A stretch of 32,699 nucleotides of DNA, from positions 1-32,699 of the IMG/VR virus record IMGVR_UViG_3300029955_000092. One strand, given 5' to 3'. Of the stretch, positions 1-32,699 are shown in pieces. How positions within the stretch are numbered: position 1 is the first letter of the stretch; each line of letters opens with the position of its first letter. This DNA is from a virus. The translations under genes were made by a program, and so were the position numbers. Under the pieces are notes generated by a model that did not search any database, was not told the origin of the DNA, and saw only the letters and a list, made by a program, of their open reading frames with translations.

Positions 1-1170
1 AAACTGTGAATTAGCAATCCAAAATGTCTGGTTATCGTTAGCTGAACTGGCGTCTGGCGTGACATAGCATTCGTAACCGTTTGCAGAGCCGCCGGCAAAC
101 GTAGCCGTTATGGCGAAGCAATACCAGCCGCCCGCTAAAGGAGTAACTACAACACCCCCGGCAGCTATATTCGTAATCGCGCCTGTGGCAATATTTACCG
201 TACTGTTAGCCTGCAGCGTTCCGCTGCCGTCATTAATGAACAGATCAACCGTGCAGGTTAGTGTGCCAACCAAAACATAAACAGAAAAAGTAGTTGCTAA
301 CCCTGAAAAATTAGTGGACGAAAAAGGTGTGCCTGCTGAAGTCCATCCGCAAACTGGCGCGGTAACTGCTGCGCTTAGTGTGATTAACGTAGCATCAGTT
401 GTACCGTCTGGTGACGTTGCATTATTATAGGTGGCCGTACATTGTGTCAGCACATTTAATGCTGCATTGTCCAGATAGTTAGTCCGGGGTGTTGTGTACT
501 GTAATTGGTTACCCTGCCACGTCGCGGCGTAAATAGAATTAATAACGACGGCAGGAAAAGCTGACCCGCCATCGGCTTCAGCAAAACCAAAAGCAAAAGG
601 CAACTGAACCTGCATAACATCAAACAGAACGCCGGTCGGTGGTGTGATCGCTCCTGTCTGCTTAATAATCGCTAATTCGTAAGGCTGCAGCGTAAATTCG
701 AAAGTCAGCCTGGCCTGCATGTTACCTAAATTTGTTACGTAAGCGTTTCCCCTGCCGGGGAATAACGCCATTAAAATCTGGTTGTAGGCAGATGACGTCG
801 ATGTGCTGATATTCATGAGCGCTTTAGCCAGAATAAGCGTCCTGAACACTGGATCTGACAACACGTAATTACTGGTTGTTTGCGTTCCGTTATAGAAATT
901 GGACTGCCCGAATTCCGCCGCGCTGGCTGTTGTTGCTTCTTCAAAACCAAATGGCATACCCGCAGGCAAACTCACCGTGTTACCGATATTAACGATACGC
1001 CCCCACACCTGCAGACCGTAGCCGGTCGCCGTTTCAATATTCCATACGTTATTGTAAAAATTATTGATATTAGTTGTTGGGTCTAACTCAGAATTCCATG
1101 CCTGAACCACACTATTTAGTGTTGGCGAATTGGCGTACTGAGCAAGAATTGTTTGTTCTAAATTTTGCAT
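1..1170 (-). CDS. DUF2612-type phage baseplate/tail protein, 3' end beyond window
   Basis: The frame is open for 390 codons from an ATG at 1170 to the window edge, so the C-terminus is missing. The N-terminus has an acidic and aromatic region, then the motif VWGRIVNIG (near residues 56-64), then FGFEEA, then FRTLILAKALMNIS. This order is typical of DUF2612 proteins, which follow the J protein in many contractile-tail phages and are thought to be peripheral baseplate parts. A second FAFGFAEADGG segment begins the middle region. The last 130 visible residues are threonine- and serine-rich beta sequence, resembling a carbohydrate-binding-type sandwich that could carry receptor contacts. The start lies one base after the stop of the J gene, which implies translational coupling. 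Family assignment is from motif recognition; the function of the C-terminal part is inference. Confidence 0.8.
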   Translation of the reverse strand, partial: MQNLEQTILAQYANSPTLNSVVQAWNSELDPTTNINNFYNNVWNIETATGYGLQVWGRIVNIGNTVSLPAGMPFGFEEATTASAAEFGQSNFYNGTQTTSNYVLSDPVFRTLILAKALMNISTSTSSAYNQILMALFPGRGNAYVTNLGNMQARLTFEFTLQPYELAIIKQTGAITPPTGVLFDVMQVQLPFAFGFAEADGGSAFPAVVINSIYAATWQGNQLQYTTPRTNYLDNAALNVLTQCTATYNNATSPDGTTDATLITLSAAVTAPVCGWTSAGTPFSSTNFSGLATTFSVYVLVGTLTCTVDLFINDGSGTLQANSTVNIATGAITNIAAGGVVVTPLAGGWYCFAITATFAGGSANGYECYVTPDASSANDNQTFWIANSQF

Positions 1171-1171
1171 A

Positions 1172-2584
1172 TTAAGAGAAAACTACGGCGATATTCGTTG
1201 CTGATAAAGTCGGAACCTGATTCGCTGCCATCAACACCGAACTTAGCGTCGGTGCTGTAACGCCTAATTCTATTGAGTAAATAACCGCCCACGAACCGAG
1301 CGCGGCAATATTAGCGTAGTATCTGCTGGAATAAAGAGAACTGCCAATACGCGCCTTAGTGCCGCCGTCTTGCCCTGCAAAAGACTGAATTACCGCAGCC
1401 TGAACTAAAGCGATAGCGTTAGAAGGCGTATTACTATTTAACTGCATAGAAATACTAAACAGTATTGGTGTGGCCGCCGGTGTTTCAAAAGCAATCTGAT
1501 AAGACGGGTAGGGCGGGTTATAACCTGAAGCGGTGTCATACACTGTCACGGTCGTATTTCCGTTGTAGTTACACCCGGGACTGACGTTAGCCCACAAGGC
1601 GTTACCGATTGCTTGTGCAACGCCGCCATATACAGACGCATAAATTGAGTTGGGCAGCAACTGAACACCGCCTACTGCACAGGTGATGGATTCACTGCCG
1701 ACAGTCTGTGAAAAATTCAGCGCGTATGTTCCCGTACTACCTGTGCCTGTACCCAGCGATGTGATATAAGTGCCTTGCGTAATACCGCTTCCTGTCAGCA
1801 TCTGATTGACCGCAACAGTACCGGATGCTACTGCAGTAACAGTGAACGTTGTGCCTGAAATACTGCCTGTAACAACAGCGCCGCTCGCAATGGGTAGCGG
1901 GTTCTGAATAACGTAAACATCTTCCACGCCAGCTACGGCGAATAAGGCCGACACAACCGCCGGCAGACTACCTTGCGCATTAATCGCGACAGATTGTTCG
2001 CGGCGCAATTCGAATGCCTGGGGTGTCTCCGTGTTGTACCCGACTACACCTGCAGCCGGGTTGTAAATGCTGTTCCAGCCAGGTACCGTTTTGTAAATAG
2101 AACTTAAATAGCCGATAGGGCAGGCGATAGGTCCGGCGGTACTGCATTCAAACGTCAGCGATATACTGCCGCCTGTTGGGATTGTTCCGCCTGCTGTGGC
2201 CAGATAGATATTGCCTGCCTGATCGATCGCCGTAGCGTTAATAGGTATAATTGCCCCGACAGCGCCTATGCAGGTGCAGGTAACGACAGTGGCCTGCGCA
2301 GCGATACGGGTCATAAAATAAATGCGCCCGATAGCGTCTTGCATCCGCCCGGAAGAAAACGCAGGGTCGACATTATTCATCAGCGTCAAAAACTGACTAT
2401 TCACGTCGCCAATAATCGCTGTCAGCGATGTCGCTAACTGACCTTGGGGCGATGTCAGTGCAGGATTAAGATTACCGCCGAAAGCCTGGTTTAAATCCGC
2501 CTGAACGCCAGTCAGTATTGCTTCTTCAGTTGGCGGTACCCAACCGTTCGTGCCTATACTTGGAAATGGTACGTTTGTCGACAT
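1172..2584 (-). CDS. Baseplate J-like protein (Mu gp47 / T4 gp6-like wedge) with inserted repeat module
   Basis: 470 residues. The N-terminus (about 20-100: plan for [41 protein letters not shown]) and the core with [17 protein letters not shown] near 190-206 are characteristic of baseplate J proteins, which form the wedge ring around the tail hub. The C-terminus has the usual [20 protein letters not shown] stretch near 407-426. Residues about 237-302 are a serine/glycine/threonine-rich module placed between QNPLPIASG and [17 protein letters not shown]; in ordinary J proteins these two ends are close together. The same module occurs in the sheath and cement proteins here. AGGA precedes the ATG by six bases. 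The family call is strong; the insertion is seen directly by comparison with the remembered family pattern. Confidence 0.9.
1679..1876 (-). repeat. Protein-level repeat module, copy inside baseplate J
   Basis: Encodes J residues about 237-302, pattern [21 protein letters not shown], then [13 protein letters not shown] and [11 protein letters not shown]. The same pattern recurs in the sheath (10582-10962) and cement protein (15044-15607). Similarity is clear in protein but degraded in DNA, so the copies are not recent duplications. Confidence 0.75.
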
Positions 2585-2617
2585 TGAGAATCCTAATTAT
2601 TAATAGCCTGGTACCAT

Positions 2618-3709
2618 TTAATTCAAAATGACGTAATTATAAATACTGGTGTCTGAGGTAGCGCAAATAACAACAAAAGACGTCGCGCTGGTAATCGTTT
2701 TAATGTTTGGCGTCCATGAAACAGTACCGCCTGGGGTATTCGTTGAGATGATAACGTTAGACGTTGATAATATATTCGTGTTTGTGATCGTGATCGATCC
2801 CCCCGATGTGCAGGTAAATGTGCCTGCACGCCCACTGGTCAGTGTTACGCTGTTTGTGCTGACTGATCCGCCGTACACATTAACCGCTGTAGCCGCTAAG
2901 GTGGCGTAGCCTGCCGTTAAGCCGGGCACATTTAAACTGTAGCTTGGTGTGGTACCGCCAACAAGAACGCCTGACCCTGTTGGTAATCTGGTTGGGGTGC
3001 CGCTGGCGCCGCCGTAAATCAGATCGCCCGCCGTCGTCATCGGGTTAGTGAAGCCTCCTGGTGAAGTGCCCCAAATAAAAGATGTGCCGTTCCACTCTAA
3101 AAATGTTGATGATGATACCGGCGCCGTGATATAGGCCGTCACACCTGGCGCTGTCTGGTAGGAAATAGTATTCGTGGTCCCGCCCGCTGTAGCGGTCGCT
3201 TCAGCGGCCAATGTAGTTGTTGCTGCGTTTCCGCTAATATTACAAGCAGCGCACGTACCTGTCAGATTCGTTATATCGCCTGACGCTGGCATACCCAGCG
3301 CAGGGGCGACTAAAGTGCCGCCGTTAGATAAAACAACGTTACCTGTTCCGGTTGTAGCGTAAGAAGGAAGCCATGCAGATCCGGACGAATTAGGTATCCC
3401 GGCACCTGGGTAAGTAAATGACCCGCCGCCGCCCGGCGCCCAGTAAGGCGGTACACCAGGACCGTTAGATGTTAGTACGTAGCTACTCAGACCGTAGTTA
3501 TTAAGCGTCTGGCTGTCGCCGTAACCGTTTCCCAGCATCACACCGTATTTTAAGAGTGGGCCAGAGGTATAAGTTACGCGTGCAGTAAAAGCATTATTCA
3601 GGGATGTCGCTGTTACTGTCTGACCTTCAGACCAGGGAAATCCTGTTGTCTGCGAATAAAGCAGTGCACCCGCCGACAGAAACAGCACAAACACGATAAT
3701 TTTTTTCAT
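2618..3709 (-). CDS. Tail-fibre-like protein with an N-terminal Sec signal-like segment
   Basis: An ATG at 3715 overlaps the previous stop, but AGGA sits directly against it. The ATG at 3709 has AGGA at a five-base spacing and is preferred, giving 363 residues. The N-terminus MKKIIVFVLFLSAGALLYSQ has two lysines, a hydrophobic core and a small-residue cleavage region, like a signal peptide. The next residues, WSEGQTVTATSLNNAF, match the usual start of phage tail fibres. The middle holds fibre-type low-complexity sequence such as GTGNVVLSNGGTLVAPALG and NPMTTAGDLIYGG. The C-terminus is beta-rich and has no chaperone domain that I recognise. It lies between the gp25-like and J genes, an unusual place for a fibre. 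It may be a virion fibre with a fortuitous hydrophobic start, or a secreted/anchored adhesin made during infection. Confidence 0.7.
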   Translation of the reverse strand: MKKIIVFVLFLSAGALLYSQTTGFPWSEGQTVTATSLNNAFTARVTYTSGPLLKYGVMLGNGYGDSQTLNNYGLSSYVLTSNGPGVPPYWAPGGGGSFTYPGAGIPNSSGSAWLPSYATTGTGNVVLSNGGTLVAPALGMPASGDITNLTGTCAACNISGNAATTTLAAEATATAGGTTNTISYQTAPGVTAYITAPVSSSTFLEWNGTSFIWGTSPGGFTNPMTTAGDLIYGGASGTPTRLPTGSGVLVGGTTPSYSLNVPGLTAGYATLAATAVNVYGGSVSTNSVTLTSGRAGTFTCTSGGSITITNTNILSTSNVIISTNTPGGTVSWTPNIKTITSATSFVVICATSDTSIYNYVILN

Positions 3710-3711
3710 AG

Positions 3712-4149
3712 TCATCCTAAAATGTCGCCGCCGCCTAACACGGATGCATCTAATGTGAATGTTTGCGCGCCCTGTACGCCTTGCCCGCCTGATAGTGGTA
3801 CAGCCAGAGCTGCTGTTGCGCCGGTTACAGACGTCACCTGAAGCTGACCGTATAAACTGCGGTTAACAAGCCCGGTAAAAAACAGTTGTGTCGAAGCGAT
3901 ATCAGGTGTTGTATTCGCTGCTGCAATAGCGTTAGCGCGGATCAGTTCATAGGGTATAGGGGTGACACCGAAAATCTGAGTGAAATAAGGCAGTCCTTGC
4001 GTCGTATCATAATAAACTTCGCCTGCGAATGTCCTGACGGTACTGGCCGCGTCTTGCACCAGTGAGTAAGGTTCGGTTGACATTGCGATGTTACCGAAAG
4101 CATCTTGCGCTAAATCCCAGGTCGACGGCAGCAAAAATAATGTGTTCAT
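3712..4149 (-). CDS. gp25/Mu gp46-like baseplate wedge protein
   Basis: 145 residues. The pattern WDLAQDAFGNIAMSTEPYSLVQDAASTVRTFAGEVYYDTTQGLPYF is typical of the small gp25/W-like wedge proteins: a D-x-x-G-N-I-A start, a V-R-T-F-x-G-E helix and the Y-D-x-x-x-G-x-P-Y motif. These proteins join baseplate J proteins to the tail tube and sheath end. The C-terminal 50 residues are a small beta region. Its ATG shares one base with the stop of the spike gene, and its own stop overlaps the fibre gene start, so it is translated as part of a coupled chain. The family call rests on these motifs and on position between spike and J. Confidence 0.82.
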   Translation of the reverse strand: MNTLFLLPSTWDLAQDAFGNIAMSTEPYSLVQDAASTVRTFAGEVYYDTTQGLPYFTQIFGVTPIPYELIRANAIAAANTTPDIASTQLFFTGLVNRSLYGQLQVTSVTGATAALAVPLSGGQGVQGAQTFTLDASVLGGGDILG

Positions 4150-4925
4150 TAAACTGTAGTTCCTGTGTTGATAGTTGAACTGCCGGTCTGTACGTTAACC
4201 ACCTGATGATGGTGCGTAGTTAAACTGTGACCCCCACCTACTGCTGTTGTTACATCGCCAGTCGCCGCCACGCTGCCTGTCACCACTGCGTTACCGTTAA
4301 CCGTAAATGTAGGTGTCGTCACTGTGACCGACGATGTTGCGTTAAGCTCTATAGTAGGTGCAACTAATTTAATATCCGTTGCCTGCAGCTCGATCAGATT
4401 TGGCGATACCAGCGTTATACCGGTCGCACTGAACTGAACGTATTGCGTTGGTATCCCATTCAAAAATCCGCCAAAATACACGCCATCTGACATGGAAAAC
4501 CGACGGTTCGAATCGGGGTTGCTTAGTAACGGATTATTAGGTGTGCCTGCCGTAGAGGATGACGCTGACGCGCTATTAGCCACGACCTTACTGATGTCTT
4601 TTTCAACAAAAACTGCCAGCCCGATATCGCCTTTTTGTGGGTCTAAAATTATTGCGTTCGCCCCTCCCTGCATACGGAAATAAGGCACACCACTCAAAAT
4701 AGAATGAGGTATAGCGTTACCGTATCCATCCGTCTGATTAATTAGGGGCTGTACGCTAACGAATCCAACCGCGGCGTCTGTGCCCGTATTAGTGACTGAA
4801 ACAACCTGCACTAATGTTGCTGTGTGTTTGCGATTTAGTATTTGGGTTATTGTGTAGATCAGCGCGTTATAGTCGCCCTGCATATTAGCTGCAGTCGCCG
4901 TACTCTGATAAGCATCATCATCCAA
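4149..4925 (-). CDS. Baseplate central spike, Gp138-type OB domain plus beta-helix tip
   Basis: 258 residues from a TTG start at 4925; AAGGGG lies seven bases upstream, and no ATG lies closer in frame until residue 15. Residues about 20-115 resemble the Gp138 N-terminal OB-fold (TATLVQVVSV, FVSVQPLINQTDGYG, PQKGDIGLAVFVEKD). Residues about 160-225 are short alternating hydrophobic strands (ITLVSPNLIELQATDIKLVAPTIEL in outline), the pattern of an intertwined trimeric beta-helix. Near the end is G-G-H233-S-L-T-T-H238-H-H. In P2 gpV and phi92 gp138, histidines at the spike apex bind iron, so these are candidate metal ligands. It is the membrane-piercing needle at the centre of the baseplate and overlaps the hub gene by eight bases. 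Confidence 0.82.
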   Translation of the reverse strand: MDDDAYQSTATAANMQGDYNALIYTITQILNRKHTATLVQVVSVTNTGTDAAVGFVSVQPLINQTDGYGNAIPHSILSGVPYFRMQGGANAIILDPQKGDIGLAVFVEKDISKVVANSASASSSTAGTPNNPLLSNPDSNRRFSMSDGVYFGGFLNGIPTQYVQFSATGITLVSPNLIELQATDIKLVAPTIELNATSSVTVTTPTFTVNGNAVVTGSVAATGDVTTAVGGGHSLTTHHHQVVNVQTGSSTINTGTTV

Positions 4926-5808
4926 CCCATATCCCCTTTAATACTGTGAACCACGCGCCGCCCGGCGTTTCGCTTTCCAGCGTATGTACAGCAGAAGCAA
5001 TGGTCCAGGTGTTATTAGCCAGTGTTAATGCGCTGTCAGTTACCGTAAATCGGTTGCCCTGACTCAGATTCGGTAAAAATACAGTTTTTATATCAACCCC
5101 CTGTTGTGAAAAAGTAGGGTAACTAACCAGACCGTTACTAGGCGATATGATAGGTATTAACCCTATATTCGGGATAAAACCATTCACCGGCCATATCGTC
5201 AATACGCCTAATTCTATTTTATAATTTACACCTGCCGCCGCCGCGCATTCACGGATCTGATCTAAGCCTGACCCTGGAAGATACATATTAGTCAGTGTCG
5301 TAGCAATATTTTGCGGATTGGAATAAGTCAGATTAAGTGAAGGCACCGCATTATTCATACCTGCTACGATAGCCTGAAATATCGTATTTATGGACGTTGT
5401 ACCAGGAAAACTTGAGGCGTTCACCGGCAACACTGCGTGCCATAAATAGGCTATCGCGGTAATATTCAATGCTGAATCGGGCGGCGACGCAAAGTCACCC
5501 CAAGCGGTGATAATCGAGCCTGTAAAAATAGTTGTCAATGCTGAACCGCTATTTCCGACCGCAACCCGTACTGTATTACCGCCTTTGTACTGGCCTAAAA
5601 TTTGGCCAAGACATGTTAACTGGTTAATTAGCGGAAGCGTTACCCCGGATATACGCAACTGTACGGCGGCGCCAGCATCGCCGCCATGAATCTGACAATC
5701 GCACCGGACACGATAACCTGACAACGTTACGCTACTACCAAGACCGTTTCCAAAATCGCCTGTACCTAATGTGAGCGTGACTTCAATGACACGTTTAACG
5801 AAACTCAT
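4918..5808 (-). CDS. Baseplate hub protein (gp27/gpD-like)
   Basis: 296 residues from the ATG at 5808, which overlaps the plug stop codon as TGATG; a TTG one codon earlier is less likely. The N-terminus, residues 1-100, is beta sequence with ISGVTLPLINQLTCLG. The middle is mixed, with FQAIVAGMNNAVP and a helix around DQIRECAAAAGVNYKIE. The C-terminus, W-T-I-A-S-A-V-H-T-L-E-S-E-T-P-G-G-A-W-F, matches the closing motif of hub proteins (short beta segment, H-x-L, P-G-G-x-W). Such proteins form the trimeric hub between tail tube and spike. It is sandwiched between plug and spike, the expected order. I see no enzyme domain in it. Confidence 0.75.
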   Translation of the reverse strand: MSFVKRVIEVTLTLGTGDFGNGLGSSVTLSGYRVRCDCQIHGGDAGAAVQLRISGVTLPLINQLTCLGQILGQYKGGNTVRVAVGNSGSALTTIFTGSIITAWGDFASPPDSALNITAIAYLWHAVLPVNASSFPGTTSINTIFQAIVAGMNNAVPSLNLTYSNPQNIATTLTNMYLPGSGLDQIRECAAAAGVNYKIELGVLTIWPVNGFIPNIGLIPIISPSNGLVSYPTFSQQGVDIKTVFLPNLSQGNRFTVTDSALTLANNTWTIASAVHTLESETPGGAWFTVLKGIWVG

Positions 5809-6119
5809 CAACCTGCCCCGTTCAAATCAGATACCTGTAAATAATAAAGAAGATATCGCGCGCCGAGTCCCGGACTACTTGGGGGATTTGTTCCCTGCGT
5901 ATCGTAAAAAGCCAGATCACCCAGAAAACCGAGATAGGTATTCTGGACTATTTTGGTCCAGTTATTGCACAGTACGCCGCCCACAATAAGTGTGCCGCCT
6001 ACATACAGATCGCAAAAGAATCCGGTCGACTTCTGGTATAAATTAATTGTGCAATTCTGGCCGCCTAACCCTACCGTGATCGTTTGTGCATATTCATCAA
6101 TCAGCGGGATAGTTTGCAT
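5808..6119 (-). CDS. Phage baseplate plug family protein (DUF6983-like)
   Basis: 103 residues. The pattern MQTIPLIDEYAQTITVGLGG, NLYQKSTGFFCDLYVGG, GGVLCNNWTKIVQNTYLGFLGDL, FYDTQG, GLGARYLLYYL matches the small plug family found next to hub and tape-measure genes. The family marks are a repeated Y-V-G/G-x-x-L-C, the Y-L-G-F-x-G-D-L block, D-T-Q-G and the GLG-x-R/Y-L-L-Y end. It is thought to occupy the baseplate centre and help position hub and spike. The sequence is one compact beta domain with no signal peptide or membrane segment. Start is an ATG with no strong Shine-Dalgarno site but close coupling to the gene before it. Confidence 0.8.
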   Translation of the reverse strand: MQTIPLIDEYAQTITVGLGGQNCTINLYQKSTGFFCDLYVGGTLIVGGVLCNNWTKIVQNTYLGFLGDLAFYDTQGTNPPSSPGLGARYLLYYLQVSDLNGAG

Positions 6120-6121
6120 AG

Positions 6122-6811
6122 CTAATTTCCTAAAACAGTCGAGGCCGCCGGGGCGTTAACCGGCGGTGGTTGGGGTGTTACCTGATTTGGCTGGGCCGCA
6201 GCACCATCAGGTTGCGCCGTATTGCTAAATGCTGCAGAAGTACTAACCCTGATTTCGACCAGCGAAATATCAGCGACAATCATACCGGCACCCTGACCAG
6301 ATGTGCGCCGGTAATCAAACCCGGTGATATTCGCATTCAGGTATGTTTTTTCTGGCGTGACAATATCATACAGATCGAAACTGGCTTCCAATGTTTCTAA
6401 ATCATCTAAAAAAAATGCCCTGTTAGCCGACCCGTCAGGTCCGTTGCTGCCAACAGCCATCTGTATCCGTGCCTCATAGGGTTTTGCAATTTTATTGTAC
6501 TGCCCAAAGGAGCCGCCTTCAACTGGATAATCTGGTACGCTCGATTCTTTATGGTATTCAAGTGACAGCACTGTATCTGGCTGCAAGACCGGTACACCAT
6601 TAAGATAAATACCCCACTGCAGTTTAATCGGCGTTTGAGTGATACCTGCGTATATGCCGTTATAAATTGCCTGATTAACGCCCTGATTATTGGCTTGCTG
6701 CGCGGAGTTAACTAAACCGTTAGCGCCGATAATAATATCGGAAGTCAGCAAAACCGCAACGTCGACGGCTAAACCGATATCGTTAACCAGTTGGGGGATA
6801 CCTGAACCCAT
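6122..6811 (-). CDS. Baseplate/tail adaptor protein, conserved in contractile-tail phages
   Basis: 229 residues. The N-terminus has small-residue helices (residues 1-50). The middle has VLSLEYHKESSVPDYPVEGGSF, GQYNKIAKPYEARIQM and LETLEASFDLYDIVTPEKTY, then NANITGFDYRRTSGQGAGMIVADISLVEIR. The S-x-V-x-D-Y-P-V-E-x-G-x-F block and the late D-Y-R-R-T block are a recurring pattern in phage proteins encoded between tape measure and plug, presumed to link tail tube and baseplate hub. The last 35 residues are proline/alanine/glutamine-rich and probably disordered. Its ATG overlaps the tape-measure stop as TAATG. I do not recall a settled name for the family, so the role is mainly from position. Confidence 0.65.
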   Translation of the reverse strand: MGSGIPQLVNDIGLAVDVAVLLTSDIIIGANGLVNSAQQANNQGVNQAIYNGIYAGITQTPIKLQWGIYLNGVPVLQPDTVLSLEYHKESSVPDYPVEGGSFGQYNKIAKPYEARIQMAVGSNGPDGSANRAFFLDDLETLEASFDLYDIVTPEKTYLNANITGFDYRRTSGQGAGMIVADISLVEIRVSTSAAFSNTAQPDGAAAQPNQVTPQPPPVNAPAASTVLGN

Positions 6812-8487
6812 TATTGCACTCCAGTCGTCGCCATCGCCACCTGAATCGCAGGTTTAATCGTCCCTGCAATACCTGGTGCATCGGTTGCTGCTGTTTTTAT
6901 ATTAACTGAATCGATATTCACCGTAGTTGATGACGAATTACTGGCGCTCTTGCCCACTGCTGTTGCATTCGCCCCGAGCGCCCCCGCGTAGCCTAGCCGT
7001 TTTTTCAAAGACGATGATAACTCTGCAGCGCTCGGCGCTTCATAAATACGGGCGAATGATTCAGTCATTGCACCTACTGACGATCCTGACAAGGCGTTTT
7101 TATACCTTAAGTTCGTATCCAATTCATATTTCAGAAATTTCAGTTGTTCATCTTCAGTGCTACCTTCAACGCCATGCCCGAACATTTTTTTGAACGCATC
7201 TTGCCGCGCGCCGCGCCATTGACCTAACCCTCTCGCACCTTGCCCTCCGCCCCGCGGATTGTAAGCTCCGGTATCTAGCCCACTTTCAGCTTGTAAATTT
7301 CCTGCGATGGCGCGCGCCTGATCCGTCGTATAGCCCATCGCTTTTAATTTATTAGTGATGCGCAATTTTTTTTCATTTAAATTAGTCGCGTTTTCGTATC
7401 CCTGAACGCGTAATGCTTGCTGATACTCTGGATTCGCATCATTTAACGTGTGCCCGGTTGCTGTGGTGCCGCCAACATAGTTATTTGGATCGTTTTTATC
7501 GATTACGCCGTCTTTGTAGGTGTATCCATTTTTACCTTTAACGCGGGGGGTATCCCCTGTCGGCGAACTATCGCCTATAACCCATTTTAATTTACGAGCT
7601 AGCCACACTAAAGCGTCGCCTACATCAGCTGCGCCTTGCGTTAATTTATCTAAATCAGTCTGAAATTCCGGGGTTAACAAATAGTCTGCGAATTTTTTTA
7701 TCGCTGGCATAAAATGATTTAACACGCTAAGCCCAGCAGCCGATAAACTATTAGTTACTTTGTTCCATTCTTTACGTAAACTTTCAGAATCCGCAGCTAG
7801 TTTTAATTCCTGATCAACTAAAGCTTTATTCGCCTGCAATAATTTTTTAGCTCCTTCCGGGCCATCTTTCAGAATCGGGTACAAACTTAGCGCGATACCC
7901 AGTTCGGATGTCGCTAAATTGCCTGCTGCTTCAGCTTGCCCCTGCGAGCCGCCTTTATTTAGTACGTTATTCCTTACACGCGCAATGGCTTCTGATTTTT
8001 TAAGCAGTAAATCTAATCCGTCTGAAGCACCAGAAATATCGACACCATTGACCAGAACGCCCTGACTAACTTCACGGTATTTATGAAATCGCGCAAACTC
8101 ATCATTCGCTTTAGAGATTGCGGCTGTGGCTTCTTCAGCCGTTCCCCCTGCCTGTTCAGCTGCTACGCGCCACTCAAAAATACTGCGCTTATTTAACGCA
8201 AAATTAGTCGACATTCGCTCTACTGATGCCGTCATATCCAGCATACCGCCGATAAACGACTTAACGCCTGCCCCCGCAACAAGCAGCCCTATAACTGCAA
8301 ACAATTCCCGTTTCAGAGAGCTGAACGCGGCTACTGATGCTTTACCTGCCTTTTCTATTTGCTGACCCGTTTTAACGGACTGACGTTCCATATCTGTCAA
8401 CGCTTTGGCCGCGTCTTTCTGCCCCTGCGTGAAGCCTTTAGCGTCAAGCCCTAACGATACAACAAAAGAATCAATTACTGTCGGCAT
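6811..8487 (-). CDS. Tail tape measure protein with phage-tail lysozyme domain
   Basis: 558 residues. The first 20 residues (VIDSFVVSLGLDAKGFTQG) are the usual start of tape measure proteins; residues 20-60 are helical. Residues 61-82 are a hydrophobic, membrane-spanning-length helix, followed by helical sequence to about 305. A D/G/N-rich linker (310-350) precedes residues about 374-501, which match the phage tail lysozyme family: helix, AIAGNLQAESGLD with candidate catalytic Glu401, GARGLGQWRGARQDAF, and a late R-x-G-Y-A. This domain would cut peptidoglycan during DNA entry. Length is modest for a tape measure, predicting a fairly short tail. Its ATG overlaps the chaperone frameshift stop (TAATG), so its translation may depend on frameshifting ribosomes. 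A Zn-like motif or second enzyme is not seen. Confidence 0.85.
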   Translation of the reverse strand: MPTVIDSFVVSLGLDAKGFTQGQKDAAKALTDMERQSVKTGQQIEKAGKASVAAFSSLKRELFAVIGLLVAGAGVKSFIGGMLDMTASVERMSTNFALNKRSIFEWRVAAEQAGGTAEEATAAISKANDEFARFHKYREVSQGVLVNGVDISGASDGLDLLLKKSEAIARVRNNVLNKGGSQGQAEAAGNLATSELGIALSLYPILKDGPEGAKKLLQANKALVDQELKLAADSESLRKEWNKVTNSLSAAGLSVLNHFMPAIKKFADYLLTPEFQTDLDKLTQGAADVGDALVWLARKLKWVIGDSSPTGDTPRVKGKNGYTYKDGVIDKNDPNNYVGGTTATGHTLNDANPEYQQALRVQGYENATNLNEKKLRITNKLKAMGYTTDQARAIAGNLQAESGLDTGAYNPRGGGQGARGLGQWRGARQDAFKKMFGHGVEGSTEDEQLKFLKYELDTNLRYKNALSGSSVGAMTESFARIYEAPSAAELSSSLKKRLGYAGALGANATAVGKSASNSSSTTVNIDSVNIKTAATDAPGIAGTIKPAIQVAMATTGVQ

Positions 8488-9085
8488 TATTCTTCTCTGT
8501 CAAGATTCGTGTTGTAGTTATCTACCATGATTATTTCGATCATATCGTACACATCTTCAACACTGTAAATCGTATCTAATTGTTCCAGCGTCGCCATTTT
8601 ATGCGAAAGTACCATCCCGAGCGTACGGGGGACATTCAGATAATCAATACGGCGCTGATCAGGTATGCCGCCGAATCTTACAGCGTGTTTCCGGCGGCTG
8701 GCAAAAAATTTACGTGCAACAGAAGAATCTCTTTACGTAGCAACAACCGGGTTTGCACTTCTTCGATGTCATCTTCAATCAGATTGCGAAGCACCGCCGG
8801 TTTACCCGGGTCTGGCACGGCCTGCACGCACTGGAACATCTCATCCATCAGCGGTTCCGCATCATAGTAATTCATACCCGCTAAAGCTTTGAACCCGACG
8901 GCAGCGATCCCTGCCATACCTGATTGCATGACATCTTCCGGTATATCGACGCCACTTTTAGCCAAAGCCAGAAAAACTTTCATCGCCCAACGTTCAGCTT
9001 GTGAAGCAGGCAATTCTTTCAGCTGAAATACTTTGCCTTTATCCCGTCCTTCCGCCGCGATCGTAATGGTTGCGGTTTTACGCAT
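8487..9085 (-). CDS. Tail assembly chaperone, long form made by -1 ribosomal frameshift
   Basis: Reading from the ATG at 9085, ribosomes that slip back one base at 8708-8702 bypass the stop at 8680 and read 71 more residues (A-S-R-R-K-H-A-V-R-F, then GGIPDQRRIDYLNVPRTLGM and further), ending at a TAA at 8489-8487; total 199 residues. The downstream frame is open through the whole gap, codes for a conserved-looking acidic helical segment, and has no credible start of its own (its first ATG has no Shine-Dalgarno site). Long tail phages make such short and long pairs (lambda G/GT, P2 E/E+E'), in which the extension binds the tape measure while tail tube subunits gather. Position between tube and tape measure fits exactly. 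Stated from sequence logic; no expression evidence. Confidence 0.82.
8678..9085 (-). CDS. Tail assembly chaperone, short (zero-frame) form
   Basis: 135 residues. An upstream GTG/ATG-type start 10 codons earlier overlaps the tube gene and would begin MANNLRSTC; instead the ATG at 9085, overlapping the tube stop as TAATG, has AGGAG about ten bases upstream. The product starts MRKTATITIAAEGRDKGKVF, then LKELPASQAERWAMKVFLAL, with a helical centre rich in Met/Ala and an acidic region near EAEPLMDEMF-type sequence. This is the standard pattern of the short chaperone that coats the tape measure protein in tail assembly. It is the major product; a minority of ribosomes should make the 199-residue form. 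It is not expected in the mature virion. Confidence 0.85.
   Translation of the reverse strand: MRKTATITIAAEGRDKGKVFQLKELPASQAERWAMKVFLALAKSGVDIPEDVMQSGMAGIAAVGFKALAGMNYYDAEPLMDEMFQCVQAVPDPGKPAVLRNLIEDDIEEVQTRLLLRKEILLLHVNFLPAAGNTL
8702..8711 (-). other. Slippery site for -1 programmed frameshift
   Basis: On the minus strand the ten bases read AAATTTTTTG with zero-frame codons AAT-TTT-TTG. Two overlapping X-XXY-YYZ heptamers fit: T_TTT_TTG (8708-8702) and A_AAT_TTT (8711-8705). T_TTT_TTG is, from memory, the heptamer used in the P2 E/E' genes. The zero-frame stop comes 22 bases downstream (8680-8678), and the -1 frame stays open to 8487. Confidence 0.82.
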
Positions 9086-9513
9086 TATGCAGGTGCTCCT
9101 AAGATTGTTTGCCATTTGATCTGAAACCGGCGCGGTGCCAGCACTTTCTTACCCGCAGCTAAAGGCGTGTAATTAGCCAGAACTCCATTCGTTAACGCGT
9201 ATGCCCGTGAGATGCCAGGCTGATATATCGTACCGAATGCCTGATAAATTTCACGTTGCGCTTCCTGCGATGCGTACCACGCCTCGAAAAAGACATTCGA
9301 CACACTATCCGGTTGCAGGGTGACGTGCATAATTTTAATCTGCGGCACCCAGCCAGTCGACATAATTCCGTCAACGCCGATCAGGGCTTCGACAGGATCT
9401 ACCGCGTCAACCTCATAGGCGTCATCTTGTGCGAAGCCTATCATTTGTTGCGGGGTGTTAAACAAACTTGTTACGCCCAGATAAAGGGTACTGTTTGCTG
9501 AAGTAATGCTCAT
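9085..9513 (-). CDS. Tail tube protein (DUF3277-like)
   Basis: 142 residues. Key segments are DDAYEVDAVDPVEALIGVDGIMSTGWVPQI and MHVTLQPDSVSNVFFEAWY followed by the C-terminal beta region with RRFQIKW. The G-x-D-G-x-M/V-S-x-G-W block followed by V-T-L-Q-x-D-S is typical of DUF3277 phage structural proteins, which pair with DUF3383 sheaths. They stack as rings to form the inner tube. The gene lies 15 bases after the sheath and overlaps the chaperone start, the order expected for contractile tails. The identification is by motif and context. Confidence 0.85.
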   Translation of the reverse strand: MSITSANSTLYLGVTSLFNTPQQMIGFAQDDAYEVDAVDPVEALIGVDGIMSTGWVPQIKIMHVTLQPDSVSNVFFEAWYASQEAQREIYQAFGTIYQPGISRAYALTNGVLANYTPLAAGKKVLAPRRFQIKWQTILGAPA

Positions 9514-9528
9514 GGTGAATATCCTTTA

Positions 9529-11466
9529 TTATTGAGCTTCGACTGAGGCTAAATTCATGCTTTGTACTGATCCGCCATCCATGTACCAAAAAGTCATCGG
9601 CGGAGAACCGCGGGCCCCCCGCACCTGCGCAGTGGCAGGCAAAATCTGCAAATAATACCCTTGTGAAAACAAAATCGCATCGATCGGCGTGCCTGCCGCC
9701 GTATTGACTTCGGCAATCTGCAAAGCAGATAACTGAACGCCTGGCTGAAATACGCCGAAGTTACCCGCTTGCGTAATCACTGTGCTTAACGCTGCGCGAA
9801 TTAAAGCGTAACCTTGCGAGTTGTAAGGAATAGCTTTCACGCTGGTCAGCAGTGTCATTAACACTAGCTGGAACGCTGAATTCATCCATATCTGATTAAC
9901 GTAGCTATCCGCCCACTGGAACTGACCTGAAATCTGGCCTGGATTAAAAAACTGGAAACCCTGATTGGCTGTCGCGTAAGAGCCGTAAAAATTGTATCCG
10001 TTAGCGATCAGATTAGAAGATACAGTCTGTGACGAGACAGTTGACGTAAATCCGGACTGCGATTTAAACGCCAGTGTCGAACGTCCGTTTAACTGCGTGA
10101 AATCGATCGATGCAATAGAACCTGAAGTAAAAGCTGCCAGTCCGGTGTTATTTGGGTCGTAAACGCAAATAGTTCCCGAAGTTGAGTTATTTTTAAGAAT
10201 ATAGCCGAGACTGTTTGTTGCTGCGTTCGATTGCGTCGGAGTGATATCGAGATCCCACGCAACATAAGCGAATTCGCTATTTTGCAAGCCGTCCCAGTTA
10301 GCGAACGCCTGTTTATTCACGTTGCCGTAACCATTATCAGGATCGAACAGGGTAAAGAAAGTTGCCCAGTTAGTTGTCTGCGCGACGATGCCCGCCATGA
10401 AGGCTGCAGGTGTTCCAGGTACCGCGCCTTGCGACAATGCGGCCCCGGTCGCCGAAGTCATCGACAAAGCAGTAGCCAGTGTGCCGGTACAGTAACCAAT
10501 CGTACCTGCTGCACCGGGGGCGCCGCCGGTTAAAACGAAGTTACCGGAAACGCTATCATAAGTACAGGTGAGCGGACCTGAACTGATTGTGGTCGCAGAT
10601 ACTGTTTGCGCGCCGCCTGACGTAATATATGTACCTGCTGCACCTGTACCGGTGCCCAGAGCTGTAATGGTTGTACCGGCTGCAGTAGTACCTCCTGATA
10701 TGACTGATCCGACATACAGAGTACCTGACGACATCGCTGCAACAGTCATCAACCCGTATGATTGCGTAATCGTGGTTGATGTTGTTGTCTGATTAAGGCT
10801 GACAGTATAAGTGCCAATACCTCCCGTCGTGCCAGTAAGTTGTGCCGTAATCGCTGTACCTGTCGTAACGCCTGTGCCAGACAGTACGCCGCCGACAACT
10901 AAAGCGCCTGAACCGACAGCAGTCACTGTCAGGGTATAGCCGGTGATTGAGCCTGTTACGCTGGTTGTCGTGCCTGTAGCGATAGTTGTCGCGGCGCTGG
11001 TAACACCGTCGTACGCGCCGAATGCTGTGGTAATGATCGTCGCAGCGTTTGCGGGGCTGGTAGCCGCAGATAAAGTGATCGCCCCCGACGTTTTCTGTAC
11101 GCCTTCTACAGTGACGATTAACGTGCCGCTAAGAACCTGTAACGCTGTCAGTGATAAAGCCGCTGTTGCACCGCCGCGGATATATGCGGGTACGGCGTTT
11201 TGGTTGTATTGCGCAAACAATAATGCGCCAGGCTTAATGTTCGAACCTTGAAAACCCGCGAAATATATAAGAGCGTTAGCGTAGTGTACTGAAGCTAATC
11301 CGTAATATGCACCGACAGCGGGTGCTGAAGGAAATGAAGGAACTGTTCCGATTGGTGTGCGAGTGCCGTTATCCAGACATAGCCCGGATAAATCTAAGCC
11401 AGAACCGCCGGCCGATAAAACACTGGGGTTGACCTGGACAATGGCCGATGCTGGTATTGTACTCAT
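9529..11466 (-). CDS. Tail sheath protein (DUF3383-like) carrying two inserted repeat modules
   Basis: 645 residues. The N-terminus has [22 protein letters not shown] then [26 protein letters not shown], the usual start of DUF3383 sheath proteins. After about residue 320 the core resumes with [38 protein letters not shown] and a C-terminal domain with [21 protein letters not shown] and [15 protein letters not shown]. Sheath proteins of this family are usually nearer 480-520 residues. The extra length is a Thr/Ser/Gly-rich stretch at about 160-300 holding two copies of the module (169-234 and 238-295), probably on the sheath's outer surface. Start is an ATG with GGAG eight bases upstream. Confidence 0.9.
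10582..10962 (-). repeat. Two tandem protein-level repeat modules inside the tail sheath
   Basis: Copy 1 (10765-10962) encodes residues 169-234: [16 protein letters not shown] and later [13 protein letters not shown]. Copy 2 (10582-10755) encodes residues 238-295: [12 protein letters not shown], then [11 protein letters not shown]. They align with each other and with the J and cement copies as short strands spaced by S-G-T and G-T-G turns. Confidence 0.75.
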
Positions 11467-11512
11467 GCGTTACTCCATATAAAAGCTGCTAAAAGCAAGC
11501 TGTGAAATTAAA

Positions 11513-12058
11513 TTAAGGGTGATACACCGCTTCTACAGAAACCAGTTCAACGTCCAGTGCTGCAGCGAATTGTTGGGTGATTGTGACAACAGCGTTTACC
11601 TGCATATGAAAGTCCACAGTCCAGCGCGTTTCAATCTGCTGTTCTGCATTTAAAAAAGGTGCCTGAACCGGAGTGCTGCACCATAGCGGTGTAATATCGA
11701 ATCCAGATGTGGCGAACTGATCACACCCCCAGCCTGACCAGAACAATGTTGTCAGTATCTGTAAATTATCGGCCGCCAGCGGACCGTGAATATCTAACTG
11801 AACTGACACGTCAGTAGGCGCGTTATCTGTTTGCACTGAGGCTGTACTTGGGTACCCGTCGCTAAATTCAGTCCAGTTAAATCCTAAACGTTGTCGTAAC
11901 GATGGTGTCATCGTGACAAAATTAGTGTTTGCTGGTTCTGCCACGCGGTTTGTCTGCGCTTTTACGACAGGCGTCCCGGAGGGTAGTACGTAAGTTAAAA
12001 AATTGCCGAGAGTCTGAAACAGATCGGCTTCAGTAATGCTAATCGTCGCCGTCACCAC
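11513..12058 (-). CDS. Phage neck terminator / tail completion protein (LIC_12616-like)
   Basis: 181 residues from a GTG start at 12058, with GGGAG seven bases upstream. Segments VVKAQTNRVAEPANTNFVTMTP, RQRLGFNW, TDVSVQLDIHGPLAADNLQIL and LFWSGWGCDQF followed by a C-terminal beta stretch match the neck-terminator family, encoded just before sheath genes in many myoviruses. These proteins cap the tail tube and meet the head connector. No membrane segment or enzyme motif is present. The family is recalled from pattern and position rather than from a database search. Confidence 0.7.
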   Translation of the reverse strand: MVTATISITEADLFQTLGNFLTYVLPSGTPVVKAQTNRVAEPANTNFVTMTPSLRQRLGFNWTEFSDGYPSTASVQTDNAPTDVSVQLDIHGPLAADNLQILTTLFWSGWGCDQFATSGFDITPLWCSTPVQAPFLNAEQQIETRWTVDFHMQVNAVVTITQQFAAALDVELVSVEAVYHP

Positions 12059-12061
12059 TAT

Positions 12062-12445
12062 TTAACTCCCGTTTTGCAAAACGCACGCTACTTTTGTCCA
12101 TCCGTCCGTCGAATACCAGTTTTCAAGTGGCATAATAACCAGCCAGACAGTGCCATCCGGCAGCGTAACTAAATCGCCGCCTTTACTGGCTGGTCGTGAT
12201 ACGCCTTGCCAGTTACCGCTAACATACATCACGCATTTTTCGCCGACTAAATTCAGTCCGCTAACTTGCTGTAAATCTTTCCACTGAATCGGTTGCTTTT
12301 GCACCTGAACATTTACTGCCGGCAAATATCCTGGTGTCTGCGTAAAATCGATGCCAATTGTAGGTGTTGTGGACTGCTGATAAGAAGCGGTAAGCCACGG
12401 GTTAATTGCGGCTATAACTGGCGCTACGATATTGTGCAAGTTCAT
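12062..12445 (-). CDS. Conserved head-tail joining region protein
   Basis: 127 residues, ATG at 12445, overlapping the end of the gp10-like gene by four bases. It is a small alpha/beta protein with NIVAPVIAAINPW at the start, PAVNVQVQKQPIQWKDLQQV in the middle and the tail LVTLPDGTVWLVIMPLENW, TDGWTKVACVLQ. The P-D-G-T-x-W-L-V and D-G-W-T-K-V segments recur in unnamed phage proteins located between DUF4054/gp10-like and neck terminator genes. A head-tail connector or tail completion role is inferred from position only. Confidence 0.6.
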   Translation of the reverse strand: MNLHNIVAPVIAAINPWLTASYQQSTTPTIGIDFTQTPGYLPAVNVQVQKQPIQWKDLQQVSGLNLVGEKCVMYVSGNWQGVSRPASKGGDLVTLPDGTVWLVIMPLENWYSTDGWTKVACVLQNGS

Positions 12446-12999
12446 TCCGGGTCTACCTCGTAATCCACGCTATTCAGCATGTGCCCTGAATCTATCAGTG
12501 GTTTTTCTGATACCCCATTTGTGCTTTCGCCTGCCGCAACCCTGGCACGCGCTTCATTTACTGTCGCGTACGATATCGGGTTTCCGTTATCGCCTAACGT
12601 TGGGTCTGCAGCGCGCATGGCGCGCAGCATAATTGTTGTGCGCGATAAGGGCGGTGCGACCAGATCGATAATCGATGTCTGCAATTCGGCTTTTATTTCC
12701 TGCCCCATCTGATCTAATGACTGTTTAGCATTGTAATTAGTAGCCAATAACTTTTTCGCTATATCCTGCCCCCAATGGTTTTTTTCATTCGCAATCATCG
12801 TGCGGAAAAAAGGTCGGGGAGGGATGCCCGAACCTGGATCGCCGAACTCCTGTATCGCCGCAATGTAAGCAACAGGCTTATTTTCGTAGGTTGCTGATTC
12901 CAAAAACCCTACGTGGACTTTTTGGGCTGCCTTTAAATTCGTCGCTAACTCTGCTAATCTCGCGTTCAGTGTTCCTGAACTTTTAAATGACGCGCTCAT
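12442..12999 (-). CDS. HK97 gp10-like / tail completion family protein
   Basis: 185 residues. The centre VHVGFLESATYENKPVAYIAAIQEFGDP, then GIPPRPFFRTMI, is the signature of gp10-like and tail completion proteins (x-V-G-x-x-x-x-A-x-Y, A-x-x-x-E-F-G, I-P-x-R-P-F-F). A helix with AKKLLATNYNAKQSLDQMGQEI follows, and the end has PLIDSGHMLNSVDYEV, the standard L-x-D-T/S-G-x-M/L-x-x-S-V motif. Such proteins sit at the head-tail interface. It overlaps the DUF4054-like gene by four bases and its own stop overlaps the next gene, so the group is translated together. Confidence 0.78.
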   Translation of the reverse strand: MSASFKSSGTLNARLAELATNLKAAQKVHVGFLESATYENKPVAYIAAIQEFGDPGSGIPPRPFFRTMIANEKNHWGQDIAKKLLATNYNAKQSLDQMGQEIKAELQTSIIDLVAPPLSRTTIMLRAMRAADPTLGDNGNPISYATVNEARARVAAGESTNGVSEKPLIDSGHMLNSVDYEVDPE

Positions 13000-13418
13000 G
13001 ATGGCCAGAAATTACGTGGGCGGGTTACAACGTACAATGCGTTGCGATATTGATTCGACATCGCCCAGTAGCTAGAGCCCGGCTGCGTTTGCTGCCACCA
13101 CTGCGCTGTACCTTCCTGATATTTATTCTCAAGCTGTACGGTAACAGTTCCTTCAGTCGCACTATTAATGCGGCCTACGATGCCTGTAGCAGGTTGCGCC
13201 GCAGTACCTGAATTTAATGTGGCTATGTGCGCCGTTATTAAATTTAAAAATGTCTCGCGTTGCCCGCCAATACTGTCATCTGTAACCAGACTGCATCCGG
13301 TGTTATCACAATATTGACAGGCTTCATTAAAATAAAGTTGCGCCAGCGTTTCTGGTACGTTCGCCGCAAGAGCCGGAAAACGAAGTGCCCATGTGGAGTA
13401 GTTAAATACGACTGACAT
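12996..13418 (-). CDS. DUF4054-like head-tail adaptor
   Basis: 140 residues. Start FNYSTWALRFPALAANVPETLAQLYFNEACQYCDNTG is the common DUF4054 pattern (F-x-x-x-F-P-x-F/L, then a helix, then F-x-x-A and D-N). A middle helix has QRETFLNLITAHIATLN, and the C-terminus has KYQEGTAQWWQQTQPGSSYWAMSNQYRN in outline, ending R-P-R-N-F-W-P. These are head-tail connector subunits that bind below the portal. The gene follows a 122-residue gene with a 15-base gap. The call is from motif recognition. Confidence 0.78.
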   Translation of the reverse strand: MSVVFNYSTWALRFPALAANVPETLAQLYFNEACQYCDNTGCSLVTDDSIGGQRETFLNLITAHIATLNSGTAAQPATGIVGRINSATEGTVTVQLENKYQEGTAQWWQQTQPGSSYWAMSNQYRNALYVVTRPRNFWPS

Positions 13419-13433
13419 TATTACGCCTTTAAA

Positions 13434-13802
13434 TTAATCTGCCACGGTGAATTTTTTTAAGTCTTTACCAGGCTTATCAGGATCTAAAGGTTCAAACCCG
13501 TTCTTTTCCGCTTTCATCTCAGTTGCTCTGGCTTCGGCATCGTTTGTTTTATTCATTGAAAAAATAAAACCATTCACAACCGCCGGGTGTTCTGCATTCA
13601 GCCGCATCCACTCGTCAAAAAATTCTTTCGGTACGTTTTCAGTAATACCAAAACCTCCTATAACGCGCGATGCGTTTGTACCGCGTAAAGTAACGCGGCG
13701 AAGAGGTTTGCCAGGTGTCAGAAAATCCATGTGGATCCCGTTAGGAATCTTGCATCCAACACTGACTGTATTGCCGGATGATAGCTTGGGGAGTTCGGCC
13801 AT
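13434..13802 (-). CDS. Conserved hypothetical head-region protein
   Basis: 122 residues, ATG at 13802 with GGAGA seven bases upstream. Features are an N-terminal SVGCKIPNGIHM, PLRRVTLRGTNASRVIGGFGITENVPKEFFDEWMR in outline, and a C-terminus rich in Lys, Asp and Glu. The V-x-C-K-x-P-N-G-I/L-x-L/M block recurs in unnamed genes directly after capsid genes in phages of this type. No function is known to me. It is the first gene after the capsid terminator, so its expression should depend on readthrough of that terminator or on an unseen promoter. Confidence 0.65.
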   Translation of the reverse strand: MAELPKLSSGNTVSVGCKIPNGIHMDFLTPGKPLRRVTLRGTNASRVIGGFGITENVPKEFFDEWMRLNAEHPAVVNGFIFSMNKTNDAEARATEMKAEKNGFEPLDPDKPGKDLKKFTVAD

Positions 13803-13820
13803 TTTAAATCTCCATAAAAT

Positions 13821-13848
13821 AAAAAGGCATTCATAAGAATGCCTTTTT
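13821..13848 (-). terminator. Intrinsic terminator after the capsid gene
   Basis: A perfect 12-base-pair inverted repeat: AAAAAGGCATTC (13821-13832), loop ATAA, GAATGCCTTTTT (13837-13848). Both arms end in A/T runs, so the RNA has a U-run on either strand. On the minus strand it starts 30 bases after the capsid stop and 19 bases before the next gene. Confidence 0.88.
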
Positions 13849-13877
13849 CGTCTTGCGATTAAACTACAAAATACTAC

Positions 13878-14933
13878 TTATACGCCTACCATCGAGCTGA
13901 TTGCAAAAGGTTGGAAAATAATAGCGCCCCAACTTCCCTGCGACTTTTTCTGTTCGAAACTAGACATTTTAACGACCATCTTGTGTGCCCTCATTTTTTC
14001 AGTGAATGCACAGAAGCCGGTTTTTTGCCCGTCAAGTTCATCAACAATCAACTGAACCATATTTCCTGCTGACGTATTTAAATACTGCTGTGCAGTTTCA
14101 ATACGCAGTTTAGGGAAGTTCTTTTTCAGTAAATCTTCAACGTTGACGTTGTACTGATTAGTGGTGGTTAAAGCAACACTGGACGCTGGTGACATTGCTA
14201 AAGTCATCGGCGAATCCATTTCAACCAGGCCACCGGATTGCGATACAACTAAACTGAATAGCGACTGAATATCTGTGTAGATTTCATTCGCTGTCGCTGT
14301 TACTGCACCGTTGGTAATCCACGGCCCTGACGTTCCTGAGTTGTATGCTTTCACACCTGGCGCAAGTGAAGGAAGTAAATCAGGAGAATTTAACAACCCG
14401 TAATTTTGCAAACCTTGCACGCCGTAAAAATAAGTATTGTTCTGGTATTTATCCAACACGATTGCAGAAGCAATATTTAAACGCGCCGCCCAGTCGATTT
14501 TAGCTAAAGCCGCCATTTCCAGTTGTTTTTCACCCCATTGCGTAATCGTCTGATAATGGTACGATTGACGTTGCGGGAAGGTGGCGTTTGCTGTGACGGT
14601 ACCGTTTTCAGAGTAGTCGCCGTAGCTCGATACTTCACCGCCGTTTTCAATGGTCGGGAACATCGCTGTAGCCATAGTCCAGTCGCCTTTTTTCGCTTCG
14701 CCCAAAATAGCGGCGGCGCGGTTCGGGGTGACTAAAACACGGACCAGGTTAGGGTCAAGGTAGTTAGCCAGGAAGGAGGGGATACCGGAGTTGCTGACGG
14801 TAACCAACGCGGGCTGTGCATCCAACGCCATACGTTCTGCAGCACCTTCTGGCAAATAGTCAAACAATTCGCCAGCGGGTCCCACAATACCGTACCGCGA
14901 TTCGAGCATCGCTAATTCTAAATTTCGTTTCAT
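13878..14933 (-). CDS. Major capsid protein (DUF2184-like)
   Basis: 351 residues. Recognisable blocks are IPSFLANYLDPNLVRVLVTP near 51-70, AAILGEAKKGDWTMATAMFP, GEVSSYGDYSENG then NATFPQRQSYHYQTITQWGEKQLEMAAL in outline, GVQGLQNYGLLNSPDL and PMTLAMSPASSVAL. These are the features of DUF2184 capsid proteins, which adopt an HK97-like fold. The FPQR-Q-S/Y-H-Y motif and the internal G-L-x-N-Y-G-L-L-N are diagnostic. A strong terminator follows, and the cement gene and protease/scaffold precede it, as expected. ATG start has no clear Shine-Dalgarno match beyond GGAAATAAC. No cleavage site for a pro-sequence could be decided. Confidence 0.88.
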   Translation of the reverse strand: MKRNLELAMLESRYGIVGPAGELFDYLPEGAAERMALDAQPALVTVSNSGIPSFLANYLDPNLVRVLVTPNRAAAILGEAKKGDWTMATAMFPTIENGGEVSSYGDYSENGTVTANATFPQRQSYHYQTITQWGEKQLEMAALAKIDWAARLNIASAIVLDKYQNNTYFYGVQGLQNYGLLNSPDLLPSLAPGVKAYNSGTSGPWITNGAVTATANEIYTDIQSLFSLVVSQSGGLVEMDSPMTLAMSPASSVALTTTNQYNVNVEDLLKKNFPKLRIETAQQYLNTSAGNMVQLIVDELDGQKTGFCAFTEKMRAHKMVVKMSSFEQKKSQGSWGAIIFQPFAISSMVGV

Positions 14934-14959
14934 GTTATTTCCTTTTTTAAATTAGCAGA

Positions 14960-16129
14960 TTAGCCGATAGCCCATGAACTCATCTTAATGAGTTCACCGA
15001 CCGCGCCGGGGGACATCGCAAACCACTTAGTTTCAGTGGCGCCCAAGACTGTCACAGTACCGCTTGTTGATGCGGTAGATGTATTAGTCAGATAACTGCC
15101 AACGCCGCCTGTAGCACCAGAAACCTGTGCTGTGACCTGCGTATTTGCGGCGATAGTGCCGCCAGTAATCGTGTCATTAATACTGATCGCGCCGGAACCA
15201 ACAGCAGAAACAACCAAAGTACCGCCTGATGCTGAAATGGTTGTTGATGTGGTGGTTTGGCTGATACTGACAGCATAAGTACCCAGACCGCCTGAACCTG
15301 AAATAAAGGCAGTGATGGTTGTTCCTGCCGATACGCCCGTTCCTGATAATGTCTGCCCGACAGCAAACGTACCTGACAATGCAGAGCCGGCGGTAAACAT
15401 GCCGCCTGATGCAGTAATCGTGGTACTAGGTACTGTCTGACTAATATTTACCTGGAAGGTAGCGCCAGCAGAACCGCCAGCGGTACCTGTCAACTGCGCA
15501 ACGATCGTTGTACCTGCAGCTACACCGGTGCCAGTCAGAGTCTGACCTGCAACAAAACCGCCGCTGGATAACGCACCCATAGTGAGTGTGGTACCTGCAA
15601 TAGTGCTGGTTGTTGCTGTATTAACCGCAATGGTTGATGTCGCAGCGCTATTGGCTACCAAAGAAGCAGTTACTGATGCTGCTGTTGGCGGAGAGCCTGT
15701 AGCCGCAAAACTAATCTGGCCTGTAGCGTTATTCGCGTAGGCTTTCATGTTTGCCGTTACGGCGGTAGTTCCGTTATTAGTTACCCAGAAGTCGCCAGCC
15801 TGATGCACTGTGACAGGGTATCCTGGAGGTACCAGCTGGGTGTTATATCCAAGGAACTTAGTAATCAGAGCTTGCTGTTCGCGGTGGATAAAACCGAGAG
15901 GTGTACCAGCTCCGGTATTGTTAACCTGCGACCACGGATCGACTTCGCCTGAAACGTTGTCGTAACCTTGCGGCGATCCCCAGCAGAAGTACCCTACCGT
16001 AACGCCGTTAGGTCCTGCTACAGGATCACCAGGCCCGTTCAACACCGACGCGCGGGGGTTGGCCGAGCAAAAATCGCCCGCCACGCCTGGTGCGGGCATA
16101 ATATTTACTTGCTGTTGAAATTGTGACAT
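14960..16129 (-). CDS. Capsid cement/decoration protein (Gp24/DUF2190-like) with three inserted repeat modules
   Basis: 389 residues. The N-terminal 145 residues ([74 protein letters not shown] in outline) match phage structural cement proteins that sit on the capsid. The C-terminal 25 residues ([21 protein letters not shown]) complete the same core. Between them, residues about 175-362 are three tandem copies of the Thr/Ser/Gly module. Usual family length is near 150-200, so the modules roughly double the protein and should be displayed on the outer head surface. Start is the ATG at 16129 with AGGAGA upstream. Confidence 0.82.
15044..15607 (-). repeat. Three tandem protein-level repeat modules in the cement protein
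   Basis: Copies encode residues 175-239 (15413-15607), 240-300 (15230-15412) and 301-362 (15044-15229). The second and third have the shared order S-G-T/A, V-G-Q/N-D, G-T-G/G-G-T, A-G-T/A-N-T, T-I-T/V-T-A, G-x-G-x-x-G-x-Y, S-I-S-Q-T or equivalent. Each is about 60 residues, and they follow one another without a linker. Confidence 0.78.
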
Positions 16130-16141
16130 AACTTTCTCCTA

Positions 16142-17611
16142 TTAACCTAATTGAATAACTGGACCCGCAGTTGGGAACCGGGACGCGAAGCTTGCTACGG
16201 CTGCACTGTCATGGGCCAAATGGGTTTTAGTGGTTTGGGTGGTTTGCTCTTTAACCAGCATCTTCACCATCGCTTTATACGCAGCCGGCGGAACATCAGT
16301 TAAATCTACGCCAGCAGCATCCAGCGCCATTTTATATACCGCTTCAGCGCTATCAAATGCCACACGTAATTCGCCAACATGCGGCCGGACGGCTTCGCGT
16401 GCTTCAGCGATGTCATTCAGTCGTTTTGTTGTGTTTTGTTCGGAATTTTTGACTGCGGCGGCAATCGCTGCATCCATGGCAGTTTTATCTGATGCACCCA
16501 TAGGTTTTTCCTTTTCGGATGTAGGTTTTTTAGGTTTGCCAGGGAATTCTGGCGGCTCATCTGCAGCTCCACCTTCAAGTTGAGCTAATAGCGCCTTTAG
16601 TTTAGTAAGTATTTCAGCCTTATCATTTTCAGCATCGGCTGTCACTTTTTCAGCTTTGGCACCATCAAGGTCTGCGTCTGGATTTTCGTCTGATGCTTCT
16701 TCATCATCATCCTCATCTTCAGCACCCTCTTCCGTTCCTTTTGGATCTGTAGCGCCGTCTTTATCTGCGTCTGGCGACTCGTCCGTACCGTCGTTATCAG
16801 ATGCTGAAAACATATCCAATAAACCCATCAGGTCTTTCAGACTCGCATCCTGTGCCAGTTTGCCTTTAGTCGCGATTTTAATCGCTTCAGCAATCTGCAC
16901 TTTTTTCTTTTCCCAGTTAGCATGAGTTACCCCATCCAAAATCGGGTTTAAATCGATTTTTGCGTCGTTAGCCAGTTTGGGCTTGAGGAAGACCACTAGG
17001 GCACCTTTCGCCATCGCTGCTTTGCGCGATAATGTAAAATTTCGTGACATAGAAGTCTCCAATTGTGAATCCCCGACAACGACATCGCTGCCGGCCCTGC
17101 CCTCTGTAACCAGTGCTACGTGGTTAAAACTGATATCCCGCATAACACCGTCGTATGCAACTCCTTCGTATGTGCCGGGTGTCATGTCCGCCCTGTAACG
17201 GTACCCGCACGATAATTCAACCTGATCTTCGCTTTCAATACCCGCTATAGCAACAGCGTCCCATACGATGAGACTGTTTTGCAAATAGGGTTTTTTAAAA
17301 ACGGCGTCGGTGCCAATGCTACCGACAACATCCATCTTTTTAGGGTCTTCAGGCGATACAGCAATGTGTTTTATCATCAGCTGCACCCCATTCGACGTCG
17401 GTGCTGCTTTTTCCAGTTCGCCCGGGTCGCGTAATAGCTGATAGACTTTTTTTGGATCCAGATTTAACGTGCCGTCCGGGTCTGGAATTTCGTGGCCGAT
17501 ATATGGGCACACATTAGCTTTAGATATATTTGAAACTGCTACGCGCAACCGCCCTTCAATGTCGTATGTTCGCGCACTGTTTTTATCAAGCGCGAGTCTT
17601 ATTTCGGCCAT
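16142..17611 (-). CDS. Prohead protease (DUF2213-like) fused to acidic scaffold
   Basis: 489 residues from the ATG at 17611, which has GAGGG five bases upstream; an in-frame ATG at 17644 lies inside the preceding gene and lacks a site. Residues 1-180 match DUF2213 proteins: ARTYDIEGRLRV, GHEIPD, LMIKHIAVSP (His82), VELSCGYRY (Ser134), RDISFNHVALVTEGRAG (His164). Ser and His here are the likely catalytic pair of an HK97-type capsid-maturation protease. Residues about 240-345 become helical and very acidic (runs of Asp and Glu), and residues about 370-480 form Ala/Lys/Glu helices, resembling a scaffold. One polypeptide therefore probably provides both scaffold and protease. It overlaps the 68-residue gene by 26 bases. 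Confidence 0.82.
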   Translation of the reverse strand: MAEIRLALDKNSARTYDIEGRLRVAVSNISKANVCPYIGHEIPDPDGTLNLDPKKVYQLLRDPGELEKAAPTSNGVQLMIKHIAVSPEDPKKMDVVGSIGTDAVFKKPYLQNSLIVWDAVAIAGIESEDQVELSCGYRYRADMTPGTYEGVAYDGVMRDISFNHVALVTEGRAGSDVVVGDSQLETSMSRNFTLSRKAAMAKGALVVFLKPKLANDAKIDLNPILDGVTHANWEKKKVQIAEAIKIATKGKLAQDASLKDLMGLLDMFSASDNDGTDESPDADKDGATDPKGTEEGAEDEDDDEEASDENPDADLDGAKAEKVTADAENDKAEILTKLKALLAQLEGGAADEPPEFPGKPKKPTSEKEKPMGASDKTAMDAAIAAAVKNSEQNTTKRLNDIAEAREAVRPHVGELRVAFDSAEAVYKMALDAAGVDLTDVPPAAYKAMVKMLVKEQTTQTTKTHLAHDSAAVASFASRFPTAGPVIQLG

Positions 17612-17792
17612 GTCGACCCTCAAGTAGTTGTTCCAGCACGTCAATAAGTGCCAGCATTAATTTTGTGTCATCGTCGCCTGTAAAACCGTTAGCATGCGCA
17701 GCGGCTGCCTGGCGTTCAGCATCTTTACGTGAAGAATAAACAGTGCCGTGGTTGCCCCATTTATACCCACCTGTTACTTTTCGGATCGGCAT
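17586..17792 (-). CDS. Small conserved phage protein (68 residues)
   Basis: Starts MPIRKVTGGYKWGNHGTVYSSRKDAERQ, then AAAAHANGF. The G-Y-K/R-W-G-x-H-G-x-V-Y followed by an Ala-rich helix is a recurrent pattern of small phage proteins near capsid protease genes. The second half is an amphipathic helix with LMLALIDVLEQLLEG. It sits three bases after the MuF gene and overlaps the protease start by 26 bases, giving a compact coupled set. No function is known to me. Confidence 0.68.
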   Translation of the reverse strand: MPIRKVTGGYKWGNHGTVYSSRKDAERQAAAAHANGFTGDDDTKLMLALIDVLEQLLEGRHGRNKTRA

Positions 17793-17795
17793 AAG

Positions 17796-18599
17796 CTACC
17801 TTAAATGATAAGACAGCCCCGGTATGACCGGCCTTGATATACACCGGCAGTTAGGCCGTTCACCCGGATAGATAAATTTACCTTCAACTTCGGAATACAT
17901 ACCTTCGTCAATCTTGTATGTTTTTTTGGCAGCACCCCACTTAACGTGTTCCTGCCGCGGTTCATTACCGCCGTTACTGTGCATCCAGACGGCTTCGGTA
18001 ATTCCCGCTTCTTTTTGCCTCACTTTTGTTATTGCTGCCGTAGCTTTGTTATTCTGGTCCCTGCTAATAAATTGTGCGCGCCGGCGCGTTACCCCAAAAT
18101 TTGCCTGTAACTCTTTACTTAACGTACCCAGATCGCGACCTGTCTGCACGCTGCGCATGACGATGCCTTCGACTTCAGCTAAATGCCGTTGGGGGATGCT
18201 TTTAATAAGAGCGACATTAGCGTTCACGGTGGCTTGTGCCACATCGTTCATGGCAGCCGTCATTTTGAACTCGATCGCAAAACCTGCCTGCTTTAACGAA
18301 TCCATAAAAGCCCGCGTCGTGTAGTCGCCTGACTGTTTAGTGAAACTTTTAGCCAGATCAGGTGCGCGGTCTGAAAACTTTTTAAGCCAGTAACGGCTCA
18401 GTCGTTTCATTAAGACGCGCATTAAAAATGCCGGGCTTGCATCCATCGCGATTTCAGGCGCGTTTGTTTTATATGCCTGCAACACCCAAAAATTAACGCT
18501 CTTATTCATCTGATCAATCAGCGCCAGTAACTGGCGGCTATACGCTGCTTCGATACCTGCGTTAGGATGAACAGGCTTAAATGTTTTAAGTGCTCCCAT
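17796..18599 (-). CDS. MuF-type head morphogenesis protein
   Basis: 267 residues. Residues 1-130 are helical. Residues about 140-260 hold the Mu gpF-like domain: RRAQFISRDQNNKATAAITK (174-192), W205-x-H207, R215-Q-E-H218, G222, then YPGERPNCRC (244-253), and terminal C-R-C. This domain is found in minor head proteins encoded next to portals, which help assemble the head and may enter the cell with DNA. No toxin or enzyme domain follows the MuF domain, so it is the plain short form. It follows the 813-residue SGNH-motif gene after nine bases. Confidence 0.85.
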   Translation of the reverse strand: MGALKTFKPVHPNAGIEAAYSRQLLALIDQMNKSVNFWVLQAYKTNAPEIAMDASPAFLMRVLMKRLSRYWLKKFSDRAPDLAKSFTKQSGDYTTRAFMDSLKQAGFAIEFKMTAAMNDVAQATVNANVALIKSIPQRHLAEVEGIVMRSVQTGRDLGTLSKELQANFGVTRRRAQFISRDQNNKATAAITKVRQKEAGITEAVWMHSNGGNEPRQEHVKWGAAKKTYKIDEGMYSEVEGKFIYPGERPNCRCISRPVIPGLSYHLR

Positions 18600-18608
18600 A
18601 CAAATAAA

Positions 18609-21050
18609 TTAATATACTGACGGGAAGGACGCGGGTGTGACGGAGTAAGACACAAGCACATTACCTTCGCTGTTAGGGTGTGTTCCTTCGGTGGTTGCAT
18701 ACCAGGGGTTCCCGTTGACAACAAATAGCCCTGTGGTGCCTGATCCGCCGTATTCCAAATAAGTGTTAGGGTCAATCAACGTGTTTATTTGCAGCAAAGA
18801 TTTAATGCTGGCCGTATTTAATGCTGTATATACAGTCATTCGTGTCGACGCAGCCCCGCCAGACCATCCGCCTAATGTAACTGTCTGGTTAGCCGTTGTT
18901 TCATACATGTCTGTTGTTGTAGCAACGTCAGGTGTTGGTAGTTTCTGAATGATATTTGCGCCGGGGCAGCAATTTTTTATCAGTCTGTTTACAGCAAACA
19001 TCTCACCTAAAATAAGCGTGGCGCCCTCCCGGTTGCCCGTTGCTGAATGAGGTCCAATGTATTGCCAAACCATCGTGCCATCAACAATATTTGCACCATA
19101 CGTTGTGCCGGAAAGATTGGTTAGTCCGGTAGTGCCGCTTACGGCACCTGGGACAGTTACGCCAACAGCGACATAATCGCTCGTTGCGCTTGTTCCTGAT
19201 ACCACATCACCAATAGTGTGTGAAGCTAATGAAGCCCAAACGGTAGGCGATAAATTATAGGAATGAGAGATATCATTGTGAACCATTCCGCATACAACAT
19301 GTGTCGGATTTCCCAGTGTCAGTAAACTCTGGCGGAATTGAGAATAGGCTGAGTTCATCCAGTAAATATTTGCGTCGCCGCCCTTCGATAAATTGAACAT
19401 CGAATAGCCGACGAGCTCATTTACGCCGCGCTCTAACCAGCCTGAATTACCTAAAGCAGAACCAAATGCGTCACCGGCATTACCGGAAGGTGAAAAATAA
19501 ATCGTAATAGGTGAACCACTGCTACCGATATTCGCTGCCGTGGTGTTCCATGTTGACCCGTTAGTTGAGCCGCCGGAGATATTAGTGCCTATGGTCCCTA
19601 CATTCGTTGACCCGTTTGTCCACATCGTTTCGCCGGTCGCCATAACGACGCCGCCCAGCCCACTCACTACATTGATGATGTTGCTGGCAATATAACCTGT
19701 AAATGATGCCATACCCCCGCCCTCAAGCGACCCGAATTCAATTGAATCGCCGACTGCAGCAATAAAAGGGGTTGACGCATTTGTCAAAATTTGCATTTGA
19801 CAAGGCGTCATGTACGTTGTAGAGCCTCCAGGACTTGTGGTGTAGGCTGTGTATGTCGCGCCTGACCGTGCCTGATCACTATGGATATAGGAGAGAATGC
19901 CTGTACAGGCGCCAGAAACGGTCACCGCATTGTTTAAAGTAAGTGTTACCGATCCCGTCGCCCCCGTAGTGTCTACTACGTAAGTACCGTTTGGCACAGT
20001 CGAACCTGATGGCCCCTGGAACATCTGGCCCCTGGCCCAGGCAGTACCGCTGGTAATAGTTACGGTACTGGATGCTGTAGCAGACCCGGTACCAGTAGCC
20101 GCCGTTGTGGCGTTAAGTACGCCGAGATAGCGTTGTAAGAAGTTACTGGCGGGTTTGCAGTAAGGAAGGGCCTGTCCGTATGCCGTCACAGTTGCGCCAT
20201 TAGACGCGGCGTTTGCTGCCAGGGTATAGGATGTTCCGGCAGAAACGACAGTGGCTATCGTGCCGACTTGCGCATTATTATAGAAAACCGGGCTGCCAAC
20301 GCCGAAGCCGTTACCGCTTACGCTGGTGCAAGTAAGCGTATTGCCCGTAGTAGCGAATACCGCCCCAGCGATAATTATCTGGGTCGGATTCTCCATGGTG
20401 GTATGCAAGCCAAAGAAATTCGGTGACGCCAGCGGTCCTGGTGTGTAATAAGCGCCTGGATCTAATATGTCTGTTTCAATGTAGCCGGCCTGTTGTGTTG
20501 GCCCGTTGTTACTTGTGCAGGTTACGTTAGATAAAGTGTTTCCGGTATAGGGAGATGCCAGGGTGATTCCGGTCGTACCAGAATAGGTTTGAATAATCCC
20601 TACGACAGATGTTCCGTTAAACAGAGGCTGCCCGGCCGCGATTGTCCCGAGAATATTAGAGCAGGTAACTGCGGATGAGCCCTGGCTAACTGATACCCCT
20701 GGAATAATCGCGTAAGTAGCTGTATTCGCACCGTTAAACGTGTATTGCTGACGCGGAGTTAATCCTGTAACCGCATTTGTGAAACTCAGCTCGAATGCTA
20801 CTTGAAAATTTAGCCCGAAAGGTATCTGCACTTCCTGTACTGCCCCGGATACGGTTAGCAGCATAAAAAGCGGAATTACTTGCCGGTGCTGACGAAAACG
20901 GGTGTTCAAATAGTGGCGTGAGCGCACTGTCTGTGAAATACCGCCGCCGACATTATAGCCTTGTAAAACAGGTGTCATCGAAGGCCCGACACCGCGCCAT
21001 GTGCTGTAAGGTAATACCTGTTTGACTGAGCTTGGTGGGATAGATAGCAT
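18609..21050 (-). CDS. Large structural protein with SGNH/GDSL-hydrolase domain
   Basis: 813 residues. Residues 1-100 are a mixed domain with no recognised family. Residues about 118-180, 228-291 and 323-386 are three Thr/Ser/Gly beta modules loosely like those in J, sheath and cement. Residues about 426-800 hold SGNH blocks in order: F-I-A-A-V-G434-D-S436 (block I), N-L-S-K-G-G (553-558, block II), G588-M-V-H-N592-D (block III), and E788-G-T-H791-P-N (block V). Ser436, Asn592 and His791 are candidate catalytic residues; the usual Asp three before His is Glu here. A W-x-x-x-T-x-x-G-D-V-V...D-G-T-M-V-W-Q-Y segment (about 604-666), like a small carbohydrate-binding insert, interrupts blocks III and V. 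An esterase/deacetylase of host surface polysaccharide is inferred. It lies between the 150-residue gene and MuF. Confidence 0.7.
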   Translation of the reverse strand: MLSIPPSSVKQVLPYSTWRGVGPSMTPVLQGYNVGGGISQTVRSRHYLNTRFRQHRQVIPLFMLLTVSGAVQEVQIPFGLNFQVAFELSFTNAVTGLTPRQQYTFNGANTATYAIIPGVSVSQGSSAVTCSNILGTIAAGQPLFNGTSVVGIIQTYSGTTGITLASPYTGNTLSNVTCTSNNGPTQQAGYIETDILDPGAYYTPGPLASPNFFGLHTTMENPTQIIIAGAVFATTGNTLTCTSVSGNGFGVGSPVFYNNAQVGTIATVVSAGTSYTLAANAASNGATVTAYGQALPYCKPASNFLQRYLGVLNATTAATGTGSATASSTVTITSGTAWARGQMFQGPSGSTVPNGTYVVDTTGATGSVTLTLNNAVTVSGACTGILSYIHSDQARSGATYTAYTTSPGGSTTYMTPCQMQILTNASTPFIAAVGDSIEFGSLEGGGMASFTGYIASNIINVVSGLGGVVMATGETMWTNGSTNVGTIGTNISGGSTNGSTWNTTAANIGSSGSPITIYFSPSGNAGDAFGSALGNSGWLERGVNELVGYSMFNLSKGGDANIYWMNSAYSQFRQSLLTLGNPTHVVCGMVHNDISHSYNLSPTVWASLASHTIGDVVSGTSATSDYVAVGVTVPGAVSGTTGLTNLSGTTYGANIVDGTMVWQYIGPHSATGNREGATLILGEMFAVNRLIKNCCPGANIIQKLPTPDVATTTDMYETTANQTVTLGGWSGGAASTRMTVYTALNTASIKSLLQINTLIDPNTYLEYGGSGTTGLFVVNGNPWYATTEGTHPNSEGNVLVSYSVTPASFPSVY

Positions 21051-21052
21051 AG

Positions 21053-21505
21053 TTAATTTACGTAATAGTCAAAGGAATCGCCAGCAGTACCGTTAACCCA
21101 GTTATTATTTAAGTTTGTCCCGGCAATAACCGAAATCGCGTCGCCCGGATTAAGCCGGTACCCGCCGCCCGCTGTGGGGTACACTGCATTAGTTACCCCC
21201 GCATTGCCTATGAACCCAACGCCCACATTGCCGATATTAGCGCGGATAAAACCGCCTTGCGTAATAGTCCCCGAAGGAAAATTAACCGCTGTGCCATTTG
21301 TAACTATGCCCAGCTGGCCTGAAATTACCGTTGCAGGGCCTGGTGCGCTGGATGTAGGTACTGGGTTTGCTATTCCCAGAGCTTGCGGACTGCCATTCAC
21401 GTCCAGCGCCATTAGTTGCACACCTGTTACCGTTTTACCTGTAGGCGTTCCTGTCGCAGTGGCTATTTCAAATTCGGACTGGGACGTAGTGTTAATAATT
21501 GTCAT
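21053..21505 (-). CDS. Small beta-rich virion protein, hypothetical
   Basis: 150 residues. After a short Thr-rich start, the C-terminal half reads GQLGIVTNGTAVNFPSGTITQGGFIRANIGNVG and later GGGYRLNPGDAISVI. The V-T-N-G-T-A-V-x-F/L-P-S...G-x-x-I-x-A-N...G-Y-R/L-L-x-P-G-D/E-x-I pattern recurs in small phage fibre or head-surface proteins. It lies between portal and the SGNH-motif protein. Its stop is two bases before the next ATG, so co-translation is likely. A surface or fibre-attachment role is inference. Confidence 0.6.
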   Translation of the reverse strand: MTIINTTSQSEFEIATATGTPTGKTVTGVQLMALDVNGSPQALGIANPVPTSSAPGPATVISGQLGIVTNGTAVNFPSGTITQGGFIRANIGNVGVGFIGNAGVTNAVYPTAGGGYRLNPGDAISVIAGTNLNNNWVNGTAGDSFDYYVN

Positions 21506-21518
21506 AGCGGCTCTTTAA

Positions 21519-23111
21519 TTAGTTACTGGTGCCATTGGAATGTAACCCTTCAGTGTGGGGTTCATATTCCCCTGGTCCTTCTTCGTCTGACATATCTGCA
21601 TCTGGCGGTGTAATCTCTTTATTCACGTCGATCGAGGCGTATTTCGAATCTTCGTCAGTAGCGATACGTTCGCGCGATTCCTGCGGGGCTATCACGCCTG
21701 CGTTAATCAAAATCGCATCTGTATCAGCTTCGACTTTACGCACATTAGCTTGTGCGCTGGCATTCATCACGCCTAGTGGTTCAAACTTAAACCCTAACGA
21801 CGGGTCGATTTCGCCGTACAGTGATAATTGCACCAGGTTAAATATTTTAGTGACGTGCGGACGCATTTGCGATTCCTGCCTGGCTTCAATGGTCGCGTTA
21901 AATGACTCAAATTCACCTTCGCTGGATGCATTCAGACCGCTAGGCGTAATCCCCAGCAGTTTAATTAACGGGATGCCCGTTACCGAGCTCATGTGTTCTT
22001 GTGCCTGCGCCTGCAAATGGTCCAGACCTGCCAGTGACGCTGACACGTTCATGAAGTCTTCGCGATCTTTATCGATCATCATGATATTGCGGTTGTCACG
22101 GAATTTATTAAACACTTCCGCGCGCGCAATCATCATATCAGCAGCCCCGCCGTTCAGAATTGTGCTCATGTCCGTTTTCAGAACCATGACTGAAAAACTA
22201 TGCAACAAATCAGATACGGACTGGCGTGTGCGCAACCAGTTGTCGACGTACGGCTTAGCAATTTGCGATAAACTTAAGCCGCCAAATGAATAGGCTGCTT
22301 TTAACAGATCCGGTACCGGATGCCCGATAAATGTCAGCAGACGTGACTGATGTACAGTCGTCGCCATCACATACCATGAATCAGGCTTGTAATAATTATT
22401 TTTTAACGGGTTAATTGAGTTGTACGCAGAAGGGTAAGTCCACATCGGCTCAACAACAATCAGTTCTTTTAACGGGTGTTTTTTGGTGACTTTGGCTTTA
22501 GACAGTTCGTTTGATGTGTCGCCTAAAGGTAGTTTCAATTCGTCTGGCGTATCTGTGTCGCCTGTATCGATGTAGATGTGACCGCGACCGAAAAACCCGT
22601 CCAGTTCCAGTACATGCCGTATTTTATTCTGTACATCTAGCCGGTTGAATTCGCGTTCAATTTCCTGTATCTTTTTCGATTTATCGTCATCCCCTTTTGA
22701 GGTAAACCGAATCCAGCGCCGTGTCATCTCCTGCGCAATAATTTCAGTTATCTGACGATATTCAGGGCGCTGTGATAATTCTGCCAGATAAGGGTAACCT
22801 AAGAAACCGATCCCTTCCTGAAAATTACCCGCGCGCGCCCATTCGTATGCCTGCCCTAAATATTCATCAAGCGCCAGTTTTTCGCCTGCCGGCACGACGC
22901 CTGGTGCGATACTAGGCAGCTCAAAGGCTGAATTAAACGTGGGGTGTGCCGGTTCGCTCGTTAAACGTATCTTTGCCACCGCTTCAGCACTAATATGCAT
23001 CGCTTTAATGAGCTTTTCAATACGCTCCGGCCCTGGTTCAGACGCTTTTTGGGTGACTTCCTGCGCCTTATTTTTAGGGAGAAAACGGCGAAAAAAAGCA
23101 AAAATAGTCAT
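21519..23111 (-). CDS. Portal protein (DUF1073-type)
   Basis: 530 residues from the ATG at 23111, which shares a base with the previous stop (TAATG); a longer frame begins inside the upstream gene. Evidence is EYLGQAYEWARAGNFQEGIGF, FLGYPYLAELSQRPEYRQITEIIAQEMTRRW in outline, GRGHIYIDTGDTD, and the long-helix region with PSGLNASSEGEFESFNATIEARQES then RPHVTKIFNL. The PxGLNAxxEGE motif followed by a helix is typical of DUF1073 portals, the dodecameric ring through which DNA is packaged. The C-terminal 40 residues are acidic. Some databases attach an Acb1 label to this domain family; the domain order here is a portal. Confidence 0.88.
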   Translation of the reverse strand: MTIFAFFRRFLPKNKAQEVTQKASEPGPERIEKLIKAMHISAEAVAKIRLTSEPAHPTFNSAFELPSIAPGVVPAGEKLALDEYLGQAYEWARAGNFQEGIGFLGYPYLAELSQRPEYRQITEIIAQEMTRRWIRFTSKGDDDKSKKIQEIEREFNRLDVQNKIRHVLELDGFFGRGHIYIDTGDTDTPDELKLPLGDTSNELSKAKVTKKHPLKELIVVEPMWTYPSAYNSINPLKNNYYKPDSWYVMATTVHQSRLLTFIGHPVPDLLKAAYSFGGLSLSQIAKPYVDNWLRTRQSVSDLLHSFSVMVLKTDMSTILNGGAADMMIARAEVFNKFRDNRNIMMIDKDREDFMNVSASLAGLDHLQAQAQEHMSSVTGIPLIKLLGITPSGLNASSEGEFESFNATIEARQESQMRPHVTKIFNLVQLSLYGEIDPSLGFKFEPLGVMNASAQANVRKVEADTDAILINAGVIAPQESRERIATDEDSKYASIDVNKEITPPDADMSDEEGPGEYEPHTEGLHSNGTSN

Positions 23112-23389
23112 TAAAATGTACTTTGATTTACCAAAAACTGGCTGACAGACGCTACCTGGGCTACGCCGGTACCGATCCACTCATACTGATGCAGCCCGAC
23201 TTGCACCGGGTTAAACTGCGCGTAATATACGCCAGTCGACACTACAAGCACTGAACTGGAGTAATCAGTGACGACACCATCGGGAGTTTGTATCTTAAAT
23301 GTGACCGTTGTCGGACTTATCGGGCTACCTGCTGGCGTTGTAACGGCCAAATTTAACTGGATCAGTGTGCCTGCTGTGTACGTGTTCAT
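23111..23389 (-). CDS. Small Ig-like beta-sandwich protein, hypothetical
   Basis: 92 residues. The pattern AGTLIQLNLAVTTPAGSPISPTTVTFKIQTPDG, then STGVYYAQFNPVQVGLHQYEWIGTG and an end F-L-V-N-Q-S-T-F, resembles one Ig-like/carbohydrate-type sandwich (strand, P-T-x-V-x-F, P-D-G, G-x-Y, G-x-H/Y-x-Y-x-W). Similar small proteins are encoded near portals. It overlaps the portal start by one base and the repeat-protein stop by four bases, so the three are coupled. Role unknown; surface decoration is possible. Confidence 0.62.
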   Translation of the reverse strand: MNTYTAGTLIQLNLAVTTPAGSPISPTTVTFKIQTPDGVVTDYSSSVLVVSTGVYYAQFNPVQVGLHQYEWIGTGVAQVASVSQFLVNQSTF

Positions 23390-24477
23390 GTGTCGCCCGT
23401 AATTGCTGTTGTGACGGCGTAATCGCCTGTCGCTGAGTTGTACACCCGGTTGTCGTTTGTAACAGCAATCATCGTCACGGCAGCAGCGTAATCGCCTACT
23501 GCTAAATTATATGCCCCATGGTCATTTGCGGCGGTGATAAACGCTGCGTAATCCGTGGCTGCCAGCTTGCCGATATTGGACCCGTGAATTACGACGGTAA
23601 CAAAACCTGCCTCTGTTAGCCCCTGCACCCCGCTGACATTAATAGTCCAGACAGGTGTACCGGTAACAACCCCCGCGGCGCTGTTTCCCTGTTTGCCTGC
23701 TAATCCTGTTCGCACCGCGCTTATTACATTACCTGCGGTAGTGGTGCCCTGAACACCTGCTGCATAAAGCCCGTCGTTCGCCGCCATCAGGCCCGCGGCG
23801 CAAGTGGCCTGTGCGCCGCTTAATGCTGCGCGTACTGCAGGTATTACTGAACCTGATGCTGACGCAGCCTGAACGCCTGCCAGTGTGCCTGTATTAATTA
23901 AATCAGAAGTGCTGCCGGCGGCTGATGTGCCCTGAACCCCTGACACGGTGGTCTTGCCTCCCGCTGCCAGACTGCCCGGAGAAGCGGCCCCTTGCGCACC
24001 AGTTACCTGCACACTGATGCCAGGAACCAGGCTGCCGGCACCCGATATCCCTTGTGCACCGGTTAATGTTACGGCTATGGCAACGGAGGTCGTGCCCGCA
24101 CCTGATACCCCCTGCACACCTGTGGCTTGTGCCCCGCTAAAAACGACACTGCCTGCCGAAGTCGTCCCCTGGACGCCCGTTACATTAACTGCAATGACTG
24201 ACGACACGGTGCCAGCGGAACTGGTTGCCTGAACCCCCGCCGTAGTTACAGCGGTCGTTACGCTGACATTTCCCGCGGCAGATGTGCCTGCAGCGCCGGT
24301 AATTGCTTGTAGCAGCGCAGGTATGATGGTGCCTGCGGAACTGGTTGCCTGAACACCGCCAACCTGATACTGAATACGGACTGACAGAACCCCGGCAACA
24401 GAGTTCGCCTGAACTCCGGTGACGGCATAACTGACAGACCCGCCGGCTGAACCGGAAAAAAGGAGCAGCATGGACAT
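23386..24477 (-). CDS. Repeat protein: 14 units of about 20 residues
   Basis: 363 residues. After a hydrophobic start (residues 3-19), residues 20-301 contain fourteen units of 19-22 residues, consensus T/S/A-G-V/A-Q-G/A-T/x-S/x-A-G-x-V followed by eight or nine mostly beta residues. Each unit is about 60 bases. Residues 302-363 are a separate set of three D-Y-A units (T-D-Y-A, G-D-Y-A, G-D-Y-A). The protein lacks Cys except one, has no catalytic motif, and resembles a stalk or decoration. ATG at 24477 has AAGGA seven bases upstream. Presence in the TerL-portal block suggests a virion part; that is inference. Confidence 0.7.
   Translation of the reverse strand: MSMLLLFSGSAGGSVSYAVTGVQANSVAGVLSVRIQYQVGGVQATSSAGTIIPALLQAITGAAGTSAAGNVSVTTAVTTAGVQATSSAGTVSSVIAVNVTGVQGTTSAGSVVFSGAQATGVQGVSGAGTTSVAIAVTLTGAQGISGAGSLVPGISVQVTGAQGAASPGSLAAGGKTTVSGVQGTSAAGSTSDLINTGTLAGVQAASASGSVIPAVRAALSGAQATCAAGLMAANDGLYAAGVQGTTTAGNVISAVRTGLAGKQGNSAAGVVTGTPVWTINVSGVQGLTEAGFVTVVIHGSNIGKLAATDYAAFITAANDHGAYNLAVGDYAAAVTMIAVTNDNRVYNSATGDYAVTTAITGDT
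23575..24420 (-). repeat. Coding tandem array, 14 imperfect units of about 60 bases
   Basis: The array encodes the G-V-Q-G-T-x-A-G-x-V units of the preceding entry (residues 20-301). Unit length is 20 codons in most cases, with four variants of 19, 21 or 22. Units differ clearly at DNA level, so it is an old array under protein selection rather than a recent expansion. Confidence 0.72.
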
Positions 24478-24500
24478 AGTGCTGTCCTTTTAATTAACTA

Positions 24501-25142
24501 TTAAACTGGTACTTCTTCCCAGGAAAATGAAGCTAAAAAGCCTGATGCGGCCATCACTGCAGAGGTGTAGATGAGCGCATAGCCGCCTGGGGGTAAAATA
24601 ATTTCACCTTTTATATCGTAAATACCAGGCATTGATTCCGTTGTGGTTACTGCGCCGGTTCCCAGCGCACCTAAAATAGTGTCTACGGTAGGTACGACAG
24701 GCAGCGTGATCGTGGCTGAAGAGTATAACTGGGCAACAGGCTGTGCACCCGAGCCTATATTTTTTGACTTAGGATTCAGCGATGTCAGAGTTCCGCTCAG
24801 TGCTGCAATGCCGTAACCGGTGGCCAGACCAAATACCAGCGGTGCTGCTGGTGCAACAATAAAACCGATGCCGACACGTTCAATCGCGACGTTTACTGCC
24901 GAACCGACCGGGTTGTAAAGCACTACCGTACCTGTTACCGTGGTGCTTAACCCGGCGATAGTTGCTGTCGCTAAGGCTGCCTGCATCGCACCACCAAAAC
25001 GGGACTTACGATACGTACCTTCATAACAAGGCCCGTGTAGTTCTGAAACAATTACGTCGTTCATGTTGCCGGAACGGACAACGGGCTGCGACCCGGACGG
25101 CGAGGAAGCCGCTGGTGCGCCGGTTTGCGTAGTAATTTGCAT
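24501..25142 (-). CDS. Conserved hypothetical virion-type protein
   Basis: 213 residues. The pattern NMNDVIVSELHGPCYEGTYRKSRFGGAMQ, then VVLYNPVGSAVNVAIERVGIGFI and GLATGYGIAALSG, is one I associate with unnamed phage structural genes (D-V-I-V-S-E-L-H-G-x-x-Y-E, N-P-x-G-S-x-V-N). The end, LPPGGYALIYTSAVMAASGFLASFSWEEVPV in outline, is beta strands with a P-P-G-G-Y turn. There are no signal peptide or membrane helices. It is flanked by other beta-rich genes of the same block, with AAGGG eight bases upstream of the ATG. No function can be assigned. Confidence 0.6.
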   Translation of the reverse strand: MQITTQTGAPAASSPSGSQPVVRSGNMNDVIVSELHGPCYEGTYRKSRFGGAMQAALATATIAGLSTTVTGTVVLYNPVGSAVNVAIERVGIGFIVAPAAPLVFGLATGYGIAALSGTLTSLNPKSKNIGSGAQPVAQLYSSATITLPVVPTVDTILGALGTGAVTTTESMPGIYDIKGEIILPPGGYALIYTSAVMAASGFLASFSWEEVPV

Positions 25143-25154
25143 AGTTATAACCCT

Positions 25155-26753
25155 TTAAATATAAGTAGCACTGACGCTACAAGTCGATGCGGTGATCGCT
25201 GTTGCATCCAACACGGCGATAGCGCCAGTGACTGCCCAAATTATGCCTGATGAAAACGACATACCAACAGAGGGTATCGGTAGTGCATAAGAAGCTGTTG
25301 GCGGTATATAAACGTTATAAACCGGTGTCGTCGTGCCTACCGTTGCCGTAGTTGCGTTAAATAGTTTTAGCCAGACCCCTGTACTGTTGGAGTTAGATAC
25401 CGACATCGACATCAGTCGGCCCGCCGAATTTTTAGTTGTTTGACTTACAGGTGTTGCTGGTGCCAGCACTACTGTGGCAAATGACGTCCCGCTAGGTGTT
25501 ACTGTTATGCCCAGGGCTATTTGCCCGGCTGCGGCGGCTGAAGCTGTTCCCCCTATTTGATTTATGTTAACAGGGGCGGGCGCTACGTACCCCGACGCCC
25601 AGGGTTGCGCACGTAAATAGGCTGTCGCGTTACCGGCACCCGTTACCGTTAACTTTATCCAGCGTGCTAAACAAGGGAAACTGTAAGAACCACTCGAAAT
25701 GGCGGTTACGTACCCGTTTATTATTAGCGCCGCCGTCCCGGATAACGCTGACCAGTTTACAAGGTCATTAGAACAGCTCACCGTGGCTTGCATAACATAA
25801 GTTGTTATATTTAAGCTTTGGTACCCTGTCGTATCTATGACGAGCTGGCCGTTAACTACACCGTTTAACGGGATTGGTACTGGCGCATCTGAAACAAGTA
25901 TCCGGCCATTTACATCGACCGCTGGCTGATTAACTATCTTAAAGCGTGCCGCAAGACCTAACGTATCATCAAATAAGGCAGACATAAAATCGACGTTGGC
26001 AAAATCGCCAGCCGGGTCGCCCGTTATTGCCTGAAATAGCGGCCCGTCAGATGATGTTGCTGCTAACGTGGCCGGGTCGGGAACACTGCTGCTGCTAATA
26101 ACGGTGACTGGCAGTCCTGCGCCCGGTGCGATAGCCACACCGTTGATTTCGTTTAATGCGACGGGCAGGTTACCTAAATTAGTCACCGGCATAATAGCGC
26201 CGTATGCCACATTCAAATTAAACAGGGTGGTCGTGTTGGGACCGACATTTTGCGCCGTTACTTTGACGTAGTTACCGTTCAAAATGCGTGAGATATTAAC
26301 CGCGTTGCCCGGCGTGACTAAATACGTCCACACATCGGCCAGATTTACCCCGAGAATATCGACATATTGCAAAACAGTTAGTATAAGCGGCTGATCTGAT
26401 GTACATAAAAACGTGATAGCCGGTTCCGCTTCCGCTGTTTCAATCGCGCCGGGAAATATTTGCCCGGGGGCTAATTGTGCGGTGCTGGTATTAACTGTAC
26501 TGTAAAAAAAATTAGTCGCGCCCAGCGCAACCATCAGCCCGTTTTGGCCGGCACCGGCTGATAAACTGTTAATCGGGGAACCGGAACCGTCATTACTGTT
26601 AACGCTTCCGGTCCATGCCGATTCGCTGCTACCGTCAGCCCCACCCCCTACGTCGAGGATGGTCATCGGTGTTTTAACACCTGCGTTGACCGTTTTTGCT
26701 ACCGTACGGATTATATCGCCGGCCCCGCCGCTTGATGCGCTATTGTCACTCAT
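25155..26753 (-). CDS. Hypothetical multidomain beta-sandwich protein
   Basis: 532 residues. Residues about 110-185 form a first sandwich-like domain (ITFLCTSDQPLILTVLQY, YVKVTAQNVGPNTTTLFNL). Residues about 300-385 form a second, discoidin-like pattern: TVSCSNDLVNWSALSG, GSYSFPCLARWIKLTVTGAGNATAYLRAQP, i.e. S-N-D-x-x-x-W then Y-S-F-P-x-x-A-R-W-I-K-L. Such sequence occurs in receptor-binding and decoration proteins. The C-terminus (400-532) is beta sequence with ISVGMSFSSGIIWAVTG-type strands. No enzyme motif seen. It is part of the TerL-portal block; function unknown, with a carbohydrate-contact role possible. Confidence 0.62.
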   Translation of the reverse strand: MSDNSASSGGAGDIIRTVAKTVNAGVKTPMTILDVGGGADGSSESAWTGSVNSNDGSGSPINSLSAGAGQNGLMVALGATNFFYSTVNTSTAQLAPGQIFPGAIETAEAEPAITFLCTSDQPLILTVLQYVDILGVNLADVWTYLVTPGNAVNISRILNGNYVKVTAQNVGPNTTTLFNLNVAYGAIMPVTNLGNLPVALNEINGVAIAPGAGLPVTVISSSSVPDPATLAATSSDGPLFQAITGDPAGDFANVDFMSALFDDTLGLAARFKIVNQPAVDVNGRILVSDAPVPIPLNGVVNGQLVIDTTGYQSLNITTYVMQATVSCSNDLVNWSALSGTAALIINGYVTAISSGSYSFPCLARWIKLTVTGAGNATAYLRAQPWASGYVAPAPVNINQIGGTASAAAAGQIALGITVTPSGTSFATVVLAPATPVSQTTKNSAGRLMSMSVSNSNSTGVWLKLFNATTATVGTTTPVYNVYIPPTASYALPIPSVGMSFSSGIIWAVTGAIAVLDATAITASTCSVSATYI

Positions 26754-26759
26754 GACTTA

Positions 26760-27440
26760 TTAAGCGATACGAATTAAAGAGGTGGTTGAGCCTACTGTGG
26801 GCAGGAGTATAGTAAATGTGCCAGCCGTTACGGTTTGTGTACCGCCAAAGCTGCCGATATAAGCGCAATAAGTCTGGTTACTCGCGTTATAAATCATGCA
26901 TCCTGATGTGCTAAACGTAGCCGATGTCCAGCTCGGGTTTGTTGTGGGCTGCGTGACAGCGACCAGCGTGTTCAGCACCGGTGTGGTATTTAATGCGCCG
27001 CCGCACGCCTGTCCGCCCTGTGTATATCCGCCCGATCCGGCTAATTCATCGGTGCCTAAGTTGGTTGTTGTGGGCGACCCTGAACTTGACCCCCACTGAA
27101 CCGACCCCGCGCCATATGTTCCTGTCACCGTCGCAATCATCAGGGCACAATTAAAATTATGCCCGACGAAGGTTAATGTAGGTGACCCGGCACCTGTGCA
27201 TGCCTGGGTGATATAGCAAGACGTGGCACTGTCGATCGCACCCACAAAACTGTTTGCCGGTACGTTGGTGCCTGATACGCTGCAACCGATAGCTACGTTG
27301 GCCAGCGACGACAGTGCTGTGATATGTGTGCTTGTGTTAGCCGTTGTGCCGGTCGCTGTACCCGAACCGTTAAAGCAGTGGCCGCCCTGTAAGACGCTGA
27401 CCTTAAACTGAGAGGGGAGTGCGGTGGTAATACCAGCCAT
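26760..27440 (-). CDS. Hypothetical phage structural protein with variant repeat module
   Basis: 226 residues. The start TTALPSQFKVSVLQGGHCF and the later GTDELAGSGGYTQGGQACGG are characteristic of a recurrent family of unnamed phage proteins (S-F-K-x-x-L-L-x-G-x-H-x-F ... Y-G...D-E-x-x-G-x-G-Y-T-x-G-G). Residues about 25-95 are an insertion: GTTANTSTHITALSSLANVAIGCSVSGTNVPANSFVGAI and further strands ending L-T-F-V-G-H-N-F, a variant of the Thr/Ser/Gly module used elsewhere here. The G-x-x-V-S-G-T-N-V-P-A-N-S turn matches the G-T-G-V-x-x-G-T turn of the other copies. No function is known. Confidence 0.62.
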   Translation of the reverse strand: MAGITTALPSQFKVSVLQGGHCFNGSGTATGTTANTSTHITALSSLANVAIGCSVSGTNVPANSFVGAIDSATSCYITQACTGAGSPTLTFVGHNFNCALMIATVTGTYGAGSVQWGSSSGSPTTTNLGTDELAGSGGYTQGGQACGGALNTTPVLNTLVAVTQPTTNPSWTSATFSTSGCMIYNASNQTYCAYIGSFGGTQTVTAGTFTILLPTVGSTTSLIRIA

Positions 27441-27442
27441 GG

Positions 27443-27946
27443 TTATTCTCCGGTCGTGATCGCCGCGCTGTCACCAGCAGGGGTAACAGCCGGTGCCAGT
27501 GTGGCTTTAAATTCGATACTGTGACCAAGGTCAGGATTGCGGTCTGCGTGCCAGCTTCGTTCAATTTGCATACTTGTCTGAAAATGCGATATTAGTGTGG
27601 CGCGAATACGGTCAGGCATTGCCGGGTCGCTAAAATCGGGCGCCCACTGGGTGGCCTGGCCTGCGGCGATAATCGCCGCTACAGCAGCGTCTAAATCGGT
27701 ATGGTCAGACGGGCTGCCGTCAGCGACCAGCCGGCTGCTGTCGTTAGCGATAAACAACCGTTCCCCGGCTTGTACCTCGTCGTGGTGCTTTTCCAGAATA
27801 TCGACAATAGCGCCCATTAGCTTAATACCTACGCCGCGTTTTTCCGGTGCGATGTCATCAGCGATAGCCAGAATATGGGTGGCTGTGGCTTCTGCCCAGG
27901 CTGCGCCGGAGTGCGGGCCGCCGTTAGTGATCAGGATACCTTGCAT
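27443..27946 (-). CDS. Conserved hypothetical phage protein
   Basis: 167 residues, ATG at 27946, AAGG seven bases upstream. Sequence starts MQGILITNGGPHSGAAWAEATATHI and has helices with LMGAIVDILEKHHDEVQAGERLF, then RATLISHFQTSMQIERSWH. The N-G-G-P-H-S/P-x-x-W-A-E-A-T-A-x-H-I start is a pattern I recall in unnamed genes next to TerL or capsid genes. The C-terminal 25 residues are Ala/Thr/Pro-rich and probably disordered. It follows TerL by 19 bases. Role unknown. Confidence 0.6.
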   Translation of the reverse strand: MQGILITNGGPHSGAAWAEATATHILAIADDIAPEKRGVGIKLMGAIVDILEKHHDEVQAGERLFIANDSSRLVADGSPSDHTDLDAAVAAIIAAGQATQWAPDFSDPAMPDRIRATLISHFQTSMQIERSWHADRNPDLGHSIEFKATLAPAVTPAGDSAAITTGE

Positions 27947-27965
27947 GATAAGCCTTTTAAATAAT

Positions 27966-29567
27966 TTAGATCGCCGCTACAGCATACTGACTGATCGTGA
28001 TAGGTTTTCGTGCGGTCACCGAAAAAGCGATCATAACCGCGTCGGCTAAATTTGGCGACTTGGTATTGTCTGGTGCTTTGTTCACCACGATCTTACCGAT
28101 ATCGTTAGTGACATAAGTTGGCTGGCTCAGTTCGCCAACCAGTTTGCTATGATGTTTAATGGCTGAGCTGATCGAAATAATATCGTCCGGATCGCATACG
28201 CGTCCTTCGACCACCCACCCGTACGTTTTCTCGAACCGGCGGCGCAACGCCCACCAGGCCTGCGCTTTACGGTCCCGGAAATAATCTTTATTCTTGCGTC
28301 CTTTAACGTCTTCGCCTTCAGGGTTAAAGACGGCTTCAGAACCGCGGAAGGCTTCGGCTTCAATGGGCCGCTGACCGTTGTCGGTGCGCCGCTGGGCAAT
28401 GATACGCGCGTCGCCGCGCACGCCCGCGCCCAGTCCGTCACTATCGTACTTAAATAATTCGTATCCCATCGCGTCGCAGATATCGTGGGCTTTAAAAGCT
28501 GTCCTGAAAATATCGCTGCCTTTACCGGACCATTCATCGACGTATTCCAGAACAATGCCGTGACGTCCGCAGAACGCGTTCATATCTTTACCTTCGTCGG
28601 CCACGTCCAGTCCGCCGGATTTCATGCCTGACGGAGGTATTTGCAATCGCAGGTGCGCGTCAACCGACGCTTTAATCCAGCTGACAGGGATCAAAACGCC
28701 TTCCACTGAGGCTGCGAAGTCGCAATCTATTTCCTGCGCGACGGTGACCGGATCAAGTTCTTCGCACTGGCGGTTGTACCACGCGATATCTTTCCTGGGA
28801 TCGTCCTGCCAGTGAAAGGTAAAAAGTTTAATTTTGCCGCCATTGCATTTATCTGCGAATGGATTGCCGTACCCGTTCGGTGTCGAAATATCGATACGGC
28901 AATTCGTTGTCTGTGACAGCGAAGCCTCCACCAGATGCGGCCTTTCAAGAAACGCCGATTCATCCACAAGGTAAATGGATGTCGTATTTCCGCGGCCAAT
29001 ATTGTCTCCTGCTTCGCCCGTAATTGTGGCGCCCGTTTCCGGGAAAATCAGCCGCATATGCGGCGCGTGCTTACCCGCTTCCCACCCCGCCCGAAACTCA
29101 ACGGGCAGGTTGGCCATAAATGTGCGCCCTTTGTGAAAGAGCGATTTCGGGTCGCCCACCGAGTCCACGTAAATCTCTTTACGTGACCCGACGCCGATGG
29201 CCATCCCTTCATTAAAAATACTGAGCGAACAACCGACGGCCATGGCCAGCCAGGAGAAACCCATCTGCCGCGTTTTCAGCGTCATCATCGGTTTCTGGTT
29301 ATGCCAGCACCAGATAACATCGTTAATCCAGTCTTCCTGTTTCGGAAACAGGATGAACGGAATCAGGCTGGGCAGACCGCGCTCCACATTTTTTGGATCC
29401 ACCGTCACGCCCCAGTCCATAATAAACTGCGGGATGTGTTCTTTGTAGTACGCTTTAATCCCGGGGAGCTCACCAGGGTTGTTACGGATGAATGTTAATG
29501 CGTCAGCGCGCATCTGGAACACGGCGTTGTAATCCGGGTTCATGTAATCGAAATTAAGAGGGCGCAT
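27966..29567 (-). CDS. terL: Terminase large subunit (TerL)
   Basis: 533 residues. Walker A-type KTRQMGFS at 98-105, Walker B SIYLVDESAFL at 197-207 (Asp202, Glu203), coupling motif S-T-P at 228-230. The C-terminal nuclease has Asp321 in GGLDVADEG, Asp375 and Asp377 in YDSDG, and Asp509 in NLADAV, the expected three acidic positions of an RNase H-type fold. It is the ATPase motor and DNA-cutting enzyme of packaging and is full length. The region before the ATG lacks a strong Shine-Dalgarno site and carries a hairpin (29584-29611) in the end of the previous gene, so its translation may be coupled to that 40-residue gene. Confidence 0.95.
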   Translation of the reverse strand: MRPLNFDYMNPDYNAVFQMRADALTFIRNNPGELPGIKAYYKEHIPQFIMDWGVTVDPKNVERGLPSLIPFILFPKQEDWINDVIWCWHNQKPMMTLKTRQMGFSWLAMAVGCSLSIFNEGMAIGVGSRKEIYVDSVGDPKSLFHKGRTFMANLPVEFRAGWEAGKHAPHMRLIFPETGATITGEAGDNIGRGNTTSIYLVDESAFLERPHLVEASLSQTTNCRIDISTPNGYGNPFADKCNGGKIKLFTFHWQDDPRKDIAWYNRQCEELDPVTVAQEIDCDFAASVEGVLIPVSWIKASVDAHLRLQIPPSGMKSGGLDVADEGKDMNAFCGRHGIVLEYVDEWSGKGSDIFRTAFKAHDICDAMGYELFKYDSDGLGAGVRGDARIIAQRRTDNGQRPIEAEAFRGSEAVFNPEGEDVKGRKNKDYFRDRKAQAWWALRRRFEKTYGWVVEGRVCDPDDIISISSAIKHHSKLVGELSQPTYVTNDIGKIVVNKAPDNTKSPNLADAVMIAFSVTARKPITISQYAVAAI

Positions 29568-29573
29568 AAACGC

Positions 29574-29696
29574 TTATTTCTTAGGCTGTTTTGGCTTTAA
29601 AGCCAACAGCCCCCAGCCCAACTGTCGCCTGATCTGATCGGCTGTCAGCGGTGCAGTCTTTGGTTCGGGCCGGGGGTGCTTGGGTAGTTCAGACAC
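29574..29696 (-). CDS. 40-residue conserved small protein between TerS and TerL
   Basis: A GTG at 29696 has GGAAGG at a seven-base spacing and opens a 40-residue frame: it starts S-E-L-P-K-H-P-R-P-E-P-K-T-A-P-L-T-A-D, then Q-I-R-R-Q-L-G-W-G-L-L, ending in Lys/Pro-rich sequence. Its stop is six bases before the TerL ATG. L-T-x-D/E-x-I/V-R-R-x-L-G-W resembles short genes of this place in other phages. It fills the whole gap between TerS and TerL. Function unknown; a packaging accessory is possible. Confidence 0.65.
   Translation of the reverse strand: MSELPKHPRPEPKTAPLTADQIRRQLGWGLLALKPKQPKK
29584..29611 (-). promoter_or_regulatory. Hairpin in the 3' end of the small gene, just before TerL
   Basis: GGCTGTT (29584-29590) pairs with AACAGCC (29605-29611), and GGCTTT (29593-29598) with AAAGCC (29599-29604), leaving a two-base bulge. 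It ends 16 bases before the TerL ATG on the minus strand. No U-run follows, so it is not a terminator. It may affect TerL translation; that is inference. Confidence 0.4.
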
Positions 29697-29719
29697 TGAT
29701 CACCTTCCTTTCCAAACAA

Positions 29720-30415
29720 CTAACTGCCAGACAACATCCTCTGATAGGCTCTGCTGGCGTCGATCGCATTAATTCCTGCAAAGTCGACATTCGCCGTGAT
29801 ATCCTGCAGGGCTTTTGCAGACGCTTCCTTATTGCCGGCCAGTACCGCTAAAGCCGGTTCCAGCGCTTTATTCGCTGCTGTGGAGAGGGCCATCACGTTG
29901 CGCGCCACTAAGTGGTTGTTCGCATCGGGGTCTTCCATGTTCAGTTTTTCGACTTCCTTATTCGCCGCCTGCGCCAGTACGTGCGCCGTTTTGGCACCGT
30001 AATTCGCCGCGCCGACAACTTCTGTCGTCATGGAACGCAACTGATCAATTAATTTTTTCGTGCTCTCCTGATGTTCTTTCGGGAGCTTTTCCAGTGTTGC
30101 CCGCGCCTTGTCGGCGGCAGCAGTGGCTTCCGGCGATGCGTCAGTCTCCGCCGAAAATAAATCTTTAGCGACAGTCGTGATCATTTTGATTTTCTGGGAA
30201 ACGTTACGGCTGATCGTGGATTGGTTTACCTGATGCTTGTCGGCTAATTCCGTCGTGGTTGCGCCTTGCAAATACTCCAGCTCGATCGTCGTCCATTCTT
30301 CCGGCGTTTTCGCGCGCGGCATTCCGCGGCGTTCACCATGGCGCACTATTTTCTTCGGCCGTATCTTAGGCCGCAAATAATCGTGACTGTCGCTGGTATC
30401 GGGAACATAAGCCAT
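29720..30415 (-). CDS. terS: Terminase small subunit (TerS)-like protein
   Basis: 231 residues. Residues 10-35 are basic (RPKIRPKKIVRHGERRGMPR). Residues about 38-74 hold a helix-turn-helix (EWTTIELEYLQ, TTTELADKHQVNQSTISRNV), the DNA-recognition part expected of TerS. Residues about 80-200 are long Ala/Lys/Glu helices, which would oligomerise. The C-terminus (DFAGINAIDASRAYQRMLSGS) is a short helix suited to contact with TerL. Position immediately upstream of the small gene and TerL supports the call. The HTH also leaves open a regulatory role. Confidence 0.82.
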   Translation of the reverse strand: MAYVPDTSDSHDYLRPKIRPKKIVRHGERRGMPRAKTPEEWTTIELEYLQGATTTELADKHQVNQSTISRNVSQKIKMITTVAKDLFSAETDASPEATAAADKARATLEKLPKEHQESTKKLIDQLRSMTTEVVGAANYGAKTAHVLAQAANKEVEKLNMEDPDANNHLVARNVMALSTAANKALEPALAVLAGNKEASAKALQDITANVDFAGINAIDASRAYQRMLSGS

Positions 30416-30504
30416 AAACCACCCGCAAATAAAAAACGGTCCTGTTTAGGAACCGCGAAGACCATGACGCACGCTAAGATCATGGCCGGAGATTGTTGGA
30501 TGCA

Positions 30505-30524
30505 GGGGTTGCTTTGGCAACCCC
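30505..30524 (-). promoter_or_regulatory. Perfect 8-bp hairpin in late leader
   Basis: GGGGTTGC (30505-30512), loop TTTG, GCAACCCC (30517-30524). It is very stable but is not followed by a U-run on either strand, so it is not a classic terminator. It lies 90 bases upstream of the terS ATG. A pause or RNA-processing element is possible. Confidence 0.5.
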
Positions 30525-30561
30525 GCGCTCACCCACCGAAGCGAATGAGGGGGAGTACAAA

Positions 30562-30597
30562 GAAAAAAGCCGGCTCGCGTGCGGCACAGCTTTTTTC
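30562..30597 (-). terminator. Candidate terminator upstream of terminase operon
   Basis: GAAAAAAGC (30562-30570) pairs with GCTTTTTTC (30589-30597). On the minus strand two more pairs form (a G-U and a C-G), extending the stem to 11 pairs with a 14-base loop and a run of six U at the end; on the plus strand the first of these is a C-A mismatch. So it works best on the minus strand, after the Q-like gene and before terS. It is a candidate target for antitermination. Confidence 0.6.
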
Positions 30598-30738
30598 AGA
30601 GCGAGTTAAGCAATCAAGTGAAGCGTCTAAGGTAAGACGGTGCCCCGCTTTCGCCCTGATTATGCATTTCGGATTGTGAAACCGGATCTGCAGTGATACG
30701 GAATATACACCTTAGTTTTCTATCGCGCAACTTATTTT

Positions 30739-31245
30739 TTACGTCGCCATTTTTCGGGCTAATTTTTTCACGGCCATGTTGCCGGCATACCGTTCCAGTT
30801 CCGCCAGCGTTTCGACCATATCCTTTACGTGGTTCAGAATGCGCGCTTCAGCGGTGACCGGTTTCGTGCCTGAACCGCTGCAGGGTTTGCATGTCGCTTC
30901 ATACGCGCCTGTCTGATTAAACTTAGGATGGAATCCTCGCCCCTGACAGGCCGGGCACACCGGATTTAACCAGTACGTCATCGCCGCATTCGCGACAATA
31001 ACCGGGTTGATGTGTTCGGGCCAGTGCCGTAATTCCGCTTTGTTTTTTACAATCGCTATCCACTTGACGCTTAACGTTTTGTACGAGGTTGCATCGTTGC
31101 AATATTTCACCCGGTACATGTCGGTAGCCAGTCTGACAGGGGAGAGGGCTAACGCAATTAACGCGTCGGTGGCGAAGTGCCGGTCGTCATCCCTCAGATT
31201 ACTGCTGTTCACGGATCGTGCGTACTTTTCGGCTATTTCTGTCAT
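30739..31245 (-). CDS. Zinc-finger protein, candidate Q-type late antiterminator
   Basis: 168 residues. Residues 97-105 (CPACQGRGF) and 119-126 (CKPCSGSG) form two C-x-x-C-x-G-x-G knuckles, the DnaJ-like zinc motif used in phage Q-type antitermination proteins. The rest is helical, with a basic start and a C-terminus ending KKLARKMAT. It lies directly upstream of the terminase genes, behind a strong sigma70 promoter and before a leader holding a terminator, which is the layout of Q and its site. GGGAGA lies eight bases before the ATG. A DnaJ-like Zn motif alone occurs in other small phage proteins, so the role is inferred from context. Confidence 0.62.
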   Translation of the reverse strand: MTEIAEKYARSVNSSNLRDDDRHFATDALIALALSPVRLATDMYRVKYCNDATSYKTLSVKWIAIVKNKAELRHWPEHINPVIVANAAMTYWLNPVCPACQGRGFHPKFNQTGAYEATCKPCSGSGTKPVTAEARILNHVKDMVETLAELERYAGNMAVKKLARKMAT

Positions 31246-31292
31246 GCTGGCTCTCCCGGGCGGCTTTGTTTTTGCATCGCGAACACGGCGCG

Positions 31293-31321
31293 AGTGTACC
31301 GCACACCGGTCTGTATGGCAA
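31293..31321 (-). promoter_or_regulatory. Sigma70-type promoter for the Q-like gene
   Basis: Minus-strand -35 TTGCCA (31321-31316, five of six matches) and -10 TACACT (31298-31293, four of six), spacing 17 bases. The ATG of the Q-like gene is 48 bases after the -10. It is one of the two clearest promoter-like sequences noticed in the window. Confidence 0.68.
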
Positions 31322-31420
31322 CACTTTTTGCATAGAAACGAAAAATTTTGCTGCGCGGTAACGCGTTTTAGAAAATAAAACGGCTAGTTGCATACGGTAA
31401 GGGGGTGGGCGTTGTGGTTT

Positions 31421-31443
31421 GACTATTTGACTATTTAACTATT
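31421..31443 (-). repeat. Short tandem repeat at the end of the HNH gene
   Basis: On the plus strand, GACTATTT occurs twice (31421-31436) followed by AACTATT (31437-31443). It overlaps the HNH stop codon. The same (T)GACTATT/CAACTATT words occur in the noncoding region on the other side of the HNH gene (32168-32175 and 32657-32664). Confidence 0.6.
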
Positions 31444-32047
31444 CCTGATCGTCAAACAGAGAGGGTGCGGGGATCAGCTGCCGGGTAAGATGCTTCCATG
31501 TTTTAAAGTTGCGGATATGCGATACCGCTGCCTGGCTGATGCCATACTCTTTCGCCAGTACTTTCTGTTTTTCGTTTCCGTAACGAATACGAATCACGGC
31601 CTCTTCGTCCATTTTCGATGTTGGACGGCCTTCACCCTCAGTCTGCGTTCCGTGTTGCCGTTTATCCCGCATATTTTGCAGATGGTTGCCCAGGTACAGA
31701 TTCGTTATCGCATTATCGAGATGATTTCCGTCCTTGTGCAATACGTGCGCGCCTTCAGGTATTTCGCCGTGAAAAGCCGCATAGACCAGCCGGTGAACCT
31801 GATAGCGTTTAATTCCCGGCGTTTCAGACAGCCACACCGGTTTAGACAATATCACGCCTAAACGCCCTTGCTTATTGGTCCCTGGTTTCAGTAGCGTTTT
31901 ATGAATACGCAACCCCTCATCGATCGAAGACTGCAACAGCCGGGCCACACTGCGTACGCGCCCGTGACTGCTTGCCTGGTATAGTCCGACATACCCCGGG
32001 ATATCGCGCCATTCTTCGTATTCATCTAAAGCGTTCCAATTTTCCAT
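31439..32047 (-). CDS. HNH endonuclease with NUMOD4 domain (homing-type)
   Basis: 202 residues. Residues about 10-50 match NUMOD4 (EEWRDIPGYVGLYQASSHGRVRS). Residues about 82-130 match HNH: HRLVYAAFHGEIPEGAHVLHKDGNHLDN then ITNLYLGNHLQNMRDK, with His104 and Asn112/Asn116 as likely catalytic or metal residues. Residues about 160-180 form a helix-turn-helix (KVLAKEYGISQAAVSHIRN), suggesting DNA recognition. Such freestanding enzymes cut near their own site and spread through phage genomes, sometimes next to packaging genes where HNH nucleases aid packaging. AAGG lies six bases before the ATG. It stands alone between repeat-rich noncoding DNA and the Q-like gene, consistent with late insertion. 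Confidence 0.85.
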   Translation of the reverse strand: MENWNALDEYEEWRDIPGYVGLYQASSHGRVRSVARLLQSSIDEGLRIHKTLLKPGTNKQGRLGVILSKPVWLSETPGIKRYQVHRLVYAAFHGEIPEGAHVLHKDGNHLDNAITNLYLGNHLQNMRDKRQHGTQTEGEGRPTSKMDEEAVIRIRYGNEKQKVLAKEYGISQAAVSHIRNFKTWKHLTRQLIPAPSLFDDQE

Positions 32048-32077
32048 AATATACCTTCAAGTCTGTTTTACGTCCTT

Positions 32078-32106
32078 ATTATATTTATTTTTTAGTTAGG
32101 GTGCAA
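32078..32106 (-). promoter_or_regulatory. Promoter with perfect -10 upstream of HNH gene
   Basis: Minus-strand -35 TTGCAC (32106-32101) and -10 TATAAT (32083-32078), spacing 17 bases. The HNH ATG is 30 bases after the -10. The -35 is only a partial match, but the -10 is consensus and position fits. Confidence 0.55.
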
Positions 32107-32273
32107 GCGTTTTTACCGGGGGATGTCTGCTTAGGCTGGGGGCTAAAAGCTTGTAGTTGTCAAGCTGTCAACTATTTGTAAAAAAGTGCCGCGCGGCTAA
32201 ATAGGTGCCCCTGGGGTCAGTCGGCCAAAAGTGTCCGAAGGGGGTCAAACTGACAACATTTCTCAGTAGTAAT

Positions 32274-32315
32274 GTTATCCGTTAGCTAACAATTGTTATC
32301 TGTTAGCTAACAATT
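32274..32315. repeat. Two tandem 21-base iteron-like repeats
   Basis: Units at 32274-32294 and 32295-32315 differ at one base. Each contains the palindrome GTTAGCTAAC followed by AATT; at the second unit the palindrome CTAACAATTGTTAG (32307-32320) forms, and a partial third unit follows. Repeated AT-rich palindromes suit a protein-binding site such as an operator or replication iteron. Confidence 0.6.
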
Positions 32316-32639
32316 GTTAGTTAAAATATATCGAATTACGATTATAAGTGTATGTTAGTGTTATTTGTCGAAATAATGATTATGCGAAATTGAAAATAAT
32401 AGCGTTAATAATCAATGACTTAAACAGTCAACTACTAGTTGTTAGCTGCGTAGCTGTCAGAATTGACGCTCAACTACTAGATGTAGTGTTGTCCGTTATC
32501 GATCGATGCTGGCGTTTTATGCGCCGTGTTGGCGCCTGGGGATTATGGTGTTGTCAGCTTGCATACACTTTTGACTGCCCCGCTTGCTAACTGCCGAAGC
32601 TATTGTTCAACCGTTAGCCGTTAGCAGAAAGCCAATAGC

Positions 32640-32658
32640 CAACTACTAGATGTAGTTG
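32640..32658. repeat. CAACTACTAG inverted-repeat family member
   Basis: CAACTAC, TAGAT, GTAGTTG is an exact inverted repeat. Related copies are at about 32429 (CAACTACTAGTTG), 32471 (CAACTACTAGATGTAG) and a looser one at 32153-32174 (TAGTTG...CAACTA). Confidence 0.6.
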
Positions 32659-32664
32659 ACTATT

Positions 32665-32699
32665 GTCAGCCAGGACGCTGTCAGCCAGGACGCTGTCAG
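32665..32699. repeat. 15-base tandem repeat at the window end
   Basis: GTCAGCCAGGACGCT occurs at 32665-32679 and 32680-32694, then GTCAG to 32699. The array is cut by the window boundary, so its true length is unknown. Confidence 0.75.

Follow-up and report, generated by a model that had tools for sequence, protein, structure and literature searches.

The 32,699-nucleotide stretch of viral DNA analysed here (the window) encodes a protein of 813 residues, P0001, that is probably, at a rough probability of 0.6, an SGNH-fold serine esterase carried on the virion head and acting outside the particle. Comparative sequence analysis strongly suggests the head location, and gene position alone is no proof that a protein is part of the virion. 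P0001 adds a divergent new member to a known enzyme class, and its position is unusual but recurrent.

The window is a myovirus fragment. The initial annotation gave the gene for P0001 without a strand; the 813-residue reading frame is real and lies on the minus strand, the plus-strand reading of the same interval being broken by many stops. Two other viral contigs contain the gene at 99–100% identity, one copy complete and the other cut at the contig end. The genes of the window run in the order TerS (assigned by position), TerL, a 167-aa protein, four family-less proteins, portal, a 150-aa protein, the SGNH gene, MuF and the DUF2213 protease, followed by the minor capsid (XM1 gp53-like) and major capsid genes and then by sheath and baseplate genes (Table 1). 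The location between portal and MuF genes was therefore correctly described at the outset, with the 150-aa gene intervening on the portal side. Gaps of only 2 nt and 9 nt flank the SGNH gene, indicating that it belongs to the head operon. The product of the 150-aa gene is possibly a small virion protein.

Table 1 Features of the window that bear on the SGNH gene and its head operon
Feature	Position	Strand	Evidence
SGNH hydrolase gene (P0001), 813 aa	18609..21050	minus	ORF; family profile match; 99-100% copies in two further viral contigs
N-terminal part, residues 1-414	19809..21050	minus	no detectable relative
SGNH catalytic domain, residues 415-813	18612..19808	minus	AlphaFold2 core pLDDT 87-96; Foldseek/VIA matches to SGNH esterases
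Nucleophile Ser436 (block I, GDS)	19743..19745	minus	Ser in 50/51 family members
Low-confidence insert 1, residues 462-533	19452..19667	minus	pLDDT below 50
Asn592 (block III, HND)	19275..19277	minus	Asn in 50/51 family members
Low-confidence insert 2, residues 608-672	19035..19229	minus	pLDDT below 50
Signature TDMYETTANQT, residues 713-723	18882..18914	minus	Gln722 invariant, 51/51
Block V EGTHPN, residues 788-793 (His791, Glu788)	18672..18689	minus	His in 47/51; Asp at -3 in 40/51
Cluster of four proteins without family, terminase-portal interval	23386..27440	minus	no Pfam/PHROGs family below E 0.05
Portal protein	21519..23180	minus	PF06381 E 2e-83, phrog_146
150-aa gene directly upstream of SGNH gene	21053..21505	minus	no Pfam/PHROGs match
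MuF-like head morphogenesis protein	17796..18599	minus	PF04233 E 3.5e-10, phrog_324
Head maturation protease (DUF2213)	16142..17644	minus	PF09979; phrog_2229 E 1.4e-130
Minor capsid (XM1 gp53-like) protein	14960..16129	minus	PF23982 E 8e-22; phrog_2122
Major capsid protein	13878..14933	minus	phrog_264 E 1.2e-67

A near-identical genome of 57 kb (G001) carries ordinary tail-fibre genes with Gp53-like_C downstream of its baseplate genes, where an endolysin and a class 3 lipase are also encoded. The lipase gene (PF01764, E 1e-13; L009:4060-4716) lies near the endolysin gene, and this phage may, judging from its genes, carry two unrelated esterases. Changes between the window and G001 were too scarce for synonymous and nonsynonymous counts to be of use. 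The tape measure gene and the adjacent chaperone gene (window 6811-9115) share ~74% DNA identity with G001 over part of the block, as against 98-100% for most other genes, a pattern that suggests recombination of this block. Among the baseplate genes of the window, positions 2618-3715 encode a 365-aa protein that, on reading, has a signal-peptide-like start and that shows a weak match (E 9e-4) to a K1-lyase C-terminal domain.

The assignment of P0001 to the SGNH class of hydrolases is well supported by a profile match, a predicted fold and a fold search. A profile built from 40 phage SGNH domains, P0001 excluded, scored residues 415–813 at E=1.4e-17 (Z=100,000), while the best of 2,000 shuffled sequences reached E=12. 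In the profile alignment GDSI, NLSKGGD, HND, TDxYxTxxNQT and EGTHPN follow in order with every block in register. The SGNH blocks listed by the initial annotation, GDS with Ser436, NLSKGG (residues 553–558), HND with Asn592, and EGTHPN with His791 and Glu788, were all found in the order given, and GDS436, NLSKGG, HN592D and H791 are in register with 50 relatives. None of 20,000 shuffles contained the ordered block pattern, which was written from the P0001 sequence itself, and homology is the stronger evidence. Conservation among the 51 aligned members (Table 1) partly follows from the choice of members by motif; Asn592 played no part in that choice, and its figure rests on the alignment. The alignment was made from trimmed domains, a full-length MAFFT alignment having put the GDS block in the wrong place.

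Single-sequence searches detected the family at much lower significance or not at all. Direct tblastn of P0001 against single relatives gave 7e-5 (L076) and 2e-4 (L090). Full-length tblastn against phages returned nothing at 1e-5 and mostly chance matches at E<10, and with the insert-free catalytic core every match was annotated as an esterase, a hydrolase or a minor tail protein, at E near 1. Pfam, PHROGs, NCBIfam and PDB sequence searches with P0001 found no match, the curated cut-offs of the Pfam Lipase_GDSL families PF13472 and PF00657 were not reached, and a scan of the genome contigs found no relative. Several relatives do exceed the Pfam cut-off (the cement-fused P0009, P0003, P0007 and L041 for PF13472; L061 and L047 for PF00657), and the curated libraries probably miss P0001 because two inserts split its domain.

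The initial annotation had also observed that Glu replaces the catalytic Asp three residues before the histidine. The substitution is present, as Glu788. In SGNH hydrolases an Asp at this position is usual, not universal. The position is Asp in 40 of the 51 members, and the remaining ones have Asn, Glu, Ser, Gln, Ala or Gly, so that Glu is not unique to P0001. Judging from this alignment, the −3 Asp does not define the family to which P0001, with its Glu788, belongs, and Glu788 by itself would be no argument for lost activity; the variant may lower activity. It is improbable that P0001 is a catalytically dead SGNH fold acting only as a carbohydrate-binding module: the Glu at 788 and the loss of His or Asp in some family members would fit such a protein, but Ser436, Asn592 and His791 are all kept in P0001, and the other member with Glu (L082, TTEGTH) retains its His.

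Structure prediction and a fold search of the domain, a check proposed in the initial annotation, likewise pointed to the SGNH fold. The AlphaFold2 model of residues 415–813, computed from the 51-sequence alignment, has a confident core, in stretches of pLDDT 87–96, and two low-confidence inserts. Single-sequence prediction of all 813 residues was uninformative (mean pLDDT 31.5). Foldseek against the PDB matched the domain model to GDSL lipases, PatB, peptidoglycan, sialate and rhamnogalacturonan O-acetylesterases and two phage tailspike esterases. VIA-align found 238 chains with Z>=8, led by the carbohydrate esterase PbeAcXE (Z 19.8, rmsd 2.7 over 204 residues), and among viral models (BFVD) the SGNH protein of Xanthomonas phage Xp15 ranked second. 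Residues 1–179 of E. coli TesA (1ivn) align with residues 13–399 of the model, and the two ends of this alignment would fit a pairing of S10 with Ser436 and of H157 with His791. Residues 415–813 are thus predicted to form a three-layer α/β SGNH fold, and the similarity to carbohydrate esterases suggests that P0001 may be a polysaccharide O-acetylesterase.

Residues 1–414 match no Pfam, PHROGs or NCBIfam family, and no PF22758 or PF23982 cement domain was found in P0001. By eye this part resembles the accessory β domain of the SGNH family, a resemblance that a profile test did not support. The minor capsid protein (14960-16129) has three copies of a Gly/Thr-rich β module of 62–70 aa, the tail sheath has two and a baseplate wedge protein has one (window 9529-11466, 1172-2584), and copies resembling it are present in the tail fibres of G001. 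This module was considered as an origin of the N-terminal repeats of P0001, and the proposal was not supported.

The closest bacterial relative of P0001 is encoded on the Rhizobium leguminosarum plasmid pRlBT01b (WP_283187664; P0008). It shares with P0001 the HND block III and the insert that follows, insert 2 occupying the same place in both proteins; a blastp alignment that runs through it has E 2e-8. Phylogenetically, P0001 clusters with two close homologues of P0008, also from Rhizobium, at support 93. Unlike P0001, the plasmid protein is bacterial, has a probable export signal and is encoded beside glycosyltransferase and acyltransferase genes. The grouping with Rhizobium proteins and the setting of their plasmid homologue point to an acylated polysaccharide as the likely substrate. 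A stand-alone relative with a probable export signal, and the fact that no attachment domain was recognised in P0001, would also suit a non-virion accessory enzyme that acts on host polysaccharide at lysis or modifies the host surface, its gene being a passenger in the head operon. We regard this as very improbable, since a reading of residues 1–40 of P0001 revealed no export signal, the gene is tightly spaced within a structural operon, and relatives are fused to a capsid cement domain (see below).

Manatee Spring phage MW202485 was the starting point for extending the SGNH family, which then took in XAJ2, Xp15, Pseudomonas putida and Sinorhizobium phages and 26 IMG/VR loci; a DNA pattern for TDxYxTxxNQT marked 45 stretches in IMG/VR, most of which encode SGNH relatives. 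The initial annotation had contrasted a usual tail location of such phage esterases with the head location found here. This contrast is wrong for the family of P0001, whose genes occur in head modules of many unrelated phages. At least 14 further neighbourhoods have such a gene next to portal, MuF, capsid or terminase genes, a count that takes in L061 and the prophage lineage described below and that, coming from a survey seeded by motif and mostly by head-gene queries, shows recurrence and is no unbiased census of frequency; many of the surveyed loci were too short or too divergent for classification. Head placement of the SGNH gene is therefore no oddity of the window phage. The order in Xanthomonas phage XAJ2 is portal, MuF, SGNH, scaffold and coat, and in Xp15 the SGNH gene lies 0.9 kb before TerL. 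The proteins concerned (XAJ2 AMW36125 and Xp15 gp04; PHROG 19495/8480, 'lysophospholipase L1-like esterase') belong to the same SGNH family and have the TDxxxT..NQ signature. They are about 20–25% identical to P0001, which differs from them in its two catalytic-domain inserts and in an N-terminal part unlike their accessory domain. In L033 the order is portal, 117 aa, SGNH, 335 aa and major head protein, and in L045 it is portal, 282 aa, major head protein, 193 aa, SGNH and Ad3; L060, L084 and L053 are similar, and head or terminase genes lie within a few kb of SGNH in L041, L051/L067, L038/L039, L054 and L040. Small genes precede the SGNH genes in L033, L041, L045, L060 and L084, which makes the 150-aa gene of the window a candidate partner for attachment to the head. 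Locus L042 (6469-10687) holds two SGNH family genes in one phage, near small genes that read like head-tail connector proteins.

The slot taken by the SGNH gene varies between related phages. Genome G004 is collinear with the window (TerL 60%, portal 56%, MuF 51%, minor capsid 53%, major capsid 71% and sheath 61% identical), but its portal-MuF interval holds only a 93-aa gene and its SGNH gene directly follows TerL, at the terminase end of the four-protein cluster. Since the two SGNH domains are only 27.5% identical, far below the other shared genes, the SGNH genes of G004 and the window seem to have been acquired independently, each into its own slot of the operon. In a further relative, G003 (portal 58%), no SGNH gene of this family was found in the sequence read. 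Two genes among fibre-like genes upstream of the terminase of G003 (L007:3418-4907) read like a glycosyltransferase and a methyltransferase.

The strongest evidence for a head location of the family comes from prophages L022–L025 and L028, in which a single 667-aa protein combines a Phage_cement domain (PF22758, E 2.9e-19; also phrog_563, virion structural protein), a Calx-β-like part and a Lipase_GDSL_2 domain (PF13472, E 9.6e-9, above the Pfam cut-off). As in the window, the SGNH domain is encoded between a portal and a head maturation protease related to those of the window; unlike P0001, the fusion protein has the cement domain. The fusion gene begins ~40 bp after the portal gene, and the protease gene, a free cement gene and the capsid gene follow. 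E217 gp24, the founding member of the PF22758 cement family, protrudes from the outside of the capsid as trimers (PMC10329688), and the fused esterase would accordingly be exposed on the surface of the capsid, provided that the fusion protein is incorporated. This expected place among the outer capsid decoration argues against an enzyme that is packaged inside the head, leaves with the DNA at ejection and acts on the cell envelope during entry, as does the β-rich, repeat-laden sequence of P0001, which would be typical of exposed virion proteins. The MuF and portal neighbours of P0001 are compatible with an internal protein. The nearest case in the literature is Vibrio phage Peru-2, whose virions, according to a preprint, contain an abundant GDSL esterase that cryo-EM did not resolve and that its authors speculate to lie in the internal core (PMC13320782). 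On balance we consider an internal location of P0001 improbable.

The initial annotation had left open whether P0001 is a head-attached enzyme or a fibre gene moved into the head operon. Of these, the head-attached enzyme is favoured by the recurrence of SGNH genes in head modules across many unrelated phages, by the cement fusion and by the separate tail-fibre module of G001. A receptor-binding tail fibre or tailspike esterase, its gene merely residing in the head operon and the protein still on baseplate or tail, is less favoured and unlikely, though the likeliest of the alternatives considered here. The SGNH esterase tailspikes of Schitoviridae, such as Moo19 gp82, B2 gp48/gp49 and G7C gp63.1, have the SGNH fold in common with P0001 (Foldseek ranks 40 and 42). 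These proteins are tailspikes, whereas P0001 and many of its relatives are encoded in head modules. The characterised SGNH phage esterases that this analysis encountered are tail proteins, among them the Moo19 and B2 spikes, which have measured esterase activity on 4-nitrophenyl acetate (PMC11654681). Family members also occur among tail genes in Gordonia phage Apricot and in MW202485, the Gordonia relatives carry the annotation 'minor tail protein', and the window phage has further family-less genes between terminase and portal, all of which would accord with a tail protein. Against it stand, besides the three points that favour the head, the N-terminal part of P0001, for which Pfam and PHROGs gave no tail-fibre family match.

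Were P0001 a head-borne esterase, it would form part of the head, either close to the portal or on the surface of the capsid, its catalytic domain facing the medium, as is expected where the domain is fused to capsid cement in related prophages. There it would remove acyl groups, most likely O-acetyl groups, from the capsule, exopolysaccharide or O-antigen of the host, and the inserts and N-terminal part may provide attachment and glycan contacts. Deacylation could let the phage move through or bind the host coat, complementing the tail fibres.

Phage polysaccharide esterases have so far been studied as tailspikes, and a search of the open-access literature (subscription journals lay outside it) found no report of a head-borne or cement-fused phage SGNH esterase. 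We see an even chance that a widespread class of tailed phages displays SGNH polysaccharide esterases on the head too, encoded in interchangeable slots of the operon and in some lineages fused to cement. The cement-esterase fusion makes display on the head directly testable, because the places of cement proteins on the capsid are known. If the proposal is true, a single particle could be covered with numerous copies of the enzyme. If the family as a whole is displayed on the head, capsid proteins would help phages through the slime layers of their hosts, and the many head genes of no assigned function that lie beside portals would become candidates for host-interaction enzymes.

Follow-up and report, generated by a model that had tools for sequence, protein, structure and literature searches.

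A putative Q-type late switch between a zinc-finger gene and the terminase genes of a phage known from sequence fragments

The window analysed here (the whole of a 32,699-base virus record, from a phage known here from virus sequence fragments alone, and about which a literature search found no paper) carries, immediately in front of its terminase genes, a segment that probably works like a Q-type late switch, in which a small zinc-finger protein would allow RNA polymerase to pass the terminators standing before terS. The best reading of the sequence is that this protein (hereafter the regulator) is a Q-type antiterminator belonging to none of the families described so far, and it is proposed as such; the term Q-type denotes a likeness in working and not family membership, since no Q-family profile was reached. 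In the sections of two papers dealing with them (PMC9371919, PMC7171158), the three Q families (21Q, lambda Q and 82Q) are described as having a common function and genomic place without significant sequence similarity; according to the same sections, Q depends on two sequence elements, one in the late promoter to which it binds and a pause sequence resembling a -10, and then suppresses the terminators downstream. The lambda Q site is placed partly between -10 and -35 in a passage of PMC6266700.

The late genes occupy the minus strand of the window, where the regulator gene, a gap, terS, terL and the late operon follow one another in one direction. The regulator adjoins terS with no other gene in between, and the 323-nt gap that separates them, the largest between the late-strand genes listed, contains a promoter and then a terminator. 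From the upstream side, the features are:

31439-32047, upstream of the regulator: gene for an HNH/NUMOD4 homing-type endonuclease (Pfam scan)
31293..31321, minus strand: sigma70-like promoter, TTGCCA-17-TACACT, 47 nt before the regulator ATG (rank 8 of 32659; unchanged in L003)
30739..31245, minus strand: regulator gene, 168 aa, proposed Q-type antiterminator (ORF, CxxCxGxG pair, copies, likeness to VPAG_00015)
30702..30730, minus strand: candidate late promoter, TTGCGC-17-TATATT (rank 20 of 32659, score 8.95; joint layout test)
30562..30597, minus strand: intrinsic terminator 1, tR'-like, with a T-run (-13.7 kcal/mol)
30528..30549, minus strand: 9-bp hairpin with a UUCG loop, between the terminators (whole-leader fold)
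30505..30524, minus strand: 8-bp hairpin between the terminators (-15.1 kcal/mol, a stability matched by 0 of 200 shuffles)
30460..30487, minus strand: hairpin between the terminators (-11.6 kcal/mol, a stability matched by 3 of 200 shuffles)
30431..30456, minus strand: intrinsic terminator 2, with a run of six Ts and its end 15 nt upstream of the terS start codon (count-based scan and fold)
29720..30415, minus strand: putative small terminase subunit terS, 231 aa, an HTH protein and first late gene (position before TerL; HTH-type PHROG matches)
27966..29567, minus strand: large terminase subunit TerL, 533 aa (phrog_2, E 1.6e-31)

Promoters were scored with a simple sigma70 matrix, by which 32659 minus-strand positions were ranked. 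The sequence-only reading had set a strong promoter at 31293-31321 at the head of a Q-type switch; that promoter is present, it is among the four listed by a count-based scan of 29000-32699 (4.4 expected, so no excess over chance), and 19 of 2000 shuffles equal the top score of the gap between the HNH and regulator genes, but it probably drives the regulator gene and not the late genes. Position, layout and relatives fit the switch, which is the best-supported explanation. In a Q switch a promoter must stand between the regulator gene and the terminator, and the site at 30730-30702 (unmentioned in that reading, as were terminator 30456-30431 and two more hairpins) is taken as the candidate late promoter. 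It lies 8 nt past the regulator stop codon and about 105 nt before terminator 30597-30562, with the transcript start expected near 30695; it is missing from the list of the count-based scan, and when the 141-nt segment is shuffled, 74 of 2000 shuffles equal its score taken by itself. The three known copies are identical from the -35 to the -10. The -35 is weak (TTGCGC, 3 of 6), as would suit an activated promoter; Ogr/Delta-type and C-type proteins recruit polymerase to late promoters, and the existence of small zinc-binding proteins of that kind counts for the idea that the regulator is a late activator of this sort rather than an antiterminator, an idea to which we give little credence, as the two terminators between promoter and terS would then be needless and as Q occupies the same place in the TerL relatives. 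A further strong promoter-like site, 32106-32078 (TTGCAC-17-TATAAT), precedes the HNH/NUMOD4 gene; beyond it, 32200-32699 is dense in palindromic and direct repeats (TTAGCTAACAATTGTTAGCTAAC type, AACTACTAGTTG type and a 15-nt tandem TGTCAGCCAGGACGC), which could be a replication origin or an operator cluster.

The layout was then considered as a whole. A promoter had to score 8.9 or more and have its -35 no further than 60 nt from a stop codon, and it had to be followed, at a distance of 40-250 nt, by a terminator at least as stable as -13 kcal/mol. With these thresholds, which were set after the gap had been seen and thus make the numbers optimistic, the real gap passes, and so does 1 of 2000 dinucleotide shuffles; a single one of the 90 real ORF ends of at least 60 aa (43 minus, 47 plus) passes, that of the regulator, and the 6 passing windows among 6476 sliding ones (both strands, step 10) overlap one another, all at the regulator end. 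The gene-promoter-terminator layout at the regulator is unique within the window.

Terminator 30597-30562 is, according to the terminator routine, the second-best terminator-like site on the window's minus strand, where it reaches -13.7 kcal/mol (6 of 200 shuffles as stable), against -9.4 kcal/mol on the plus strand (50 of 200); the argument for orientation that the sequence-only reading had drawn from this preference stands, and the stable hairpin that it had seen is the one at 30524-30505. A leader RNA ending at terminator 1 is expected to be about 130 nt long. The count-based scan, which lists six terminators in 29000-32699 for 4.4 expected, includes terminator 30456-30436 and omits 30597-30562. 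Applied to the lambda leader, the terminator routine returns only the hairpin at +321 to +342 after Q; because it finds none at the end of the 6S RNA, where the lambda terminator lies, it can miss real terminators.

The two terminators might merely close the early operon, late transcription starting elsewhere (for example at 30520-30492, or by read-through) and the zinc-finger protein having another role. The promoter-like site 30520-30492 indeed scores slightly above the candidate late promoter (9.02 vs 8.95), but its -35 lies inside a hairpin and it ends 36 nt before terminator 2, so that transcription from it would itself stop; and if the position of the regulator below all regulator family cut-offs speaks for such an account, the promoter between gene end and terminator, and the Q genes that five relatives carry in the corresponding position, are left unexplained by it, so that it appears unlikely. 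Immediately before terS, five hairpins stand in a row over about 165 nt, and the leader 30692-30416 folds better than its shuffles (z -2.67), as might be expected of a packaging or RNA-processing site; that this should be their main function is scarcely believable, two of the hairpins carrying T-runs like those of intrinsic terminators in the transcribed direction, and such a site could coexist alongside the switch. Rfam gave nothing at gathering score in the window, and for 30380-31440 a single match (EBER1, E 2.2), judged to be chance. Neither a Q binding element nor a pause element was identified in the late promoter and leader; CACAAT (30678-30673) and CATAAT (30664-30659) are candidate -10-like pause sequences, spotted by eye with no statistic attached, and they sit further from the start than the lambda pause element.

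Between the window and a 57-kb relative, 2 of the 323 gap bases are changed, both between the -10 and the expected start, and 15 of the 507 bases of the regulator gene, all in its last third, with two amino-acid changes in the protein (residues 131 and 168); the conservation of the gap, in two lineages only, gives weak support to the switch reading. In the same relative, ORFs with highly repetitive translations are found at L024 5250-5540.

The C-x-x-C zinc protein of the sequence-only reading is real as an ORF, and its cysteines (C97-x2-C100-x18-C119-x2-C122) lie in two CxxCxGxG motifs. Copies in the viral contig collection are identical (on L002) or 99% identical (on the 57-kb contig); besides these near-identical copies that collection yielded no homologue, and with the leader stretch as query it yielded near-identical copies only. 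A homologue was not found in the genome contig collection, nor was there a match in the plasmid collection at E<=1 or in the phage collection at 1e-5. When the latter was searched at E<=10, 40 records matched (36 mycobacteriophage, with 43-46% of the protein covered, 2 Vibrio phage douglas, 1 Pseudomonas phage and 1 Caudoviricetes), of which the closer comparison took in the two Vibrio phage douglas ones only. Solved structures gave a single match, put down to chance (E 0.89), and the AlphaFold2 model, in which a helix-turn-helix flanking the finger would speak for the lambda Q family, is of low confidence (mean pLDDT 48.6).

Membership of the regulator in one of the three Q families is not supported by these sequence comparisons. 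It falls below every family cut-off in Pfam and NCBIfam, the DnaJ central domain (PF00684) reaching 21.2 bits for a cut-off of 32.7, with no more than two CxxCxGxG motifs present, and the search for Q-family homologues that the sequence-only reading had suggested as a check came out negative for the Q profiles of Pfam. With PF03589 (lambda Q) the regulator has no match at E<=1, and none of three records (window, 57-kb relative and phage douglas) matches; PF06323 (Q82), whose presence in the Pfam copy is assumed, is absent among the Pfam-A matches at E<=1; PF06530 (Q21) does not match the regulator, its signal being confined to the neighbouring TerS (14.4-14.8 bits vs a cut-off of 26), where it was rejected as a second Q because it is below cut-off and falls in the HTH region. 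The profile phrog_6060 ("anti-termination protein Q-like") matches the regulator at E 2e-4, and also a second, weak place in G001; this match was rejected as proof of Q membership, since 13 of 14 control genomes are matched by the same profile, whose signal is therefore that of a generic zinc finger.

A set of 36 lambda-family Q sequences was assembled (33 picked from 80 loci, with the Q of lambda, SEN34 and YP3). The profile search gives the regulator 9.5 bits, over the finger region, and profile-profile comparison with the set found nothing credible (probability 0.8% for the regulator, 4.5% for VPAG_00015). When the zinc finger was held and the rest of the protein shuffled 1000 times, the score of the regulator was equalled by 710 shuffles against lambda Q, by 1000 against SEN34 Q and by 872 against YP3 Q, and its likeness to lambda-family Q is thus that of the zinc finger alone. 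Against the Q21 family, 18 of 1000 such shuffles equal the score with yong1 Q and 916 of 1000 with 606R2 Q, values from which no inference is drawn.

One distant relative beyond the finger is VPAG_00015, a hypothetical protein of 179 aa from Vibrio phage douglas 12A4, which is 26% identical to the regulator over 121 residues, comprising the zinc finger and the part preceding it. Only 1 of 1000 finger-kept shuffles equals its score, against 214 to 803 of 1000 for four neighbouring douglas control proteins, and the likeness therefore goes beyond the finger; when the finger is masked altogether the score (31) is that of an unrelated control (31), so that the signal outside the finger is weak and has weight only in so far as it prolongs the alignment of the finger. 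With a database E-value of 0.05, homology is likely, not proven. As query, VPAG_00015 retrieves the two records of its own phage and three Staphylococcus phage records at E 0.2, and no homologue in the viral contig or genome contig collections. Its surroundings are similar: its stop codon is overlapped by a promoter (TTGACT-18-TATGAT, score 11.23), behind which lies a terminator of -17.2 kcal/mol at +73 to +99; a second hairpin of terminator type, at +12 to +46 (-13.9), overlaps the -10. Like the regulator, VPAG_00015 lies upstream of TerL, but four other genes intervene; the douglas TerL and the gene preceding it have no significant match to those of the window (best E 0.046, over 58 residues), so that a similar layout is met in another phage background.

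The window TerL has matches in 1055 phage records, seven of which were opened; in five of the seven, a Q stands at the equivalent place. It is annotated as antitermination Q, before lysis genes and terminase, in yong1 and 606R2 (PF06530) and in SEN34 and YP3 (PF03589); in the unannotated Citrobacter phage Omnitron, an ORF at the equivalent place matches the Q-like phrog_753 (E 1.4e-57) and has no Pfam match at E<=0.05, the same PHROG profile matching also yong1 Q (E 4.6e-12). A tRNA-Asn gene (L023 1609-1683) lies in Omnitron between this ORF and the next ones. The stretches opened of Bordetella phage IFTN9 and Burkholderia phage Magia have no annotated Q, and a Pfam scan of five of their ORFs (three and two, respectively) found no Q family. 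Behind the Q genes, promoter scores are clear in lambda (10.53) and yong1 (10.89) and weak in SEN34 (6.37), 606R2 (6.29, at +391) and YP3 (6.11), so that by this crude scan the layout is suggestive and not universal; terminator-like hairpins follow Q in lambda, SEN34, yong1 and 606R2, and all that YP3 shows is a -7.3 hairpin that overlaps the end of Q. Since, among the TerL-related phages, members of two Pfam Q families, of another Q-like PHROG and the window protein all occupy this place, it looks, from these comparisons, like an exchangeable module.

With the lambda Q family (PF03589; SEN34, YP3, lambda) the regulator shares a gene position before the late genes, a paired CxxC zinc finger (spaced by x22 in lambda Q and by x18 in the regulator) and, in lambda clearly and in SEN34 and YP3 weakly, a promoter behind the gene; it differs in lacking a PF03589 match, in a sequence likeness limited to the zinc finger, and in its size (168 aa vs 207-267 aa). 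Both VPAG_00015 and lambda Q carry extra sequence after the finger, where the regulator has a gap of about 12 to 17 residues (about 12 in the BLAST alignment with VPAG_00015). The Q21 family (PF06530; yong1, 606R2) and the phrog_753 Q of Omnitron have in common with it the equivalent place and a related TerL, but no convincing sequence match, and yong1 and 606R2 have lysis genes separating Q from terS, where the window has no gene; in the 57-kb relative, a glucosaminidase gene is found far from terS, past the tail-fibre genes (L025), and close to it one of the last late genes resembles class 3 lipases (L025 4057-4716; PF01764, E 9.6e-14). Antiterminators outside the Q families are AlpA of Pseudomonas aeruginosa and GafZ of Caulobacter, compared here by description and not by sequence; in the parts of PMC9371919 and PMC11150451 that concern them, they act through a promoter element followed by terminator bypass, but what they control is a pathway of bacterial cell death and a cluster of gene-transfer-agent genes.

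As a Q-type switch, the segment would operate as follows. As the early phase draws to a close, the 168-aa zinc-finger protein would be produced, its own promoter 31321-31293 probably contributing. RNA polymerase would start at 30730-30702 and, without the protein, would stop at 30597-30562 after about 130 nt, terminator 30456-30431 serving as a backstop before terS. The protein would bind DNA at the late promoter and load onto the promoter-proximal polymerase, which would then pass both terminators, turning on terS, terL and the one-direction late operon together; DNA binding, loading, pausing and antitermination are what we infer from the arrangement. If the late operon is one transcript, polymerase must also pass the strong, nearly symmetrical terminator 13848-13821 (-14.9 kcal/mol), which lies behind the major head gene in a 75-nt gap of the operon; this would suit processive antitermination, and a promoter-like site after it (13807-13778, score 9.0) offers another way.

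Other features of the late region were recorded. The five late genes that separate TerL from the portal region (23386-27946) gave nothing at Pfam cut-off and no PHROG at E<=1, and the 532-aa protein 25155-26753 has no phage-collection match at 1e-5 and, in IMG/VR, matches none but near-identical contigs. The minor head protein 14960-16129, the tail sheath 9529-11466 and the baseplate protein 1172-2584 have a stretch of about 65 aa in common (phrog_21413 / phrog_38233), as though several virion proteins had each received the same decoration domain. A frameshift product is found in many phages behind the tail assembly chaperone gene; here a gene resembling such a chaperone (8678-9115; PF21822 below cut-off) is followed by a 190-nt gap (8488-8677).

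A wider proposal, which we put forward tentatively and hold at somewhat less than even, is that the regulator and VPAG_00015 represent a further Q family, that of compact antiterminators of late genes whose zinc finger, reduced in its C-terminal part, would read the promoter, and which may have originated or diverged separately from 21Q, lambda Q and 82Q, in carriers whose terminases are not recognisably related. If the Q-type reading is true, a further occupant of the Q place has been found by layout and not by profile, and a late switch would be recognisable from the order of gene, promoter and terminator; such layout-based recognition would aid the annotation of late control in metagenomic phages.
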